From positions 1 through 58,269 of the IMG/VR virus record IMGVR_UViG_3300027782_000098: a stretch of DNA of 58,269 bases; one strand, 5' to 3'. A model generated the notes under the pieces. It did not search any database. It worked only from the letters and a program-made list of their open reading frames with translations, and was not told the origin of the DNA. This DNA is from a virus. A program made the position numbers and the translations under genes. Shown piece after piece: positions 1 to 58,269 of the stretch (positions are counted from its first letter, which is position 1; the number at the start of each line of letters is the position of its first letter).

Positions 1-140
1 GCTACGTTTTCTCTCATGTGACCTTTAAGACCTTCTAAAAAGCCTAATTTGTCCCATTTGTTGATTGTATCTTCTTTGATAACTTTAAGGTGTTTTAACC
101 CAATGTTACCAACAAGACCTGATTCTAATAATGCTCCCAT
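1..140 (-). CDS. Probable major capsid protein (gp23-like), N-terminal part
   Basis: Partial gene running off the left edge; only the first 46 codons are present, from the ATG at 140. The visible protein begins MGALLESGLVGNIGLKH and continues with a charged segment containing INKWDKLGFLEGL. T4 gp23 also starts with a short helical region containing a LLNKW...LLEG motif, and the gene sits directly after the protease and scaffold genes, where gp23 lies in T4. The call is mostly positional, because the HK97-fold part is outside the window. Confidence 0.6.
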   Translation of the reverse strand, partial: MGALLESGLVGNIGLKHLKVIKEDTINKWDKLGFLEGLKGHMRENV

Positions 141-179
141 TTTAGTATTTGTTTTTGTTTTAATTTATTTTATTTTTTT

Positions 180-1826
180 TTACCCTAATTTACCCATCAA
201 ATCTTTCATTCTTAAGAACTGAGGATTTTCATAAGTTTTTGATTCAATTAGAGTAGTTGATGAACCTGTAGAAACTGTTTTATTTATTTTTGTTCCCACT
301 GATTCAGTTATTGATTTTGTTTCAACATTTCCTAATTCGTCTTTGATTGACTTATAAAGATTTTTTGATTCTTTTAAAGTTTCAACATCGTCAAATCTTC
401 TAAGGATGTTAATTTTTTCTTTTTTAGTAGTTGAATGTTCTGTAAACAATCTTGTAGCGTAAGCCAAGTTTGAATTGAAGATAGCAACTTCGTTAAGTTT
501 TTCTCTAAAAACATTTAACGCTTTTCTATATTCTTCATTTTTTTCTCTCAACATTCTAACTTCTTCTTGAGTAGATTCAACTTTAACACCACTATTACCG
601 TAATTGTAATTTCTGTTATTAGTGATACCTTTTCTTAATCCTCTACCTTCTTTGGAACCCATTCCGTATGTTCTAGCAGCTTCTTTGGTTTCTCTTTTTT
701 CAAAACCTGCGTCATCTCTACGAGCTTTAGTAGTTTTAAGGTCTTTTGATGCAATCTTACCATGCTTCATTGCTAACCTTTCATCTTCTTTGTCTTTATA
801 TCCTTGACCTTCTTTAGTTTCTGCTTTAACAACTTTGGATTTTCCTTCCATATTTGCACCTTTCTTGTAGTCAAATTTAGCTTTACCAGTACCCATTGTT
901 TTAGGACCTACTTTTTTGTCCTCTTTAAATCCTCCCGCAGCTTTATCTTTGTAAGAGAATTTTGGTCCTGAGCCAAGTCCGACACCTTTAGGTTTTGTTG
1001 TTTTTGAACTATAAGATTCGTTAGTCCATTCTTCGTCCATTTCTTCGTCCTGTTCGTCCATTTCTTCGTCCTGTTCGTCCATTTCTTCTTGTTCGTCCAT
1101 TTCTTCGTCCTGTTCGTCCATCATTTCGTCTTCTTCGTCAAATTCAATTTCATACATAACTTCTTCGTCGTCTTCTATATCAGAAGAATCAACTTTTGAT
1201 GTATCACCATTGTTTGAAAAGATTGCGTCAATAACGTCTTCGACTGATTCGTCCATTTCTTCGTCCATTTCTTCTTGCATTTCGTAGTCTTTATAGTGTC
1301 CGTTAACATCACCGATTTTATGACCATTACGTCTTTTAAATTCGTGTTTTTTGCTACCCCACTCTTCATCCACTTCTTCTTCAGACTCTCCAAGCTTAAC
1401 AAGATATTCTACATCAGCATCATCGTCAGTTAAATGAACATTCTCACCGTCTTTTTTAACAATGATTCCGTCATCTTCACCCATAGCTTTGAATACTTTT
1501 AAAATTTCTTCGTCAGAAGCGTCAGTTAAATCTATTGGACTTTCTTCTGAATCCATATCCATGTCTAAGTCCATATCCATGTCCTCTTCATCAGAGTCCA
1601 TATCAACATCCATGTCCATTTCAACTTCATCGTTATCAGCAGGCAAGTCAATGTCTGCATCTAATTCAACCTCGTCTTCATCTTGTTCAGTAAGAGATTC
1701 TTTTACTAATTGATTGATTTCTTCCTTCATAGTTGAAGCAAGTATTCCTTTTGCATTTTCGGCTATAGCTTCTTCAACTTGTTTCATTTGAATAAGAGCC
1801 TCTTGAACTAATTTGTTTTCTTTCAT
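180..1826 (-). CDS. Acidic prohead core scaffold protein (gp22-like)
   Basis: 548 residues. After a helical start (residues 1-50) there is a long Asp/Glu/Met tract with DMDMD-type repeats (about 50-95) and an EMDEQ-type repeat block (about 230-270). A Lys/Gly-rich middle (280-400) follows, then a coiled-coil C-terminus. Strong acidity, low complexity and position between the prohead protease and the probable capsid gene fit a T4 gp22-type scaffold that is cleaved and expelled during head maturation. Sequence homology to gp22 itself is not evident to me; the call is inference from context and composition. Confidence 0.6.
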   Translation of the reverse strand: MKENKLVQEALIQMKQVEEAIAENAKGILASTMKEEINQLVKESLTEQDEDEVELDADIDLPADNDEVEMDMDVDMDSDEEDMDMDLDMDMDSEESPIDLTDASDEEILKVFKAMGEDDGIIVKKDGENVHLTDDDADVEYLVKLGESEEEVDEEWGSKKHEFKRRNGHKIGDVNGHYKDYEMQEEMDEEMDESVEDVIDAIFSNNGDTSKVDSSDIEDDEEVMYEIEFDEEDEMMDEQDEEMDEQEEMDEQDEEMDEQDEEMDEEWTNESYSSKTTKPKGVGLGSGPKFSYKDKAAGGFKEDKKVGPKTMGTGKAKFDYKKGANMEGKSKVVKAETKEGQGYKDKEDERLAMKHGKIASKDLKTTKARRDDAGFEKRETKEAARTYGMGSKEGRGLRKGITNNRNYNYGNSGVKVESTQEEVRMLREKNEEYRKALNVFREKLNEVAIFNSNLAYATRLFTEHSTTKKEKINILRRFDDVETLKESKNLYKSIKDELGNVETKSITESVGTKINKTVSTGSSTTLIESKTYENPQFLRMKDLMGKLG

Positions 1827-1847
1827 GAAAATCTATTATTTTTAACT

Positions 1848-1856
1848 AATAAATAG
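1848..1856 (-). promoter_or_regulatory. Phage-type promoter box (CTATTTATT)
   Basis: Copy of the recurring NTATTTATN box in gene-sense orientation, 21 nt upstream of the scaffold start. Confidence 0.45.
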
Positions 1857-1880
1857 TACCAAAATGAGAAAAATATCAAT

Positions 1881-2204
1881 TTAGATTAAGATATAAGTTC
1901 TTTTTTGGTAAGATAATGATGTTAATGACGAATCGGATTGTGATTCAATCCATGTCAGAGTGTTTTGATAGGTATCAAAAATTAAATAAAATTTATTAAT
2001 TTCAGTTACATTGTTAGATAATGAGACATAATAAGAATCTTTAATTTCACTATCATTAAGAATTAATTCAGCGTTGTAGATTGAAATTGTTTGTATCTCT
2101 TTACCAGTACCTTCGCAATATGCAACACATTGGGACCAAGAGTCCCCACTTATTGTGTAAGTATCAATAGTGGTATTACTTTTAAAATTTACGTTAAATA
2201 ACAT
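1881..2204 (-). CDS. Hypothetical protein in head gene cluster
   Basis: 107 residues starting MLFNVNFKSNTTIDTY. The ATG at 2204 is preferred over an in-frame upstream ATG at 2237, because the upstream one lies on the promoter box. The protein is rich in Ser/Thr/Tyr and beta-prone, with no membrane segment. I do not recognise the family. Its place between the protease and the scaffold suggests a head or decoration protein. Confidence 0.6.
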   Translation of the reverse strand: MLFNVNFKSNTTIDTYTISGDSWSQCVAYCEGTGKEIQTISIYNAELILNDSEIKDSYYVSLSNNVTEINKFYLIFDTYQNTLTWIESQSDSSLTSLSYQKRTYILI

Positions 2205-2222
2205 ATTTAATTTTTTCTTTCT

Positions 2223-2230
2223 TATAAATA
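2223..2230 (-). promoter_or_regulatory. Phage-type promoter box (ATATTTATA)
   Basis: NTATTTATN box, 18 nt upstream of the ATG at 2204. It lies immediately after the terminator of the preceding gene, so terminator and promoter are back to back. Confidence 0.45.
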
Positions 2231-2243
2231 TGTTCAAAACAAA

Positions 2244-2268
2244 AAAAGTGGTCGTTAGACCACTTTTT
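2244..2268 (-). terminator. Rho-independent terminator
   Basis: Ten-bp stem AAAAGTGGTC/GACCACTTTT with a 4-nt loop GTTA, flanked by T-runs on both strands. It ends transcription of the small gene that stops at 2271. Confidence 0.8.
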
Positions 2269-2270
2269 AA

Positions 2271-2480
2271 TTATTCAATTACCTCATCAATTTTACTTTC
2301 GGATACCGAAGTGATTCTCCAATCATGAGTAAACCCTTCATACTTTCCTGTAACCTTTGCTTCCACATCTGTAACAGAATATCCTTTTACAAGTTTTTCT
2401 TCTCTGATTTTTTTGATTTTACCTGTATTTTCATCAGGTAAATCGTACTGAACTTTTGCGACAAAAAATTTTTCTTCCAT
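2271..2480 (-). CDS. Small DUF4494-like protein
   Basis: 69 residues. The pattern F-V-A-K-V-Q-Y, then GKIKKIREEKLVKG, then VTDVEAKVTGKY resembles DUF4494 proteins common in Bacteroidota and their phages. Function is unknown in that family. The gene starts 9 nt after the prohead protease stop and is followed by a terminator, so it is the last gene of the protease unit. The family match is from memory of the motif pattern. Confidence 0.6.
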   Translation of the reverse strand: MEEKFFVAKVQYDLPDENTGKIKKIREEKLVKGYSVTDVEAKVTGKYEGFTHDWRITSVSESKIDEVIE

Positions 2481-2489
2481 AATTTAATT

Positions 2490-3212
2490 TTATTTTCCCA
2501 AATAATCGGTTAATTTTCTCATTAAGTCAACTCCTTTGGATTGGAATTCCGAATTTTCAGGAGATTTGTGTCTTTTTTCTTCTTCTAAATTTTCCTCATA
2601 CTTACTTCTATCATCAGGATTACTAAACAAATAAGCTCCTGGTGTAGATGGAGAAGATACTAAGTCAAAACAAATTAATTCAAAATCATCTTGTACTTCA
2701 TTTCTTTCACCCACTTTTTTAAGTGAACCAACACCTCTTGAAGAAACTCCCATTGTAACACCTTGTCTCATTAAGTTAGCGGCTTGGTCTCCTTTAGTAG
2801 AAACAATACCTCTTTCATGAAATCCTGGAGATGTTAACAATTTAAGTTTACCCATCAAAATATTTTTATCCCACCATATATCAGTAATGATGTGAGATAC
2901 TCTATCTAAATCAATTAAAGACGATTCAGGGTGGTTTAACTCCGATGTTGATAAACCTTTAGCTATTGCCTTTTTATAGTTATCTGCTTCCCTCTTTAAT
3001 ATTCTTTCAGGATAAAATCTTCCATTTCTGTTAGGTGTGTCATATTTCTGTAATACAGCGTAAAATTCAAAAGGATTTCTGTAATCTAAATTAGCAGCTT
3101 CTTTTAACATGTCAGCATTACGAATATCTTTTGGAGAAACCCAACCAGCATCCATTTCAATCAATATACCATGACCTACTTCACTAGCTTCTAATATTCT
3201 TAAATTTTTCAT
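2490..3212 (-). CDS. Prohead core protease (T4 gp21-like, peptidase U9 type)
   Basis: 240 residues. T4 gp21-type proteases cleave scaffold and capsid proteins during head maturation. The motif NRNGRFYPERIL (about 61-72), a His in ELNHPE (H94) and a Ser in GVSSRG (S157/S158) fit the His/Ser serine-protease arrangement of this family. C-terminal residues 200-240 are charged and may be trimmed by autoprocessing. Position between portal and scaffold matches T4 order (20, 21, 22, 23). Confidence 0.88.
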   Translation of the reverse strand: MKNLRILEASEVGHGILIEMDAGWVSPKDIRNADMLKEAANLDYRNPFEFYAVLQKYDTPNRNGRFYPERILKREADNYKKAIAKGLSTSELNHPESSLIDLDRVSHIITDIWWDKNILMGKLKLLTSPGFHERGIVSTKGDQAANLMRQGVTMGVSSRGVGSLKKVGERNEVQDDFELICFDLVSSPSTPGAYLFSNPDDRSKYEENLEEEKRHKSPENSEFQSKGVDLMRKLTDYLGK

Positions 3213-3225
3213 TAATTCTTTTTAA

Positions 3226-3234
3226 GATAAATAT
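3226..3234 (-). promoter_or_regulatory. Phage-type promoter box (ATATTTATC)
   Basis: NTATTTATN box, 13 nt upstream of the protease start codon. Confidence 0.45.
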
Positions 3235-3257
3235 ACCGAACAAGTATCTTTTTAACT

Positions 3258-3689
3258 TTATTCATTTTTTGATAGTGAAAATTCAAAGTATTTGTTCTTA
3301 ATTACATTTTCTTTAAATATACTTTTTATTATTTGTTTCACCGAATCTTTAATTTCAGATGATTTAAAATCCATTTCTTGAGTTGTGTATAAATTTACTT
3401 CTAAATTAAAAAATGATTTTTTACCGTGGGATATTCCACTTGTTCGTAAATCTAAATCCACAATACTGTGTTCTTTAAATAAATCTAAATTAATTGAACT
3501 ATAAACTGAATGTTTTATTTCTCTGTTTAAATTACCTACGATTCTGTTCCAATTATCGTATTCTGTTTTTGGAGTTACCCATGATTGTATGTTTATGTAT
3601 AGTGATTTTAAATTTTTAGAATCAACTGTACCGTATACAGATTTTATTGGGCTGTATAGATTTAGCTTTACACTTTTTCCTTTTTTCAT
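3258..3689 (-). CDS. Hypothetical protein in head gene cluster
   Basis: 143 residues, basic N-terminus (MKKGKSVKLNLYSP), alternating hydrophobic pattern suggesting a beta-rich fold. No recognised family or membrane segment. It lies between the prohead protease and a helical head protein and starts 96 nt from the divergent bS21 gene. A small structural or assembly factor is possible, but no motif supports a function. Confidence 0.6.
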   Translation of the reverse strand: MKKGKSVKLNLYSPIKSVYGTVDSKNLKSLYINIQSWVTPKTEYDNWNRIVGNLNREIKHSVYSSINLDLFKEHSIVDLDLRTSGISHGKKSFFNLEVNLYTTQEMDFKSSEIKDSVKQIIKSIFKENVIKNKYFEFSLSKNE

Positions 3690-3785
3690 TAATCTTCATT
3701 TGTCAATGTTTATTTGTTTGTAAAAAAATAACGCAAATAAGTCCATTTGTCAAAATTTTTTAAATAATAAAGATATTTGTAATAT

Positions 3786-3974
3786 ATGTTAATAGTAGAA
3801 GTAAAAAAAGACGGTATTGAAAAGGCACTAAAAACTTTAAAATCTAAAGTAATTAAAACCAAACAGAATAAGATTCTATTTGATAAAAAAGAGTTTGTAA
3901 AAAAATCAGTGATTAAAAGGAATCAAAAACTAAAAGCCTCCTATATTCAAAAGAAAAATAGCGGATTAGATTGA
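3786..3974 (+). CDS. rpsU: Ribosomal protein bS21 homologue
   Basis: 62 residues, the usual length of Bacteroidota bS21. It begins MLIVEVKKDGIEKALKTLK, with the family's 'IEKALK' segment, then the basic block FVKKSVIKRNQKLKASYIQ that matches the conserved K-P-S-x-x-K-R-x-x-x-x-K-A-x-Y-I-Q region. bS21 binds the 30S platform next to the anti-Shine-Dalgarno; in Flavobacteria it helps hide the anti-SD. Phage-encoded bS21 is known from huge phages and is thought to replace the host copy. The gene is alone on the plus strand within a minus-strand head cluster, and its last 9 nt overlap the end of the next gene. Confidence 0.85.
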   Translation: MLIVEVKKDGIEKALKTLKSKVIKTKQNKILFDKKEFVKKSVIKRNQKLKASYIQKKNSGLD

Positions 3975-4664
3975 TTCTTCTAAATTTTTTAATTTAAGGA
4001 AATTTAATTGGTCGAACTTTTCAACTTTTAACCTATCAATCGTTTCAGATAATTTTGTTTTTAGTTCAAACTCTTCTTCTTTTTCAAGAATAACTTTAAG
4101 TTTGCTTATAGCACTTTCTCGGATAGTCTCGAATTTATTTTCAAGAGATGTCGAATCTTCACTCATTATTTGAATAAATTCTTTTTTAGAGTTTTCATCA
4201 AGAGTTTCAATGTAATTACTTAAAGTTTGATTTGCAATTCTAACCATAGATTTTAAAGGAATATTAATAGATTCTTTAACAATTCCACTTGTTGACGTTA
4301 GAACCTTAGTAATGTTTTTCTTTGATTTTATTCTTTCTAATAAATCCAATTTGTTTGTATAAACAAGAGCGTCAATGTCAGAATATTTGTTTTCAACAGA
4401 TTCTGATAATGTAGATGGCGTTTTAATATTTGGAATTAATTTTTGAATTAAACTAATACCTTCTTCTAAAAAATCCTTTGCATCCGATTCATTTAATCCT
4501 TGAGGACTACTCAATTGGTCGTACAATGAGTAAAGTTTTGACATAGTTTTATTATTCAAAACATTGTGTTTGAATTCTTTTAAAGACTTTTTGAATTCCT
4601 TTTCATCTCTGTAGGATTCAATAAGATTGTTCTCAATTATGGATTTAATTTTTCCGAATGTCAT
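3966..4664 (-). CDS. Helical hypothetical head-cluster protein
   Basis: 232 residues, largely alpha-helical and charged, starting MTFGKIKSIIENNLIES. The ATG at 4664 is chosen; an in-frame TTG at 4679 lies at the edge of the promoter box. It sits directly downstream of the portal gene, where T4 carries the small prohead-core genes 67 and 68, so a core or scaffold role is plausible. There is no sequence motif that proves this. Confidence 0.6.
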   Translation of the reverse strand: MTFGKIKSIIENNLIESYRDEKEFKKSLKEFKHNVLNNKTMSKLYSLYDQLSSPQGLNESDAKDFLEEGISLIQKLIPNIKTPSTLSESVENKYSDIDALVYTNKLDLLERIKSKKNITKVLTSTSGIVKESINIPLKSMVRIANQTLSNYIETLDENSKKEFIQIMSEDSTSLENKFETIRESAISKLKVILEKEEEFELKTKLSETIDRLKVEKFDQLNFLKLKNLEESI

Positions 4665-4679
4665 TTTAGGTATTTTCAA

Positions 4680-4687
4680 TATAAATA
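4680..4687 (-). promoter_or_regulatory. Phage-type promoter box (ATATTTATA)
   Basis: NTATTTATN box, 15 nt upstream of the ATG at 4664, in the junction after the portal stop codon. Confidence 0.45.
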
Positions 4688-6544
4688 TTAGGAATTTAGT
4701 AACTTATCCAATTCTTTTGAAATTTCTCCTAAAGAATCTTGTCCTTGACCCAAATCTAAAAACGTAGACCCTTTGGTAAAGTTATTTTCTAATAAGATAT
4801 TCATATTCGCTCTCCTTGATTCAGGTGTCACTGCCGCCTCTTCTCCCCCTGCTGGTGGAGATGGTTCTCCCCCTGCTGGCGGTTCTCCACCACCTGATGG
4901 TTCAGGTGAACTAAACGCTCCAAGAGCTCCTCCACTTATTTCTTCTTCACCACCTTCTGTAGACGCAGTTGCGTTTGCCGTAACCCCTGATGGATTACCA
5001 TATAATTTGTCAATATTGTCAAATATACCCGTTTTAGTAATAACTGTAGGGGTTGCTTTAAGTTCTTCACCAACCGCTCTTTCAATTCTTTGTTGTTGTA
5101 AATCCAATCTAATTTCTTCATCAGAAAATCCAAAAATGTGTTTTTTAGCCCATGTTGAAGATACAGGTTGAATACCATTTCCTGGGTCTGCAACTAAATC
5201 TTTATATAGTAAAACTTTTTCTTTCCAAACATCAATCTTTAATAAATCCGCTTGTGTTGACGGATTTGTTAATCCTAATGTAAAATTTTGTAATTCATCT
5301 TCAAATCCTAATAAAAATAAGTGAACAATTGCAATTTTGTTCAATTCTGCAATCATACTTTTTTGGATTCTATTGATTGTACGAGCAAAACGTATGTCTT
5401 GTAATGATAAATTTTTACCATCACCCACAACTTCTTCAAAACCTAAAAATGCTTTAGGTACACGAAGAGCAGTTAATAATTTCTTTTGAATATACTCAAT
5501 ATCGGCAATCTCTGATAGGTTAGTTGCTCCAGGTAATGTTGTAATTGGGTCTGGTGCCGCAGGGTCACGAACAGGGATAAAGTAATCTTGGTCAACCGCC
5601 ATTTGGTTGAATCTCATGTCTACGTTACCTGTTTTAGAATCCACAACTTGTTCTCTTTTGAATTTGTTTGCAACACGATTTACATACGCTTCAACATCAT
5701 CGTCATTCATGTTTCCAACAAATACTTTGAACATTCTTCTTTCAGGTGCTCTTGATGTACGATAGATTAACATTGCGTCTTCAGATAACAATAGTTGTTT
5801 CCAAATACGTCTGGCTTTTTCCAACATAGAAGTACCATAAGGAAGTTTTCTATCATCACCTAATAATCTAAAGTGACCAATTTCCCATGACTGAAATTCC
5901 ATATTTCTATTCTTCCAAGTAAAATGAAGAGCCTTTTTATTTTCATCTTTTTCTTGAGTAATATCTACAGTAATTTTAGCGGCAACTCCAACCTCATGTC
6001 TTTCAATTTCAATTGTTGGTAATTGTTGACATCCAATAATACCTTTCTCAGGGTCTAATTTAAGATAAATAAAATTATCACCATACTTACAAGTGTTTCT
6101 TGTCCACATTGGTAAGTTGGTGTTAATATCTAAATTATTATTAAATAAATCTGCTAATACAGATTTAATTCTTTTTGATTCAGAATAGATTTGAAGAATA
6201 AAACCATCTTCATTAGTTGTTGTTGATTCTTCCGCATATATGTCTAACGCAGCTGAAATCTCAGGAGTATATTCCATTGATTCATAGTCGTATTGAGCAG
6301 ATAATCTTGATGGTTCATAGTAAATTGCCTGTGAGTACAAGTTATTTTCAACCTTAGCCCATTGATTTGTTAAATAATAGGTTTGCTGTGCTTGAAGTTT
6401 TTCTCTCTCATAATCATCACGATTTGGAGTACGCAGAAGTTCTTTTTTATCAAACTTAAAAGTTGGATAGTCCTGCTTCAGCAGTGAATTTGGGCCGAAT
6501 GTTTGGGATAGTCTCTGCCAGACCGTTAGATTATTATCACTCAT
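4688..6544 (-). CDS. Portal vertex protein (T4 gp20-like)
   Basis: 618 residues. Portal proteins form the dodecameric ring at the head vertex through which DNA is packaged. T4 gp20-type features include an N-terminal region with YEREKLQAQQTYYLTNQW, a segment SAALDIYAEESTT (about 93-105), the conserved WKQLLLSEDAMLIYRTSRAP region (about 240-260) and the LLTALRVPKAFLGFEE region (about 360-375). The C-terminal third carries a Gly/Pro/Glu-rich linker (about 535-585) unlike the compact core. The gene follows the terminase gene, as portal does in many myoviruses. Confidence 0.9.
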   Translation of the reverse strand: MSDNNLTVWQRLSQTFGPNSLLKQDYPTFKFDKKELLRTPNRDDYEREKLQAQQTYYLTNQWAKVENNLYSQAIYYEPSRLSAQYDYESMEYTPEISAALDIYAEESTTTNEDGFILQIYSESKRIKSVLADLFNNNLDINTNLPMWTRNTCKYGDNFIYLKLDPEKGIIGCQQLPTIEIERHEVGVAAKITVDITQEKDENKKALHFTWKNRNMEFQSWEIGHFRLLGDDRKLPYGTSMLEKARRIWKQLLLSEDAMLIYRTSRAPERRMFKVFVGNMNDDDVEAYVNRVANKFKREQVVDSKTGNVDMRFNQMAVDQDYFIPVRDPAAPDPITTLPGATNLSEIADIEYIQKKLLTALRVPKAFLGFEEVVGDGKNLSLQDIRFARTINRIQKSMIAELNKIAIVHLFLLGFEDELQNFTLGLTNPSTQADLLKIDVWKEKVLLYKDLVADPGNGIQPVSSTWAKKHIFGFSDEEIRLDLQQQRIERAVGEELKATPTVITKTGIFDNIDKLYGNPSGVTANATASTEGGEEEISGGALGAFSSPEPSGGGEPPAGGEPSPPAGGEEAAVTPESRRANMNILLENNFTKGSTFLDLGQGQDSLGEISKELDKLLNS

Positions 6545-6572
6545 AATACAATTTTACTAATTACTTTGATAA

Positions 6573-6581
6573 TATAAATAC
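6573..6581 (-). promoter_or_regulatory. Phage-type promoter box (GTATTTATA)
   Basis: NTATTTATN box 28 nt upstream of the portal ATG, between the terminase stop and the portal start. Confidence 0.45.
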
Positions 6582-6584
6582 TTA

Positions 6585-8345
6585 TTACGCACCAAATAAC
6601 CATCCGTATTTTTGATAGTCGGACCTGGTTGCATCACCGTTATTACTTAAATTACCATTTCTACCCATTTGTGGTACCATTGGGTTAAAGAAGTCAGAAG
6701 AATTCTTATTTTCATTTACGTTAGTTGCCCATGAATTAATCATGGCTTTAGTATGATTGGTTACTTTTTCTAAAGATTGGAATGATTTTTCAGCAACATA
6801 TAACGCCATAGAAACCCCCATAATACAGTCATCATGGTGACCTTTTTGGTGGTCTGGTCTTCCGTTAATATAAATAAAAGTATTCATTTCGTTATATAGT
6901 CTGTTTGAATATACTTTAAATCCGTGTCTAACGTTTTCCTCAAATGCAGCAATAATTTGAACTCTTTTTGAGTTAAAATTAATGCCAGGTATTTTGTCAT
7001 TTATTTTTGGGTCCCACTTCCACTTATTACTTGTATCAACATTATCAACATACAAACCACCTTGGTAATTTAATTCTTGTAATTTTCTTGCAGTAGAAAT
7101 ACCCATACCTCCAGTAATATCAATAACGCAGTAAGCGTTATACATTGTTCCCCATTTGTAGGCAATTTCTGCTAACACATCAGGTGGTATTTTGGCAACA
7201 TATTCCAATACTTGTTCTCTTTCGTCAAAATCAATGATTTGGATACACGAGAAGTCCTCAGAATCCCCACGGGATACATCGACACCCATAACATATTTGT
7301 GACCGTTTACGGGTTCTTTAAATATCCATAGTGACCCTCCCATAAGTTTGGCTTGAGCATCTCGTAATGTATTTTTTGAAATGTTTTGCATTAATTCAGA
7401 TTCAAACACATTATCCCCTGAACCTAAGAAGTTACACTCCAACTCTTGGGCAACTTTTCTTCGGTCAAACTTTAATTTTTTAACCATACTTTCAAACCAT
7501 GCAGAACATGGTTTATATCCTTGGGAAATGTATTCGGTTACTACTGAGTGGTCTCTGTCGTATGGATTCTCCATAGACAAATTAATAATGTCTTTATCAG
7601 AATATTCTTCTCGGTTTAAAAAATAGTGTACTAAGTCATTAGTTTTAACCATATACAAATCTTTTGTATATCTTGGGTCACGATACCAAAACATTTCAGA
7701 TATTTTGAAATCGTTCATGTTTCTTAATGACTGGTCATAGATTTCATAATAGATTGGGTCATATCCGTTTGGAGTAGACACAACAATAACTTTACCTCCC
7801 GTAGATAGTGAAGCCATACAAGCAGACCAGAAATCTGAGTCCGCTTCAATAAACGCTGCCTCATCAAATACAAGAATTGTAGGTGTATAACCCCTCAAGG
7901 CATCTTTTGATGTTGCAACCGCCTTTACTTCACAATCGTTACTTAATTTGAAATGTCTTTGTGAATTTTTTTCTTTTGAAAACGTAACACCAACCCACGT
8001 AGGCCATTGTTCAGTAAAACCTCTTACTTTGTTAGCCATCTCCATTGATGTATCTAACTTGTTGGCAATAATAAGGATTTTTTCAGGTTTGTTCTTTTTA
8101 GCAAAAACTAATCGTTTTGATATCCAAGCCGCGGTTACGGTAGATACACCAGCCTGACGATACTTTAATGCAATGTTCTCATTATAAGTGTCGTAATCTT
8201 CTATTAAACTAACTTGGTCGGGGAATAAGTCCAAAGGGACATATTTGGATACAGTATTATCGTATGTTTGTAGATAAGTACGAAGCGCATAAGGAGTATT
8301 TCTCATGCACTTTGTAACTTCTATAATTAATTGTTCTCTATTCAC
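6585..8345 (-). CDS. Terminase large subunit (T4 gp17-like ATPase/nuclease)
   Basis: 586 residues. The enzyme pumps DNA into the prohead and cuts concatemers. The P-loop region reads RQAGVST (63-69), the Walker B ILVFDE (157-162), and a coupling motif STPNG follows at 190-194. The RNase-H-like nuclease has Asp in GVDVSRGD (D356), Asp in YCVIDITGG (D409) and the pair in GHHDDC (D505/D506). The P-loop lacks the usual GKT/GKS lysine (see findings). The start overlaps the end of the upstream gene's unit with a 6-nt gap, suggesting co-transcription. Confidence 0.93.
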   Translation of the reverse strand: MNREQLIIEVTKCMRNTPYALRTYLQTYDNTVSKYVPLDLFPDQVSLIEDYDTYNENIALKYRQAGVSTVTAAWISKRLVFAKKNKPEKILIIANKLDTSMEMANKVRGFTEQWPTWVGVTFSKEKNSQRHFKLSNDCEVKAVATSKDALRGYTPTILVFDEAAFIEADSDFWSACMASLSTGGKVIVVSTPNGYDPIYYEIYDQSLRNMNDFKISEMFWYRDPRYTKDLYMVKTNDLVHYFLNREEYSDKDIINLSMENPYDRDHSVVTEYISQGYKPCSAWFESMVKKLKFDRRKVAQELECNFLGSGDNVFESELMQNISKNTLRDAQAKLMGGSLWIFKEPVNGHKYVMGVDVSRGDSEDFSCIQIIDFDEREQVLEYVAKIPPDVLAEIAYKWGTMYNAYCVIDITGGMGISTARKLQELNYQGGLYVDNVDTSNKWKWDPKINDKIPGINFNSKRVQIIAAFEENVRHGFKVYSNRLYNEMNTFIYINGRPDHQKGHHDDCIMGVSMALYVAEKSFQSLEKVTNHTKAMINSWATNVNENKNSSDFFNPMVPQMGRNGNLSNNGDATRSDYQKYGWLFGA

Positions 8346-8351
8346 AGGTTA

Positions 8352-9638
8352 TTATTTAGGTCTTGAAATACCCAAACTACCTAAAAAGTCATCTAAACCG
8401 TCATCATCATCTTCGTCAGAGTCAATATCCTCTTCTTCTTTGTAATTCTCAAATTCGTCTTTCATTTGTTTTGCTTCTTTCATGATTTCTTCAAATCTTG
8501 AACTTGCCTTTTTATTTTTTGACGAATCCTCTGAAATGGCGTTTCCAATAATTTCTAAAAACTCTTGAGCTGGTATTTGGTATAACAAGATATGGAACCA
8601 ATTTATTAGTCCTTTATAGCTTGGGTCAAATATATCATCAGGTAATGCATATCTAATTTTTTCAACAATTTCAGGCCCAATTCTTAATTGCATTGGCTCA
8701 TTTGACAATACATCTGTTTGACCTAAAACTTTTTGACGAAGACCTGGTTCTTGAGGTAACCCATGTCTACCTTTAGCCTCTTCCAAACCTTTGATGATTT
8801 CATGGCATAGAATTGGAAAAATCATACCTGTTGCAATGATTTTAGTATCTGGTTGTTCTTCACCTTCTTCACCACCTTCATCTTCATCGGCATCACCTAA
8901 TTCAACCTTACCCGCAACACCTTGACCTGTTTGACTCATCATTTCAATCATTTGTTCCATACTAAAATATAGGAAATCATTGATTGCCATAATACCCAAA
9001 TAATCTCTATAAAGAGATGGGTCAATTGCATCTAATCTTGCTTTAACTTCAGGTTTTTGAAAAAGGTAATGACCTTTTTTTGCAGAACCCTGAATGATTG
9101 CATTTATAATATTTCTTTTATGTTTTTCTAATTCAAGAATTTCCTCATCTGTCAAATCTTCAATATCAAAAGATGGGATTTCTAATTTTTGTTCATCATC
9201 CTCTTCCTCTTCTTCATCATCTTCAGGCTCCATTCTAAAATTATCGGTATTTGGCATACCTAAATTGGCTTCTATTTGATACCAATCCGCAGGAACTTCA
9301 GCCTCATCAAGTGACGCTTCTTTTGCTAAATCAATTAACTCATCTTTGTGAGCTGATTCAATTCTCATAATGTTAGGAAGTTTTCTCATCATTTCTTGAT
9401 AAACCATTCCTTGAACTTGTTGTGAACTTAAATCTTGAATACCTGTAACTTCTCTTAATTTATCAGCAACTTTTTGAAATCTTTTACTAACCAATCTTTG
9501 TACATCAGCAACACCTTTTTTCATTGCGGGGTTCTGAGCATATAACCCTTCAGGACTAGCCAATTTTCTTTCCAAATTTGGGTCCATTCTTTCAGGAGTA
9601 TTCCCGTAATCTAATTGTTCTTTTAATTTCTTTGCCAT
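8352..9638 (-). CDS. Conserved acidic phage protein upstream of terminase
   Basis: 428 residues starting MAKKLKEQLDYGNTPERMD. It has an acidic stretch at about 138-150, a second acidic tract near 255-270 and a very acidic C-terminus (about 405-420), separated by helical hydrophobic segments such as LINWFHILLYQIPAQEFL. No known motif. Direct coupling to the terminase gene (6-nt gap) suggests a virion or packaging role, but I cannot assign one. Confidence 0.65.
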   Translation of the reverse strand: MAKKLKEQLDYGNTPERMDPNLERKLASPEGLYAQNPAMKKGVADVQRLVSKRFQKVADKLREVTGIQDLSSQQVQGMVYQEMMRKLPNIMRIESAHKDELIDLAKEASLDEAEVPADWYQIEANLGMPNTDNFRMEPEDDEEEEEDDEQKLEIPSFDIEDLTDEEILELEKHKRNIINAIIQGSAKKGHYLFQKPEVKARLDAIDPSLYRDYLGIMAINDFLYFSMEQMIEMMSQTGQGVAGKVELGDADEDEGGEEGEEQPDTKIIATGMIFPILCHEIIKGLEEAKGRHGLPQEPGLRQKVLGQTDVLSNEPMQLRIGPEIVEKIRYALPDDIFDPSYKGLINWFHILLYQIPAQEFLEIIGNAISEDSSKNKKASSRFEEIMKEAKQMKDEFENYKEEEDIDSDEDDDDGLDDFLGSLGISRPK

Positions 9639-9641
9639 AAA

Positions 9642-10409
9642 TTATTTTTCTAATAGTTGCATTATTACGTCAATGACTTTATCTTTAGCGTCTTCAGGAG
9701 AAACTTTTTTTGCCTTTGGAGCTGGGTTTTCACCAGGATTTGGATTTTTACCAGGGTGAGCTGGTCTTGGTTTTGTTCCAGGTTTTGTTCCAGGTTTTGT
9801 TGGTGCTGGTTTTGTTGTTGGTGCTGTTGCGGGGTTTTGTTCCGACAAGTATTTTACTAAATCACCTTTTGTAATTTTTGGAGGCATATGTTTTTCCACA
9901 ATTTTTTCTATTTGATTTTCTAAGAACAAAGATACGGAATTTTTTCCTTCCCCCAATTGTTTTTTTACTTCTCTAACACACCTTTCCCATTTTCTTGATT
10001 TTCTTGGACCTACTTGAGAATGGCAAATAGCCCACGGATTTGGTTTTCCTTCATACTCTTTTTCTTCTTCAAAAATTCCCATACCGTCATCTCCACCGCC
10101 AAATCCATCATCATTAGATGGACCGTTATCATTTCCAACACTATTACCCGCATAAGGGTCGTAACCACCTTCTTTTTCCGCAGAATCATCTAAATCAGCA
10201 TCCTCATCAATTTCTTTTTCATAAACTTGAAATGGTTTCTTTTCACTTTTTAATTTACTAATCATAGCAGTATCTGTTTTTGAAACATTAACTTGCTCAA
10301 CAAATAATTTTTTATGTAAAACTTCAATCTGAGATTCAGATAATTTACTAACTGTTTTAGAAGATAACCCCTTCTCAATTAGTTCTAATGCCTTTATATT
10401 AATTTTCAT
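9642..10409 (-). CDS. Hypothetical protein with Pro/Lys/Thr-rich linker
   Basis: 255 residues. The N-terminal helical part resembles the N-termini of other proteins here (LSESQIEVLHKKLF). An acidic and glycine-rich segment (about 65-115) precedes the motif NPWAICHSQVGPRKSRKWERCVREVK, which is Cys/Trp-rich and may bind metal or nucleic acid. A PTKPGTKPGTKPRP-type linker (about 195-235) leads to a short C-terminal helix. The WAICHSQVG-type segment occurs in many phage proteins of unknown function. The gene ends 4 nt before the next one and overlaps its predecessor by 11 nt. Confidence 0.6.
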   Translation of the reverse strand: MKINIKALELIEKGLSSKTVSKLSESQIEVLHKKLFVEQVNVSKTDTAMISKLKSEKKPFQVYEKEIDEDADLDDSAEKEGGYDPYAGNSVGNDNGPSNDDGFGGGDDGMGIFEEEKEYEGKPNPWAICHSQVGPRKSRKWERCVREVKKQLGEGKNSVSLFLENQIEKIVEKHMPPKITKGDLVKYLSEQNPATAPTTKPAPTKPGTKPGTKPRPAHPGKNPNPGENPAPKAKKVSPEDAKDKVIDVIMQLLEK

Positions 10410-10794
10410 ATACTAATTTTTTTTCAAATTCTAAAATCAAATCTCTTTCGTAGAGTTTATCTTTTATTTCTTGTTCTGTACTTCCAAATCTAAAGACAAT
10501 TCTTTTTTGTCCTTCAGATTCTTCTGTTTCCCAGGCTAACGCAACAACATCATCTAATGCGTCTATCATACAAAAAAAATCGGAGTTCTGAATCAATTCT
10601 AATTTTAAATCAGTATTTCTCAGAACTCCCACTTTCTTAATGTATTTTAATTCAGGTGGAGTCGGATAACCATTGGAAGGTCTACTTTCCCATGATTCTC
10701 CCCAAACATCCAAACTATCTGAAAAAATGAATTCGTAAAGATTATCTCCCTTATAGTTAGGACCTAAGCCGTTCACATAAGTTAAATAACTCAT
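10399..10794 (-). CDS. Hypothetical protein in virion cluster
   Basis: 131 residues starting MSYLTYVNGLGPNYKGDNLYEFIF. The composition is that of a soluble alpha/beta protein with many Trp and Glu; no motif is recognised. It overlaps its neighbours by 11 nt and 4 nt, so it is tightly coupled in the operon that leads to terminase and portal. Confidence 0.6.
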   Translation of the reverse strand: MSYLTYVNGLGPNYKGDNLYEFIFSDSLDVWGESWESRPSNGYPTPPELKYIKKVGVLRNTDLKLELIQNSDFFCMIDALDDVVALAWETEESEGQKRIVFRFGSTEQEIKDKLYERDLILEFEKKLVYEN

Positions 10795-12005
10795 ACCAAT
10801 AATCCATTAGGTGAAATTCTTACTTGTTCACCGTTGTTTTCAAATACTAAATTCTTTTTATTTGTGATACCAACAAATTTAGAACCTACGTTCTCTTCTA
10901 AGAATTTTTTAGCCGCTAATTCTTGTTCAATAGTTTCAGTCATTTTAATAACTGATTCCATAACTTTTTTAACTTCAGATTTTTTCTTTAAAGTTTGTTG
11001 TGTTTGTTTTTCTTTTTGTTCTCTAATTTCTTTTTTAGAAACTTCAAAATATTTTGATATAACTTTGTCTACTTTTGATTCTTTGAAAATACTGTCAAAT
11101 ATTGCTCCGTGACCTGATTCTTCCATTTCATAACCTTCAACTGGTATGTCCATATCAGCTTGGATATCTTCAACTTCAGTATCGTCGGTAAAATCCTCAC
11201 CATCCATATCATCTTCTTGACCAAATTCTTTAGTTTCATCTTCTTCAAATTTATTTAAAATATCTTCTTTATCTTCCTCAGATAAAGTACCTAAATCTAA
11301 TGATGATAAAACCATGTTAATAACATACTTAATATCTTCAGAAGTCATTCCTACTTCACCATCAAGAACTCTAATTTTTTGAGTTAATTTACCTGTAAGT
11401 TTTTGAATTGTTTTAAAAGTAACTTGTTCTTCGTTGTCATTTCCACCTTCTTCTTCAGTGTCAACATCAACATCTACGTCAATATCTTCAACATCGTCAG
11501 TTGGTTCCGCTCCCATGTCTTCTACACCCATGTCACCTACAGGTGATGGTGGTAATTCAGGGCTAGGAACTGCTGGTGGTGATGCAGGTACATCAGCAAT
11601 TGGTGATTCAACAGGTGTCGCAGGTTTTGGTGTTTTTAATGTGAATCTTTTTTGTTCACCATATAAAGAAACTCCTTCATCATTTTCATTGATTCTATTT
11701 AACTCCCCTGCAACAAGATTTAATCTTTTAAACGCCTGAGAATATGAAGAATAGTATTTTCTATTTTTCATAGGTTCAATATATTCAGTTTCTGACTCAG
11801 AAATAGTCTTCTTAATTATGTACCCTTGTCTTTCTCTAACAATTTGATAATTGTTTCCATCAGCAAGAGATACTGAATATTCGGACTTTGCAGTCTCATT
11901 TATAGTTTGAGGAATTGTCTCTTTAAAACGAGCAATTTCCATAATTCTATTTATCTTATCTTGGCCAGTTAATTTTTCACTACCAATTGGTTTTAAATCT
12001 GCCAT
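10791..12005 (-). CDS. Hypothetical virion-cluster protein with acidic middle
   Basis: 404 residues. The N-terminal 110 residues form a compact domain with the sequence YIIKKTISESETEYIEPM. Next comes a Pro/Ala-rich segment (about 125-160) and a long Asp/Glu tract (about 165-195 and 255-290). A Lys-rich coiled coil follows (about 300-365), and a small C-terminal domain ends in NGEQVRISPNGLLV. No family is recognised. The repeated acidic tracts resemble those in the scaffold and other virion genes here. Confidence 0.6.
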   Translation of the reverse strand: MADLKPIGSEKLTGQDKINRIMEIARFKETIPQTINETAKSEYSVSLADGNNYQIVRERQGYIIKKTISESETEYIEPMKNRKYYSSYSQAFKRLNLVAGELNRINENDEGVSLYGEQKRFTLKTPKPATPVESPIADVPASPPAVPSPELPPSPVGDMGVEDMGAEPTDDVEDIDVDVDVDTEEEGGNDNEEQVTFKTIQKLTGKLTQKIRVLDGEVGMTSEDIKYVINMVLSSLDLGTLSEEDKEDILNKFEEDETKEFGQEDDMDGEDFTDDTEVEDIQADMDIPVEGYEMEESGHGAIFDSIFKESKVDKVISKYFEVSKKEIREQKEKQTQQTLKKKSEVKKVMESVIKMTETIEQELAAKKFLEENVGSKFVGITNKKNLVFENNGEQVRISPNGLLV

Positions 12006-12023
12006 ATTTTTAGTTATTTATTT

Positions 12024-13388
12024 TTAGTTATTTAGTCCGTTAAAACCACCTAAGGCGATTCCGTTTAATTGTTGTATTGATACATTACCATTTTCATCTG
12101 TAAACACTGGATGTGGTGCAATTGCCCCATCAGGTGCTGTTCCACCACTAAATCCACCTAATATGTCTATAGTATACGCATATTGTTGGTCCGCAGAAAA
12201 TCCTGAAAAGAATTGTGTTGGACTTGGTGTTGGTGTAACTGCAGGTGTTCCTGTTTGTGTTGGTGTAACTGCAGGTGTTCCTGTTTGTGTTGGTGTTTTA
12301 GTTTGTGTTGGTGTAACTGCAGGTGTTCCTGTTTGTGTTGGTGTATTTGTTGGTGTTTTAGTATTTGTTGGTGTGTTGGTAGGTGTTTTAGTTACCGTAG
12401 CAGTATTTGTTGGTGTTTTAGTTTGCGTTGGTGTTTGCGTTGATGTTTTAGTTGGTGTTTGCGTTGATGTTTGAGTAGGTGTTCCTGTTTGAGTAGGTGT
12501 TCCTGTTTGAGTAGGTGTTCCTGTTTGAGTAGGTGTATTTGTTGGCGTTTTAGTTTGTGTTGTTGTATTTGTCGGTGTGTTGGTAGGAGTCTTAGTTGGT
12601 GTTGTAGTATTTGTTGGAGTAACACTTGAAGTAACTGATGGTGTTGGTGTTGGTAATGGACAAGAACCTATAGAAACATAAGAACCATCCCCTTGAACTA
12701 TAGTAACCTCAATAGAACAAACTACCAAAGTTTGATATGCTTGTATTTGTACTGTATTTAAAAATCCATCACAGTCTTTGTATATAAAAGTAGTGTTACC
12801 ACTACCACCATATAATTGATACGTTTTACACACTCCAGGAGTATTACTTGGTGTTACCGATATTGTTGGAGTATTACTTGGTGTTTGAGTTTGTGTTGCA
12901 GTATTACTTGGTGTTTGAGTTTGTGTTGCAGTATTACTTGGGGTTTGTGTTTTAGTCGGTGTTGTAGTGTTAGTAGGTGTATTTGTTGGTGTTGTAGTGT
13001 TAGTAGGTGTATTTGTTGGTGTTTTTGTTACGGTCGGAGTTGAAGTAACATTTGCAGTACCTGTCTGAGTAGGCGTGTTTGTTGGGGTCTTAGTTGGTGT
13101 TGGGGTCTTAGTTGGTGTTGCAGTATTAGTAGTTGTAACAGTAGGTGTTGGTGTTACAACAGCTTGGCAAGTTACACAATCACCATAATCAACTGACATA
13201 GTTAATACAGTATCAGTACCTGTGTTAGGTTCTGCATTATCAATGATATCGTAACATCCAGGTGTTGTTGCACCAACGAATGTTAAATAATAATTTCCAT
13301 TAACTGCAGGTAATGATGAACTATCAAAATCAATTAATTTTGCTGGTCCGCCACTACAAGCGCCTATAAGATATGTAACTAATGCCAT
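12024..13388 (-). CDS. Thr/Pro-repeat virion surface protein (fibre or adhesin-like)
   Basis: 454 residues. Two small Cys-containing beta-rich modules (about 1-78 and 182-235) are separated and followed by long low-complexity arrays of TPTNTPTQT-type repeats (about 80-180 and 238-395). A unique C-terminal end (about 400-454) finishes in GGFNGLNN. Thr/Pro repeats of this sort occur as extended stalks in phage fibres and bacterial surface proteins and may be glycosylated. No signal peptide is visible, which fits a virion rather than a secreted protein. The DNA repeats are a consequence of the coding repeats. Confidence 0.65.
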   Translation of the reverse strand: MALVTYLIGACSGGPAKLIDFDSSSLPAVNGNYYLTFVGATTPGCYDIIDNAEPNTGTDTVLTMSVDYGDCVTCQAVVTPTPTVTTTNTATPTKTPTPTKTPTNTPTQTGTANVTSTPTVTKTPTNTPTNTTTPTNTPTNTTTPTKTQTPSNTATQTQTPSNTATQTQTPSNTPTISVTPSNTPGVCKTYQLYGGSGNTTFIYKDCDGFLNTVQIQAYQTLVVCSIEVTIVQGDGSYVSIGSCPLPTPTPSVTSSVTPTNTTTPTKTPTNTPTNTTTQTKTPTNTPTQTGTPTQTGTPTQTGTPTQTSTQTPTKTSTQTPTQTKTPTNTATVTKTPTNTPTNTKTPTNTPTQTGTPAVTPTQTKTPTQTGTPAVTPTQTGTPAVTPTPSPTQFFSGFSADQQYAYTIDILGGFSGGTAPDGAIAPHPVFTDENGNVSIQQLNGIALGGFNGLNN

Positions 13389-13401
13389 TTATTTTTTTCT
13401 T

Positions 13402-13409
13402 TATAAATA
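13402..13409 (-). promoter_or_regulatory. Phage-type promoter box (ATATTTATA)
   Basis: NTATTTATN box, 13 nt upstream of the Thr/Pro-repeat gene start. Confidence 0.45.
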
Positions 13410-13432
13410 TATGATTAATCCGAATTATTTAA

Positions 13433-14158
13433 TTAATCTTGAATAGTTCTTTCAACCGACAACTGTTTGTCAGTTTCTTTATTTGCAATATCAAATAATT
13501 TTTCAATATGACCTGACCTTCTTAAGAATTTAAAAACAAGATTTTCGTAGGATAATTCACCATCACTTTCCAATCCTGATTTTCGGTAATCTTTAAGTTT
13601 TTCTTTAATTGACTCCAAATCTTTACCTTCTTCTATTGCGGTGTCTATTTTTTCTGTCCAACATTTAATTTTTTTCTCAAGGACTTCTTTGTCAACATTA
13701 TTTTTAAACTCTTCAGGTTTACTAATCCATTCATCATTCATAACTGAGTAAACCCCTGAACTATAATGTGATTCCTCTGTGTCTTGGGCATAAAGTTCAA
13801 CATCATATCCAAATATTCTAATGTCGTGTTTATCGTTAAAAACTTGTTTCTTTAAATTGAACAACTCCTTGTATAATTCGGCTTGATTCTCATATTGTTG
13901 TAAATCAACTAAAACATGTAAATCAAAATCTGAAAATTCAGACCAATTAAAATTTGCTAACGAACCTGTTAGTACCACATCTTCAACAAATACATCTTCA
14001 CCCAAATAATTAATAAACTCATCCGCGATACGCATAAGAGCCTTCCTAACTTTAGGAACCATAGTCGCCTTATCAGGATTTTTAGGATTTTCCCAAATTT
14101 TTGGGTTTAAGGTTTCCTTTACAGAAAAACTATTAAGTATCTTTTGAAAATTATTCAT
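13433..14158 (-). CDS. Predicted nucleotidyltransferase (pol-beta superfamily)
   Basis: 241 residues. The segment VVLTGSLANFNWSEFSDFDL (about 62-81) carries the GS...DxD signature of the superfamily, and DVELYAQD (about 123-130) offers the third acidic residue. Such enzymes transfer nucleotides to RNA, proteins or small molecules. The size and single-domain build are closer to minimal or antitoxin-type enzymes than to CCA-adding enzymes. Substrate is unknown; a role in RNA end processing is possible given the tRNA array but not shown. Confidence 0.75.
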   Translation of the reverse strand: MNNFQKILNSFSVKETLNPKIWENPKNPDKATMVPKVRKALMRIADEFINYLGEDVFVEDVVLTGSLANFNWSEFSDFDLHVLVDLQQYENQAELYKELFNLKKQVFNDKHDIRIFGYDVELYAQDTEESHYSSGVYSVMNDEWISKPEEFKNNVDKEVLEKKIKCWTEKIDTAIEEGKDLESIKEKLKDYRKSGLESDGELSYENLVFKFLRRSGHIEKLFDIANKETDKQLSVERTIQD

Positions 14159-14162
14159 CTTT

Positions 14163-14171
14163 AATAAATAG
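14163..14171 (-). promoter_or_regulatory. Phage-type promoter box (CTATTTATT)
   Basis: NTATTTATN box only 4 nt upstream of the nucleotidyltransferase ATG, implying a very short or absent leader. Confidence 0.45.
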
Positions 14172-14179
14172 TGATAATA

Positions 14180-14422
14180 TTATAGTTTCTTGTATTTGAA
14201 TTTTTTAGATATTTCAGTTACAAAAAATTTACCTTGTGATTCGGCTTTTCTGAATTGTGTATAGGTTTTATGAGGTACATCTTCATACTCATATTTAAAT
14301 CCATTTTTAAATTCAGCAACTAATTTTTTTGTTTCAGTATCGTATTCTGTTCTTGTGATGTTAGACGATTCAATCTCATTCAAAATCTTCGTCCCAACTA
14401 TCTGTTCTCTCTTTACTGCCAT
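14180..14422 (-). CDS. KTSC-domain protein
   Basis: 80 residues. The pattern SSNITRTEYDTETKKL, then F-K-N-G-F-K-Y-E-Y-E-D-V-P, then Y-x-x-F-x-x-A-x-S-x-G-K-F matches the KTSC domain, a small fold often found alone or fused to lysyl-tRNA synthetases; its biochemical role is unknown. The start overlaps the end of the upstream gene by 47 nt in another frame, so a later start (for example at codon 6-10) cannot be excluded. Confidence 0.75.
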   Translation of the reverse strand: MAVKREQIVGTKILNEIESSNITRTEYDTETKKLVAEFKNGFKYEYEDVPHKTYTQFRKAESQGKFFVTEISKKFKYKKL

Positions 14423-14714
14423 TTTCTTTAAGTGGTGTTAAGTCGTTTATTTTTTCTAATAATGGTTGTAGGTATGTAACAAACTCATTAAAATCAATAT
14501 CAAAACCATAATCTTTAACTTGATTAAATAAAGCCTTTTGAACACCTTGAAACTTGTGAAACAGGTCCATCATTTTTTTAGTATACGTTGGCGGTTTTAT
14601 TAAATCACTTTCACTAAACCCCAATTCTTGAAAATGTTGTCTCAACTCAAGATAAATCTCAAGTAATTCTTTGGTACCTATTGTATCATTTAAGAATTTT
14701 TCAAATTGCTTCAT
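14376..14714 (-). CDS. Hypothetical helical protein
   Basis: 112 residues starting MKQFEKFLNDTIGTKELLEIY. Predicted mostly helical with amphipathic heptads, no membrane segment, acidic C-terminus. No family recognised. It has its own upstream box and overlaps the KTSC gene at its 3' end. Confidence 0.55.
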   Translation of the reverse strand: MKQFEKFLNDTIGTKELLEIYLELRQHFQELGFSESDLIKPPTYTKKMMDLFHKFQGVQKALFNQVKDYGFDIDFNEFVTYLQPLLEKINDLTPLKENGSKERTDSWDEDFE

Positions 14715-14717
14715 GTA

Positions 14718-14726
14718 TATAAATAC
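14718..14726 (-). promoter_or_regulatory. Phage-type promoter box (GTATTTATA)
   Basis: NTATTTATN box 3 nt upstream of the ATG at 14714; it adjoins the terminator of the preceding gene. Confidence 0.45.
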
Positions 14727-14753
14727 AAAACCCCCACTAAATGTGAGGGTTTT
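14727..14753 (-). terminator. Rho-independent terminator
   Basis: Imperfect stem AAAACCCCCAC/GTGAGGGTTTT with a short loop and a T-run on the minus strand; it ends the UVR-protein transcript. Confidence 0.7.
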
Positions 14754-14755
14754 AT

Positions 14756-15163
14756 TTAAGACTTTAGTTTTTTTAACTGGTCTCGGAGTTCAATTGCCAT
14801 TTCAAAGTTTTGTTCCTTAATCGCTTTCTTCAATTCAAGTTCAACTTTTTCAATCTCTTCTTGATTTGATTCCAAGTTTTTGATTTGGTCTCTCAACTTA
14901 ACTGCTGATTCAAAATCTTCAGTTTCAATAGCTCTTTGAAGTTTAATTTTAAGGTATTCTTCTTTACTCATTTCTTTTGAGTTGGGAGCGTCAAAGTCCG
15001 ATAAATCAAACACCTTAACATAACTTGTAAATTTATACGAACCATCTGGTGATTCATAACTTTTTTCCGTCCAATCCGTTTTACGGAAATCCTCCATCAT
15101 TTTTTCATAACGAGCCATTAACTCGTCAAAGTTTAAATTAAAGTTTCTTCTGTTTCCAAACAT
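14756..15163 (-). CDS. Double UVR-motif protein (McsA/UvrB-motif-like), candidate Clp partner
   Basis: 135 residues. The C-terminal half has two successive UVR motifs: LQRAIETEDFESAVKLRDQI (about 77-96) and a second with the core AIKEQNFEMAIELRDQL (about 113-129). The UVR motif mediates contacts in UvrB/UvrC, in the ClpC middle domain and in McsA, a ClpC adaptor partner. The gene is divergent from a ClpC-like ATPase, which also contains a UVR-like segment. An adaptor or regulator role for that ATPase is my inference. The N-terminal 60 residues are unique. Confidence 0.7.
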   Translation of the reverse strand: MFGNRRNFNLNFDELMARYEKMMEDFRKTDWTEKSYESPDGSYKFTSYVKVFDLSDFDAPNSKEMSKEEYLKIKLQRAIETEDFESAVKLRDQIKNLESNQEEIEKVELELKKAIKEQNFEMAIELRDQLKKLKS

Positions 15164-15167
15164 AATT

Positions 15168-15198
15168 TTTGTTTTTTTAAATTTATTGTTTATCTTTG
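15168..15198 (+). promoter_or_regulatory. Host-type promoter (TTTG, 19 bp, TATCTTTG)
   Basis: TTTG at 15168-15171, exactly 19 bp, then TATCTTTG at 15191-15198, a full match to the Bacteroidota housekeeping consensus. The predicted start near 15204 gives a leader of about 155 nt to the Clp ATPase and places two palindromes inside the leader. A weaker second candidate (TTTG at 15310, 20 bp, GACCTTTG at 15334-15341) lies just before the ATG. Confidence 0.7.
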
Positions 15199-15261
15199 TG
15201 GTATCAAATTTTGTTCCTTACATAAATATAAGACATTTTTTCGGATAAAACAAGTAGTATA

Positions 15262-15274
15262 TGACATTATGTCA
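15262..15274. promoter_or_regulatory. Palindromic operator candidate 1
   Basis: TGACATTATGTCA: half-sites TGACA/TGTCA with a 3-bp centre. Same half-sites as the copy 30 bp downstream. Typical of a homodimeric repressor site; the regulator is not identified. Confidence 0.6.
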
Positions 15275-15291
15275 TGTTAATAAATATAATC

Positions 15292-15304
15292 TGACAATAT
15301 GTCA
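15292..15304. promoter_or_regulatory. Palindromic operator candidate 2
   Basis: TGACAATATGTCA, same half-sites as the first palindrome, centre-to-centre distance 30 bp (about three helical turns). It ends 5 bp before the second candidate TTTG element. Confidence 0.6.
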
Positions 15305-15359
15305 AAATATTTGGTAGTGTACGAAATTTGATGGACCTTTGTAAAAACGATAATATAAT

Positions 15360-17375
15360 ATGAACGACTTAATGGACGATGACGACAAAATGATGAGTAA
15401 GAAACAAAAATCATCAACAGATTCAAACACACCTGTGTTAGACAATTTCAGTAGAGACTTAAACAGACTTGCTGAAGAAGGTAAACTTGACCCTGTTATT
15501 GGTCGTGACCGAGAAATCTTAAGGATTGCACAAATCCTTTCTCGTAGAAAGAAAAATAATCCAATTATTATTGGTGAACCTGGTTGTGGTAAAACGGCAC
15601 TTGTTGAAGGTTTAGCAATTAAAATTGTAAATGGGGAATGTCCTCGTAATTTGGTTGATAAACGTATTGTTAATCTTGATTTAACTTCAGTTGTTGCAGG
15701 TACCAAATACCGTGGACAATTTGAGGAAAGAATGAAAGTGATTATTGAAGAACTTCATGCTAACCCAAATATTATCGTATTCATTGATGAAATTCATACT
15801 TTGGTTGGGTCAGGTAATTCTTCAGGTTCTATGGATGGTTCAAACATCTTCAAACCAGCGCTTTCTCGTGGTGAATTACAATGTATTGGAGCTACTACAT
15901 TAGATGAGTTCCGTAAGAATATTGAAAAAGACGGGGCATTGGAACGTAGATTCCAAAAAGTAATTGTTGAACCTTCATCAGTTGAAGAAACAATTCAAAT
16001 CCTTAAGAATGTTCGTGACAAATACGAATCATTCCATAATGTAAACTATAGTGATGAAATAATTGAGACTTGTGTTAAACTTGCAGACCGTTATATCACA
16101 GACCGTGAGTTCCCTGACAAAGCCTTTGATATCTTGGACGAGGTTGGAGCGAGAATGCAAACTGACTTAAAAGTTCCTGAAGTTATTGAAGACCTTAAAA
16201 AGAAGGCTGCAGAAATCAAACAACAAAAGATTGATGTTGTTAAAAAACAAAATTACGAGCAAGCGGCAGAACTTCGTGATAAGGAAAAGAAAATTCTAAC
16301 CAAACTTGACCAAGAGAAACAAAAGTTTGAAGACCAATTATCAAAAGAAAAACAAACTATCTTATTAGAGAATGTTTATGATGTTGTTTCAAACATGACT
16401 AAGATTCCTGTAAGTAAAATGAGTGTTGATGATTCTAAAGCATTGTTAGATTTAGACAAAACTTTGATTGACAAAGTTATTGGTCAAAACGATGCGGTTG
16501 TTAAGATTGCAAAATCAATCAAAAGAAACCGTTTAGGTATTAAAGACCCTAACCGTCCAATTGGTTCATTTGTATTCTTAGGGTCAACTGGTGTTGGTAA
16601 AACATATTTAGCAAAACAATTGGCTAAAGAAATGTTTGGTTCAGAGGATTCACTTATTCGTGTGGATATGTCTGAATACCAAGAAAAACACACTGTATCT
16701 AAATTGGTAGGAGCTCCTCCAGGATATGTAGGTTATGAAGAAGGTGGATTATTGACTGAAAAAGTTAAAAACAAACCATATTCAGTTATTTTATTTGATG
16801 AAGTTGAGAAAGCCCACAAAGATGTTTTCACAATCTTACTTCAAATCTTAGATGATGGACATGTTACTGATAGTTTAGGTCGTAAGATTAACTTCAAGAA
16901 TACCTTGATTATCTTGACATCAAACTTAGGAGTTAAAAAATTACAAGACTTTGGTACAGGTATTGGATTTTCTTCTAACACTTACAGTAATGAAGAGGCT
17001 AAGAAACAAATCTTAATGAAAGAGATGAAAAATTTCTTTTCTCCTGAATTCATTAACCGTATTGATGATACAATTGTATTTAACTCTTTAAGTCCTGAAG
17101 ACATCAAGAAAATTACTGACATTGAGTTGAAAAAGTTGATGTCTCGTCTTTCAGATATGAAATACAAAATTAGTTATGATGAAACATTGGTTGAATACTT
17201 AGCTAAGATTGGATTTGACGAATTGTTTGGAGCTCGTCCATTGAAAAGAGCTATTCAAGATAAGGTTGAGGATTTATTATCTGAAGAAGTTCTAACAGGT
17301 AAGATGATTGAGGGTAAAACCTACCTCATTAAAGTTGTAGATGAGAATGTAGTTGTTCAAAAGAAAGGGCGATAA
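15360..17375 (+). CDS. ClpC/ClpA-like AAA+ unfoldase lacking the N-domain
   Basis: 671 residues, two AAA+ modules. D1: Walker A GEPGCGKT (72-79), Walker B FIDE (141-144). D2: Walker A GSTGVGKT (408-415), Walker B LFDE (478-481), sensor region RPEF-like SPEFINRID (561-569). A short ClpC-type middle region (about 270-335) contains NYEQAAELRDKEK, a UVR-like motif. The tripeptide IGF at 535-537 sits where Clp ATPases dock on ClpP. The usual N-terminal adaptor-binding domain (about 150 residues) is missing, replaced by 25 charged residues. Phage ClpP is encoded at 44206. The upstream palindromes suggest repression. Confidence 0.92.
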   Translation: MNDLMDDDDKMMSKKQKSSTDSNTPVLDNFSRDLNRLAEEGKLDPVIGRDREILRIAQILSRRKKNNPIIIGEPGCGKTALVEGLAIKIVNGECPRNLVDKRIVNLDLTSVVAGTKYRGQFEERMKVIIEELHANPNIIVFIDEIHTLVGSGNSSGSMDGSNIFKPALSRGELQCIGATTLDEFRKNIEKDGALERRFQKVIVEPSSVEETIQILKNVRDKYESFHNVNYSDEIIETCVKLADRYITDREFPDKAFDILDEVGARMQTDLKVPEVIEDLKKKAAEIKQQKIDVVKKQNYEQAAELRDKEKKILTKLDQEKQKFEDQLSKEKQTILLENVYDVVSNMTKIPVSKMSVDDSKALLDLDKTLIDKVIGQNDAVVKIAKSIKRNRLGIKDPNRPIGSFVFLGSTGVGKTYLAKQLAKEMFGSEDSLIRVDMSEYQEKHTVSKLVGAPPGYVGYEEGGLLTEKVKNKPYSVILFDEVEKAHKDVFTILLQILDDGHVTDSLGRKINFKNTLIILTSNLGVKKLQDFGTGIGFSSNTYSNEEAKKQILMKEMKNFFSPEFINRIDDTIVFNSLSPEDIKKITDIELKKLMSRLSDMKYKISYDETLVEYLAKIGFDELFGARPLKRAIQDKVEDLLSEEVLTGKMIEGKTYLIKVVDENVVVQKKGR

Positions 17376-17377
17376 TT

Positions 17378-17406
17378 AAAAGGGGGATTTATTCCCCCTT
17401 TTTTTT
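17378..17406 (+). terminator. Rho-independent terminator
   Basis: AAAAGGGGGA/TTCCCCCTTTT stem with a 4-nt loop and a T-run; ends the ClpC-like gene. Confidence 0.85.
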
Positions 17407-17407
17407 A

Positions 17408-17415
17408 TATTTATA
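17408..17415 (+). promoter_or_regulatory. Phage-type promoter box (ATATTTATA)
   Basis: NTATTTATN box 4 nt before the ATG at 17420. TATATTTG also ends directly at that ATG, so either promoter class could apply. Confidence 0.4.
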
Positions 17416-17419
17416 TTTG

Positions 17420-18169
17420 ATGAGAGACTTAATTAAGAAAGTTTTATTAGAGACCGTTAAAGATGGTAAAGTTATCTGCGATAATTGTGGATGGTCTTGG
17501 GATATTGCCGATGGTGGGGATGATTCATATGTATGTCATGAATGTGGTCATGATAACACACCAAAATCATCAAATTTTGACAGGTTAGTTAACCATTTTA
17601 AAAACTATTTTCCTGACGAACAAAAAAATAAAGTTTCTGAAATTAAAGATTTTGTCAAAGATTATATCCAAGAAAATAATTTCACTATTAAATTTTTAAA
17701 TGCATGTCCTGGTTATTCTGGTGTTAGAACAAGAGACCAAATCATTATTTGTGCACCTATGAATATGTTAACTATAGGAGATTTTCTATACACCATATTT
17801 CACGAAATAAGACATGAAGAACAAATGACTAAGTTCAAATTAGAAAACCCTTTATCAGGTGATTTAGAAGATTTTGAAACTTTGTATGAAAAATACTGGA
17901 ACTTAGAATTAGATGCGGATAGATTTGCAAAAGAAATGATTGCAAAATTAGTGATTAAACTTAATATACCTATTGAGTTTGCAAAACAACAATTTACGTT
18001 ATCTCAATATATTGAAAATTATCCGTTAATGTCAAAAATGGTTGAAATGTCTTTAAAGAACATTATTACTCAAATTAAACAAATGAAAAAATCGGGTGAG
18101 GAATATACTGATATTGCCGACCACCCGATGGTTAAAAAATATATAGATAAGTTAGAAAGTTTTATTTAA
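17420..18169 (+). CDS. Zinc-ribbon, HExxH metallopeptidase-like protein
   Basis: 249 residues. An N-terminal zinc ribbon has CDNC (20-23) and CHEC (39-42). A gluzincin-like core has HEIRH (H128, E129, H132) and a downstream ELDAD (163-167) that could give the third ligand. This resembles phage and SprT-like metallopeptidases, although the family is uncertain. The ATG at 17420 is preferred over the in-frame TTG at 17417. It is convergent with the M20 peptidase gene, overlapping it by 4 nt. Confidence 0.7.
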   Translation: MRDLIKKVLLETVKDGKVICDNCGWSWDIADGGDDSYVCHECGHDNTPKSSNFDRLVNHFKNYFPDEQKNKVSEIKDFVKDYIQENNFTIKFLNACPGYSGVRTRDQIIICAPMNMLTIGDFLYTIFHEIRHEEQMTKFKLENPLSGDLEDFETLYEKYWNLELDADRFAKEMIAKLVIKLNIPIEFAKQQFTLSQYIENYPLMSKMVEMSLKNIITQIKQMKKSGEEYTDIADHPMVKKYIDKLESFI

Positions 18170-19008
18170 AAAACACTTCTTGTTCTCCAATCGTATGGAG
18201 CGGATTTTTTAAAGTGTAATTTGTGACCAAGGTTTTCAATCATTTTTCTACCCATTTCAATTCCATTAAAAACATCTTCAACAACAACATATTCATTTTT
18301 TGAATGATATTGGTAATACCCAATTGAGAAATTAATACAAGAGAAATCAAATTTACCTCTTAACGCATAGACATCTGTATAAGGGTGAACCATATATCTC
18401 ATATGTTCGTTATTCATACCTTCAGTCAATACTTTATCGCAAGTTTCAAAAAACTCAGTGTCTCTGTCAAATAATACTTGGCCAAAACATCTTTCAGTAA
18501 TCATCCAGTTTTCAGGTGCGTCAAATTGAATTCCGTAACCAACATTTTTAAAGAAGTCGGGTTTTGCTTTCATAGAACCATGACAACCTGTTTCTTCAGA
18601 TACAAAGAAAGCTGCTTTCAAATAAGGTAATTCCTTTAACAAAGTTAAACATGCGAATACCCCACACTTATCATCACCACCAATACCTGTAGGGTTTCCT
18701 TCGTCATTATATGCCTTATAAGATAATTTTAATTCTTTCTGAGCATTTAATAACATCTCTTCACGAATATTAATTGTATCAATATTGTGTACAGTATCTG
18801 TGTGTGAAATTACACAAGGAAAATAAAAATCTTCAGGTATTAAAGGGGATTCTTGTTTTGTTGCATAAACATTATTATGTTCATCAACATAATGTTCAAT
18901 ATTGTTTTCGGTTAACCATTTAACCAAAAATGCTACCATTCTTTCTTCTTGATATGTGACGGTTGGGACACTTAAAACGTCCTTAAGTAATTCTGTATTT
19001 TTTATCAT
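18166..19008 (-). CDS. M20-type zinc aminopeptidase (PepT-like)
   Basis: 280 residues. Metal-binding motifs of clan MH appear in order: HTDTVH (about 69-74), GIGGDDKCG (about 107-115, bridging Asp), SEETGCHG (about 137-144, catalytic Glu), a later Asp in QFDAPEN, and a final His in YQYHSKNEYV (about 234-243). PepT-like enzymes remove residues from short peptides, so this could recycle peptides made by the Clp protease. It is shorter than PepT (about 400 residues) and seems to lack the dimerisation insert. Confidence 0.82.
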   Translation of the reverse strand: MIKNTELLKDVLSVPTVTYQEERMVAFLVKWLTENNIEHYVDEHNNVYATKQESPLIPEDFYFPCVISHTDTVHNIDTINIREEMLLNAQKELKLSYKAYNDEGNPTGIGGDDKCGVFACLTLLKELPYLKAAFFVSEETGCHGSMKAKPDFFKNVGYGIQFDAPENWMITERCFGQVLFDRDTEFFETCDKVLTEGMNNEHMRYMVHPYTDVYALRGKFDFSCINFSIGYYQYHSKNEYVVVEDVFNGIEMGRKMIENLGHKLHFKKSAPYDWRTRSVF

Positions 19009-19012
19009 AAGA

Positions 19013-19044
19013 CAAATATACGAAATTAATTATTATTCACCAAA
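19013..19044 (-). promoter_or_regulatory. Host-type promoter, box 4 nt before ATG
   Basis: TATATTTG at 19020-19013, exactly 4 nt before the M20 peptidase ATG, with TTTG 20 bp further upstream. Predicted leaderless transcript. Confidence 0.65.
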
Positions 19045-20844
19045 TTTAAACAACTCTGGTTGATATAATAAATTATAAAAATTGTCTTCACTTAGCTTAA
19101 CATTACGGTAACCTTTAAACTGTTCTTCAAGCCTAACAATAACTTTCATATTTTCTCGGTCAAACCCTTCGACTCTAAACGATACTTTTTTATCTTTAGG
19201 TAATTTATACCATTTTTGTAAGTCAAATTTACTTAAAATTCTATTTCTAAAATCTAAGAAATTTTTAATTGCATCTCCACCTAATTCTTCAGATTCTTCA
19301 ATCTTTTCAAGAATAGATTCTAATTGTTTTTCAGTATAATTGTTAAAACTATCACTATCAAAATTATCGGAATCTTGAAATTCATATGAATTTTCGGACC
19401 ATCCGCCCAAAGCACCATTTCCATTATAATCAACAATTTGTCTAAATAATGAAATTGCGTCGACTTTATGTAGATTTAATTTTGCAGACCACATTAATAG
19501 GTTTGCAACTGTTGTTGCGATTTCATCATAATCTCTATATACTTTAAATCCAATTGATTCAAAAAAATCGTTAAAATCTTTTGTAATGGATTCTCTGGCT
19601 GTTTTAGACATTTCATGTTCTTTTTCCGCATGATAGTCGCTAAGAATACTATCAATTTCTCTTTCAAACAAACTTAACAATGTCTTAGACAATTCAATTC
19701 TATATTCGTCATTATTTAAGTCAAATTTTTTCTGAGGTAGAATTAATTCTGCAATTTGTTTTAAAAGTTCAATATTAGTTTCATTAAGTTCACCATAGAT
19801 AGTATAACCTTCTTTAAAATCCTCCTCTACCTGGTATGAATCCATAAATTCATAATTGGTATAATGAGACGTTACCATTGGTAAAAACCATTGGTCATCT
19901 TCATTTAATTCTAATATTTTAAATAAATTTTCATCATTTTTAAAATCAATGATAACAATACTTTGACCTAATGGGTCTTTAACTTTGACATCAAGAATTG
20001 AATCATCCAATTTTTCTAATTCACTTGAATCTATTCTACCTCTTGAAAATTCTCTTAATCCTTTGACAAAATCTCCTGTACCAATCAAATCATCAATTAA
20101 ATCTACTTGATTAGGAAATTCTGTTCTAATCAAATCTATTGTAGCTCTATGGTCTTGAGCATCAAAAACTTCAACTTCTCTAGTATCGTCATTTTTAAAT
20201 AACGCTAGTTTAAGACCTGTTTTTTTATTTAAAAAATAATATAATTTACCTTCTCTAAAATATTTGTCAAAATAACCTGAATGTCCTTTAGTAGTTGTAC
20301 ACCATTTAGTATTGGCACCATAATAACAAGATGCGGAATGGGATTTTGGTCTAATTACCAAAACATCATCATCTTCATATATTTTATCTGCTTGAGATTT
20401 TGCCTCCCTTTCAATATCCCTGTCAGTTTTTTTACCATTAACGACATCCATTAATGCTCTAATAAATTGCGGATTTTCATATTGGGTAATATCTTTTGGG
20501 GAACGAACAATGCCTTCAATATTTGGTACCATTCCATGTTGGTCTCTGAAAATTGTTTCTGATTTCCATATGTCATCCTCAGTTATTCTATTAACATTAG
20601 AATGAAACCATGGTATAATAACACTAAATAAATCTTGTAGAGCTTGTCCTTGTTGTACATTTAGACCTCCGTTTGAACCTGCAAGCTCAGGTATAATTTT
20701 TTCAAGTTTTTTAGCGATGTATTCAACATATTTGTATCCTGTTGGGTCTACATTCAATATCCTATCAATAAAAGGACCATCGTACTCAAACCTTTGTTTG
20801 AGACGCTTTGCAACATCTTCTTTTTTACCTTCAATTATAACCAC
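19033..20844 (-). CDS. Large protein of the phage YGAxTxWCTT family (paralogue 1)
   Basis: 603 residues, GTG start at 20844 behind a promoter box. Residues about 160-215 contain the signature SHSASCYYGANTKWCTTTKG followed by FDKYFREGKLYYFLNKKTG. The same signature occurs in the gene at 22207 on the other side of the tmRNA. Proteins with this segment are common in phages of this kind but I know of no assigned function; a conserved Trp-Cys-Thr-Thr suggests a binding or catalytic site. The rest is helical and acidic with no recognisable motif. Confidence 0.7.
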   Translation of the reverse strand: MVIIEGKKEDVAKRLKQRFEYDGPFIDRILNVDPTGYKYVEYIAKKLEKIIPELAGSNGGLNVQQGQALQDLFSVIIPWFHSNVNRITEDDIWKSETIFRDQHGMVPNIEGIVRSPKDITQYENPQFIRALMDVVNGKKTDRDIEREAKSQADKIYEDDDVLVIRPKSHSASCYYGANTKWCTTTKGHSGYFDKYFREGKLYYFLNKKTGLKLALFKNDDTREVEVFDAQDHRATIDLIRTEFPNQVDLIDDLIGTGDFVKGLREFSRGRIDSSELEKLDDSILDVKVKDPLGQSIVIIDFKNDENLFKILELNEDDQWFLPMVTSHYTNYEFMDSYQVEEDFKEGYTIYGELNETNIELLKQIAELILPQKKFDLNNDEYRIELSKTLLSLFEREIDSILSDYHAEKEHEMSKTARESITKDFNDFFESIGFKVYRDYDEIATTVANLLMWSAKLNLHKVDAISLFRQIVDYNGNGALGGWSENSYEFQDSDNFDSDSFNNYTEKQLESILEKIEESEELGGDAIKNFLDFRNRILSKFDLQKWYKLPKDKKVSFRVEGFDRENMKVIVRLEEQFKGYRNVKLSEDNFYNLLYQPELFKFGE

Positions 20845-20857
20845 AGGATATTTTTAC

Positions 20858-20866
20858 AATAAATAC
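20858..20866 (-). promoter_or_regulatory. Phage-type promoter box (GTATTTATT)
   Basis: NTATTTATN box 13 nt upstream of the GTG start of the 603-residue protein, divergent from the tmRNA promoter 9 bp away. Confidence 0.45.
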
Positions 20867-20874
20867 CAGTTTTG

Positions 20875-20905
20875 TTTGGAATTTCCATATTTATACTTAC
20901 CTTTG
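20875..20905 (+). promoter_or_regulatory. tmRNA promoter, host type
   Basis: TTTG at 20875-20878, exactly 19 bp, TACCTTTG at 20898-20905. This full-consensus promoter starts transcription near 20911, about 100 nt upstream of the mature tmRNA 5' end, so a leader must be removed. Confidence 0.75.
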
Positions 20906-21011
20906 TATAACAAATCACGGGTGGCTCCCTTAATAGTTAAGGCTGACCTTAAGCATCTGACGTTATGTCTATACAGGGGGCGAAAGTGATTTAAACGTTC
21001 TTTAAAAATAT

Positions 21012-21394
21012 GGGGGTGCATGGTATTGATTGGCGTTGTTGACAATACGTGGCACGTCGGAGCTGAATTAACTCCGTTATCAACTGGTTTAAAACAATTA
21101 ACAGGCAATACTTTTGCTAAGCTTGCTGCTCTTGGTCTAACAAGAGAAGAAGCTGTTGTTACTATCTAAGATAGGGGACAACAACGGGGTCGATGAACAT
21201 TAACCTAGCAACAGAAGTTCTTACAAAGGTGGAAAAATGACTGAACCCAAAATCGAGTCATCCATTGGTTGTTAGTTTACGATGGTGAAGAACAAACTGA
21301 CTATTTCGGAACATTAGAAAATGTTGAACTAAGCGTGTAGTCATTTATTGACAAAATGAACAAGACGAGGGTTCGAATCCCTCCACCTCCACCA
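21012..21394 (+). ncRNA. ssrA: tmRNA (transfer-messenger RNA) with extended tag
   Basis: 383 nt. tmRNA rescues stalled ribosomes and tags the nascent peptide. The 5' end GGGGGUG pairs with CACCUCC at 21384-21390; a T-arm (GAGGG, loop UUCGAAU, CCCUC) and an encoded ACCA end complete the tRNA-like part. Just before it lies CUAAGCGUGUAG, nearly identical to the conserved CUAAGCAUGUAG of bacterial tmRNA. The likely resume codon is GGC at 21104; the tag reads GNTFAKLAA, resembling Bacteroidota tags, but continues with LGLTREEAVVTI before UAA at 21167-21169. A hairpin CGGAG/CUCCG (21058-21076) fits helix 2. Other tag frames are discussed under rejected items. Confidence 0.93.
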
Positions 21395-21399
21395 AAATC

Positions 21400-21426
21400 A
21401 AGGGTTCCAATCGGAACCCTTTTTTA
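21400..21426 (+). terminator. Rho-independent terminator of tmRNA
   Basis: AAGGGTTCC/GGAACCCTT stem, loop AATC, followed by a T-run, 6 nt after the tmRNA CCA end. Confidence 0.88.
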
Positions 21427-21453
21427 TTTAATATAATTCACTATATTTTCATT

Positions 21454-21837
21454 ATGGGAACAAATTGTAACATATGTAGTAATAATTGTTTTGGTAGAGA
21501 TGGTTACCACGGTAGTTGTTGTTCTATTGAAGATAGGGATTACATTATTGGTCCTCATTACGACACAGATGAGTTTATTAAAAATTTATCATCAAAATTA
21601 GGTAGAGAAATATATGAAGAAGATGTTTTTATTAATTATGAAGAAGGTAGTAAATTATTTCCAAGTAAATCTACTTGGCAAAACCCAAGCTCTTATCCCG
21701 CATTTAGAGTTGATTTTTTTAATCCTAAACTACCCTGTATTTTCTATAACACTAAACTAAAGTTCTGTACCATTTATGATGTCAGACCTCAAACTTGTAG
21801 AGAATATGAATGTGAGTATTTGGCAAAAAACACTTAA
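21454..21837 (+). CDS. YkgJ-like cysteine-cluster protein
   Basis: 127 residues. Cysteines at CNICSNNC (5-12), SCCSIED (about 21-27), a later PCIFYN (about 94-99), FCTIYDVRPQTCREYEC (about 105-121) match the CxxC...CC...C...RPxxCRxYEC layout of the YkgJ/UPF0153 family, thought to bind zinc or an Fe-S cluster. Function unknown. It is the first gene after the tmRNA terminator, followed after 3 nt by a membrane protein gene. Confidence 0.75.
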   Translation: MGTNCNICSNNCFGRDGYHGSCCSIEDRDYIIGPHYDTDEFIKNLSSKLGREIYEEDVFINYEEGSKLFPSKSTWQNPSSYPAFRVDFFNPKLPCIFYNTKLKFCTIYDVRPQTCREYECEYLAKNT

Positions 21838-21840
21838 TTA

Positions 21841-22176
21841 ATGAGAATATTTTACGCATTACTGTTGGCAACAATAGCCCAAATTATTTCTTTTTTTCAA
21901 TTACAAGGTCAACTTGTTTGGAAATTCCCAAAAGAAAATCCATATGTTATGATGTTATTAGGATTGCCAATTTCATTAATATTCATTAAAACCACAAAAA
22001 TATTCAATCAACATTTTGACGCAAATTGGCCTGGAAGATTAATTGGATTTGGTCTTGGGATTATAATCTTTACAATAATGAGCTGGTTAGTGTTTAAAGA
22101 AGTACCAACCGCAAAAACAATAGTTTGTTTAGGATTGGCCTTTACAATTGTGTTATTACAAGTGTTTTGGAAGTAA
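21841..22176 (+). CDS. Four-helix integral membrane protein
   Basis: 111 residues with four hydrophobic segments (about 3-22, 35-52, 68-85, 93-110) and short loops. Similar in size to small transporters of the DMT superfamily or phage membrane proteins of unknown role. No motif supports a transport function. Coupled to the cysteine-cluster gene upstream. Confidence 0.65.
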   Translation: MRIFYALLLATIAQIISFFQLQGQLVWKFPKENPYVMMLLGLPISLIFIKTTKIFNQHFDANWPGRLIGFGLGIIIFTIMSWLVFKEVPTAKTIVCLGLAFTIVLLQVFWK

Positions 22177-22195
22177 CCATATTCTCTTTCCCATA

Positions 22196-22203
22196 TATTT
22201 ATT
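22196..22203 (+). promoter_or_regulatory. Phage-type promoter box (ATATTTATT)
   Basis: NTATTTATN box 3 nt before the ATG at 22207. Confidence 0.45.
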
Positions 22204-22206
22204 TGT

Positions 22207-23715
22207 ATGAAGTTATTTTCAATCTTATTGAAAGAAAGTCGTAAAGAAGATTTACGAAAAAAATATTCAAATAAATTTAAAGAATATCCAGATACTTTAG
22301 ATTTTATTTTAGGTATTGCCGACTTGGCAGATACCAATTTCAAATATGCCGATTTTGTATTAAAAAATTTACATCCAAATTCTAGTACTGACGAAGTTGA
22401 AGAATCAATTGAACTTGTTAAAGATTTTGACAGATTTAAACAATCCTTGGAAATTAAAGACATTAATCAATACGATTTTAATGGATTAAAAAACGCAATT
22501 GAACAACACAAATCCAGTTCAAAATCATATAATAAAAGTATTGACATATCAGGTGCCAAAAAAATATTTGAAGATAAAAATATTTTAATTGTTAGACCTT
22601 TAACTTATGAAGCTTCTTGTAAATACGGTGCTGGAACTAGATGGTGTACAACAATGTCAAACGAACCATCTTATTTTATAAGTCATACTAGCGATGACCA
22701 AGCATTGTACTATATTATTCTTAAAAATTTTAGTAGAGATAACAAATTTTATAAAATTGCAATTCATAAGACACCAAATAATGAAACTTGGTATGACTCA
22801 ACAGACGAAAGAATGTCGGATAGAGAAAAAGAAGTTTTTAATTTAGGGGCACCAAAAGTTATTGAAACAATTCGAGAAGATTACACTGGATTTATTGAGG
22901 AGTATGGTCAGAAATTTTTCAAAAAACTATTTGATTTTCATAATTACAAATTTGAAAGTATTTCATCATTATTTAAGGGGACAGAAAATAAAATAGGAAT
23001 TGAGTTTCAAAAATCAGACCTTATTCCCGATATGCCAGGTCACGCAACCATAGAAATGAATATCTCTGTTGATGAGGAAAATATAGACCAATACTTAGTT
23101 ATGATAACTTATGGTGTTAATAATGATAGATTGGTTTTTAATATTGGATATTCTGGTGATAATTTTGAAATTGACCCTGAATTTGATTTTGGTATTGAAA
23201 ATGCTTCAACATGGTTCCAAATAAATTCACAATATATTACCAATTCAGATGAAAAAACAATTAAAACCATTTTTGATGAACTTTGTACTACAATAACAAA
23301 ACAAGTTGTTTATAAAATGAAATCAAATCCTGAATTTATGTCATCAATTCATGGAGGAAACGCTGTTTGGACACCAAATAGAAGTAGTTACGGTTATACA
23401 TTTAAAAGAAAAGATTCTGGTTTAATTAAAAAACTTGTTGATTACTTAGATTCGGATAATAAAGGAACAAAGTTAGATTTCTTGGTTGATATAGGTTCAT
23501 TACAGAAAAAAGATATTAACGGAAAACCATACTACTCACACTCAAGTCAAAATAATTGGCAAATCCCATCCGCATTTAGAGGACAGTTAAGTGGATTATT
23601 CAACTCAGCAAAATTGGCAGGAATATTAGATTACGAAAAAGACGGTCAAAAATTTATTTTAAAGAAAGGACCTAATTTTGAAAAATTTAAAGAAGGTGGA
23701 TTACAAGCGTTGTAA
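22207..23715 (+). CDS. Large protein of the phage YGAxTxWCTT family (paralogue 2)
   Basis: 502 residues. The signature YEASCKYGAGTRWCTTMSNE (about 136-155) is followed by YFISHTSDDQALYYIILK, closely matching residues 160-215 of the protein at 19033-20844. Preceding both is a similar DKNILIVRP/DDDVLVIRP segment. The C-terminal region (about 410-500) is winged-helix-like and ends in FKEGGLQAL. Function unknown. The two paralogues flank the tmRNA gene, suggesting duplication of this locus. Confidence 0.72.
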   Translation: MKLFSILLKESRKEDLRKKYSNKFKEYPDTLDFILGIADLADTNFKYADFVLKNLHPNSSTDEVEESIELVKDFDRFKQSLEIKDINQYDFNGLKNAIEQHKSSSKSYNKSIDISGAKKIFEDKNILIVRPLTYEASCKYGAGTRWCTTMSNEPSYFISHTSDDQALYYIILKNFSRDNKFYKIAIHKTPNNETWYDSTDERMSDREKEVFNLGAPKVIETIREDYTGFIEEYGQKFFKKLFDFHNYKFESISSLFKGTENKIGIEFQKSDLIPDMPGHATIEMNISVDEENIDQYLVMITYGVNNDRLVFNIGYSGDNFEIDPEFDFGIENASTWFQINSQYITNSDEKTIKTIFDELCTTITKQVVYKMKSNPEFMSSIHGGNAVWTPNRSSYGYTFKRKDSGLIKKLVDYLDSDNKGTKLDFLVDIGSLQKKDINGKPYYSHSSQNNWQIPSAFRGQLSGLFNSAKLAGILDYEKDGQKFILKKGPNFEKFKEGGLQAL

Positions 23716-23937
23716 TTATTTTTTAGATAATTTTCTTAAGTATAAGTAGAATCCAAAAAAAACTCCCGCAATACAATACAAGACGAAGTTGGCTTTCCAT
23801 AAACTTCCTGTCCACAATATTAGACCATACTGAACGGCATCGAACCCAAAAGGATTGAAGAATAGTGCCAACATTAAAAATACTTGAGATAGATTGTCTT
23901 GAAACGTTCTTCTCCATGTTTTGTTTTTTACTGTCAT
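23716..23937 (-). CDS. Small membrane protein
   Basis: 73 residues with two hydrophobic helices (about 17-35 and 45-65), a basic start MTVKNKTWRR and a basic C-terminus KKLSKK type. Convergent with the paralogue-2 gene. A second minus-strand frame covering the same DNA is judged a shadow because its composition is less protein-like. Confidence 0.6.
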   Translation of the reverse strand: MTVKNKTWRRTFQDNLSQVFLMLALFFNPFGFDAVQYGLILWTGSLWKANFVLYCIAGVFFGFYLYLRKLSKK

Positions 23938-23975
23938 CTTCCATATATAGGTATTAAAATTTTATAAGTCGGCGC

Positions 23976-24006
23976 TTTGTATTTTACTATAAATATACTA
24001 TCTTTG
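23976..24006 (+). promoter_or_regulatory. Host-type promoter, box 4 nt before ATG
   Basis: TTTG at 23976-23979, 19 bp, TATCTTTG at 23999-24006, then 4 nt to the ATG at 24011. Full consensus; predicted leaderless. Confidence 0.75.
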
Positions 24007-24010
24007 TTTT

Positions 24011-24586
24011 ATGAAAGTAATATTTTTAGACCACGATGGAGTGATATGTTTATCAACCGAGTGGGGAGGTCGGTTTAAGAAGCAAAAAGAATGGGGTGGT
24101 CGTAAATTATCTATGACTAATTCAGAAATGCCATTAGAATACCGTTTTGATAATTTCAATAAAAAGGCTATTAATGTACTTAATGAAATTATAGAAGAAA
24201 CAGGTGCTGAAATTGTTGTATCTTCAGATTGGAAACGATGGGCAAATGTTGAAGAAATGGGAGAATATTACGAATCACAAGGAATCAATAAAAAACCAAT
24301 CTCATTAACACCTAATTTAGGTCAATGTACTTGGTATAATGGTATGACGTGGATTTGGTCTCCAAGATGGGATTTAGAAATGACTCGTGTTATTGAGATT
24401 AAACAATATCTACATGACCATCCTGAAATTACTCATTGGGTTGCAATTGATGATTTAGATATGGGTAAAAATGGTGAGGATTGGAAAGATTGGGGACTTG
24501 ATAATTTTGTATTAACACCAAGAGGAGCTGAAGGTATTAAACAATCAGGGATAAAAGAAAAAGTATTAAAATTTTTAAATGATTAA
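24011..24586 (+). CDS. HAD-superfamily phosphatase, RNA-repair (SAK) type
   Basis: 191 residues. Motif I FLDHDGV (5-11) with the two catalytic Asp, motif II-like VVSSDWK (about 73-79), motif IV-like VAIDDLD (about 144-150). This pattern matches the HAD domain found in 'Swiss army knife' RNA-repair proteins and in phage 5'/3' end-healing enzymes. It could remove 3'-phosphates from cleaved tRNA ahead of ligation. Leaderless-type promoter; its stop codon overlaps the next start by 8 nt. Confidence 0.78.
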   Translation: MKVIFLDHDGVICLSTEWGGRFKKQKEWGGRKLSMTNSEMPLEYRFDNFNKKAINVLNEIIEETGAEIVVSSDWKRWANVEEMGEYYESQGINKKPISLTPNLGQCTWYNGMTWIWSPRWDLEMTRVIEIKQYLHDHPEITHWVAIDDLDMGKNGEDWKDWGLDNFVLTPRGAEGIKQSGIKEKVLKFLND

Positions 24587-24770
24587 TTTTAAAGAAATTT
24601 TAGAAAAAGAAGGACCAATGTTAAAATTTGAGGGTTTGGCACCTGAAGGTTTTGTATTAGTTCATGAAAAAACTTTAGAGGACTTAAAAGAGTTTGAAAC
24701 TTGGAAAAGTTGGAAACACGACGAAATAACCATTAAAGAATTAAATAATAAGAACTTTGATATAAATTAA
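24579..24770 (+). CDS. Small hypothetical protein
   Basis: 63 residues starting MINFKEILEKEGPMLKFEG; acidic, helical C-terminus. Overlaps the HAD gene by 8 nt and is probably translated from the same mRNA. No family recognised. Confidence 0.5.
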   Translation: MINFKEILEKEGPMLKFEGLAPEGFVLVHEKTLEDLKEFETWKSWKHDEITIKELNNKNFDIN

Positions 24771-24807
24771 TTTTTTAGTATATTTAAAGAAAATACTAAC
24801 CGTTAAA

Positions 24808-24924
24808 ATGAGTCACACGAATATCTTTAAGGTAATTCTTAATTTAAATTATATTGACCCAAATGAACCTATTGAGGAGACTCAATCAGAATGGGACGAT
24901 TTCGGAGACATTATAAACTTTTAA
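24808..24924 (+). CDS. Very small hypothetical protein (38 aa)
   Basis: ATG at 24808 preceded by an A-rich leader (CGTTAAA), 38 codons, starting MSHTNIFKVILNLN and ending EWDDFGDIINF. Regular codon use and an acidic, amphipathic sequence suggest a real small gene, but length makes it uncertain. It ends 5 nt before a structured terminator. Confidence 0.4.
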   Translation: MSHTNIFKVILNLNYIDPNEPIEETQSEWDDFGDIINF

Positions 24925-24929
24925 CGCAC

Positions 24930-25015
24930 AATGGTCATGTTGGTGTAGCTGTCTGCAGCGGCGAACGAGTGCTAGCCTCTAGGTAAGAATCCCACCAACC
25001 TCTGACCATTTTTTT
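24930..25015 (+). ncRNA. Branched tRNA-like structured element ending in a T-run
   Basis: Outer stem AATGGTCA (24930-24937) pairs with TGACCATT (25003-25010). Inside it GTTGGTG (24939-24945) pairs with CACCAAC (24993-24999), followed by a GCTG/CAGC arm and a GGTAAGAATCC segment that recalls a T-arm. A T-run follows the outer stem, so the element also works as a terminator. The 61-nt inner part is too short and its T-arm too weak for a normal tRNA; it may be a decayed tRNA captured in a terminator. Confidence 0.45.
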
Positions 25016-25022
25016 ATTTATA
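25015..25022 (+). promoter_or_regulatory. Phage-type promoter box (TTATTTATA)
   Basis: NTATTTATN box 4 nt before the PspC-like ATG, overlapping the T-run of the upstream terminator. Confidence 0.4.
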
Positions 25023-25026
25023 AATT

Positions 25027-25218
25027 ATGAAAAAACTATATAGAACTAACCCATCTGAATTTGCAGGTGTTTGTGGAGGACTTGGAAAATATTTCCAAAT
25101 TGATGACTCAATCATTAGAATTTTATTTATTGTTCTTGCCTTTACACCATTTCCAATTGTAATGTCCTATTTATTGTTATGGTTGGTCATACCAAAAGAA
25201 CCGAAAATATATGAGTAA
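25027..25218 (+). CDS. PspC-domain membrane protein
   Basis: 63 residues. KKLYRTNPSEFAGVCGGLGK, then YFQIDDSIIRILFIVLAF and one or two membrane helices match the PspC domain, which in bacteria senses envelope stress and controls PspA-type responses. A phage copy may blunt or mimic the host envelope-stress signal. Overlaps the next gene by 8 nt. Confidence 0.82.
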   Translation: MKKLYRTNPSEFAGVCGGLGKYFQIDDSIIRILFIVLAFTPFPIVMSYLLLWLVIPKEPKIYE

Positions 25219-25540
25219 AGTATTAGTTAAACGACACATAGCAAAATCAATTTCCTATAGAATAGTAGGAACATTACAAACAGTAATATTAGGATATCTA
25301 TTTACAGGTAGTTTTAAAATAGCATCAACCATAGGGGCCATTGAATTAGGTATTAAACCATTGTTGTATTTTTTACATGAAAGAGTATGGTATAAATGGA
25401 TTAAGTTTGGTATTGTTGGGGACAAACCTAAAAAAGAGGTTGTAGAGACACCTTTAGTGGAATCAACATTATTAACTGGTTTACCTGAAGAAACCCAAAA
25501 TAAAATTAAAAGATTAAGTTATACTAAAAGAACCGACTAA
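25211..25540 (+). CDS. DUF2061 membrane protein
   Basis: 109 residues. VKRHIAKSISYRIVGTLQT, then GYLFTGSFKIASTIGAIELG and YFLHERVWYKW fit the DUF2061 pattern (R-x-I-x-K-x-I-S-Y-R...HERVW), a two-helix membrane protein of unknown function. The C-terminal 35 residues are a soluble tail. Translationally coupled to the PspC gene. Confidence 0.78.
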   Translation: MSKVLVKRHIAKSISYRIVGTLQTVILGYLFTGSFKIASTIGAIELGIKPLLYFLHERVWYKWIKFGIVGDKPKKEVVETPLVESTLLTGLPEETQNKIKRLSYTKRTD

Positions 25541-25556
25541 CCGTCGGTTTTTTTTA
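25531..25556 (+). terminator. Rho-independent terminator
   Basis: AACCGAC/GTCGGTT stem with a 5-nt loop and an eight-T run, overlapping the stop of the DUF2061 gene. Confidence 0.82.
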
Positions 25557-25567
25557 TTTAAAACAAA

Positions 25568-25576
25568 GTATTTATG
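25568..25576 (+). promoter_or_regulatory. Phage-type promoter box (GTATTTATG)
   Basis: NTATTTATN box; the ATG at 25574 lies inside it, so translation more likely begins at the in-frame ATG at 25580. Confidence 0.45.
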
Positions 25577-25579
25577 TTT

Positions 25580-26719
25580 ATGAGTATAGTACGAAGAATA
25601 AACGAAACATATGATGTTATTTCTAATATAAACGAAGAATTTAAAAAAGACGTTATATTAGAAGCAGATGATGTTTACGATAATGTAGATTTTAAAGACA
25701 GAGTTGTAGGGTCTTCTACACCATCTAAAGATAATATCAATATAAGTTTATTACAAGATATTCAAACCGCAGCAAAAGAGGCTGGCGTTAAAGTAGACAT
25801 TACCACAGCGGTTAGTGGTCACGATAAAGGTACAAGACATGAATCAGGTAATGCCGTTGATATTGCAATTATAAATGGTAAGGCTGTTAGTTCTTCAAAT
25901 AGAACAGACGCCGAAAAACTTGTAAATGCATTAGTGTCTATGGGATACACTAAAAATGTTGAATCAGGTAATGAAAAGGCGGTTTTAACCTTTGGGTTTC
26001 CAGGTCACGATAACCATGTTCATGTATCAAATAAAGGTAATTCAACGTCAACACCTCAACAATCATCAACAAAAAGTACAACTACTAATAATTCTAGTGA
26101 CGAAGGAGAATCAACATCAGATTACGATAATAAAGGAGCGGTTGATTTTGCAAGACAAGTTGGGGGTGAGTTGTTAAAAGCTTACGGTATTAAAGAAGAA
26201 AGAATTTATTCTAGTTTTGGACATAACCCACAATCAAGACATGGTTCAATTGTAATTCCAAAAGAAAATAATTCAAAAATTAAAAGCCCTGTTGATGGTA
26301 TAATAAGCGGTACAATTTATAATTCAAGTTGTGACAATCAAATTGTAATTAAATTTGATAATGAAGGTGAAATTAGTTATTTAGAATATTGCGGAATAAG
26401 CTCACCTTATGTTAGAAACGGTGAACGTGTTAGTAAAGGAACAACTTTAGGTTCAACAGACTCAGATGTTCGAGTAAATCAATATAATTCAACTAGAGAT
26501 AGAGAACACATCAATACCGACAGAGAAAAAAAATTAAAAGAAAAATCTAAAAAAGATAAAGGTGGGGACAAAGACAAAAAACAAGATATGGATTTGTCAG
26601 GTAAAAATGAATATTCTAAACTTCTAATTAAAGGATACCGAGATTTTAAAAATTCATTTAAAAGAAAAGACCCAAAGAAAATAAAAGAAGATATTGATAG
26701 AATCAAAAAGTTATTATAA
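25580..26719 (+). CDS. Two-domain cell-wall peptidase (M15-like plus M23-like)
   Basis: 379 residues. Residues about 55-150 form an M15/VanY-type zinc peptidase: GTRHESGNAVDIAI (His and Asp ligands) and GHDNHVHVS (final His-x-His). After a Ser/Thr linker, residues about 215-310 resemble a peptidase M23 beta-fold (HGSIVIPKENNSKIKSPVDG, then YVRNGERVSKGTTLG). In this second domain the metal ligands look incomplete, so it may only bind peptidoglycan. The Lys-rich C-terminus may bind DNA or wall polymers. Probably lysis or virion-entry enzyme; no signal peptide. Confidence 0.75.
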   Translation: MSIVRRINETYDVISNINEEFKKDVILEADDVYDNVDFKDRVVGSSTPSKDNINISLLQDIQTAAKEAGVKVDITTAVSGHDKGTRHESGNAVDIAIINGKAVSSSNRTDAEKLVNALVSMGYTKNVESGNEKAVLTFGFPGHDNHVHVSNKGNSTSTPQQSSTKSTTTNNSSDEGESTSDYDNKGAVDFARQVGGELLKAYGIKEERIYSSFGHNPQSRHGSIVIPKENNSKIKSPVDGIISGTIYNSSCDNQIVIKFDNEGEISYLEYCGISSPYVRNGERVSKGTTLGSTDSDVRVNQYNSTRDREHINTDREKKLKEKSKKDKGGDKDKKQDMDLSGKNEYSKLLIKGYRDFKNSFKRKDPKKIKEDIDRIKKLL

Positions 26720-26721
26720 CA

Positions 26722-26749
26722 AAAAAACCCATCATAAGATGGGTTTTTT
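26722..26749. terminator. Bidirectional terminator
   Basis: AAAAACCCATC/GATGGGTTTTT stem between convergent genes, with T-runs on both strands. Confidence 0.85.
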
Positions 26750-26768
26750 ATTTTACAGGAAGTTATAA

Positions 26769-26945
26769 TTATTTAACTTCTTCAAGTTTAACTGTGTCCG
26801 CTGAGATTTTAGCAGTTGTTGAATCTGCTGATACTGCTGTTGAGTCGATTGATACTGCTGTTGAGTCTGTTTTAACTTCAGTTGAAGTTCCGTTTCCACA
26901 TGATGCTAATGCTACGATTGCAAATAATGCTACGATTTGTTTCAT
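26769..26945 (-). CDS. Small lipoprotein (58 aa)
   Basis: Starts MKQIVALFAIVALASCGNG: a short signal peptide with lipobox LASC (Cys16) followed by the G-N segment often seen in Bacteroidota surface lipoproteins. The mature part consists of SIDSTAVSADSTTAK-type Ser/Thr/Asp repeats. Probably lipid-anchored in the infected cell's outer membrane; superinfection exclusion is one option. Own promoter and terminator. Confidence 0.78.
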   Translation of the reverse strand: MKQIVALFAIVALASCGNGTSTEVKTDSTAVSIDSTAVSADSTTAKISADTVKLEEVK

Positions 26946-26997
26946 AATTGTTTTGTTTGTTTTTTTTATAAATTTAATTGTTAATTTCGGTGAATTA

Positions 26998-27028
26998 TAA
27001 ATATAAGATACTTTTGTGTTTTGTCAAA
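26998..27028 (-). promoter_or_regulatory. Host-type promoter of the lipoprotein gene
   Basis: On the minus strand TTTG (27028-27025), 19 bp, TATATTTA (27005-26998), about 52 nt upstream of the lipoprotein ATG. Confidence 0.55.
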
Positions 27029-27042
27029 TTAATTTAAGGGAT

Positions 27043-27453
27043 TTATACCGTATGCTCAATTTGAACTCTGATACAATTTTGAGGTAAGTGATTGATGTGA
27101 CGGTAGTTATTAATGTACCCCATCATATTACCACTACCAATTGCATTTGCTGAGTGTACCACAACATCTACAACAGGTTGACCGTCCATCCATTGTTCTA
27201 CCAACCATTTAGTACAATCCATTCCTGTTTTTTCGGTAATGTTATCATAGTTCAATTCGTAGTTGTGGTAAACATTTTTATGCCATTCTTTCATGGCAGT
27301 ATCTCCCAAATCATGGTCTAAAGAAATCATATTAATGTTCTCTAACCCAATCTCGGTAATTTTTTCCACAAACTCATCGTAAGAACGAACAATAACCCAT
27401 TGGTCCTTTTCTACAGGAGTTCTTACGTCGTCTAAATATATTCTTTTTTTCAT
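27043..27453 (-). CDS. Cyclic-phosphate processing receiver-domain protein (cREC_REC)
   Basis: 136 residues from the ATG at 27453 (an upstream in-frame ATG at 27483 adds ten atypical residues). RIYLDDVRTP at the start, SLDHDLGD (about 64-71), DCTKWLVEQW and VVVHSANAIGSGNMMGYINN match the family linked to RNA 2',3'-cyclic phosphate processing in RNA-repair gene clusters. Role in tRNA repair is inferred from the family and from the kinase and ligase elsewhere in the window. Confidence 0.75.
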   Translation of the reverse strand: MKKRIYLDDVRTPVEKDQWVIVRSYDEFVEKITEIGLENINMISLDHDLGDTAMKEWHKNVYHNYELNYDNITEKTGMDCTKWLVEQWMDGQPVVDVVVHSANAIGSGNMMGYINNYRHINHLPQNCIRVQIEHTV

Positions 27454-27499
27454 ACTATAATTCTTTTTACTAATTCTTTTCAAAACACAATTTTAATAA

Positions 27500-28000
27500 T
27501 TAATTACCAACTTTCCAAGCGAAGTTTAAAATCTTTCTTTTTTTAGTTGCATCTTCAGTGTTACCAATTACAACACCATCTTTAATTGTAAATGCATGTC
27601 TATTAACACACATTACATAAGTCCCTTTTGGGTATTTTTTAATAAAGGTACCTACAGTCATTTTACGATTAACTTTTTCACCTTTTACAGTAACCGTGTA
27701 ATCAAGGGTGTTAAAAGATGAGTATTCAACTGGTCTGCCCATTTGTTTACAACATTTACGACCAATACGAGTACGGTCTTTTGCAAATTTATTCATACCA
27801 GGGATGAATCCAAAAGTACCTTGTTTTGGTTTACGTCCAAATTTATCGGCAACAAATTTATGCGCTTTGTCATAATCAATCTCAAATGCCGATGCAATTG
27901 CACGAACAACACAATCATTAGTTTCACTTTTGGCAATCGCAGATTCACTATAACCTTTAATCGCCTCTGATGTCTTACAATATGGTAGTTGATTTTTCAT
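27500..28000 (-). CDS. Papain-like cysteine peptidase-like protein
   Basis: 166 residues. NDCVVRAIASAFEIDYDKAH (about 28-47) provides a candidate catalytic Cys at the start of a helix; VNRHAFTIKDGVVIGN (about 132-147) provides a His and a following Asp/Asn. This Cys...His...Asp/Asn order occurs in papain-like phage proteins and C39-type domains. Substrate unknown. Leaderless-type promoter. Confidence 0.6.
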   Translation of the reverse strand: MKNQLPYCKTSEAIKGYSESAIAKSETNDCVVRAIASAFEIDYDKAHKFVADKFGRKPKQGTFGFIPGMNKFAKDRTRIGRKCCKQMGRPVEYSSFNTLDYTVTVKGEKVNRKMTVGTFIKKYPKGTYVMCVNRHAFTIKDGVVIGNTEDATKKRKILNFAWKVGN

Positions 28001-28004
28001 AGAA

Positions 28005-28035
28005 CAAATATACTGATAATATTTGAGTTGGCAAA
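28005..28035 (-). promoter_or_regulatory. Host-type promoter, box 4 nt before ATG
   Basis: Minus strand TTTG (28035-28032), 19 bp, TATATTTG (28012-28005), 4 nt before the ATG at 28000. Full consensus. Confidence 0.72.
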
Positions 28036-28045
28036 ATAAAATGTG

Positions 28046-28131
28046 CGGAAAGTGAGGGGCTCGAACCCTCGCGACTTTGACATCCTACCTGTTTAGCAAA
28101 CAGGCCCCTTCACCAACTTGGGTAACTTTCC
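28046..28131 (-). tRNA. tRNA-Ser(GCT)
   Basis: Acceptor GGAAAGT/ACTTTCC, long variable arm, anticodon stem CCTGT/ACAGG with loop TTGCTAA. CCA not encoded. It abuts the methyltransferase stop codon. Confidence 0.93.
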
Positions 28132-28709
28132 TATTTTTTAAAATACCAGGTCGCAAACTTTTCTTCCGTGGTATTAATTTTATATCCTTTATTGTTTGCA
28201 AATTCAATAACTGCTGAATTTACACCATACTTTCCAAGATATAAATTTTCATAATAAACATCAACATTCTTATCATCATCAGGTTTAAAGTTATCTAACC
28301 AATCATGACCTGAGAATAGTCCTCCTTTTTTTAATTTTGACCACCAACATTCAAGGTCTTTTTTAACTTCAAGATATGAATGATTTCCGTCAATATATAT
28401 AAAATCAAAATGTTCGTCAGGAAAGAATTTTGATGCAATATCCGATTTATTTTTAACAACTAAAACTCTATCGTCAAATTCCTTAATATTTTCTTTAAAC
28501 ACTGAAAACACTTCATTGAAATTTTTAAAGTTACATGGTTCATTATAATTATGAATTTCTTGATTATCCCAATAATCAACACACACCAGTTTACCGTCCC
28601 AATTTTTTAAAATATTACAAGCGTTTTCGCCGTATTCTACTCCAATTTCAACACCAATATTATACCCATTAGTTTTTAAAAATAATGGTAATTCATTTCT
28701 GTGTTTCAT
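28131..28709 (-). CDS. Class I SAM-dependent methyltransferase
   Basis: 192 residues. Motif I IGVEIGVEYGENA (about 18-30), an acidic end to strand 2 (VCVDYWD), and FDFIYIDGNHSYLEVKKDL (about 101-119) match the Methyltransf_24-like group. These act on small molecules or sugars more often than DNA; substrate not inferable. It lies inside the tRNA array, so tRNA methylation is possible but not supported by a motif. Confidence 0.78.
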   Translation of the reverse strand: MKHRNELPLFLKTNGYNIGVEIGVEYGENACNILKNWDGKLVCVDYWDNQEIHNYNEPCNFKNFNEVFSVFKENIKEFDDRVLVVKNKSDIASKFFPDEHFDFIYIDGNHSYLEVKKDLECWWSKLKKGGLFSGHDWLDNFKPDDDKNVDVYYENLYLGKYGVNSAVIEFANNKGYKINTTEEKFATWYFKK

Positions 28710-29023
28710 TATAACATTTGTGATATCATATAAGATAATTTATATCCTGTAAACGCACCCAATGCAGATGGGATTGGGAATACAATTAACTTACCTAAAT
28801 GTGTAACATATTTTGGTCGGTTAACAATCCTACCCATAAATAAATAATATGTTATATAACCAAGTAATACACCAATATCAATACGAGTTGAAATAAAAAC
28901 TACAAGTATTGCACCCAAAAAACCAAAAATAAAATTATCTCGAACACCCTCCCAAATTTCAGAAGTTGTGGCATCTTTATACTCTTTAACAATTTTTTTA
29001 ATTGTAACCTTTTCATTTTTCAT
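28709..29023 (-). CDS. Small membrane protein
   Basis: 104 residues starting MKNEKVTIKKIVKEY. Two or three hydrophobic segments: FGFLGAILVVFISTRI, GVLLGYITYYLFMG and VFPIPSALGAFTGYKLSYM. Longer upstream reading would cross the tRNA-Ile gene and is rejected. Function unknown; last nucleotide shared with the methyltransferase start. Confidence 0.65.
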   Translation of the reverse strand: MKNEKVTIKKIVKEYKDATTSEIWEGVRDNFIFGFLGAILVVFISTRIDIGVLLGYITYYLFMGRIVNRPKYVTHLGKLIVFPIPSALGAFTGYKLSYMISQML

Positions 29024-29037
29024 AATCATTTTTTTTG

Positions 29038-29111
29038 TCGGAAAGGAAGGAATTGAACCTTCGACCTTTTGTGTATAAGACAACTGCTCTCACCACCTGA
29101 GCTACATTCCG
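29038..29111 (-). tRNA. tRNA-Ile(TAT)
   Basis: Acceptor CGGAATG/CTTTCCG (one mismatch), D-arm GCTC/GAGC, anticodon loop CTTATAC. Reads AUA, a frequent codon in AT-rich DNA. Confidence 0.88.
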
Positions 29112-29120
29112 TTTAAATAT

Positions 29121-29156
29121 AAAAAAAATCCCCCTGATTTTCAACTCAGAGGGATT
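29121..29156 (-). terminator. Rho-independent terminator
   Basis: AATCCCTCTGA/TCAGGGGGATT stem on the minus strand followed by eight T; ends the ferritin-like gene transcript. Confidence 0.85.
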
Positions 29157-29179
29157 ATTAATAATAATAAATTTTAATA

Positions 29180-29638
29180 TTATTTTAAGAACCTTAATTT
29201 ATATAACGTACTATAAATTAATTCTTGAATTGTGTCAATTTGATTTTGGATAAAAGATTCTTTAACTGCTTTTCTGTTTTTTTCAATATTATCATCTAAC
29301 CCTTTAAAGTAAGATATCAGTTGTTCTGTTGATTTATAATCAACCATTTTGATGGTTTTATAACCAGTCAATAAATCGTGTTTTCCTTGGAAACTTTCAA
29401 CGATTCCGTCTATCAATTCACCTATCTCTTCATAATATCCACCTAACGCCATATGCTCAGCAAATGATGATTGTGATTTTGTTTGCCAATGAAATACATG
29501 AACTTGACTTCTTGAGTGAAGTAAAGTTGAAATCATATCAACAATATCAGCTGTTTCGGTTGACCCTTTTTTCTCAGCTTCATTCAATTGTATTACTTTA
29601 AACAATTGTTCTTTTGTTAGCGTTACTCTTTTTTCCAT
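29180..29638 (-). CDS. Ferritin/Dps-like four-helix protein
   Basis: 152 residues from the ATG at 29638. LLHSRSQVHVFHWQTKSQS, then AEHMALGGYYEEIGELIDG give the HxW...H...YE...E..D pattern of Dps/ferritin-like helices, as in the phage protein group annotated DUF5856. In Dps proteins this site binds iron and protects DNA; here metal binding is plausible. Upstream in-frame codons lie in the tRNA-Met gene and are rejected. Confidence 0.68.
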   Translation of the reverse strand: MEKRVTLTKEQLFKVIQLNEAEKKGSTETADIVDMISTLLHSRSQVHVFHWQTKSQSSFAEHMALGGYYEEIGELIDGIVESFQGKHDLLTGYKTIKMVDYKSTEQLISYFKGLDDNIEKNRKAVKESFIQNQIDTIQELIYSTLYKLRFLK

Positions 29639-29641
29639 GTC

Positions 29642-29650
29642 AATAAATAT
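29642..29650 (-). promoter_or_regulatory. Phage-type promoter box (ATATTTATT)
   Basis: NTATTTATN box 3 nt upstream of the ferritin-like ATG. Confidence 0.45.
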
Positions 29651-29667
29651 ACAAGTATTTGGAAATG

Positions 29668-29739
29668 TTGTGATGGAAGGAATTGAACCTTCGACTTCTT
29701 GGATATGAATCAAGTGTTCTACCACTGAACTACATCACA
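29668..29739 (-). tRNA. tRNA-Met or Ile2 (CAT)
   Basis: Acceptor TGTGATG/CATCACA, D-arm GTTC/GAAC, anticodon loop TTCATAT. Whether it is elongator Met or lysidine-modified Ile cannot be decided by eye; tRNA-Ile(TAT) already reads AUA. Confidence 0.85.
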
Positions 29740-29744
29740 ATATG

Positions 29745-29816
29745 TGGTTTTGGAAGGATTCGAACCCTCACTCTGAAATCCGTAGTTTCATGTGCTGTCC
29801 ATTACACCACAAAACC
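29745..29816 (-). tRNA. tRNA-Arg(ACG)
   Basis: Acceptor GGTTTTG/CAAAACC, anticodon stem TGAAA/TTTCA with loop CTACGGA. Reads CGN after A34 deamination. Confidence 0.92.
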
Positions 29817-29819
29817 ATT

Positions 29820-29892
29820 GTTGCCCCTCAAGGATTCGAACCTCAACCGTCTGGACCAAAACCAGATGTCCTGCCGTTAGACGAAAGGGCAA
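29820..29892 (-). tRNA. tRNA-Gln(TTG)
   Basis: Acceptor TTGCCCT/GGGGCAA, anticodon stem TCTGG/CCAGA with loop TTTTGGT. Confidence 0.92.
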
Positions 29893-29897
29893 TTTAG

Positions 29898-29978
29898 TGG
29901 GAGTAGTAGGACTCGAACCTACGAACTCTTAGAGGGCTGATTTACAGTCAGCTGCACTTGCCGCTATGCGATACTCCC
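29898..29978 (-). tRNA. tRNA-Tyr(GTA)
   Basis: Acceptor GGGAGTA/TACTCCC, anticodon stem GCTGA/TCAGC with loop CTGTAAA, long variable arm. Confidence 0.93.
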
Positions 29979-30109
29979 AAATAAGGAAAAGAGAAGATGG
30001 TTCAGTGGACATCTCTTTTTACAATTAGCGTTACTCTGACAGTTAAAACTCCCCCATAACTACGAACTACTGACACGTTAACGTTACGGACTTCCCTAAT
30101 CAACCTTAG
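29979..30109 (-). repeat. Structured tRNA spacer closed by an inverted repeat
   Basis: 131 nt between tRNA-Tyr and tRNA-Trp. Ends pair (TAAGG at 29982, CCTTA at 30104), an 8-bp hairpin AAAAGAGA/TCTCTTTT lies near the left end, and ACGTTAACGT is palindromic. No gene seen. Confidence 0.45.
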
Positions 30110-30182
30110 CACGCCTGAGAGGACTCGAACCTCTGACTCCTAGTTTTGGAGACTAGAGCTCTACCAACTGAGCTACAGACGT
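30110..30182 (-). tRNA. tRNA-Trp(CCA)
   Basis: Acceptor ACGTCTG/CAGGCGT, anticodon stem CTAGT/ACTAG with loop CTCCAAA. Confidence 0.93.
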
Positions 30183-30191
30183 GTATTATTG

Positions 30192-30263
30192 AGGTCGGTA
30201 TAGGAATTGAACCTATGTTGATAGTTTTGCAGACTATCGCCTAAACCACTCGGCCAACCGACC
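30192..30263 (-). tRNA. tRNA-Cys(GCA)
   Basis: Acceptor GGTCGGT/ACCGACC, anticodon stem ATAGT/ACTAT with loop CTGCAAA. Confidence 0.93.
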
Positions 30264-30268
30264 TTTTA

Positions 30269-30345
30269 GTGTCCCCGATGGGTCTCGAACCCATGACCCC
30301 TAAATTAAAAGTTTAGTGCTCTAAACCAACTGAGCTACGAAGACA
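30269..30345 (-). tRNA. tRNA-Lys(TTT)
   Basis: Acceptor TGTCTTC/GGGGACA with G-U pairs, anticodon stem CTAAA/TTTAG with loop CTTTTAA. Confidence 0.92.
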
Positions 30346-30349
30346 TTAA

Positions 30350-30425
30350 GTTGTCACAGATGGACTCGAACCATCGACCTTCTCGGTATCAGCGAGATGC
30401 TCTAACCAACTGAGCTATGAGACAA
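30350..30425 (-). tRNA. tRNA-Ile(GAT)
   Basis: Acceptor TTGTCTC/GTGACAA (one mismatch), anticodon stem TCTCG/CGAGA with loop CTGATAC. Confidence 0.9.
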
Positions 30426-30498
30426 TAAAAAGTAAAGTATGACGTATGCTCGTCCTGTAGTTGTTTCCATCCGCGGACTCACGGTTCTCTTTACTTGG
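30426..30498 (-). repeat. Structured tRNA spacer closed by an 8-bp inverted repeat
   Basis: AAGTAAAG (30430-30437) pairs exactly with CTTTACTT (30489-30496), spanning nearly the whole 73-nt spacer between tRNA-Ile and tRNA-Ser. Inside, GACG/CGTC forms a small hairpin. Confidence 0.5.
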
Positions 30499-30586
30499 CG
30501 GTGAGAGTAGGATTCGAACCCACGGTACCCTTTCAGGTACTTCGGTTTTCAAGACCGACGCAATCGACCAACTCTGCCATCTCACC
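30499..30586 (-). tRNA. tRNA-Ser(TGA)
   Basis: Acceptor GGTGAGA/TCTCACC, anticodon CGGT/ACCG stem with loop CTTGAAA, long variable arm. Confidence 0.93.
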
Positions 30587-30721
30587 ATAATATAGTGTTT
30601 TGGTCAACCACTCGCATCCCACCAATTTATTGTATCAAACTTTCTGTAGTGCAAACGATTAACTCTCCTACTACTCATTTTCAACTCACTTGCCTAAGCC
30701 TTGTCCGTTGTAAACACTTTT
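30587..30721 (-). repeat. Structured tRNA spacer closed by an inverted repeat
   Basis: AGTGTTT (30594-30600) pairs with AAACACT (30712-30718), again spanning almost the whole spacer. No gene seen. Confidence 0.45.
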
Positions 30722-30796
30722 GGGTAACTAACGGGAATCGAACCCGTGACACCTTGAACCACAATCAAGTGCTCTGCCAACTGAGCTATAGCTACC
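30722..30796 (-). tRNA. tRNA-His(GTG)
   Basis: Acceptor GGTAGCT/AGTTACC, anticodon stem CTTGA/TCAAG with loop TTGTGGT, C discriminator as in His tRNAs. Confidence 0.93.
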
Positions 30797-31220
30797 ATGT
30801 TGTCGTCCAATCATTTCTGACTGTCCCCAATACCGAATTTCAGCGGCAACTCACCAATTTCGTGAGGGGTTAGAACTCGTGTGTTAACTTGCTCCTGTTA
30901 CTGGTACACTAACCAACCGACTTAGACTCAAGTAATCGGCTCAGGTCCCCATGGTTGTAAAACCACTTCTCATCGTTCGGGAGCAAACTAGTCGTATACT
31001 ACTCGACTCGTGTAGTCAAGGTCGGACTCGAACCGAATACCGTTCAAGACGGATTAGACAACCTTACAACTTCTCGCGTCCAAATGATTATGGACCGTGG
31101 CGTCTTGGGGACTTGGGTACCATCCCGCATTACGTCCACTTGACTATTTACCCCACTTCACCAGCTTAATGGACTGGCTGCCATATGGGAGTGGGGGTTT
31201 CCTGTTATTTCAGGACTCCG
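30797..31220 (-). ncRNA. 424-nt gene-free tRNA spacer with multiple stems, candidate large structured RNA
   Basis: No convincing coding frame. It contains GGTTAG/CTAACC (about 30869/30909), other short stems, and at 31021-31034 a tRNA-type T-arm sequence. AGTCAAG at 31145-31139 and CTTGACT at 31020-31014 (minus strand) would form a perfect acceptor next to that T-arm, giving a 133-nt interrupted tRNA-like element (31013-31145). Compare with large ornate phage RNAs that sit in tRNA arrays (GOLLD, ROOL). Confidence 0.35.
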
Positions 31221-31293
31221 TGGAACGGGGCGGAATTGAACCGCCGACACCTTGAGCTTCAATCAAGTGCTCTACCTACTGAGCTACCGTTCC
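31221..31293 (-). tRNA. tRNA-Phe(GAA), copy 1
   Basis: Acceptor GGAACGG/CCGTTCC, anticodon stem CTTGA/TCAAG with loop TTGAAGC. Confidence 0.93.
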
Positions 31294-31713
31294 TTATTCT
31301 TTCCAGTTTCCCTCCTTGTAATGGATTTCTCTATGACAATTCGCACAAACTGGTATACATTTTTCCAATTCTTCTTTTAATAACCTCAAAGAACCTCTTT
31401 TTACTAAAGTTGAAATACGCTCTCTTTTATCTCTAATATGGTGAAAATCTAACACATACCAACGTTCATCACCACAAATAGAACATTTACACTTTTTTTT
31501 ATAATCAAATAAGAACTCTTTAACTTCTTTATTTGTTTTTAGTGCGGTTTTTCTAATCTTTGTTTTTCTGTCGTTTTTATTTTGAGAGTAACTATCTCTA
31601 TCTAACTGTCTTTTACATTCTTTACACATACTGTGTAAAATATTTTTTTCTTTATTCTTAAAGAAAAACTCACTTTCATCTTTTTCAATTAAACATCTTC
31701 CACATTTTTTCAT
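31294..31713 (-). CDS. HNH endonuclease within the tRNA array
   Basis: 139 residues. Two N-terminal CxxC pairs (CGRC at 4-7, CKEC at 31-34) form a zinc site; the HNH core has CSICGDERWYVLDFHHI (about 76-92), then CIPVCANCHREIH (about 118-130). The family includes mobile HNH homing-type nucleases. It lies between two tRNA-Phe genes and stops 1 nt before the first, so it may be a mobile insertion that duplicated or captured a tRNA. Box upstream. Confidence 0.85.
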   Translation of the reverse strand: MKKCGRCLIEKDESEFFFKNKEKNILHSMCKECKRQLDRDSYSQNKNDRKTKIRKTALKTNKEVKEFLFDYKKKCKCSICGDERWYVLDFHHIRDKRERISTLVKRGSLRLLKEELEKCIPVCANCHREIHYKEGNWKE

Positions 31714-31726
31714 AATAATCTTTTAT

Positions 31727-31734
31727 TATAAATA
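31727..31734 (-). promoter_or_regulatory. Phage-type promoter box (ATATTTATA)
   Basis: NTATTTATN box 13 nt upstream of the HNH gene start. Confidence 0.45.
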
Positions 31735-31776
31735 TCTCAAAAGGACTGAAAAGTTAAAAAAGTTTTCAGTTTTTTG

Positions 31777-31849
31777 TGGTGAGAGCAAGAATCGAACTTG
31801 CGGCACGTAGGGCTTCAACCTACTGCTCTACCTACTGAGCTATCACACC
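31777..31849 (-). tRNA. tRNA-Phe(GAA), copy 2
   Basis: Acceptor GGTGTGA/TCTCACC, anticodon stem GTAGG/CCTAC with loop TTGAAGC. Differs from copy 1 in acceptor, anticodon and T stems, so it is not a recent duplicate. Confidence 0.92.
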
Positions 31850-32269
31850 AAATTTGAGATTGAGAACCTCTGTGTTGTTAGGTAAGACCCAATTAGTCAT
31901 CATTTCTGATGGGTTATCAATTATCCTACTTATGGTTAATTCCTTTCTCACAGGAACAACACGGCTTTGAGGTTGAGAACCTCTGTGTTGTGCAAATGTG
32001 AATATACCCCATTATAAAGTTTATATTCACATCTGACTATTTCATTCCTTTCTCACGGGAACAACACAATATTGTTGATAATGATGGAGTACCCGTCTCG
32101 CTCCAATCTTAACAGCTTTCCTGAGTTTTATGAGGCCTCGGCTGAAAGGGTGATGAATTCCGATTCCATTCTGGATTGTCGACATCCGTTGAGTGGGGAA
32201 AACCATTATCAATTTCTTTATTGACGGGGAGTAAGTCACCAACCACTAATACTTACTCCCCACCTTCTG
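31850..32269 (-). ncRNA. 420-nt spacer: two tandem structured repeat units plus two further stem-closed domains
   Basis: Unit A (31853-31962) and unit B (31966-32067) share both ends: TTTGAGRTTGAGAACCTCTG plus TGTTGT at the left and TCCTTTCTCACRGGAACAAC plus AC at the right, with unlike centres that each form a hairpin. Within a unit TGAGAA pairs with TTCTCA and GTGTTGT with ACAACAC, in interleaved (pseudoknot) order. Then TTGATAATG (32075) pairs with CATTATCAA (32204), and GGGGAGTAAG (32226) with CTTACTCCCC (32252). No plausible gene on either strand. Confidence 0.5.
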
Positions 32270-32341
32270 TAGTCCGTACGGGAATCGAACCCGTCTTTTA
32301 TCCGTGAAAGGGATATGTCCTAACCGATAGACGAACGGACC
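32270..32341 (-). tRNA. tRNA-Glu(TTC)
   Basis: Acceptor GGTCCGT/ACGGACT, anticodon stem TATCC/GGATA with loop CTTTCAC. Confidence 0.93.
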
Positions 32342-32406
32342 AAATTGGTAGTTTTACTCGGACTATTACACCATCGCGGTCTTTACTCCGACTATTATCT
32401 ACCTTG
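32342..32406 (-). repeat. tRNA spacer with terminal inverted repeat and internal direct repeat
   Basis: GGTAG (32347) pairs with CTACC (32399). Inside, TTTACTCGGACTATTA and TTTACTCCGACTATTA are near-identical direct repeats. Confidence 0.45.
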
Positions 32407-32478
32407 TAGTCCCTGTAGGATTCGAACCTACGACTTCTTGCATGTAAGGCAAGAGCTCTACCACTGAGCTAAAGGACT
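32407..32478 (-). tRNA. tRNA-Val(TAC)
   Basis: Acceptor AGTCCTT/AGGGACT, anticodon stem CTTGC/GCAAG with loop CTTACAT. First tRNA after a full-consensus promoter. Confidence 0.93.
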
Positions 32479-32529
32479 GTATTTTTTTACCAACATGTCA
32501 AAGACCTCTTTTTGTTTCTTTCAACAGTA

Positions 32530-32560
32530 CAAAGATACTACTTTTTTTTGAACCGCCAAA
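32530..32560 (-). promoter_or_regulatory. Host-type promoter driving the main tRNA array
   Basis: Minus strand TTTG (32560-32557), 19 bp, TATCTTTG (32537-32530), about 50 nt upstream of tRNA-Val. Full consensus. Confidence 0.72.
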
Positions 32561-32572
32561 CCTAAAAACAAA

Positions 32573-32605
32573 AAACCCCAAACTTTTCTACAAAGTTCGG
32601 GGTTT
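32573..32605 (-). terminator. Rho-independent terminator
   Basis: AAACCCCgAACTT/AAGTTtGGGGTTT on the minus strand followed by a T-run; separates the small ORF at 32633 from the tRNA promoter downstream. Confidence 0.8.
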
Positions 32606-32632
32606 AAATATTCTGTTACTACTAACTTACTA

Positions 32633-32734
32633 TTAACCTAAATCTAATTCCGAACCACAATTTTGCCCATGACGATACCAGCTACAAATCTCTTGTTGCT
32701 TAAACGACGATATATGGACCATTGTTGTTCTCAT
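32633..32734 (-). CDS. Very small hypothetical protein (33 aa)
   Basis: Starts MRTTMVHISSFKQQEICSWY and ends GQNCGSELDLG. It has its own promoter (32750) and terminator (32573), which is the main support for a gene here. Alternatively the unit makes a small RNA. No family known. Confidence 0.4.
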   Translation of the reverse strand: MRTTMVHISSFKQQEICSWYRHGQNCGSELDLG

Positions 32735-32749
32735 TGTTTATAATTATAC

Positions 32750-32780
32750 ACAATATACTAAAAGTTTTAGTTTTGTCAAA
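32750..32780 (-). promoter_or_regulatory. Host-type promoter of the small unit
   Basis: Minus strand TTTG (32780-32777), 19 bp, TATATTGT (32757-32750), close to TAnnTTTG; 15 nt before the small ORF. Confidence 0.5.
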
Positions 32781-32794
32781 TAAATTTTTTAAAG

Positions 32795-32802
32795 TATTTA
32801 TA
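32795..32802 (+). promoter_or_regulatory. Phage-type promoter box (GTATTTATA)
   Basis: NTATTTATN box 5 nt before the ATG at 32808. Confidence 0.45.
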
Positions 32803-32807
32803 AAAAG

Positions 32808-33230
32808 ATGAAAACATTAAGACAAATTATTAAAGAAGAGTTATTAGTTGAGAAAAGAATTGCCCAAATAGGAGCTTCTTTAGAAGTTTTATTTTCATTT
32901 GATGTTAATAGAACATCTCACGCATTTGATAGAGCGGTTAGAGATGATATTATAGGTTATAATACAAGACCAATTGTAAATGCTGAAATCAAAGAGATTA
33001 TTAGTATGGCAAAAAATGAAATCGCACAAAAAATAGTTAGCCAAGAAATTAAAACAGAAGAACCATTTGTAGTTAAATCTTTAAAATGGGAATTGGCAAT
33101 GGCAATTACTCCTGTTCATATATCAGGGACTTATTGGGAATTAATTATTAAAACTGTGTTTAGAGAATCTAAATATGACCCGTTTAGAGTTGGTAAAGAC
33201 CAATTAGTTATTACTTTACAAGACGTATAA
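32808..33230 (+). CDS. Hypothetical phage protein
   Basis: 140 residues beginning MKTLRQIIKEELLVEKR, a start shared by many T4-like phage structural or accessory proteins. The segment FDVNRTSHAFDRAVRDDI and the C-terminal VGKDQLVITLQDV recall small RelE/BECR-like nuclease folds, but I cannot confirm that. The only plus-strand gene in the minus-strand tRNA region. Confidence 0.55.
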   Translation: MKTLRQIIKEELLVEKRIAQIGASLEVLFSFDVNRTSHAFDRAVRDDIIGYNTRPIVNAEIKEIISMAKNEIAQKIVSQEIKTEEPFVVKSLKWELAMAITPVHISGTYWELIIKTVFRESKYDPFRVGKDQLVITLQDV

Positions 33231-33317
33231 AAAAAAGGGTAACACTAGTATCTGAATCGTTCCCGTGTCACCCATTTTGTAATTGAGCTTGTGTATCTAA
33301 ATCGTGCTCCTCAATCA
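33229..33317 (-). ncRNA. Candidate small RNA: two hairpins with the same loop sequence, second one a terminator
   Basis: Begins downstream of a host-type promoter. Hairpin 1 uses ATTGAG/CTCAAT and exposes ACGATTTAGATAC; hairpin 2 uses GTGT-ACCC type pairing GGGTGACAC/GTGTTACCC, exposes ACGATTCAGATAC and is followed by eight T. The 13-nt loop motif recurs with one change and 45-nt spacing. No reading frame of note. Confidence 0.5.
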
Positions 33318-33322
33318 CAGTA

Positions 33323-33352
33323 CAAAGATAAGCAAAAATTTTAATTCACAAA
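33323..33352 (-). promoter_or_regulatory. Host-type promoter of the small RNA
   Basis: Minus strand TTTG (33352-33349), 18 bp, TATCTTTG (33330-33323). Confidence 0.6.
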
Positions 33353-33359
33353 ATTATTT

Positions 33360-33935
33360 TTAATAATTTATTTGATGGTCCTGTTTAATAGTCATACTCT
33401 GGCCAACAATAACATTTCTTTTACCTTTTGTCACTGAGTTAACATAATGAGGATGGGTTAACCCACCTGGAAATATAACAATATCTCCTTCGTTTAGACG
33501 ATATTGTACATTTTGTCTTGGGAATACCAACTCACCACCTTCATAATCATTATCCAATCCTCCAACCATTGTTATATTACTAAAATCCCAATGAACTGAT
33601 TGTGAACCTCCCGCATATGTTTCAGGAGAATAGTATAACATATATAAATCTCTCCATATTGTTTTAACATATTCTTTTAAAGATTTGATGGTTTCATAAT
33701 TAACATTAAACCCAACATTATTTTCAACATCATAGATTTTAAAGTATTCTTCAAGATAATTGTTTTCAATTTTTAAAAACCAAAAATCATTTATTTTGTG
33801 AAATAAACTCATATCTAACTTATCAATATCAATCCTTATTTGAGTGTCATTACCTCTAAGTTTTAATAATTCAGAAATAATGTCTTTAGGTATGATTCTT
33901 TCAAAAACAAAAATATCAGTATCTATTTTAATCAT
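33360..33935 (-). CDS. 2OG-Fe(II) oxygenase (prolyl-hydroxylase type)
   Basis: 191 residues. Metal site H115-x-D117 in SVHWDFSN, distal His in GGLTHPHYV (H161 or H163) and the 2-oxoglutarate Arg in KGKRNVIVG (R173). YEGGELVFP before the distal His is typical. These enzymes hydroxylate proteins, nucleobases or small molecules; target unknown. Overlaps the next oxygenase gene by 4 nt. Confidence 0.85.
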   Translation of the reverse strand: MIKIDTDIFVFERIIPKDIISELLKLRGNDTQIRIDIDKLDMSLFHKINDFWFLKIENNYLEEYFKIYDVENNVGFNVNYETIKSLKEYVKTIWRDLYMLYYSPETYAGGSQSVHWDFSNITMVGGLDNDYEGGELVFPRQNVQYRLNEGDIVIFPGGLTHPHYVNSVTKGKRNVIVGQSMTIKQDHQINY

Positions 33936-34648
33936 ATACTGTCTTGAATATTAAAATTAATTACACATCTATGACTTTTACCATAAAATGGTTTAACTGA
34001 ATGTACAATATCGTATGGCCAAATAATCAACATACCTTTTTTTGGTCTAAGAAAATGTGACATACCTCTAACATGGAATGTAAATACACCACTATATGGA
34101 TGGTCAGCAATTGGTTCACCGTCAGACAAATAATATCCTCCAACAAAATTTAAAGGAGTTTCTTCGTCAGGAGACCAACGACAATGATTATGTTGATTAT
34201 GACCTCGACCTTCAGTTGGGTTATAATATTGAATCCAACTTTCTGTTATATTTGGATTATTGTTGTTTTTTAGTCCTAATGAATTAATTAACTCCAAATA
34301 ACCGTCCTCACACCTTTTCTTAATTGTTTTAACACATTGTTCATCTCTATTAAGAAAGTCGTTTGGCGGTGTCCAAAAACGACTACCAATTGGGTTATAC
34401 TCTGTAGGCTCAACCCACATGTCCCTTCTGTCGTAGTTTACAAAATAATTTGATTGTCTTTCCAAATCGTATTGCTCAGGTAATTCCTGACCCATTAATT
34501 TTTGTTGAGTACTTAAAGTATTGAATCCCAAATTAAAAACCTCATCATGTAATTCATGGTCATCAAAAATCTTCATGTATACAGGAATTGGAGCAAGGTG
34601 AAATATATTGCTCTGATTTGTTGAAACTAAAGGTGACTGTACATACAT
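33932..34648 (-). CDS. 2OG-Fe(II) oxygenase-like protein, second copy
   Basis: 238 residues from the ATG at 34648; upstream in-frame codons lie in tRNA-Leu(TAG) and are rejected. NQHNHCRWS (about 152-160), the central VGGYYLSDGEP, then GMLIIWPYDIVHSVKPFYGK and SHRCVINFNI supply a distal His and Arg of the fold. The proximal motif is not a clean HxD (the candidate is QHNH), so activity is less certain. Similar proteins are common in T4-like marine phages. Confidence 0.7.
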   Translation of the reverse strand: MYVQSPLVSTNQSNIFHLAPIPVYMKIFDDHELHDEVFNLGFNTLSTQQKLMGQELPEQYDLERQSNYFVNYDRRDMWVEPTEYNPIGSRFWTPPNDFLNRDEQCVKTIKKRCEDGYLELINSLGLKNNNNPNITESWIQYYNPTEGRGHNQHNHCRWSPDEETPLNFVGGYYLSDGEPIADHPYSGVFTFHVRGMSHFLRPKKGMLIIWPYDIVHSVKPFYGKSHRCVINFNIQDSI

Positions 34649-34662
34649 ATTTACATTTTTTT

Positions 34663-34745
34663 GTACCCCAAGTCGGACTCGAACCGACACGTCATAAGAC
34701 AAATGCTCCTAAGGCATTCGCGGCTACCATTACGCCATCGGGGTA
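34663..34745 (-). tRNA. tRNA-Leu(TAG)
   Basis: Acceptor TACCCCG/TGGGGTA, anticodon stem AATGC/GCATT with loop CTTAGGA, long variable arm. Confidence 0.92.
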
Positions 34746-34845
34746 TATATCATTATCGCTTCAGCCACATCGAGGAACACGCCTCCCCCGCGTTGTTTAA
34801 GTGTATAACTTGCGCCGTATCTCACTGAGGTACGATAATGATATT
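34746..34845 (-). repeat. tRNA spacer that is one 12-bp-stem domain
   Basis: ATATCATTATCG (34747-34758) is the exact complement of CGATAATGATAT (34833-34844). The stem fills the 100-nt spacer to within 1 nt of each flanking tRNA. Confidence 0.6.
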
Positions 34846-34921
34846 GTATCCCCGACAGGATTCGAACCTGTGACCTACTGCTTAGAAGGCAGTTGCTCTA
34901 TCCAGCTGAGCTACGGAGACA
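34846..34921 (-). tRNA. tRNA-Arg(TCT)
   Basis: Acceptor TGTCTCC/GGGGATA, anticodon stem ACTGC/GCAGT with loop CTTCTAA. Reads AGA/AGG. Confidence 0.93.
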
Positions 34922-34931
34922 TTTTATTTTG

Positions 34932-35017
34932 TACCTGGGGCGGGAATCGAACCCGCACGGACATTACTGTCCACAAGATTTTAAGTCTTGCGTGGCTACC
35001 GATTACACCACCCAGGC
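34932..35017 (-). tRNA. tRNA-Leu(TAA)
   Basis: Acceptor GCCTGGG/CCCAGGT, anticodon stem CAAGA/TCTTG with loop CTTAAAA, long variable arm. Confidence 0.93.
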
Positions 35018-35040
35018 GAATACATTTAAGAACTATGGTA

Positions 35041-35071
35041 CAAATATAATAGATAAAATTGATTGCTACAA
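35041..35071 (-). promoter_or_regulatory. Host-type promoter of the Leu-Arg-Leu tRNA unit
   Basis: Minus strand TTG (35071-35069), 20 bp, TATATTTG (35048-35041), 24 nt upstream of tRNA-Leu(TAA). Confidence 0.6.
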
Positions 35072-35072
35072 G

Positions 35073-35795
35073 CTATAGTGCAAAACTTTCTTCATATAAT
35101 GTATCCATCGCATCTTCTTCAACATTTATTGTGTGGTATAATGTGACAGTTCCATCATTGAAATTAAAAATGAATTTACCGTCAGAGCCCTCATTGATTT
35201 CCCATCCGCCAAAATTACTTTCAAGTACTCTATAACACCAATCCTCAATATGAGCAGGTACTGCGTCTCCTGTTGGTTCAAAAGAACTTTCAATATAACC
35301 TGAGTCACCACCACCATTATATGGTAATTCTAAAATACCGTCGTTTGGTACCTCAACATCAGAAAATAACCCCTCATCATCCCATTCTTTAAATCTTTCT
35401 TTATCATCTGTAGAGTCAAATTCAATTACGTTTTCACCTCCTCTATCATAATAACCCCAATAATGTGAAATTGAAATTTCTTTATCGTCAACATCAATAT
35501 TGATTTCAAGTTTTTGATAATTCATCATATCAATATCAGGGACAGTAAAAAGATTATCCTCATCAACGTGATTGATTAATTTTTTCAAAATAGGTATTAA
35601 TCCGTCAGGGATGTCTGCAGAATAATTGTTCGCAAAATGTGTGATGTATTTCCATTGAACCTCCTGAGCACTAAAATCATATGCTTCACTCTCAAGTTCA
35701 AATTCAATTAAACCATCTTTCATACCCAAAGAACCCAAGTAATTACAAACTCGGTTTAAGTATTTTTTTTCGTCTGTTGTTAAAATATTTTTCAT
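35073..35795 (-). CDS. Hypothetical acidic protein
   Basis: 240 residues from the ATG at 35795 (MKNILTTDEKKYLNRV), chosen because the box ends 3 nt before it. Very acidic, with a central beta-rich part (EINIDVDDKEISISHYWGYY) and a glycine segment LELPYNGGGDSGYIES. No family recognised. Confidence 0.6.
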   Translation of the reverse strand: MKNILTTDEKKYLNRVCNYLGSLGMKDGLIEFELESEAYDFSAQEVQWKYITHFANNYSADIPDGLIPILKKLINHVDEDNLFTVPDIDMMNYQKLEINIDVDDKEISISHYWGYYDRGGENVIEFDSTDDKERFKEWDDEGLFSDVEVPNDGILELPYNGGGDSGYIESSFEPTGDAVPAHIEDWCYRVLESNFGGWEINEGSDGKFIFNFNDGTVTLYHTINVEEDAMDTLYEESFAL

Positions 35796-35798
35796 ATC

Positions 35799-35807
35799 AA
35801 TAAATAT
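35799..35807 (-). promoter_or_regulatory. Phage-type promoter box (ATATTTATT)
   Basis: NTATTTATN box 3 nt upstream of the ATG at 35795. Confidence 0.45.
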
Positions 35808-36154
35808 CAATCTTCAATTTTAAGGGTCCTCAACATCCATTGAGGTCGTTTATTTTCTGAAATATTAGTCACCCATTCTTTTGCAGATGGGATATAATTA
35901 TTACAATCTTCTTTAACATGTTGTTCTCCAACATATCTTGTGTATACTATCTTACCATCACTATTTAAAAATTCAGGACCAAACCTTTTTTCCATTTCAA
36001 AAATACCTTCACTATGATGTCTAAACATTCTATGTAAAGAATCTCCAAACCATCCTTTAGTTTCATCCATCCATTCGTGTAAATGAATATAATCTTCTGG
36101 TTTTCCACCAAACTTTTTGGCGGATGATTTTGCGTGTAAATTAGGGTGTGCCAT
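35807..36154 (-). CDS. DUF6915-like protein
   Basis: 115 residues from the ATG at 36154. MAHPNLHAKSSAKKFGGKPE, then YIHLHEWMDETKGWFGDSLH and RMFRHHSEGIFEMEKRFG follow the conserved pattern of a small His-rich family found in bacteria and phages (annotated DUF6915), function unknown. Overlaps the sulfotransferase gene by 14 nt. Confidence 0.7.
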   Translation of the reverse strand: MAHPNLHAKSSAKKFGGKPEDYIHLHEWMDETKGWFGDSLHRMFRHHSEGIFEMEKRFGPEFLNSDGKIVYTRYVGEQHVKEDCNNYIPSAKEWVTNISENKRPQWMLRTLKIED

Positions 36155-36740
36155 CTTTCCAATAATCTTTATTATAATTATATTTTTTAAATTGACTTTC
36201 AGTCCTTGAATAAACAAAATCAGCTAACTCTTGACTGTAAAATGATTGCCAAGGAATTTCAATACCATGTTCAAATTTAAATGAATTTTTTCTTATTTTG
36301 TTTTCAAAACAATCTTCAAGTAATTCCATATTATTTTTAATGAACCACATATTTTTTAAATCTGATTCTAAAAATTCTGTCCTAAGATAAGCGTCAGGTT
36401 CTTTTGGTATTTCACTTAACGAATGGTCTAAATAAACTGTATAGTAATTTAAATGTTCATTTTGTTTATCTAACGCGCTTTTAATCCATGATGGAAAAAC
36501 TTCAATATCAAAACTGATTTGTTTATGAATACAAAATAATTTAAATAAAGAAACTAATCTAGGATATGGGTGTCTAATATTTACCACTAAAAAGTAATTC
36601 TCTTTATCCTTTCTAACAATTAACCCATGGTTATCATTTAAATTTGAAAATTTTAATAATTTTTGGATTTCACCACATGACCTAGATGCAGTTCTCATTG
36701 GATTTAACCAAACAACTTTTAATTCGTCATTATATCTCAT
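36141..36740 (-). CDS. Sulfotransferase-like protein
   Basis: 199 residues from the ATG at 36740. VVWLNPMRTASRSCGE (about 8-23) resembles the PAPS 5'-phosphosulfate loop and VVNIRHPYPRLVSLFKLF (about 53-70) the 3'-phosphate motif (R...S). Sulfotransferases move sulfate from PAPS to sugars, lipids or proteins; phage copies are rare. Upstream in-frame sequence crosses tRNA-Ala and is rejected. Confidence 0.68.
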   Translation of the reverse strand: MRYNDELKVVWLNPMRTASRSCGEIQKLLKFSNLNDNHGLIVRKDKENYFLVVNIRHPYPRLVSLFKLFCIHKQISFDIEVFPSWIKSALDKQNEHLNYYTVYLDHSLSEIPKEPDAYLRTEFLESDLKNMWFIKNNMELLEDCFENKIRKNSFKFEHGIEIPWQSFYSQELADFVYSRTESQFKKYNYNKDYWKDGTP

Positions 36741-36742
36741 AG

Positions 36743-36817
36743 TGGAGCTAGTGAGAATCGAACTCACCTCAGAAACATTGCAAGTGTTTCTCGCCAAGCC
36801 TTGGTACATGTAACCCC
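36743..36817 (-). tRNA. tRNA-Ala(TGC)
   Basis: Acceptor GGGGTTA/TAGCTCC with wobble pairs, anticodon stem AAACA/TGTTT with loop CTTGCAA. D-arm atypical. Confidence 0.85.
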
Positions 36818-36823
36818 TTGTTG

Positions 36824-36896
36824 AGCCTCCTGTCGGAATCGAACCAACGACCTACTGATTACAAATCAGTTGCTCTACCAGCTGAGCTAAGGAGGC
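36824..36896 (-). tRNA. tRNA-Thr(TGT)
   Basis: Acceptor GCCTCCT/AGGAGGC, anticodon stem ACTGA/TCAGT with loop TTTGTAA. Confidence 0.93.
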
Positions 36897-36952
36897 ATTG
36901 TAGTGGACGCAAGCTCATCACTTGCTCATGGGCTTCCACCGAGCCCCTTTTG

Positions 36953-37024
36953 CGGTCCCACGGAGAATCGAACTCCGAACTCAGCCGTGACAGGGCTGCA
37001 TTATAGCCGTTTAACTATGAGACC
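36953..37024 (-). tRNA. tRNA-Asp(GTC)
   Basis: Acceptor GGTCTCA/TGGGACC, anticodon stem CAGCC/GGCTG with loop CTGTCAC. The 56-nt spacer to tRNA-Thr contains GCAAG/CTTGC and GGGCT/AGCCC hairpins. Confidence 0.93.
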
Positions 37025-37295
37025 AATTGTCCCCACCTGAGATTATAGTGAGTAGATTTTAACGGTTTTTTCGTCTTGAAAAAACATATCCCCTATTATC
37101 GTGTACAACCCCAAATAGGTTAACCGTAAGATAGGTCTTTTTCATTAGTGTCTTACCACATAAAAAAAGTCAAACATACTCGGTGGGTTTGTTAAGTCCA
37201 TTCTCCGAGAACCCCCTCTATAAAGTCGTGGAAGGCTACAACTATACCATTCTTAAGTAACGGTACCAAAACTATTGGGTATCTCTTACCCTTTG
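37025..37295 (-). other. 271-nt tRNA spacer, no gene seen
   Basis: Lies between tRNA-Asp and tRNA-Gly. Contains a GTTTTTT/AAAAAAC hairpin (about 37062-37086) and GGGTA/TACCC near the right end. Unlike the shorter spacers I found no single closing stem. Confidence 0.4.
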
Positions 37296-37367
37296 AGCGA
37301 ATGAGAGGAATCGAACCTCCGTCTCCTACTTGGAAGGAAGGAGTAATGACCATTATACGACATTCGC
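37296..37367 (-). tRNA. tRNA-Gly(TCC)
   Basis: Acceptor GCGAATG/CATTCGC, anticodon stem CCTTC/GTAGG (one mismatch) with loop CTTCCAA. Confidence 0.9.
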
Positions 37368-37371
37368 AATT

Positions 37372-37445
37372 GCGTCCCCTCAAGGATTCGAACCTTGGAC
37401 CTATTCGTTAACAGCGAATTGCTCTACCGCTGAGCTAAAAAGACG
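37372..37445 (-). tRNA. tRNA-Asn(GTT)
   Basis: Acceptor CGTCTTT/GGGGACG, anticodon stem ATTCG/CGAAT with loop CTGTTAA. Confidence 0.93.
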
Positions 37446-37449
37446 ATTG

Positions 37450-37523
37450 TCGGGGTGGCAGGATTTGAACCTACGACCTCTTGGTCCCAAACCAAGCGCG
37501 ATACCGAGCTACGCTACACCCCG
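37450..37523 (-). tRNA. tRNA-Pro(TGG)
   Basis: Acceptor CGGGGTG/CACCCCG, anticodon stem CTTGG/CCAAG with loop TTTGGGA. Confidence 0.93.
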
Positions 37524-37558
37524 TCTATTTTTATTTTCCCATAAACCAAAGAACACTA

Positions 37559-37589
37559 CAAAGGTAATCAAAAAACCTTATAAAACAAA
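37559..37589 (-). promoter_or_regulatory. Host-type promoter of the Pro-Asn-Gly tRNA unit
   Basis: Minus strand TTTG (37589-37586), 19 bp, TACCTTTG (37566-37559), 36 nt upstream of tRNA-Pro; its upstream element overlaps a terminator. Confidence 0.72.
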
Positions 37590-37620
37590 AAACCCTGAAC
37601 TTTATGTGTTCAGGGTTTTT
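37587..37620 (-). terminator. Rho-independent terminator
   Basis: AAAAACCCTGAAC/GTTCAGGGTTTTT stem with T-runs on both strands, insulating the tRNA promoter from upstream transcription. Confidence 0.85.
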
Positions 37621-37642
37621 AAATTTGGCTTCATTACTACCA

Positions 37643-37732
37643 TTATTTAACATCTGAACACGAGCATAGATTCCCTGTACCGTCGTTTGTCGGTGCTAAA
37701 GCTAATCTATTAAGCGTGTTTAATGTTGTCAT
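37643..37732 (-). CDS. Very small hypothetical protein (29 aa)
   Basis: Starts MTTLNTLNRLALAPTNDG and ends NLCSCSDVK. Supported by a phage-type box just upstream and a terminator 23 nt downstream; otherwise uncertain. Confidence 0.38.
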   Translation of the reverse strand: MTTLNTLNRLALAPTNDGTGNLCSCSDVK

Positions 37733-37737
37733 AATGT

Positions 37738-37746
37738 TATAAATAG
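37738..37746 (-). promoter_or_regulatory. Phage-type promoter box (CTATTTATA)
   Basis: NTATTTATN box 5 nt upstream of the small ORF at 37732. Confidence 0.4.
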
Positions 37747-37770
37747 TAATAAAAATTAAAAAATCAAACC

Positions 37771-38031
37771 CTAAAGGTATTTTTTAAACAAATCTTGTAA
37801 AATTTTATCATCTTCTTGAGATATACGATAATAAGATTCACTTAATTTATTCATTTTTTCAAGGAATTCTTCCTCTAAATTTCCTCGACGAACTTCAGTC
37901 GTATTACGAACTGTTTGAGGTAGATGTCCCGCATCAATTAACTCATCAATAAGTTCTTTAATTTCGTTTTTGCTGCATTCTGAGACAAACTCATAAGGTT
38001 CAACCTCAACATAACTGGTAAAATCTGGCAT
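37771..38031 (-). CDS. Small hypothetical protein
   Basis: 86 residues starting MPDFTSYVEVEPYEFVSEC; helical, acidic. No family recognised. Follows the small acidic gene at 38070 in the methylglyoxal-synthase transcript. Confidence 0.55.
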   Translation of the reverse strand: MPDFTSYVEVEPYEFVSECSKNEIKELIDELIDAGHLPQTVRNTTEVRRGNLEEEFLEKMNKLSESYYRISQEDDKILQDLFKKYL

Positions 38032-38069
38032 AGTTTATTTATTTAAAATGTTAAAAATTTTTCTTTGAG

Positions 38070-38285
38070 TTATTCGTTGTCGTAATCTTCCTCATAACTT
38101 TCAATTTTGTCCTCAACGTATTTACGAATTTTTCTCATGTTATCCAATAATTCCAATCTTAGTTTATGGAACTCTTCATCTTTGATTTCCTCAAATGAGC
38201 TGTAATGTTCAAAACAATAATCCATACCTTCATCTCTCATTCGGTAATCTACCGCTCGCCAATTTTCTAATTCTTCTTCTGTCAT
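38070..38285 (-). CDS. Small acidic helical protein
   Basis: 71 residues starting MTEEELENWRAVDYRMRDEG; its ATG overlaps the stop of the methylglyoxal synthase gene by 4 nt, so it is translationally coupled. Function unknown. Confidence 0.55.
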   Translation of the reverse strand: MTEEELENWRAVDYRMRDEGMDYCFEHYSSFEEIKDEEFHKLRLELLDNMRKIRKYVEDKIESYEEDYDNE

Positions 38286-38677
38286 AAATTTTCTTTTTCT
38301 AATTTTCTTTCTAAACCTGAAATAATATAAGACGCTGTCATGTAATTTGTTGCAAGTGGTGTATTATACACATTACAAATTCTTAATAACATATTAACAT
38401 CCACTTGGTGGGGATGAACCTCCAACGGGTCGATAAAAAACACAACACCTGAAATTTCACCATCAGCAATCATTGACGCAATTTGAGCATCACCACCAAG
38501 TGGACCCGATTTCATACATTGAACATCTAATCCAGCATGTTCAATATGTCTTCCTGTTGTTCCTGTCGCAATAACGTCAACTTTTTTAAAGAAGTCCAAT
38601 CTTTTCATAATGAAAGCAACCATATCGGCTTTCTTACCATCATGAGCAATAACAGCAATTTTCATTTTTTTATTCAT
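38282..38677 (-). CDS. mgsA: Methylglyoxal synthase
   Basis: 131 residues, normal length. It converts dihydroxyacetone phosphate to methylglyoxal and phosphate, bypassing lower glycolysis when phosphate is short. Conserved features: IAVIAHDGKK (7-16), TGTTGRHIE phosphate loop (38-46), MKSGPLGGD with the catalytic Asp (D63), and DPLEVHPHQVDV (83-94) with the active-site His and Asp. Start ATG at 38677 is just after tRNA-Met; a second ATG at 38665 is possible. Very unusual in a phage. Confidence 0.92.
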   Translation of the reverse strand: MNKKMKIAVIAHDGKKADMVAFIMKRLDFFKKVDVIATGTTGRHIEHAGLDVQCMKSGPLGGDAQIASMIADGEISGVVFFIDPLEVHPHQVDVNMLLRICNVYNTPLATNYMTASYIISGLERKLEKENL

Positions 38678-38680
38678 TTG

Positions 38681-38754
38681 TGGACCAGCCTGGGCTCGAA
38701 CCAGGGACCTACGCATTATGAGTGCGGTGCTCTAACCAACTGAGCTACAAGTCC
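38681..38754 (-). tRNA. tRNA-Met(CAT)
   Basis: Acceptor GGACTTG/CTGGTCC, anticodon stem CCGCA/TGCGT with loop CTCATAA. Probably elongator Met. Confidence 0.9.
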
Positions 38755-38763
38755 GATTTTATT

Positions 38764-38922
38764 TTAAAACAATATTAAGTCTCCCAAATTATTGTCATAT
38801 TCATCATCCCAATTACAAGATAATTCATTATCTAATCCATCCATTAAAGTTACATCAAACTCTTTTATATCTTCCAACTCTTCAGTTGTGTACGTAAATT
38901 TTTCTTTAGGGTCATTTTTCAT
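38764..38922 (-). CDS. Small acidic hypothetical protein (52 aa)
   Basis: Starts MKNDPKEKFTYTTEELEDI and ends in an acidic NNLGDLILF. The ATG at 38922 is chosen because a TATATTTG box lies exactly 4 nt before it; a longer upstream frame is rejected. First gene of the unit leading to tRNA-Met and methylglyoxal synthase. Confidence 0.6.
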   Translation of the reverse strand: MKNDPKEKFTYTTEELEDIKEFDVTLMDGLDNELSCNWDDEYDNNLGDLILF

Positions 38923-38926
38923 AGCA

Positions 38927-38956
38927 CAAATATAGTAAGAATTTTTAGTTTTCAAA
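38927..38956 (-). promoter_or_regulatory. Host-type promoter, box 4 nt before ATG
   Basis: Minus strand TTTG (38956-38953), 18 bp, TATATTTG (38934-38927). Predicted leaderless. Confidence 0.65.
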
Positions 38957-38968
38957 AGTTTTTTAAGA

Positions 38969-39121
38969 TATTTATAAGAGACGATAATAGACAAAATAAA
39001 ATTGTGTCTTTTGGAAATTGAGAACAACGGTGTGATGAGAAGTGGAAAATCTCGAACCATAAACAACAACTAAATCAAGGTATATTTAAAAAGGGGTGAA
39101 ATAATTTCGTCCCTTTTTTTT
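38969..39121 (+). ncRNA. Candidate short transcript between a phage-type box and a terminator
   Basis: ATATTTATA at 38968-38976 on the plus strand, then about 110 nt with at most a 12-codon frame, then a terminator (AAAAGGG ... CCCTTTT with GAAAT/ATTTC, T-run to 39121). Could be an sRNA or the leader of an attenuated HNH gene. Confidence 0.35.
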
Positions 39122-39164
39122 GTTTTATACTCAAAATAACCTATTCTTGTGAAAAGAGGTAAAT

Positions 39165-39653
39165 ATGAATAATGTATTAGTATTAAATTACGATTATACC
39201 CCGTTAAATGTAACGAGCACAAGAAGAGGGTTTATATTGGTTGATAAGGGAAAGGCTGAAATTGTAAAATCAGATGAAAATCCAATATATGCAGGTTATA
39301 CCACCTATATAAGACCACTTATTATTAGATTGTTAAGTTACATCAAATTCAATAGAAAATCAACAAGGGTTAACAGAGCAAGGATTTATAAAAGGGATAA
39401 CTACGAGTGTGTTTATTGTGAATCAAAAAAACAATTAACATTAGACCATGTAATTCCAAAATCCAGAGGTGGAGGTAATGAGTGGACTAATCTTGTAACC
39501 TCATGTTTTAAATGTAACCTTAGAAAAGGTAATAGAACTCCTGAAGAAGCAAATATGGTAATGAAGAAAAAACCATACGTACCATCAATGATGAATGAAA
39601 ATGTTGCGTTAAATAAAGCGTGGGATGATTATCAAAAATCATTTGTTTCTTAA
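39165..39653 (+). CDS. HNH endonuclease (McrA-like)
   Basis: 162 residues. The core [20 protein letters not shown] (about 75-94), then [20 protein letters not shown] and FKCN carry the CxxC zinc pairs and HNH residues of a common 160-170 residue bacterial and phage HNH family. The N-terminal 60 residues match its usual [11 protein letters not shown] start. Likely DNA nuclease; may serve packaging or host-DNA cutting. Confidence 0.88.
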
Positions 39654-39676
39654 AAAAAATTATTAGATTTTATTAA

Positions 39677-39958
39677 ATGAATTTTATGAAAAGAGAAACA
39701 AAATTAGAAATTGGATTGATATTAACAATCTTATTATGTATTTCTTTAGGTGTTCAATATGGTAATGAGGGGAACAAAAGAATTAAACTTGAAAATTCCG
39801 TGATTGAAAACCGAATTATTATTGATAGTTTGAACGATGAGTTATTTAACACAAGTGTTGAATTATCAAGACATGAATTGACTTTGGATACAATTCTAAA
39901 AAAATATCCAAAAATAAACAAAGAATACGAAGAGTATTATAATCACGAAACAGAATAA
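39677..39958 (+). CDS. Small membrane-anchored coiled-coil protein
   Basis: 93 residues. One N-terminal membrane helix (about 11-26, IGLILTILLCISLGVQYG) and a periplasm-facing coiled coil (about 35-80). This topology resembles inner-membrane spanins, but there is no partner lipoprotein overlapping it. A second start MKRETK at 39686 is possible. Confidence 0.55.
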   Translation: MNFMKRETKLEIGLILTILLCISLGVQYGNEGNKRIKLENSVIENRIIIDSLNDELFNTSVELSRHELTLDTILKKYPKINKEYEEYYNHETE

Positions 39959-39959
39959 A

Positions 39960-40259
39960 ATGGAAGAAAATCATTTAAACCCAAACGAAGAAGGTTATCA
40001 AGATAACCCACAAGACTTACTTAACTCATCAATGTTATTTGCAAGAGCTTTAGGATTAATTTTTAAAGAAAATGAAGGTATCGTTGTTGACGTTAAAGGT
40101 GATGTTATGTTAGCGGATGATGTTAAAAAAGTAATCATCTTTAAACAAAACAATCAAATCCACATTTTTAAATGTGAAGAAGATGTTGAAGAAGGAATGG
40201 CGGTTAATTTAGGTCCAAACACCGAAGAAACTCAAGAACCTGAAATAACACAAGAATAA
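39960..40259 (+). CDS. Hypothetical acidic protein
   Basis: 99 residues starting MEENHLNPNEEGYQDNPQDL; a small beta-rich middle (EGIVVDVKGDVMLADDVKKV) is flanked by acidic ends. Begins 1 nt after the previous stop codon. Function unknown. Confidence 0.55.
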   Translation: MEENHLNPNEEGYQDNPQDLLNSSMLFARALGLIFKENEGIVVDVKGDVMLADDVKKVIIFKQNNQIHIFKCEEDVEEGMAVNLGPNTEETQEPEITQE

Positions 40260-40280
40260 ATTTTAAATTAATATTATTGA

Positions 40281-41948
40281 ATGAGGACATTAGGATTTTC
40301 TGTTGGACACGATAAAGGTGCCGTTATTATTGAAAACGGTAAAGTCGTTGTTGGTATAACACAAGAACGATTATCAAGGATAAAACATGACGGTGCATAT
40401 CAAGGAGGAAAACTTCCTTATGAATCAATCATTTATTGTTTAAATTATTTGGGTATTACTATAAAAGATATTGATTCTTTTGTTTATAGTACTACAGAGC
40501 TTAAAGATGATGTTGAGGAACAGTTTAAAATTTATTTTGGTGATAGACCTTTTAATCTTAAATTTATTCCTCACCATTTAGCTCACGCCTATTCAAGCTT
40601 TTTTAGTTCAGGATTTGAAGATGCTGCGGTTATAGTTGCAGACGCATCAGGTAGTATTTTAAATCATTTAAATAAATTACCTAATTGGTATCCTGATTTT
40701 GAGACTAAAAATTTGGACCTAAATGAAGATTGGACAGAGGGGATATCAATTTATCATCTAACCAAAAAAACATTTAAAGAAGTTTATAAAAAATGGATAA
40801 AATATCCAGTTCCATTAGAAACTGATGATGATGTTTCTGTCGGTACATTATATTCCGAAGGTTCATTACAATTAATATACGAACCAAATGAACATACTTG
40901 GCCTGCAGGTAAACTAATGGGATTAGCGTCTTACGCTAATCAAGATATTGTAAATGAGGCACCTCACTATATTGTTGAAAAAGATGGTGATATTTTTATT
41001 CCAAATAGAAGAATTTACCCTAAAGTAACATATAATTCCGATTTTTATTCAAAAGCTTGTGTTGCTGGGATTTACCAACGAGAACAAGAAAGAGTTTCTT
41101 TAATGTTAGGAAAAAAAGCGAAAGAGTTGACTAAATCAAAAAATGTTTGTGTTGCTGGAGGTTCATTTTTAAATTGTAATTCAAATGAACAAATATTAAA
41201 TTCAGGTCTTTTTGATAATTCATATTTTGTACCTCCTGCCGATGATAGTGGAATTCCTTTAGGGTGTGCTTGGTTTGCATACCAAGAATTAATGGATATC
41301 AAAGAAACTGAAATGTTTAGTCCGTATATCGGTAAACCATATTCAAGAATTGAAGTTATTGAAGCCCTAAACAAACACAATATTTTAAACTATAAAGAAT
41401 ATAATGACATACATGAATTAATTGATGGTATTACTGATGAATTATCTCAAAATAGAGTTATTGGGTGGTTTCAAGGAGGTTCAGAAATAGGTCCAAGAGC
41501 GTTAGGTAATCGTTCAATATTAGCATCACCAATCAATTCTTGGATGACAGGACATATAAATGCTGATATTAAGAAAAGAGAGTGGTATAGACCATTCGCG
41601 CCTGCAGTGTTATTTGACCATCAAAAAGATATTTTTGTATCGGATGTATATTCACCTTATATGATGGTAACAACAACTGTAAAGGAAGATTGGAGAACTA
41701 AAATACCAGCGGTAACTCACATTGATTATTCTGCAAGACATCAATCTGTAACTGAAGCAAGTAATTATAATTTCTATAAATTAATTGAAAGTTTTTATAT
41801 TAAAACTGGTGTTCCTGTTTTACTTAACACAAGTTTTAACGGTCCAAAAGAACCTATTGTTGAAAGTCCTTATGATGCAATAAACACATTTCTAAATTGC
41901 GGTTTAGATTTTTTAGTAATAAATAATTTTGTAATAAGTAAAAATTAA
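40281..41948 (+). CDS. NodU/CmcH-family carbamoyltransferase, copy 1
   Basis: 555 residues. N-terminal Kae1-like domain: GFSVGHDKGAVIIENG start, EERxxRxKHD-like QERLSRIKHDG (28-38) and the metal/nucleotide motif HHLAHAYSS (98-106). C-terminal YrdC-like/TobZ-type domain: IGPRALGNRSILASP (about 404-418) and YRPFAPAVL. The family transfers the carbamoyl group of carbamoyl phosphate, via carbamoyl-AMP, to a hydroxyl on a sugar, antibiotic or nucleoside. Three nt separate it from copy 2. Confidence 0.9.
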   Translation: MRTLGFSVGHDKGAVIIENGKVVVGITQERLSRIKHDGAYQGGKLPYESIIYCLNYLGITIKDIDSFVYSTTELKDDVEEQFKIYFGDRPFNLKFIPHHLAHAYSSFFSSGFEDAAVIVADASGSILNHLNKLPNWYPDFETKNLDLNEDWTEGISIYHLTKKTFKEVYKKWIKYPVPLETDDDVSVGTLYSEGSLQLIYEPNEHTWPAGKLMGLASYANQDIVNEAPHYIVEKDGDIFIPNRRIYPKVTYNSDFYSKACVAGIYQREQERVSLMLGKKAKELTKSKNVCVAGGSFLNCNSNEQILNSGLFDNSYFVPPADDSGIPLGCAWFAYQELMDIKETEMFSPYIGKPYSRIEVIEALNKHNILNYKEYNDIHELIDGITDELSQNRVIGWFQGGSEIGPRALGNRSILASPINSWMTGHINADIKKREWYRPFAPAVLFDHQKDIFVSDVYSPYMMVTTTVKEDWRTKIPAVTHIDYSARHQSVTEASNYNFYKLIESFYIKTGVPVLLNTSFNGPKEPIVESPYDAINTFLNCGLDFLVINNFVISKN

Positions 41949-41950
41949 CT

Positions 41951-43540
41951 ATGAGTTCCATTTATGGTTTTTTTGCAGGCTCACATAGTCCAGTTGTCTC
42001 ATTAGTAAAAGACGGGGAAATAGTGTCTTGTATAGAAGAAGAAAGAATGACACGAATAAAGTCAGGAGATAATTATGACGCTTACCCCGAATTATCCTCA
42101 GATATAATCCAAAAATTTACGAAATTAAATATTGAAGATTCTGACTTTAAAGTTTTTGCCCAACCGACACCAGATAAATTTGCAAGTAGAATAACAGGTG
42201 GTGATTATGAAAAAGTAAGTCACCATGATTCTCATTGTTACGGAGTTTATTACACAAGTGGTATGGAAGGAAAAGTTATGACCATATCATATGATGGTGG
42301 TGGTGACTTTTCTGTTATGAAAATTTATTTGTGTGAGGACGGTAAAATGACTTTATTAAAGGATGATAGAATATCGGAATTTGGTAGTCTATCTCATTTA
42401 TGGGGATTTAGTACTTCAGGTATTATGGGTTATGACAAATACGATGAAGGTGTTTGGAAAATGTGTAAGGACGAAGGTAAACTAATGGGTATGGCTCCAA
42501 ATGGTCGTTTTGACAAAGACATTTATAATATGTTAAATTCTTGTATTGATTATGAAAATTTAAGATTTTTTCCATCTGGTACCGCAACAAAAACTAAATT
42601 TTTAATTGATTCAATGTACCGAAAAGGGTACTTCAACACTCAAGAAAAAAGAGAGATTTTTTCATATAACTTACAAAAGTTAACTGAGGATTTATTTTTA
42701 AAATTCTTAAATGATTTACACCAAATCTACCCTGACTATAAACAATTATGTTTTGCAGGGGGATTATTTGCAAATGTTAAATTAAACCAAAAAATAAACG
42801 AACTTGATTGGGTAGATGAAATGTTTGTATTTCCTGCAATGGGAGATGAAGGATTATCATTAGGTGCATGTATCTATAAATCAGTACAGTTAGGTGAATG
42901 GACAAAACCTAAACGACTTGAAAACTCTTATTTAGGGTTAAAATATACTAACTTGGATGTTGAGAGGGTTTCTGAACATTATTCATTTAATAAAAAACTT
43001 TACGTACCAAGTGAAATTGCTCACGATTTGAATGATGGTAAAATAATTGGATGGTTTAAAGATGGTTTTGAATATGGTCCTAGAGCTTTAGGAGCTAGAA
43101 GTATATTAGTAAGACCAACTGATGTTGGAGCTCATTCGGTTTTAAATAAAAGATTAAAACGAAACGATGTGATGCCATTTGCACCTATTATAATGGATGA
43201 ACATTTTGAAAATGTTTTTGAATATTCTAAATCAAAATATTCTGCAGAATTTATGACAATTTGTTACCCAACTAAAGAATCTTGGATTAATAAAATACCT
43301 GCTGTAATTCAAAAATCAGATAAAACCGCAAGACCTCAAGTTGTTAGAAAAGATAAATTACCTAAGTTTTGGGAAATACTTAATGAGTATTATAAAATAT
43401 CAGGAATTCCTTTGTTATTAAACACATCGTTTAATTCTCACAATGAACCGATTATTGATAACCCAATTCATGCGTTTGAAAAATTAAAAGAAGGTATAAT
43501 TGATAAATTAGTAATTGAAGATTATGTATATTACAATTAA
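41951..43540 (+). CDS. NodU/CmcH-family carbamoyltransferase, copy 2
   Basis: 529 residues, divergent paralogue of copy 1. GFFAGSHSPVVSLVKDGEIV start, EEERMTRIKSGD (about 34-45), SHHDSHCYGVYY (about 88-99), and C-terminal YGPRALGARSILVRP (about 375-389) with MPFAPIIMD. Both metal His clusters are present, so activity is expected. Two unlike copies in tandem suggest different acceptors or a heteromer. Confidence 0.9.
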   Translation: MSSIYGFFAGSHSPVVSLVKDGEIVSCIEEERMTRIKSGDNYDAYPELSSDIIQKFTKLNIEDSDFKVFAQPTPDKFASRITGGDYEKVSHHDSHCYGVYYTSGMEGKVMTISYDGGGDFSVMKIYLCEDGKMTLLKDDRISEFGSLSHLWGFSTSGIMGYDKYDEGVWKMCKDEGKLMGMAPNGRFDKDIYNMLNSCIDYENLRFFPSGTATKTKFLIDSMYRKGYFNTQEKREIFSYNLQKLTEDLFLKFLNDLHQIYPDYKQLCFAGGLFANVKLNQKINELDWVDEMFVFPAMGDEGLSLGACIYKSVQLGEWTKPKRLENSYLGLKYTNLDVERVSEHYSFNKKLYVPSEIAHDLNDGKIIGWFKDGFEYGPRALGARSILVRPTDVGAHSVLNKRLKRNDVMPFAPIIMDEHFENVFEYSKSKYSAEFMTICYPTKESWINKIPAVIQKSDKTARPQVVRKDKLPKFWEILNEYYKISGIPLLLNTSFNSHNEPIIDNPIHAFEKLKEGIIDKLVIEDYVYYN

Positions 43541-44168
43541 CGAAGAAAAAATATCAATAGATTTTAATCCAAGTATTCATGTTACGGTTTCAGGACCTGA
43601 TGACTATTATTACATTGAATTAAGAGAGTTTAAAAAAAACGAAGATAAATCTTTATATGTTGAAGGTTTTAGTATTACCGATAAAGAACATATAAGTGGT
43701 AGAAAATTTTTTAATTGTCCTATTGATTTTTACTATGATTTTGAGGTAACAATTTATAAATATGTTGATAAAATAGGGTTAGTTAAAATCTATTCTCATC
43801 GTTTTAATGATAACGGTAAATTAGTGTTATTCAACCTTGATACTTTAGATTATGATGAGTGTTTATTATGGATAGACCGTATTAAAGAGTATCAATTTAA
43901 ACATGGTTGTAAAATCGCGATAAACTCTCACTTTAACCATATAAATAAAAGGTTTGACACTTTTTATTATACAAACAATATAGATTACTACAAAACATAC
44001 AATATTGGTAGGTTTCCAAAGGCTAGTCGTGATTGGAGAACTATTGACCCAAGAAAAGAAGGTCTTATTTGGTTTGGTAATTGGAAAACTTTTTGGTCTT
44101 ACCAACATCCAAAACCTTTTAAAGAATTATCAAGTCAGGAAATTATTGACGATATTTTGGGACTTTAA
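43524..44168 (+). CDS. Hypothetical protein coupled to carbamoyltransferases
   Basis: 214 residues from the ATG at 43524 (MYITINEEKISIDFN), overlapping the end of carbamoyltransferase copy 2 by 17 nt. The N-terminal half is a beta-sandwich-like Tyr/Asp-rich domain; the C-terminal half includes KIAINSHFNHINKRFDTFYY and DWRTIDPRKEGLIWFG. No family recognised. Position suggests a role in the same modification pathway, for example binding the acceptor. Confidence 0.6.
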   Translation: MYITINEEKISIDFNPSIHVTVSGPDDYYYIELREFKKNEDKSLYVEGFSITDKEHISGRKFFNCPIDFYYDFEVTIYKYVDKIGLVKIYSHRFNDNGKLVLFNLDTLDYDECLLWIDRIKEYQFKHGCKIAINSHFNHINKRFDTFYYTNNIDYYKTYNIGRFPKASRDWRTIDPRKEGLIWFGNWKTFWSYQHPKPFKELSSQEIIDDILGL

Positions 44169-44187
44169 AATATTTTACCTACATTTG
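44156..44187 (+). promoter_or_regulatory. Host-type promoter of clpP
   Basis: TTTG at 44156-44159, 20 bp, TACATTTG at 44180-44187, 18 nt upstream of the clpP ATG. Confidence 0.55.
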
Positions 44188-44205
44188 TATCAAATAAAAA
44201 TCAAT

Positions 44206-44886
44206 ATGAATATAGGACAAGAATTCCAAGACTATTATGTTAAACATTTAGGTAAAAGCTCGTTAGATTTACACTACGCAGCAAACCAAATTGAATCGTC
44301 AATGACCCCATACATTTTGGAGGAAAGAGAAATGAGGGTAACTCAAATGGACATCTTTTCAAGATTAATGAGAGACCGTTTGTTATGGGTTGCAGGTCCT
44401 GTTAATGACCACATGTCAACAATCGTACAGGCTCAATTAATGTTCTTAGATTCAACAGATAAAGCCGATATTACAATGCACATTGATTCACCTGGTGGAA
44501 GTGTTAAATCAGGGTTATCTATGGTTGATGTTATGGAATATATTTCTTGTGACATTAGGACAGTAAACACAGGTATGGCGGCTTCAATGGGTTCAGTTTT
44601 GTTAGGTGCGGGAACAAAAGGTAAACGTTCATCATTACGTTTCTCTAAGACAATGTTACACCAATCATCAGGAGGAGCTTATGGTAATATCCAAGACGCT
44701 CGTATTAATATGATTGAGTGGGAAAAAACTAATAAAATTCTTTTTGATTTGTTGGGGTCTTATTGTGGTAAAACTGCGGAACAAGTTACTTTAGATGCGA
44801 CTCGTGATTTATGGTTAAGCGCTGATGAAGCTCTTGAGTATGGTATTATTGACGAGATTGTTAAAACAAAAAAGAAGGGTAATTAA
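44206..44886 (+). CDS. clpP: ClpP-family serine protease
   Basis: 226 residues from the ATG at 44206; longer frames upstream run through the previous gene. Catalytic triad intact: Ser127 in GMAASMGS, His152 in MLHQSSGG, Asp201 in ATRDLWLSADEALEYG. The oligomerisation and oxyanion segments MHIDSPGGSV (91-100) are typical. The N-terminal 35 residues are longer than in mature ClpP and could be a propeptide or altered axial loop. It can form the proteolytic chamber for the ClpC-like ATPase at 15360 or act with host Clp ATPases. Confidence 0.93.
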   Translation: MNIGQEFQDYYVKHLGKSSLDLHYAANQIESSMTPYILEEREMRVTQMDIFSRLMRDRLLWVAGPVNDHMSTIVQAQLMFLDSTDKADITMHIDSPGGSVKSGLSMVDVMEYISCDIRTVNTGMAASMGSVLLGAGTKGKRSSLRFSKTMLHQSSGGAYGNIQDARINMIEWEKTNKILFDLLGSYCGKTAEQVTLDATRDLWLSADEALEYGIIDEIVKTKKKGN

Positions 44887-44899
44887 CCCTTCTTTTTTT
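44872..44899 (+). terminator. Rho-independent terminator
   Basis: AAGAAGGGT/ACCCTTCTT stem overlapping the clpP stop codon, followed by a T-run. Confidence 0.88.
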
Positions 44900-44974
44900 G
44901 AGATTTTGGAACACCCCCTTTTGTTTTAGTTCTCATTTATATTCAGGAACCTTCACTCCATGAATTCCTTTAAC

Positions 44975-45622
44975 CTATGCGGTTTTTAGTTTCTCCTTAA
45001 CCTTTTCGGCGTTATCGGTAAATTTACCAAATAGTCCGCAAACAGTACTTTCCAATCCTTCTTCTATTTTTTGAATGAAGCTACTACTTTTTAAGGCTCC
45101 ACCTAATGTATTTCTAATTAAACTATATCCTGCCCCTGTATAACCCTTTTCGGTTTGCATTGACATAACCATTGCTTCAACTACAGATTCCGCAACTAAT
45201 TTTGTCATTAATTTACAATCACTGAAAGCTTTTATTACATCTGATGGTCTTGATGTTAAATACGAAACTATAAAATTTGAAATAAATCCTTCACCAAAAA
45301 GAGGTTTTACAATTTTGTGAATCATTGGTTCAAACATTGTTTGAGTTGCATTCCCAAAAAATCCACCAAATATTGATTTTAAAACTCCACTTAAATCTTG
45401 TTCTGAAATCAAACCACTTTCTTGTAAGTAAGAAAGTTCTTGTAATAAATTAAAACTTAATTTAAGTTTCTTATCCTCAGATAAGTTATTAAAATCTTCT
45501 TCAGTCTTAATGTTTTCAACTATCATAGAAAGTCTACTCTTGATTATTTTTTGTTCAATCAATTGTTTTTCTTTTTTTTCTTTAGTTTCAATTAAAGACT
45601 TTTTAATTTGTTTTTCTAACAT
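44975..45622 (-). CDS. Hypothetical protein, probable virion component
   Basis: 215 residues. A Lys/Glu-rich coiled-coil start (about 1-45) precedes a Gly/Phe-rich amphipathic region (GVLKSIFGGFFGNATQTMFE) and helices with small residues (GAGYSLIRNTLGGALKSSS). This could be membrane-active. No family recognised. Third gene of a three-gene minus-strand unit starting at 47768. Confidence 0.58.
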   Translation of the reverse strand: MLEKQIKKSLIETKEKKEKQLIEQKIIKSRLSMIVENIKTEEDFNNLSEDKKLKLSFNLLQELSYLQESGLISEQDLSGVLKSIFGGFFGNATQTMFEPMIHKIVKPLFGEGFISNFIVSYLTSRPSDVIKAFSDCKLMTKLVAESVVEAMVMSMQTEKGYTGAGYSLIRNTLGGALKSSSFIQKIEEGLESTVCGLFGKFTDNAEKVKEKLKTA

Positions 45623-45631
45623 AAATGTAAA

Positions 45632-46669
45632 TTATTTTAATCTCCATTGAGCGTCATCACCATAAGACGATGGACCACCTGGTTTAACTCCTCTAAGAAT
45701 ATTTACATAATCATCAACTTTACTAAAAACTCCTCCCCATTGACCTTCAAATTGATTTGAACATGCTTGAACTTTTTCTTTCATAGCATTTAATGTGTTT
45801 GGTTCAATTTTCTTTTTAGTTTTAAATGCCATGTAATAAGCTTCAACCGCTGTTTTACAATCTGCCTTACTTTGTGGTGTTTGGTCAGTAACTGCGTCTT
45901 TAAATGCCGCTGTAATGTCAGCGTTATTAACTGTGTTTGGTGGGAAATACATATAAAAATCTTCAGAGAATAAACCTTCAGATTTTGGACTAACTAATTT
46001 TCTTGTCCAAGTTTTTGCTTGTTCTGCATCAACTTCACCTTCTAATTTAGCACCTTGAGCTTTCCATTTTTCAACAACTTTTTGTTGTCTCTCATCTAAC
46101 GCTCCCGCAATACCTGCTCCTGAAATTCTTCTGTAAAGTGTAACGCCATTCACAACTTGTTTTTGATACATTTGCGGATTGTTAACATTTGCATCAGTAT
46201 CGGTAATATCTTCTCTTTTTTTCCATCCACCCTCTTTTTGAGTTAAGTCAATGTTAGTTTGTGCGGTTTGTTGAGCTTGTGCTTGATTTGCTTGAGCCTG
46301 TGCCGCTTGTGATTGATTTGCTGCAATATTTGTCTGATTACATTCCCATTTGTTAGTTGCAGTTTGGAATGTTCCATCAGCACCAACAGTACCGTATGTA
46401 AAATCAACAAAGAAATATCTAAATTTTCCAGGATTTTTTGTGCTCTCCTGTTTAATTGCAAATTGTTTGTTTGGATTTTTTGAATTCATACGAACAACCA
46501 CACCATTTTTAACACAACCACCATCAACAAACTCTTGTAATTTTTCTTGAGTTGTTTTAGGTTTTGGTGGTGCTGGTGTTCCCGCAGCGGGAGGATTAAC
46601 CTGCTCTTTCAACGCTTGGTGCATTGAAAGTATTCTATTTGCTTCGTTTTCTTCTATTATAAATTTCAT
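45632..46669 (-). CDS. Hypothetical protein, probable virion component
   Basis: 345 residues. The start FIIEENEANRILSMHQALKE is shared in style with other gene starts here (a helix that may be a capsid-targeting segment). An Ala/Gln-rich linker (about 118-140, AQANQAQAQQ) separates a beta-rich N-domain from a C-domain containing GGVFSKVDDYVNILRG. Function unknown; follows the peptidoglycan-binding-like gene by 10 nt. Confidence 0.58.
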   Translation of the reverse strand: MKFIIEENEANRILSMHQALKEQVNPPAAGTPAPPKPKTTQEKLQEFVDGGCVKNGVVVRMNSKNPNKQFAIKQESTKNPGKFRYFFVDFTYGTVGADGTFQTATNKWECNQTNIAANQSQAAQAQANQAQAQQTAQTNIDLTQKEGGWKKREDITDTDANVNNPQMYQKQVVNGVTLYRRISGAGIAGALDERQQKVVEKWKAQGAKLEGEVDAEQAKTWTRKLVSPKSEGLFSEDFYMYFPPNTVNNADITAAFKDAVTDQTPQSKADCKTAVEAYYMAFKTKKKIEPNTLNAMKEKVQACSNQFEGQWGGVFSKVDDYVNILRGVKPGGPSSYGDDAQWRLK

Positions 46670-46679
46670 ATTTTAAATT

Positions 46680-47768
46680 TTAAAAGTCTGTACTTGATGG
46701 GTCTGTAACTACAACTTCTCCACTAATTTCAGGTTTAGCCTTTTCACATATCGCATCAACATCAGCATCTTTGAATGTGGTATAACCTAATTCTTTAAGT
46801 TTTGTGTTGGTTGCTTTACCCCAAGCTCCGTCATCAGTAAGTCCAAGACACGCTTGTACTTTTTTAATCATTGGTGATTTACAGTATAACTTATATGTTC
46901 CACTACAATCGGTATAAGTCACTTTAGGTTTAGGTTTCGGGTTTGGCGTTGGTGTATTACCACCACCTCCTCCGCCAGTATTACCTCCAGTTAGCGAACT
47001 ATCATCAAATTGTTCAGTTAACTTTTTTTTTTGAATTGACTCAGCAACTAAAGTTACTTTAGACCCATTACAAGATACTTTTTGACCTGTTGAAGTTCCG
47101 TCTGCCTTTTTAACTCTACCATCAGAATATACTTGATATTGACTACCTGAAGTACCTTTAATTAAAATGTACACATAATTATTTGCATTTTTATTAACTA
47201 CTTGATTAACATTAGAGTCAGAATCAAAAATACATGGAAATGATTTTTTAAACCAATTGATATTATATTGTTCTGTACTAGCAACCGCCAATTTAGTTTG
47301 TTTTTTAGTTCTATATTGCATTGCCGCAAACGTTTCCATTAATTCTGCTAATTCTTCGTCATCTAAATCGTCAACTAACGCTTGTGCAAAATCACCATAA
47401 CCTAAATCTTCAAACTCTTTTTTGATATTACATAAGTCATCAAAATTACCCGCATTCATTGTTGCTGCTTGTTTTCTCCATAATGAATCGTCAGTTCCAC
47501 CCATGAATCCCAATGTTTGATAATTAAATGCTCTGTTAAACGCCGATGCAATTGCTGCGGCATCTAAAGTACCTTCCGCTTCTGGTCGACCACTACAAGC
47601 TTTTAATATTTTACTGATTGATTGTTCAGTTGCAGTATCAATAGAATCTTCTTTAATTAAAGATTTTAATCTTTCTTGATTTTCCGTTAATGTTGTTGAA
47701 GGGTCATATCCCATCATTAGTTTTGCTCTTTTTAAAGCTTCCTTTGGGCTATAATTAGGTTGTATCAT
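46680..47768 (-). CDS. Virion protein with C-terminal peptidoglycan-binding-like domain
   Basis: 362 residues. A helical N-terminus (EALKRAKLMMGYDPSTTLTE) is followed by a Gly-rich and PNPKPKPK linker (about 265-290). The C-terminal SPMIKKVQACLGLTDDGAWG, then KATNTKLKELGY matches PG_binding_1 (VxxLQxxLG..vDGxfGpxT). It could anchor a virion or injection protein to the cell wall. No catalytic domain is apparent. Confidence 0.65.
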   Translation of the reverse strand: MIQPNYSPKEALKRAKLMMGYDPSTTLTENQERLKSLIKEDSIDTATEQSISKILKACSGRPEAEGTLDAAAIASAFNRAFNYQTLGFMGGTDDSLWRKQAATMNAGNFDDLCNIKKEFEDLGYGDFAQALVDDLDDEELAELMETFAAMQYRTKKQTKLAVASTEQYNINWFKKSFPCIFDSDSNVNQVVNKNANNYVYILIKGTSGSQYQVYSDGRVKKADGTSTGQKVSCNGSKVTLVAESIQKKKLTEQFDDSSLTGGNTGGGGGGNTPTPNPKPKPKVTYTDCSGTYKLYCKSPMIKKVQACLGLTDDGAWGKATNTKLKELGYTTFKDADVDAICEKAKPEISGEVVVTDPSSTDF

Positions 47769-47782
47769 AATCTTTTTTTTAT

Positions 47783-47791
47783 TATAAATAT
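47783..47791 (-). promoter_or_regulatory. Phage-type promoter box (ATATTTATA)
   Basis: NTATTTATN box 14 nt upstream of the ATG at 47768; heads a three-gene unit. Confidence 0.45.
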
Positions 47792-47818
47792 ATTGTTCTT
47801 AACAATAAATATCATTTA

Positions 47819-48076
47819 TTACCAAATTTGATTTGCGGCTCCTCTGGTAAGTCCTGTTTCCCATTTCTCACCTGATTTGGTTAATGGATTTGCTTTACCT
47901 CTTTTTAATGGATAAGAGTCCGCCCATTTTGGAACACTTCCTCCACCTCCACCTGATGATGGTGCGGGTGATGAAGCGGCTGGTGCGGCATCTTGTTCTC
48001 CCATTTCTTCTTTTGAATCATCCATAGATGAGTACTTATTAAAGAAGTCTATTAAAAAATCTACATCTAAATTCAT
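47819..48076 (-). CDS. Small hypothetical virion-cluster protein
   Basis: 85 residues: helical acidic N-terminus, Ala/Pro/Ser/Gly linker (about 30-48, SSPAPSSGGGGGS) and a conserved-looking tail LKRGKANPLTKSGEKWETGL. No family recognised. Confidence 0.55.
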   Translation of the reverse strand: MNLDVDFLIDFFNKYSSMDDSKEEMGEQDAAPAASSPAPSSGGGGGSVPKWADSYPLKRGKANPLTKSGEKWETGLTRGAANQIW

Positions 48077-48079
48077 ATG

Positions 48080-48088
48080 AATAAATAT
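48080..48088 (-). promoter_or_regulatory. Phage-type promoter box (ATATTTATT)
   Basis: NTATTTATN box 3 nt upstream of the ATG at 48076; it overlaps the TTTTG element of the divergent promoter. Confidence 0.45.
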
Positions 48089-48119
48089 TTTGTAATTAGA
48101 AAAAACATAATTATATTTG
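48088..48119 (+). promoter_or_regulatory. Host-type promoter, box 4 nt before ATG
   Basis: TTTTG at 48088-48092, 19 bp, TATATTTG at 48112-48119, then 4 nt to the ATG at 48124. Full consensus, predicted leaderless. Confidence 0.75.
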
Positions 48120-48123
48120 TCCC

Positions 48124-48660
48124 ATGAGAAGATTATATTTTATTTTAGTGTTATTGTTCGCATTATCATCATGTGAAAAGTATGTTACAGAAATTAGTGA
48201 CATTACTTTAAGTGGAAAATACGTTGTTTCAAAATTAGAAATCACAAGTGTCGACCAAAACACTAGTCACGATTCATTATATACTATCGGTAGCGTATAT
48301 GTTAATAATGCATTACCTGACCCTTTTGATTCAATACCAATAAACCATTTTTATTTACACATGGACTATTCAACTATTAGATTAAATCAAATAGGTGTAA
48401 CTCCTACAGGTAATGATATTTGGCAGTATGGTGTTTCTCCAAATGAAATATTTTATAGAGTGTTAGGTAATCATTCATATAATAATGGATTTATTCAGTT
48501 TGATTATGTGACCAATGACGGTTCATCAAGAACAATTACATTTTTAATTGAGGATGATGGATTTGAGTCATTACAACTTAAAAGTGAGGGTGCGTGGTTT
48601 CACGGCAAATATGGTGAAAAACAAGTAATGACTTTAGGTCTTACAAGAGTTGGACCTTAA
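48124..48660 (+). CDS. Lipoprotein
   Basis: 178 residues. Signal peptide MRRLYFILVLLFALSSC with lipobox LSSC (Cys17), then a beta-rich domain (LSGKYVVSKLEITS, then TITFLIEDDGFESLQL) like Bacteroidota lipocalin-type lipoproteins. May be exposed on the infected cell to block superinfection. The separate host-type promoter suggests early expression. It is convergent with the next gene. Confidence 0.78.
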   Translation: MRRLYFILVLLFALSSCEKYVTEISDITLSGKYVVSKLEITSVDQNTSHDSLYTIGSVYVNNALPDPFDSIPINHFYLHMDYSTIRLNQIGVTPTGNDIWQYGVSPNEIFYRVLGNHSYNNGFIQFDYVTNDGSSRTITFLIEDDGFESLQLKSEGAWFHGKYGEKQVMTLGLTRVGP

Positions 48661-48962
48661 TAAAATTCAGGTTTTGGGAGTGATTTTGGATTTATTTCAT
48701 AATACTCATTTAAAAACGAAATAAGTTCATCTTCGTCCAGTTCAATTTTAGGTTCTTCATAAATGTCAACTTCATCTTCAAATTCTTCATCAAAGAATCC
48801 AAATTCATCCGCCTCAAGAATAAAACCATAATCTTGTGATACTGAATAATCAATATTGTCAATTCTGAGAACATCATCACTATCATCAATAGTTCTGAAA
48901 GAAACTTCTAATATGTTTGACTCTACATTTAAGAAGTATGATATAATTTCTTTAATTTCCAT
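48657..48962 (-). CDS. Small acidic hypothetical protein
   Basis: 101 residues starting MEIKEIISYFLNVESNILEV; small beta-rich start, very acidic C-terminal half. Overlaps the lipoprotein stop by 4 nt on the opposite strand. Function unknown. Confidence 0.55.
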   Translation of the reverse strand: MEIKEIISYFLNVESNILEVSFRTIDDSDDVLRIDNIDYSVSQDYGFILEADEFGFFDEEFEDEVDIYEEPKIELDEDELISFLNEYYEINPKSLPKPEFY

Positions 48963-49082
48963 AGTTAATTCAATTTATAATGAAATATTAGAAAGTAGAG
49001 CAAAAGACATAATTTATTTTAAATAATAACCATTTTTTTTCAAAGATTAATTTCTATATTTTAAGTATTAATACAACATTAC

Positions 49083-49664
49083 ATGAGATTTAATTCTTTA
49101 ACCATTGACAATTTTTACTCTAACCCATTAGAAGTTAGAGAGTTTGCTCTTAAACAAGAGTTTAAAGTTAGAGGTAACTACCCAGGTCAACGAACTGTAT
49201 CATTTTTAAATGACTCGATTAAAAATAAAATGAGAGACATTCTTTATCCATTTGCAGGAGAGATTACTTGGTGGGGAGGTGAATATACAGGCTCATTTCA
49301 ATATACTACCGCCTCGGATAGGTCTTGGATTCACTCCGATTCAACTACTGATTGGGCTGCAGTATGTTATTTAACTCCAGACGCTCCTGTAACAGCAGGA
49401 ACAGGTATTTTTAGACATAAAAAAACAGGTTGGATGAATTATGACTATAAACGAGAAAATGAACCAGGGTATGTTGAGCAAGCGCCGCCAGGACATGATA
49501 TGCAAGATTATACCAAGTGGGAGATGGTTGATAGGGTTGGGAATGTATTTAATAGATTGATTATGTACAGAGCTGATAACTATCATGTGTCTTTAGATTA
49601 TTTTGGTAAGGACATGCATGATGGAAGACTATTTCAAGTATTCTTTTTTAATACTGAACGATAA
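49083..49664 (+). CDS. DUF6445-like 2OG-Fe(II) oxygenase
   Basis: 193 residues. RSWIHSDSTTDWAAVCYLTP (about 81-100) carries HxD; the VRGNYPGQRTVS start, GTGIFRHKKTG, and the C-terminal YRADNYHVSLDYFGKDMHDG and RLFQVFFF bring the distal His and the co-substrate Arg. This matches DUF6445 proteins, 2OG-oxygenase relatives often found with modified peptides or phages. Target unknown. Confidence 0.8.
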   Translation: MRFNSLTIDNFYSNPLEVREFALKQEFKVRGNYPGQRTVSFLNDSIKNKMRDILYPFAGEITWWGGEYTGSFQYTTASDRSWIHSDSTTDWAAVCYLTPDAPVTAGTGIFRHKKTGWMNYDYKRENEPGYVEQAPPGHDMQDYTKWEMVDRVGNVFNRLIMYRADNYHVSLDYFGKDMHDGRLFQVFFFNTER

Positions 49665-49667
49665 AAC

Positions 49668-49693
49668 AAAACCCCGAATATTCGGGGTTTTTT
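49668..49693. terminator. Bidirectional terminator
   Basis: AAAACCCCGAA/TTCGGGGTTTT between convergent genes, T-run on the plus strand. Confidence 0.87.
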
Positions 49694-49694
49694 G

Positions 49695-50111
49695 TTAATC
49701 TAATTTGGCGTTTAATACAATTTCAGGATTTAATTTAAATAATAAATCTGTAATACCTTCAGGACACATACAATATCCGTCAAGTGTTGAAGTAACTAAT
49801 CTTTTTCTTTTAAATGCTAAAATGAAAGGTTTAAATTCTTTAACTTCTTTCATCCATAGTGATTGTAGTGGGATTCCAATCATATCTAAAAAATCTATAC
49901 TATCTTTAATTTCTGATTCATAGTAAGGTACGTCATAAATGTCTAATATAGACCTCATCATATGACCTTCTCTACCATATTCATCATCTCTAAATATTGA
50001 AAAGATTGCCGCAATACCTGTTGTATCTGACATAGTAAAATGCCAAATATAGTATTCGTTTTCTTTACTAATTCGTTCGTAATCTTTTGTAGTAATCTTT
50101 TCCCTAATCAT
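49695..50111 (-). CDS. Hypothetical protein
   Basis: 138 residues starting MIREKITTKDYERISKENEY. Mixed alpha/beta, one Cys pair (YCMCPEG). Starts 1 nt after the PKHD oxygenase stop codon, so it is co-transcribed and may act with it. No family recognised. Confidence 0.55.
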   Translation of the reverse strand: MIREKITTKDYERISKENEYYIWHFTMSDTTGIAAIFSIFRDDEYGREGHMMRSILDIYDVPYYESEIKDSIDFLDMIGIPLQSLWMKEVKEFKPFILAFKRKRLVTSTLDGYCMCPEGITDLLFKLNPEIVLNAKLD

Positions 50112-50112
50112 G

Positions 50113-50706
50113 TTACCTTAAATTTGCCCCGCAAAGCCAAGTAACTAAAGATGTTCTAACACCTGAAGTTAATGGTGTTACTCTATGTAATAAAAATGAT
50201 GGGAAAAAACAAACTAACCCAAGTTGTTTGGGTACACTAACAATGTTAGACCCAAGGTTCATTTGTAATTCTCCTCCTTCATATTCTTCAGGGTCAGAAA
50301 GTTGTAGAACAACTGATAATTTTCTATTTGAAAGTCCTGGTCCTAAATCAGCATGCCAATCATAGTGACCACCATCTCCATAATAAGTGGTATATTGTAG
50401 TAAATCTTGATACCCCCAGATATCAAAGCCCCACATTTCTTTATTTGCGATTCTTGCGTAATTTGAAAGTTTTTCATATATCCATGAGGTTTCTTCATTT
50501 TCTTCAAGCCAAGCAATATCACTAATTCTATATTCACTGACAGTACTGTCGTCATCCGAACCTGTTGCGGCAGCTTGTTTTGGGTATTTATCCCCAATTT
50601 CTCTAATTTTTATAATTTCACTTGGAGTGAATGCTGATGCGAAATAATAGTAATTAAAATGATTTACATTATTTCTTTGTTCTGAGATGAAATGATTTGA
50701 TGACAT
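50113..50706 (-). CDS. PKHD-type 2OG-Fe(II) hydroxylase
   Basis: 197 residues. HYDWHADLG gives H118-x-D120; NRKLSVVLQLSDPEEYEGGE (128-147), CFFPSFLLHRVTPLTSG with H174, and VRTS with R184 complete the PiuC/YbiX-like pattern. Probably a protein or small-molecule hydroxylase. Confidence 0.88.
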   Translation of the reverse strand: MSSNHFISEQRNNVNHFNYYYFASAFTPSEIIKIREIGDKYPKQAAATGSDDDSTVSEYRISDIAWLEENEETSWIYEKLSNYARIANKEMWGFDIWGYQDLLQYTTYYGDGGHYDWHADLGPGLSNRKLSVVLQLSDPEEYEGGELQMNLGSNIVSVPKQLGLVCFFPSFLLHRVTPLTSGVRTSLVTWLCGANLR

Positions 50707-50773
50707 TTTTTTAAATTTTATTATTATAATTATAGTGTATGATTCCTGTCAATTCAATATTAAAAATATTTTT

Positions 50774-51784
50774 ATGAAAAAAAACTCAAGAACTTTTGAC
50801 GCATTCATCTTTAGAGGTGAATTAGATTTATTAAAATTTAGATTAACAGAGTTAGACCCGTTTGTTGATTTTTTTATTATAGCAGAACTTGATTCAGATA
50901 AGAAAAACTCAATTTATTTAAATAATATTGATATGTTTAAAAAATGGAAGAAGAAAATATCACATATTTTTATTAACGATGTTAATATCACTTATTCAAA
51001 TAAAATAGTTGTTGAGTTTGTTAATTTTAGTCCTGAGTTTGAGGACATTTTGGTAATATCTGAAATAAATGAAATTCCTGATTATACAAAAAAAGATGAA
51101 ATTTACGAATTGTTAAAATATCATCCAGTAATTTTAGAACATCAAAACTTTGTGTGTAATATTGACCATACTGATAATAAATGGGTTAACGGTTCTGTTG
51201 TTTTTACATTCAGCTCAATTTTAGTTAAAAAAGAGATTATAAATGAAACTTATATTAAAAAATTAAATTTATTTGGGTTTCATACCGAAAAATTAAAATG
51301 TGGGTGGAAATTTACAAATTTTGATGGATTATCAAATTCAGAGTTTAACCTTGAAAATAAAACATCTTTAATTGATTTTAACCCTGTGACAACATATCCA
51401 TTATTTGAACGTAATAGTAACGTTATATTACCCAAAAACATTGATTTGTTACCTTATAATAAAATTGGTAGAGAAACAACAAAGAAACATTTATTTATAT
51501 GTGAATCCAAAATTGAGTCTATTGAAAAATTAGAAAATGTTTATGATACAGTATCAATCATAGAATTTAGTGAAAATTTAAATGAAGTTATTTGTGAAAA
51601 AATAACAGATAAGGTTACAAAAAGTGTATTGTACTTACCAAACAAAGTTTTATACGGTAGTTACGATTTATCAAAATTCTACACACAATATAAGTTAAAT
51701 GAGATAAACAGAATGATGTGTACCGTATTCCCACAAAAACAAGACTTGATAAAAATAATCTTTAATGATTCAATCCTTTTATAA
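50774..51784 (+). CDS. GT17-like glycosyltransferase
   Basis: 336 residues from the ATG at 50774 (MKKNSRTFDAFIFRGELDLL). FDAFIFRGELDLLKFRLTEL (8-27), then DPFVDFFIIAE matches the GT17 opening (D-x-F-x-x-x-E-L-D-L-L-x-x-R-L-x-E-L). The usual S-D-x-D-E-I-P metal motif is here S-E-I-N-E-I-P (about 102-108), so catalysis may be altered or lost. C-terminal 120 residues are unique. GT17 enzymes add GlcNAc to mannose; substrate here unknown. Confidence 0.7.
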   Translation: MKKNSRTFDAFIFRGELDLLKFRLTELDPFVDFFIIAELDSDKKNSIYLNNIDMFKKWKKKISHIFINDVNITYSNKIVVEFVNFSPEFEDILVISEINEIPDYTKKDEIYELLKYHPVILEHQNFVCNIDHTDNKWVNGSVVFTFSSILVKKEIINETYIKKLNLFGFHTEKLKCGWKFTNFDGLSNSEFNLENKTSLIDFNPVTTYPLFERNSNVILPKNIDLLPYNKIGRETTKKHLFICESKIESIEKLENVYDTVSIIEFSENLNEVICEKITDKVTKSVLYLPNKVLYGSYDLSKFYTQYKLNEINRMMCTVFPQKQDLIKIIFNDSILL

Positions 51785-51812
51785 AAAAACCCCTCTTTTT
51801 GGAGGGGTTCTT
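51785..51812. terminator. Bidirectional terminator
   Basis: ACCCCTC/GAGGGGT stem with T-rich loop and flanks, between convergent genes. Confidence 0.82.
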
Positions 51813-51815
51813 ATT

Positions 51816-53036
51816 TTAATTAAATCTATTCATTCTATTAAACATTTCTGTTATTTTGTTTTTCTGAGTTAAGAAAGATTCTTTTAAATCCTCATCAACT
51901 TCTTCAAACTCTTCTTCTCTTTTTGGAGAATGTTTTGAACCCCCGCCCCAACTTGAATGTTGGTATGGTCCTGCAATTCCAGGTCCATTACTGTCAAAAT
52001 CATATGGTCTTTCCATATCACCATAAACACCCTGAACACCAGACACGTCTTGTTCTTCCATCTCTCTTTGTTTTTTAATGTTTGAATATACTCCAATTAC
52101 TTTAGAGTCTCTACCATCAAAGTCGTCCCTATCGTCATCAGCCCATGCAGATTCCATTGCTTCATATTCATACATTTTTTCAGGGTCATATCCGTACATA
52201 TCATCTTCCTCTAACTCATTAACAGGATACCCATCAATTGGTCCATTTGATTCAAAATCATAAGCTGATTCAACATCTGATACATCCATATCACCAACAT
52301 TTCCACCTTGTTCTTCAATTTCATCTGTAACTTCAGACGCATTAATATCTTCGTACCCATCGTCTTCGTTATCAGGGTCATCAACGCCATCTTGAGTGTA
52401 AGATGATTCATAATCTTGAAAATCGTCATCGTCTTCGTATAATTTTTTATGCATTCCCTCAAAAGTATCAACATCATTTGATGGACCTTCAATATAATCA
52501 AACCCTGCTGTTGGGTCTAAATCTTCTTCATCGTAGATATCATCCAAATGACCTGTCTCTTCTTCCATGTATCCTGAACCACATTCATTACAAACACCTT
52601 CATACATTTCTCCACCACATTCACACATTTCAGTATCATCTTCATTTTCTTGTTCTAACGCCATTAATATTTCTGGATTTGACAATACAAAATCTTTTGC
52701 TTTGTCAATAAAACTTGAACCTTCAGAATCATCTTCTTCCATATGGCCATAATTACATTCACAAACGCCATCCATAATCATGGAACCGCACTCATCGCAA
52801 ACTTCTTTAGTTTCAACTTGTTCGTTGATTCCCATATTTGTGTATTTTTTAACTTCACCCTTATTATTAACAACTAATCCTTCTTTGTCTCCCGCAAAAT
52901 CATATACGGTTAAAGGCTGAGTATTGGATACTTGCGGTTGCATTGTTTGGTATCCATTGTATAAACTTTTATGTTGGTTTAAAATATCTGACTTTTCAGC
53001 CGCAGATAATTGACCTAATCCAAAATATCCTCTCAT
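51816..53036 (-). CDS. Acidic, zinc-knuckle-containing probable virion protein
   Basis: 406 residues from the ATG at 53036 (MRGYFGLGQLSAAEKSDIL), chosen because the promoter box lies 12 nt upstream. Two Cys clusters (VCDECGSMIMDGVCECNYG, about 79-97, and CECGGEMYEGVCNECGSG, about 137-154) look like zinc ribbons. The rest is extremely acidic with repeats of the type YDFESNGPIDGYP and YDFDSNGPGIAGP. Function unknown; composition resembles scaffold or internal head proteins. Confidence 0.6.
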   Translation of the reverse strand: MRGYFGLGQLSAAEKSDILNQHKSLYNGYQTMQPQVSNTQPLTVYDFAGDKEGLVVNNKGEVKKYTNMGINEQVETKEVCDECGSMIMDGVCECNYGHMEEDDSEGSSFIDKAKDFVLSNPEILMALEQENEDDTEMCECGGEMYEGVCNECGSGYMEEETGHLDDIYDEEDLDPTAGFDYIEGPSNDVDTFEGMHKKLYEDDDDFQDYESSYTQDGVDDPDNEDDGYEDINASEVTDEIEEQGGNVGDMDVSDVESAYDFESNGPIDGYPVNELEEDDMYGYDPEKMYEYEAMESAWADDDRDDFDGRDSKVIGVYSNIKKQREMEEQDVSGVQGVYGDMERPYDFDSNGPGIAGPYQHSSWGGGSKHSPKREEEFEEVDEDLKESFLTQKNKITEMFNRMNRFN

Positions 53037-53048
53037 AATTTTTTTATT

Positions 53049-53057
53049 TATAAATAG
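53049..53057 (-). promoter_or_regulatory. Phage-type promoter box (CTATTTATA)
   Basis: NTATTTATN box 12 nt upstream of the ATG at 53036. Confidence 0.45.
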
Positions 53058-53095
53058 TTGTAAAACTTTGTTTTTATTTGACATAGAGAAAAATA

Positions 53096-53104
53096 GTATT
53101 TATG
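53096..53104 (+). promoter_or_regulatory. Phage-type promoter box (GTATTTATG)
   Basis: NTATTTATN box 8 nt upstream of the ATG at 53113, divergent from the box at 53049. Confidence 0.45.
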
Positions 53105-53112
53105 TTTATACC

Positions 53113-53364
53113 ATGAATAAAAATTTTAATATTGACGAGCAAGCCGAAGGGGCAATTATTCTTGACGGATTTGACGACGCTATTGTTGGAATTGTTGAGG
53201 AATTTGGTAATAGTCCAAGAATCTTATATTCAAAAAACAAGATTATATACACTTTACAAGATAGAGATGGTATGAGTTGGTCAGAAGCTGAAGAGTTTTA
53301 TGACTTTAATATTTTAGGTCTTTATGCTGGAGAACAAAATCCAGTTTTTTTAATTACAGAATAA
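53113..53364 (+). CDS. Small hypothetical phage protein
   Basis: 83 residues starting MNKNFNIDEQAEGAIILDGF. GIVEEFGNSPRILYSKNKII, then DGMSWSEAEEFYDFNILGLY occur in many T4-like phage small proteins of unknown function. Begins downstream of a phage-type box. Confidence 0.62.
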   Translation: MNKNFNIDEQAEGAIILDGFDDAIVGIVEEFGNSPRILYSKNKIIYTLQDRDGMSWSEAEEFYDFNILGLYAGEQNPVFLITE

Positions 53365-53368
53365 TTCG

Positions 53369-53376
53369 TACATTTG
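53369..53376 (+). promoter_or_regulatory. Host-type -7 box, 4 nt before ATG
   Basis: TACATTTG, then 4 nt to the ATG at 53381. The upstream element is only TTT at 19 bp. Confidence 0.55.
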
Positions 53377-53380
53377 TCGT

Positions 53381-53878
53381 ATGAATATATTTTTCCTAGA
53401 TTATGATGTAAAAAAGTGTGCTCAATATCATGTTGACAAACATGTTGTTAAAATGATATTGGAAACCGCACAACTTTTATGTGGTGTTCATCATGTAACC
53501 GCACATGATACCGCACATGTACCGTACAAGTTATCACACAAAAATCACCCATGTTCTATTTGGTGTCGTGAGTCATTGTCAAATTATTTGTATTTGTGTG
53601 AGTTAGGATTGGAATTGTGTAATGAATACACTTACCGATACGGTAAACGACACAAATCACAAGATGTGATTGAATGGTGTTTAATTAATAAACCAAACAT
53701 TGCTGACATTGGATTTACTGAACCTGCAAAGGCAATGCCTGACGAGTTTAAAGTAAAATCAGTGGTTCAATCATATAGAAACTACTATATGGGGGCAAAA
53801 TCAGGGTTTGCAGTATGGAAAAATAGAGAGAAACCTTTTTGGTTTGAAAAAAAAGTATTAGATTTGTGTTATGATTAA
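53381..53878 (+). CDS. Conserved phage protein, annotated elsewhere as pyrimidine-dimer DNA glycosylase-like
   Basis: 165 residues. MNIFFLDYDVKKCAQYHVDK, then HVVKMILETAQLL, a His cluster GVHHVTAHDTAHVPYK, KNHPCSIWCRESLSNYLYL and a C-terminal YRNYYMGAKSGFAVWKNREK match a family common in T4-like and huge phages. Some members carry a pyrimidine-dimer glycosylase label; that function is not clear from sequence. Predicted leaderless. Overlaps the phosphoesterase gene by 8 nt. Confidence 0.6.
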   Translation: MNIFFLDYDVKKCAQYHVDKHVVKMILETAQLLCGVHHVTAHDTAHVPYKLSHKNHPCSIWCRESLSNYLYLCELGLELCNEYTYRYGKRHKSQDVIEWCLINKPNIADIGFTEPAKAMPDEFKVKSVVQSYRNYYMGAKSGFAVWKNREKPFWFEKKVLDLCYD

Positions 53879-54533
53879 GATTGATAAAGATTTCAAAGGT
53901 GATGTGTGGATTTTTTCTGACCCACACTACAACCACAAAAATATATGTCGTGGTACGACAAACTGGCGATTGCCAGATGGTTCCGTTCCGATTTCGCAAA
54001 CTCGTGATTTCCAAACATTGGAAAAAATGAATGCAACAATCGTCAATAATATAAATGAGAATGTAATGCAAGACGACATTTTAATTTGTCTTGGAGATTG
54101 GAGTTTTGGTGGGTTTGAATCTATCAAAGAATTTTGGGACCGAATTGTTTGTAAAAACATTTACCTTGTTCTTGGTAATCACGACCACCATATTGAGAAC
54201 AACAGACAGGGATGTCAAGGTTATTTCAAAAGTGTTACACATTACAACACTTTAAAGATTGACGAACACACATTCCGTTTGATGCACTACCCAATCAGTT
54301 CTTGGGATGGACTTAACAAAGGGGTTATGCACCTTCACGGTCACTGCCACCTTCCAACCAATTTAAGGTTTGGTAAAGGTCAAAGAATGGATGTTGGAAT
54401 GGATGGTCACCCTGAATTCCGACCATACAATATTAGACGTGAAGTTGTACCTTTGTTAAGAAACAGACCAAAAGTATCTGAAATGGATAATGACCACCAC
54501 ACTGACGAAATTATAAATAAAGACCAAGGATGA
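53871..54533 (+). CDS. Calcineurin-like metallophosphoesterase
   Basis: 220 residues. Motifs in order: SDPHYNH (16-22), LGDWSF (about 74-79), GNHDHH (about 101-106), HYP (about 139-141), HGHCH (about 155-159). These supply all metal ligands. The family includes nucleotide and RNA 2',3'-cyclic phosphodiesterases, so a role in RNA end processing is possible. Followed by overlapping small genes and the RNA kinase and ligase. Confidence 0.88.
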   Translation: MIKIDKDFKGDVWIFSDPHYNHKNICRGTTNWRLPDGSVPISQTRDFQTLEKMNATIVNNINENVMQDDILICLGDWSFGGFESIKEFWDRIVCKNIYLVLGNHDHHIENNRQGCQGYFKSVTHYNTLKIDEHTFRLMHYPISSWDGLNKGVMHLHGHCHLPTNLRFGKGQRMDVGMDGHPEFRPYNIRREVVPLLRNRPKVSEMDNDHHTDEIINKDQG

Positions 54534-54877
54534 TTGACATTGAATATTATTACAAACAACCAAAACAAGAATATTTTGACGAGTTAAAATCGGCTTGTAT
54601 CAAATTTTGGAGGGTATTTGATGACCAATTTGGATACGCAACTGAAAAGATTAATCGTATCAAGGATTTAGAGAATAATCCAACCAATTATATGATGATT
54701 GTTAAAATGTTTCATCAATTAAATTGGGAAGTTCTCGCAGAATTACTATCTTTGGAAGTAAGAAACGATATCAGCATTCGGTTGAATGCTGGTGTTGAAT
54801 CGGTAGAGACAGATTTTTTTAATATTTGGGGAACTAATAAAGCAAAAGAACAATATGGAAGCGATTTTAAAATTTAA
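54530..54877 (+). CDS. Hypothetical protein
   Basis: 115 residues starting MIDIEYYYKQPKQEYFDELK; helical. Overlaps both neighbours (4 and 23 nt). Function unknown. Confidence 0.58.
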   Translation: MIDIEYYYKQPKQEYFDELKSACIKFWRVFDDQFGYATEKINRIKDLENNPTNYMMIVKMFHQLNWEVLAELLSLEVRNDISIRLNAGVESVETDFFNIWGTNKAKEQYGSDFKI

Positions 54878-55082
54878 TTTACCAGAAGAAAACCCTGAAT
54901 TTAGATTAGCGGTTAACGCGTCTAAATGGTACTCAGTTGTTTGGGACATAGACCAACACTTGAGAAGTGAAACAAAATACGCACCTGATAGTATGCCTGA
55001 GGAAGTATACGAAGCGCTAATTAAAACACGAGAAAAATTACGTGAAATTATGAGTGACAATTCTGTAGATTTTAATGACTAA
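54855..55082 (+). CDS. Small conserved phage protein
   Basis: 75 residues. LKFNLPEENPEFRLAVNASK, then WYSVVWDIDQHLRSETKY is a pattern recurrent in T4-like phages (a start 'LKFxLPEExxEF...A' with a following 'LWDIDxxLR'). Function unknown. Overlaps both neighbours. Confidence 0.68.
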   Translation: MEAILKFNLPEENPEFRLAVNASKWYSVVWDIDQHLRSETKYAPDSMPEEVYEALIKTREKLREIMSDNSVDFND

Positions 55083-55302
55083 TAAAACTTGTAAAGAATG
55101 CCCTTGGGTAATAAGGAATAAACATAATGATATGATTGTGGGGTTCTCCAAAAGAACGGATAAACCCCACAACTGTCATATGAAAAATGGAGGGAAAGAC
55201 CTCTGGAATATAAAAGAAGAAACTAAGTGTAATGGGAGAAAAGAATACGAGAAGAACCGTGGTTCACGAGGAACTAAACAAGAAACAACAACAAATGTAT
55301 GA
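55075..55302 (+). CDS. Small Cys-rich protein (DUF6283-like)
   Basis: 75 residues. CKECPWVIRNKHND, then KPHNCHMKNGGKDLW and a Cys in ETKCNGRKE fit a small zinc-binding family of the C-x-x-C-P-W type seen in phages (DUF6283). Function unknown. Confidence 0.6.
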   Translation: MTNKTCKECPWVIRNKHNDMIVGFSKRTDKPHNCHMKNGGKDLWNIKEETKCNGRKEYEKNRGSRGTKQETTTNV

Positions 55303-55450
55303 TGAGTGGTTGTCACACATTAAAGCAATTTATGGTGAGTACGGATTATTCACTTGGAAAATAACACCAAATGGAATTGGTAGTGGGATTGTGGTTTATA
55401 GTCACAAAACAAAAACAGAATTAGATTTAACAGATATTGATAGTTGGTAA
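55232..55450 (+). CDS. Small hypothetical protein
   Basis: 72 residues; the start is uncertain. The ATG at 55232 gives a 71-nt overlap with the previous gene; an alternative in-frame ATG at 55295 (MYDEWLSHIKAIYGEYGL) reduces this to 8 nt and is the more conserved-looking part. Function unknown. Confidence 0.5.
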   Translation: MGEKNTRRTVVHEELNKKQQQMYDEWLSHIKAIYGEYGLFTWKITPNGIGSGIVVYSHKTKTELDLTDIDSW

Positions 55451-55451
55451 T

Positions 55452-55865
55452 ATGGAAAAAAATTTATACATAGTTAGAGGTTTACCTGGGTCAGGTAAAT
55501 CAACATTCGCAAAATCAATTGCAAAGTCATATCAAATATTTGAAGCCGACCAATACTTCATGAAAGGTGGAAAATATAAATTTGACCCGACAAAATTGAA
55601 GGATGCCCATAACTCTTGTAAACAAAGGGTTGCAAATAGAATGAAAGAAAGTTTGATTAATTCAATCTTTTTTCGTAATATTGTAGTGTCAAACACATTT
55701 ACTCAAGATTGGGAAATGAAATTTTACCGTAGTGTTGGAAAAAAATACGGTTATAAAGTTCATACCATTATTGTTGAAAATAGACACAACAGTACTAATG
55801 TTCATGGAGTACCTGAAGATAAAGTAGAAATCATGAAAGACAGATTTGAAATAAAATTAAAATAA
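55452..55865 (+). CDS. P-loop RNA/nucleotide kinase (AAA_33, Pnkp-type)
   Basis: 137 residues from the ATG at 55452. Walker A GLPGSGKST (about 10-18), then FEADQYFMKGGKYKF (about 31-45) with the Asp used by polynucleotide-kinase-type enzymes, and DAHNSCKQRV. Such kinases phosphorylate 5'-OH RNA ends. It is the third gene before the RNA ligase, so a 5'-end healing role in tRNA repair is likely. It lacks the phosphatase domain of T4 Pnkp; the HAD protein at 24011 could provide that step. Confidence 0.8.
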   Translation: MEKNLYIVRGLPGSGKSTFAKSIAKSYQIFEADQYFMKGGKYKFDPTKLKDAHNSCKQRVANRMKESLINSIFFRNIVVSNTFTQDWEMKFYRSVGKKYGYKVHTIIVENRHNSTNVHGVPEDKVEIMKDRFEIKLK

Positions 55866-55870
55866 AACAT

Positions 55871-56092
55871 ATGCAAACACTTACATTCAACACAACAACA
55901 AAACAAGTTAAATTGTTAAACGGGTCAAGAGGAGAGTCAACATTAGTTGAACAATTTGATAACGTATCAACCGTAAAATGTTCCGAATTAGGATTTTACG
56001 AGGTGATGCAAAAAACAGATGAAAATTCTAATTCATCAATTCCAGTTATGAGACTTCCAATCTCTAATACGAATATGATAATCACAAAATAA
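55871..56092 (+). CDS. Small hypothetical protein
   Basis: 73 residues starting MQTLTFNTTTKQVKLLNGSR; beta-rich, Asn/Thr-rich. Similar small proteins occur in phages; function unknown. Lies between the RNA kinase and ligase. Confidence 0.55.
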   Translation: MQTLTFNTTTKQVKLLNGSRGESTLVEQFDNVSTVKCSELGFYEVMQKTDENSNSSIPVMRLPISNTNMIITK

Positions 56093-56108
56093 TCAAAATA
56101 AACCTATG

Positions 56109-56144
56109 AAAAATCCTCATCTTTTTAAGGTGGGGATTTTTTTT
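56109..56144 (+). terminator. Rho-independent terminator
   Basis: AAATCCtCA/TGgGGATTT stem followed by eight T; separates the RNA kinase unit from the ligase. Confidence 0.75.
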
Positions 56145-56158
56145 ATGAAAAAAATTAC

Positions 56159-56166
56159 TATCTTTG
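56159..56166 (+). promoter_or_regulatory. Host-type -7 box, 4 nt before ATG
   Basis: TATCTTTG, then 4 nt to the RNA ligase ATG at 56171. No clear TTTG upstream; the T-run of the terminator occupies that position. Confidence 0.55.
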
Positions 56167-56170
56167 TTTC

Positions 56171-57226
56171 ATGAATAAATTCCTTTACACCTTAGAACAA
56201 TATAGTAGGACTGGTCAACTGTTTAAACAGGACCACCGTACACTACCATTGTCTATATGGAACTACACTCCTGAAGTTCAATATGGTCAATTATGGGATG
56301 AGGTTACTTTACTGTGTAGAGGATTGGTCACCGATAAAGAAGGTAATGTAGTTTCGTATCCATTCAAGAAATTTTTCAACATAGAAGAAAACAAACATAC
56401 ACCAACTGAAAACTTTGAGGTTTACGAAAAGATGGACGGTTCTTTGGGTATCTTGTTTTTTTATGAAGGACAATGGGTTGTTGCAACCAGAGGTTCATTT
56501 ACTTCAACTCAAGCAATTAAAGCGAGGGAAATGTTGGATACCAAATATAATTTGGAGTCAATACCAAAAGGTTATACTACTTTATTTGAAATCATATACC
56601 CTGAAAACCGTATTGTAGTTGATTACGGTGATGAAGAAAAATTGGTTGTGTTAGGAATGACTAATCGTTTCAACGGTAAAGAATTGGATTACGAATCTGT
56701 TGTTAACATGCACAGCGAATCAGGTATACCTGTTGTAAAAAGATATGATGGAGTTCGGAACTATTCTGAATTAAAATCTAAAGTTCAACAAAACGCTGAA
56801 GGGTTTGTGGTTAAATTCTCTAACGGTGACCGAATGAAAATCAAAGGTGAAGAATACCTACGACTTCACAAGATAATGACTAACATATCAACTACTGGTA
56901 TATGGGAAATGTTATCTTCAGGTGGCGATGTAAACGAACTTTTAAAAGATGTTCCTGACGAATTTTATAAAAAAGTTAAGGAATATGCCGATACATTAAA
57001 ATATGGTTATTACCAAGTTTTAGAACATTGTGGAAAAGCATATGATTACTTCCGTTATGGAAAATATGGAGACCGTGAGGTAGAACCAACTAAAAAAGAA
57101 TATGCAGAACATGTGATGAAAAATTCACACCCACCGTATCGTTCTGTTATGTTTGCAATATGGGATGGAAAACCATACGATAAACTAATATGGAATATAT
57201 TAAAACCTGAATTTAAAAAACTTTAA
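56171..57226 (+). CDS. RNA ligase (T4 Rnl1-like)
   Basis: 351 residues. Nucleotidyltransferase motif I EKMDGSLG with the AMP-accepting Lys87, preceded by LLCRGLVTD (48-56). Motif III-like TTLFEIIYPENRIVVDY (136-152), motif IV EGFVVKF (210-216), motif V MKIKGEEY (222-229). Joins 3'-OH and 5'-phosphate RNA ends; in T4 it reseals tRNA cut by the host anticodon nuclease. Together with the kinase, HAD phosphatase and cREC protein it forms a repair set for the phage's own tRNA pool. Confidence 0.92.
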   Translation: MNKFLYTLEQYSRTGQLFKQDHRTLPLSIWNYTPEVQYGQLWDEVTLLCRGLVTDKEGNVVSYPFKKFFNIEENKHTPTENFEVYEKMDGSLGILFFYEGQWVVATRGSFTSTQAIKAREMLDTKYNLESIPKGYTTLFEIIYPENRIVVDYGDEEKLVVLGMTNRFNGKELDYESVVNMHSESGIPVVKRYDGVRNYSELKSKVQQNAEGFVVKFSNGDRMKIKGEEYLRLHKIMTNISTTGIWEMLSSGGDVNELLKDVPDEFYKKVKEYADTLKYGYYQVLEHCGKAYDYFRYGKYGDREVEPTKKEYAEHVMKNSHPPYRSVMFAIWDGKPYDKLIWNILKPEFKKL

Positions 57227-57228
57227 CT

Positions 57229-57474
57229 ATGGAACAGAGATTAAAAGAAATCTATGAAAACACTATACCTCATAACATGATTCTTGAAAAAGAATCTGTT
57301 ATGAGTTGTATGGAACAATCTTATAATATTGGGAAAAACGATACTCAAGAAAAATACCAACAACTTAAAGATGCGTTTGAGGAGTTGTTAAATCTTTGGG
57401 GTGATTTTGGAAAATATAACGCATCCCGAAACCATATGGAAGAAGATTGGAGAAAGGAGGCAGGTTTACTATGA
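57229..57474 (+). CDS. Small hypothetical protein
   Basis: 81 residues starting MEQRLKEIYENTIPHNMILE; helical. Begins 2 nt after the ligase stop and overlaps the next start by 4 nt. Function unknown. Confidence 0.55.
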   Translation: MEQRLKEIYENTIPHNMILEKESVMSCMEQSYNIGKNDTQEKYQQLKDAFEELLNLWGDFGKYNASRNHMEEDWRKEAGLL

Positions 57475-57677
57475 CAAATGAAGAAAGAGTAGAGGAGCGT
57501 TTATTGGATGCTCATAAACGAGGTTATTACGATAAAGTTATGTCTCGTATAAAGGAAATGGAAATAAAACACCCAAAGATTAACAGATATGAATTATACG
57601 ATATTGTTTGCGATGAGGTTAAATCAGAATGGTTAAAAAAAACAAATGATGGAATTACTGAATACACACCCAATTAA
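57471..57677 (+). CDS. Small hypothetical helical protein with SD-like leader
   Basis: 68 residues starting MTNEERVEERLLDAHKRGYY. The ATG at 57471 is preceded by AAAGGAGG about 9 nt upstream, a perfect Shine-Dalgarno that is rare in this window. Function unknown. Confidence 0.58.
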   Translation: MTNEERVEERLLDAHKRGYYDKVMSRIKEMEIKHPKINRYELYDIVCDEVKSEWLKKTNDGITEYTPN

Positions 57678-58065
57678 AAAATCAGACTTAGGTTTCCACG
57701 GAAACTTATTTGGAGGAAAATTACTCGCATGGATTGATGCTGCGGCTGCAGGGTACTCAATGCAATTATGTGATAGTCCAAGAATGGTAACCGTGTCTAT
57801 TGATAAATGTTATTTTGAAAAACCAGCAAAAGAAGGACAGTTATTAAAAATTTACGGCTCACCAAGTAAACTTGGACACACTTCAATTACCTTATATATG
57901 GAGGCAAGAGCACATAATGTTTACACAGGTAATCAAGTTGTTGTATTGAAAACTAACATAAGATTTGTTAGAATTGACGAGGAAGGAAACCCAATTCCAA
58001 TTGGAGAAAAAGGTAGAACCAGAATTACAAAATTAATTGAAAGTACAAATTTAAATAATGAATAG
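57646..58065 (+). CDS. Acyl-CoA thioesterase (hotdog fold, YciA/BACH type)
   Basis: 139 residues (ATG at 57646, a second ATG at 57649). [20 protein letters not shown] (17-36) with the N-x-x-G-x-x-x-G-G-x-x-L-x-W-x-D helix, [20 protein letters not shown] (49-68), then [14 protein letters not shown] follow the standard thioesterase pattern, including the active-site Asp. Hydrolyses acyl-CoA; no known phage role. Overlaps both neighbours and is coupled to thymidylate synthase. Confidence 0.87.
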
Positions 58066-58269
58066 CATAGACAAACAATACCAAAAGTTACTTCAAGATA
58101 TCTTGGATAACGGTATAGAGAAAAAAGACAGAACAGGCACAGGAACCATTTCGGTATTCGGTAGACAAATCCGTCATAAAATGAGTGAAGGGTTTCCATT
58201 ACTTACAACCAAGAAGATGGCTTGGAAAACAATGGTAACAGAATTACTATGGTTTTTACAAGGTAGTAC
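58058..58269 (+). CDS. thyA: Thymidylate synthase (or dCMP/dUMP hydroxymethylase), N-terminal part
   Basis: 70 codons visible to the right edge. [20 protein letters not shown], then [20 protein letters not shown] and LLWFLQG are the hallmark N-terminal motifs of the ThyA family (phosphate-binding Arg in DRTGTGT). The residues that separate dTMP synthases from hydroxymethylases lie beyond the window, which matters because the carbamoyltransferases could modify a hydroxymethylated base. Confidence 0.92.

Follow-up and report, generated by a model that had tools for sequence, protein, structure and literature searches.

A conserved phage bS21 gene without an SD sequence, placed tail to tail with a neighbor among T4-type packaging and head genes

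Introduction

Why would a phage keep a gene for a ribosomal protein in the midst of its head genes? The question is raised by the stretch of DNA analyzed here (the window), which is the whole of IMG/VR virus record IMGVR_UViG_3300027782_000098 (58,269 bases; classed as linear) and in which bS21 is alone on the plus strand amid packaging and head genes of the T4 type. Chen et al. (2022) described 47 genomes of freshwater Bacteroidetes bS21 phages, the complete ones being 293 to 331 kbp, noted that bS21 position 54 is aromatic, and put forward a model in which the phage protein joins host ribosomes and, late in infection, picks out phage transcripts (PMC9723584). Mizuno et al. (2019) found that bS21 of pelagiphage HTVC008M is incorporated into Escherichia coli 70S ribosomes, whose in vitro activity was about 5% (PMC6375957). 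On the host side, McNutt et al. (2023) showed that rpsU of Flavobacterium johnsoniae is autoregulated: in ribosomes lacking bS21 the anti-SD is free, the extended SD of rpsU is read better, and SD-less mRNAs are read worse; Flavobacterium ribosomes already initiate on SD-less mRNAs (PMC9976891). Since both the arrangement and the idea of replacement have been published (PMC9723584; core idea also in PMC6375957), our finding is not new in kind.

Results

Our searches confirmed the bS21 identity proposed in the initial annotation, including the exact coordinates, the length, and the location on the plus strand among minus-strand genes. The product, MLIVEVKKDGIEKALKTLKSKVIKTKQNKILFDKKEFVKKSVIKRNQKLKASYIQKKNSGLD, matches Pfam Ribosomal_S21 (PF01165) over residues 4 to 53 with an E value of 2.2e-6 and 27.7 bits (cutoff, 27); scored as a genome hit, it reaches 26.7, slightly below the cutoff. 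No profile of another family was preferred, as the sole other Pfam match was DUF5776 with an E value of 0.13. The NCBIfam equivalog TIGR00030 gave 15.8 bits and did not reach its cutoff of 28.95, so the protein is a divergent homolog whose functional equivalence is not certified by TIGR00030. PHROGs, which has no family for this bS21, returned nothing significant. The closest solved relative is the F. johnsoniae bS21 chain in ribosome 7jil (E value of 4.6e-6, residues 1 to 60). The predicted structure comprises helices at 11 to 36 and 40 to 60 (mean pLDDT of 83), and a Foldseek search with this model gave three PDB matches, all of them ribosome entries, each with an E value above 1 and none significant.

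Relatives of this bS21 are encoded in 372 IMG/VR stretches, the best 80 of the 372 at 77 to 100% identity. Between 34 close relatives, the median dN was 0.084 versus a dS of 0.90 (median dN/dS of about 0.1); the gene is under purifying selection and is maintained. A chance open reading frame is rejected on the Pfam and 7jil matches, the IMG/VR relatives, and dN/dS. We conclude that the gene encodes a true, conserved phage bS21 of an already published kind.

bS21 is the sole credible plus-strand gene from position 1 to about 15,360 (Table 1). The window's terminase large subunit (TerL) is 93 to 95% identical to those of five IMG/VR relatives, and its nearest counterpart in the phage collection is about 27% identical. 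A two-AAA-domain Clp ATPase, which has a GIGF loop, and a ClpP are encoded further along and may form a phage Clp protease pair. The window also holds 25 tRNA genes (region 28045-38754) and, at 24011-24586 and 56171-57226, genes for an RNA ligase of the T4 Rnl1 type and for an RNA-repair-type HAD protein, which together suggest tRNA repair against host nucleases. Two adjacent carbamoyltransferase genes lie at 40281-43540.

Table 1. Features of the bS21 locus and of the rest of the window
Feature	Position	Strand	Evidence or remark
Prohead core protease, T4 gp21 type	2490..3212	-	PF03420, 1.2e-22; phrog_207
Divergent neighbor, 143 aa, conserved (MKKGKSVKLN...)	3258..3689	-	T4 gp68 is a positional guess (size and place)
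Conserved TTGTCAAAAT block, possible -33-type element	3747..3756	+	Mean of 1.76 bits
Conserved promoter-like box GATATTTGTAATAT	3772..3785	+	Ends at start codon; no SD
bS21 gene, 62 aa	3786..3974	+	Pfam, PDB match, dN/dS, per-residue comparison
Tail-to-tail antisense overlap of bS21 and convergent neighbor, 9 bp	3966..3974	both	
Convergent neighbor, 232 aa, helical	3966..4664	-	Equivalent of bS21_CN of Chen et al.
Portal, T4 gp20 type	4688..6544	-	PF07230, 6.3e-76
Terminase large subunit	6585..8306	-	PF03237, 2.3e-13; phrog_2, 8.8e-38
Clp ATPase, two AAA domains	15360..17375	+	Pfam; possible ClpP-docking loop GIGF at ~534-537
ClpP protease	44206..44886	+	PF00574, 1.1e-54
Genes with TAHHTTTG 4 nt before ATG	18166-19008(-), 24011-24586, 27500-28000(-), 48124-48660, 53381-53878, 56171-57226		

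With respect to individual residues, Tyr53 of the window protein is the equivalent of F. johnsoniae Tyr54, and a Tyr occupies this position in 100% of the compared phage bS21 sequences of both clades. Numbered as in F. johnsoniae, the residues retained by the phage clade are Tyr54, Arg46, Lys40, Lys51, and Ala15-Leu16-Lys17, and its invariant changes are R21 to S, F23 to V, D24 to I, G27 to K, T28 to Q, and R33 to F, of which the V, I, K, and Q substitutions (positions 23, 24, 27, and 28) are common to the window clade and a distant phage clade. Thus, the anti-SD-closing residue is retained while the stretch at the helix hinge is altered, in agreement with Chen et al.; a phage bS21 that frees the anti-SD is not supported.

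The tree of bS21 with host sequences (149 proteins) placed the whole phage set among Flavobacteriaceae. Within it, the window clade forms one group (100/97), which joins the distant phage clade (99/91) and the bS21 of a 735-kb phage (95/92); having only 64 columns and long branches that meet, the tree is limited in placing the exact host group. A second line of support for the host phylum comes from phage promoters of the form TTTG-N19-TAHHTTTG, which is the Bacteroidota promoter type (PMC6847099), and the Bacteroidota link made in the initial annotation is thus upheld by both tree and promoters. A 72-kb viral contig (L162, 4001-4198) encodes a bS21 that is 77% identical to that of F. johnsoniae over 56 residues, apparently has His at the Tyr54 position, and is preceded by a host-like -7 box located further upstream; it is probably a separate, more recent acquisition.

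The overlap between the 3' end of bS21 and its convergent neighbor is exactly 9 bp long in all close relatives in which both genes were found. It measures 4 or 17 bp in additional relatives from one clade, and in the remaining relatives the genes lie 15 to 332 bp apart. We found no terminator-like site between the two genes. The initial annotation had described an overlap with a head gene: the overlap stands, while the label does not, since the neighbor matched no family in Pfam or PHROGs and belongs to the head cluster only through its location, with the portal on one side and the prohead protease on the other. Its AlphaFold model (pLDDT of 63) was too weak for use. Because the overlap couples the last residues of both proteins, it may account for part of the C-terminal conservation reported by Chen et al.

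A search with the neighbor protein, independent of bS21, found bS21 on the opposite strand and in the same place in 70 of 72 checkable loci. The two other loci, L336 (downstream of 3054) and L357 (downstream of 3726), keep the neighbor and the head genes and lack bS21. As these two phages occupy separate places inside the bS21-bearing phages on the neighbor-protein tree, two losses of bS21 are likely. They show that bS21 is dispensable in some settings, and an obligate partnership between bS21_CN and bS21 is not supported.

We furthermore analyzed the control signals of the bS21 gene, using the duplexfold pairing energy with the 16S tail as an SD test, which is not the method of PMC9976891 itself. 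Upstream of Flavobacterium rpsU the median was -17.2 kcal/mol, and 80 of 80 sampled genes were below -9, versus a median of -0.5, a minimum of -2.7 kcal/mol, and 0 of 31 below -9 upstream of bS21 in the window's phage clade. An extended SD (pairing below -13 kcal/mol, as for autoregulated rpsU) was found nowhere in this clade. In a wider Bacteroidia sample, rpsU had an SD in about 13 of 60 diverse genomes, an approximate count given a few miscalled starts.

The region directly ahead of the start codon is conserved like a promoter. The box has the form GATATTTGTAnTA(A)T, running into the ATG, and averages 1.80 bits per column over 34 loci versus 0.93 to 1.32 in the variable stretches that flank it; in phage bS21 loci it is paired with a conserved upstream block, TTGTCAAAA. 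The TTGTCAAAAT block is 22 to 23 nt from the box, whereas the corresponding distance in class A promoters of the window is 19. The promoter-like box ends 6 to 7 nt ahead of the start codon, and the F. johnsoniae -7 box lies 4 to 5 nt before the transcription start site (PMC6847099); the predicted start implies a leader of 0 to 3 nt and hence a nearly leaderless bS21 mRNA. The box sequence GATATTTG is one base off TAHHTTTG, at the near-invariant first T, and also one base off the late-type TATTTAT, which in the distant clade is found roughly 13 to 20 nt before the bS21 ATG. In the 735-kb phage (L273, 3001), an SD-like AAAGGAGGATAA precedes the bS21 ATG, unlike in the window clade. A scan of the AT-rich window for sigma-70-type promoters was uninformative (8 found versus 10.4 in shuffles).

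The lack of an SD extends to the phage genes in general, as the initial annotation had held: SD-like words before window genes numbered 14 versus 16.7 expected, i.e., not above chance, and were likewise at chance level in G001, a 182-kb relative. The class of probably leaderless genes proposed there also gained support, since TAHHTTTG lies exactly 4 nt before the ATG in 6 of 78 window genes (expected, 0.05) and 8 of 176 G001 genes (expected, 0.09). Among 224 Flavobacterium genes from rpsU neighborhoods, which are not mutually independent, this spacing occurred 0 times and the box was present within 60 nt upstream in 115. The genes with this spacing are predicted to yield leaderless mRNAs and to be read by host RNA polymerase. 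TATTTAT occurs 4 to 6 nt before the ATG in 9 window genes (expected, 0.2) and 16 G001 genes (expected, 0.5). It precedes the protease and convergent neighbor genes, 12024-13388(-), 46680-47768(-), and many more genes, both structural and of other kinds, and is a candidate phage late promoter with two spacings (4 to 6 and 12 to 18 nt before the ATG). Judged by these motifs, about a fifth of the window genes look leaderless or nearly so. Leaders of late phage genes are short, A-rich, and devoid of an SD, and in general resemble those of Flavobacterium mRNAs (PMC6847099).

Discussion

The window fits all traits shared by the phages of Chen et al. (2022) that are visible in 58 kb. As in their clades a to e, bS21 is on the strand opposite the TerL, portal, prohead protease, and capsid genes, and as in their phages, which have 5 to 25 tRNAs, there are a convergent hypothetical neighbor, a retained Tyr54, a Clp protease, and a Bacteroidetes host. 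Absent from that study and seen here are the lack of an SD together with a promoter-like box that would leave almost no leader, the antisense overlap of 9 bp, and the two bS21-less phages with the convergent neighbor. Moreover, the arrangement is found here at a TerL identity of 61 to 69% to the window, whereas Chen et al. observed no bS21 at less than about 70% TerL identity to theirs.

The phage protein matches cellular Flavobacterium bS21 (7jil; PMC9976891) in length, in its two predicted helices, and in Tyr54 and the conserved basic residues, and its clade adjoins Flavobacteriaceae on the tree. Unlike the cellular protein, that of the window (~40% identity) has the phage-invariant V22, I23, K26, and Q27, and, unlike rpsU, the gene lies in a phage head cluster and, without an SD, shows nothing of the feedback signal. 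The bS21 of pelagiphage HTVC008M (PMC6375957) is also phage-borne and is incorporated into E. coli 70S ribosomes, but it was taken up from an alphaproteobacterial host and belongs to a different phage lineage.

What, then, might this protein do? In the explanation that we favor, a bS21 of old Flavobacteriales-like origin, retained in a single lineage of T4-type Bacteroidota phages, would enter the host 30S subunit in place of host bS21, which assembles late and is exchangeable. With its Tyr54 equivalent, it would hold the anti-SD closed and so keep ribosomes fit to initiate on mRNAs that lack an SD, such as those of the phage. The bS21 mRNA, having no SD and a predicted leader of 0 to 3 nt, would itself escape the feedback by which the SD restrains host rpsU expression; as host synthesis of bS21 declines, the phage would thereby keep ribosomes replete with bS21 and filled with the phage form. 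Such replacement or replenishment of bS21 in the 30S subunit, with the anti-SD closed and the mRNA outside the host's SD feedback, is the best-supported mechanism, and we give it about an even chance of being correct. Because an rpsU SD is missing in many Bacteroidia, feedback escape would matter only in hosts that have one. Counted against this explanation are the SD-like word before bS21 in L273, the mismatches of the box to TAHHTTTG and TATTTAT, and the roughly 5% activity of ribosomes with pelagiphage bS21. An extended version, in which the phage Clp ATPase-ClpP pair would remove host bS21 and phage bS21 from its SD-less, nearly leaderless mRNA would refill the ribosomes, is a long shot, with the Clp ATPase as a candidate, unproven, for the removal.

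The initial annotation, like Chen et al. (2022), had instead proposed specialized ribosomes, in which phage bS21 shifts mRNA choice toward phage transcripts. The phage-invariant hinge substitutions speak for such a shift, as they fall in the N-terminal helix region, described by Chen et al. as mRNA-facing (PMC9723584), but anti-SD closure is kept and we found no sequence feature that separates phage from host mRNAs. As Tyr54 is retained and Flavobacterium ribosomes are already capable of reading SD-less mRNAs, keeping ribosomes bS21-replete accounts for the data no less well than a new specificity would, and we consider the latter rather unlikely. Incorporation can also impair translation, as the low activity of ribosomes with pelagiphage bS21 indicates (PMC6375957), so phage bS21 could poison host translation while a phage factor rescues phage mRNAs. 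That assay, however, combined a pelagiphage protein with foreign ribosomes, and the gene studied here belongs to a cluster of head genes, which the phage must itself translate in bulk; shutoff of this kind seems improbable to us. We think even less of a role outside the ribosome, with bS21 either packaged into the head as a basic peptide or acting as a partner of bS21_CN. The fixed place in the head cluster, the co-occurrence with the neighbor in nearly all loci, and the similar phylogenies of bS21 and bS21_CN reported by Chen et al., who also speculate on packaging (PMC9723584), are in its favor, but L336 and L357 retain the neighbor and head genes after what look like separate losses of bS21, and the residues kept in the phage protein are those kept in ribosomal bS21.

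A separate question concerns timing. Chen et al. measured expression as bases mapped per gene, with strand unmentioned, and found bS21 at a level slightly lower than that of an opposite-strand gene, with which it was possibly cotranscribed (PMC9723584). Given the 9-bp tail overlap and the lack of a terminator-like site between the genes, antisense read-through from the convergent head-cluster gene could yield this picture, and the reported late expression might be read-through in part or in whole, with bS21 acting at another time. Against this stand the box ahead of bS21, which is conserved like a promoter, and the late-type TATTTAT box in the distant clade, which fits late expression. We therefore hold read-through to be a tentative reading, somewhat short of an even prospect.

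Returning to the replacement and replenishment of bS21 in host ribosomes, our analysis makes the published idea of ribosome hijacking by phage bS21 sharper and testable. The level of bS21 in Flavobacterium is set by bS21-less ribosomes reading the SD of rpsU, and the phage gene is without that signal. L336 and L357, which belong to the same lineage and lack bS21, provide a natural comparison for its role. Should phage bS21 be present in the ribosomes of infected cells, the virus would be an example of escape from translational feedback on a ribosomal component.
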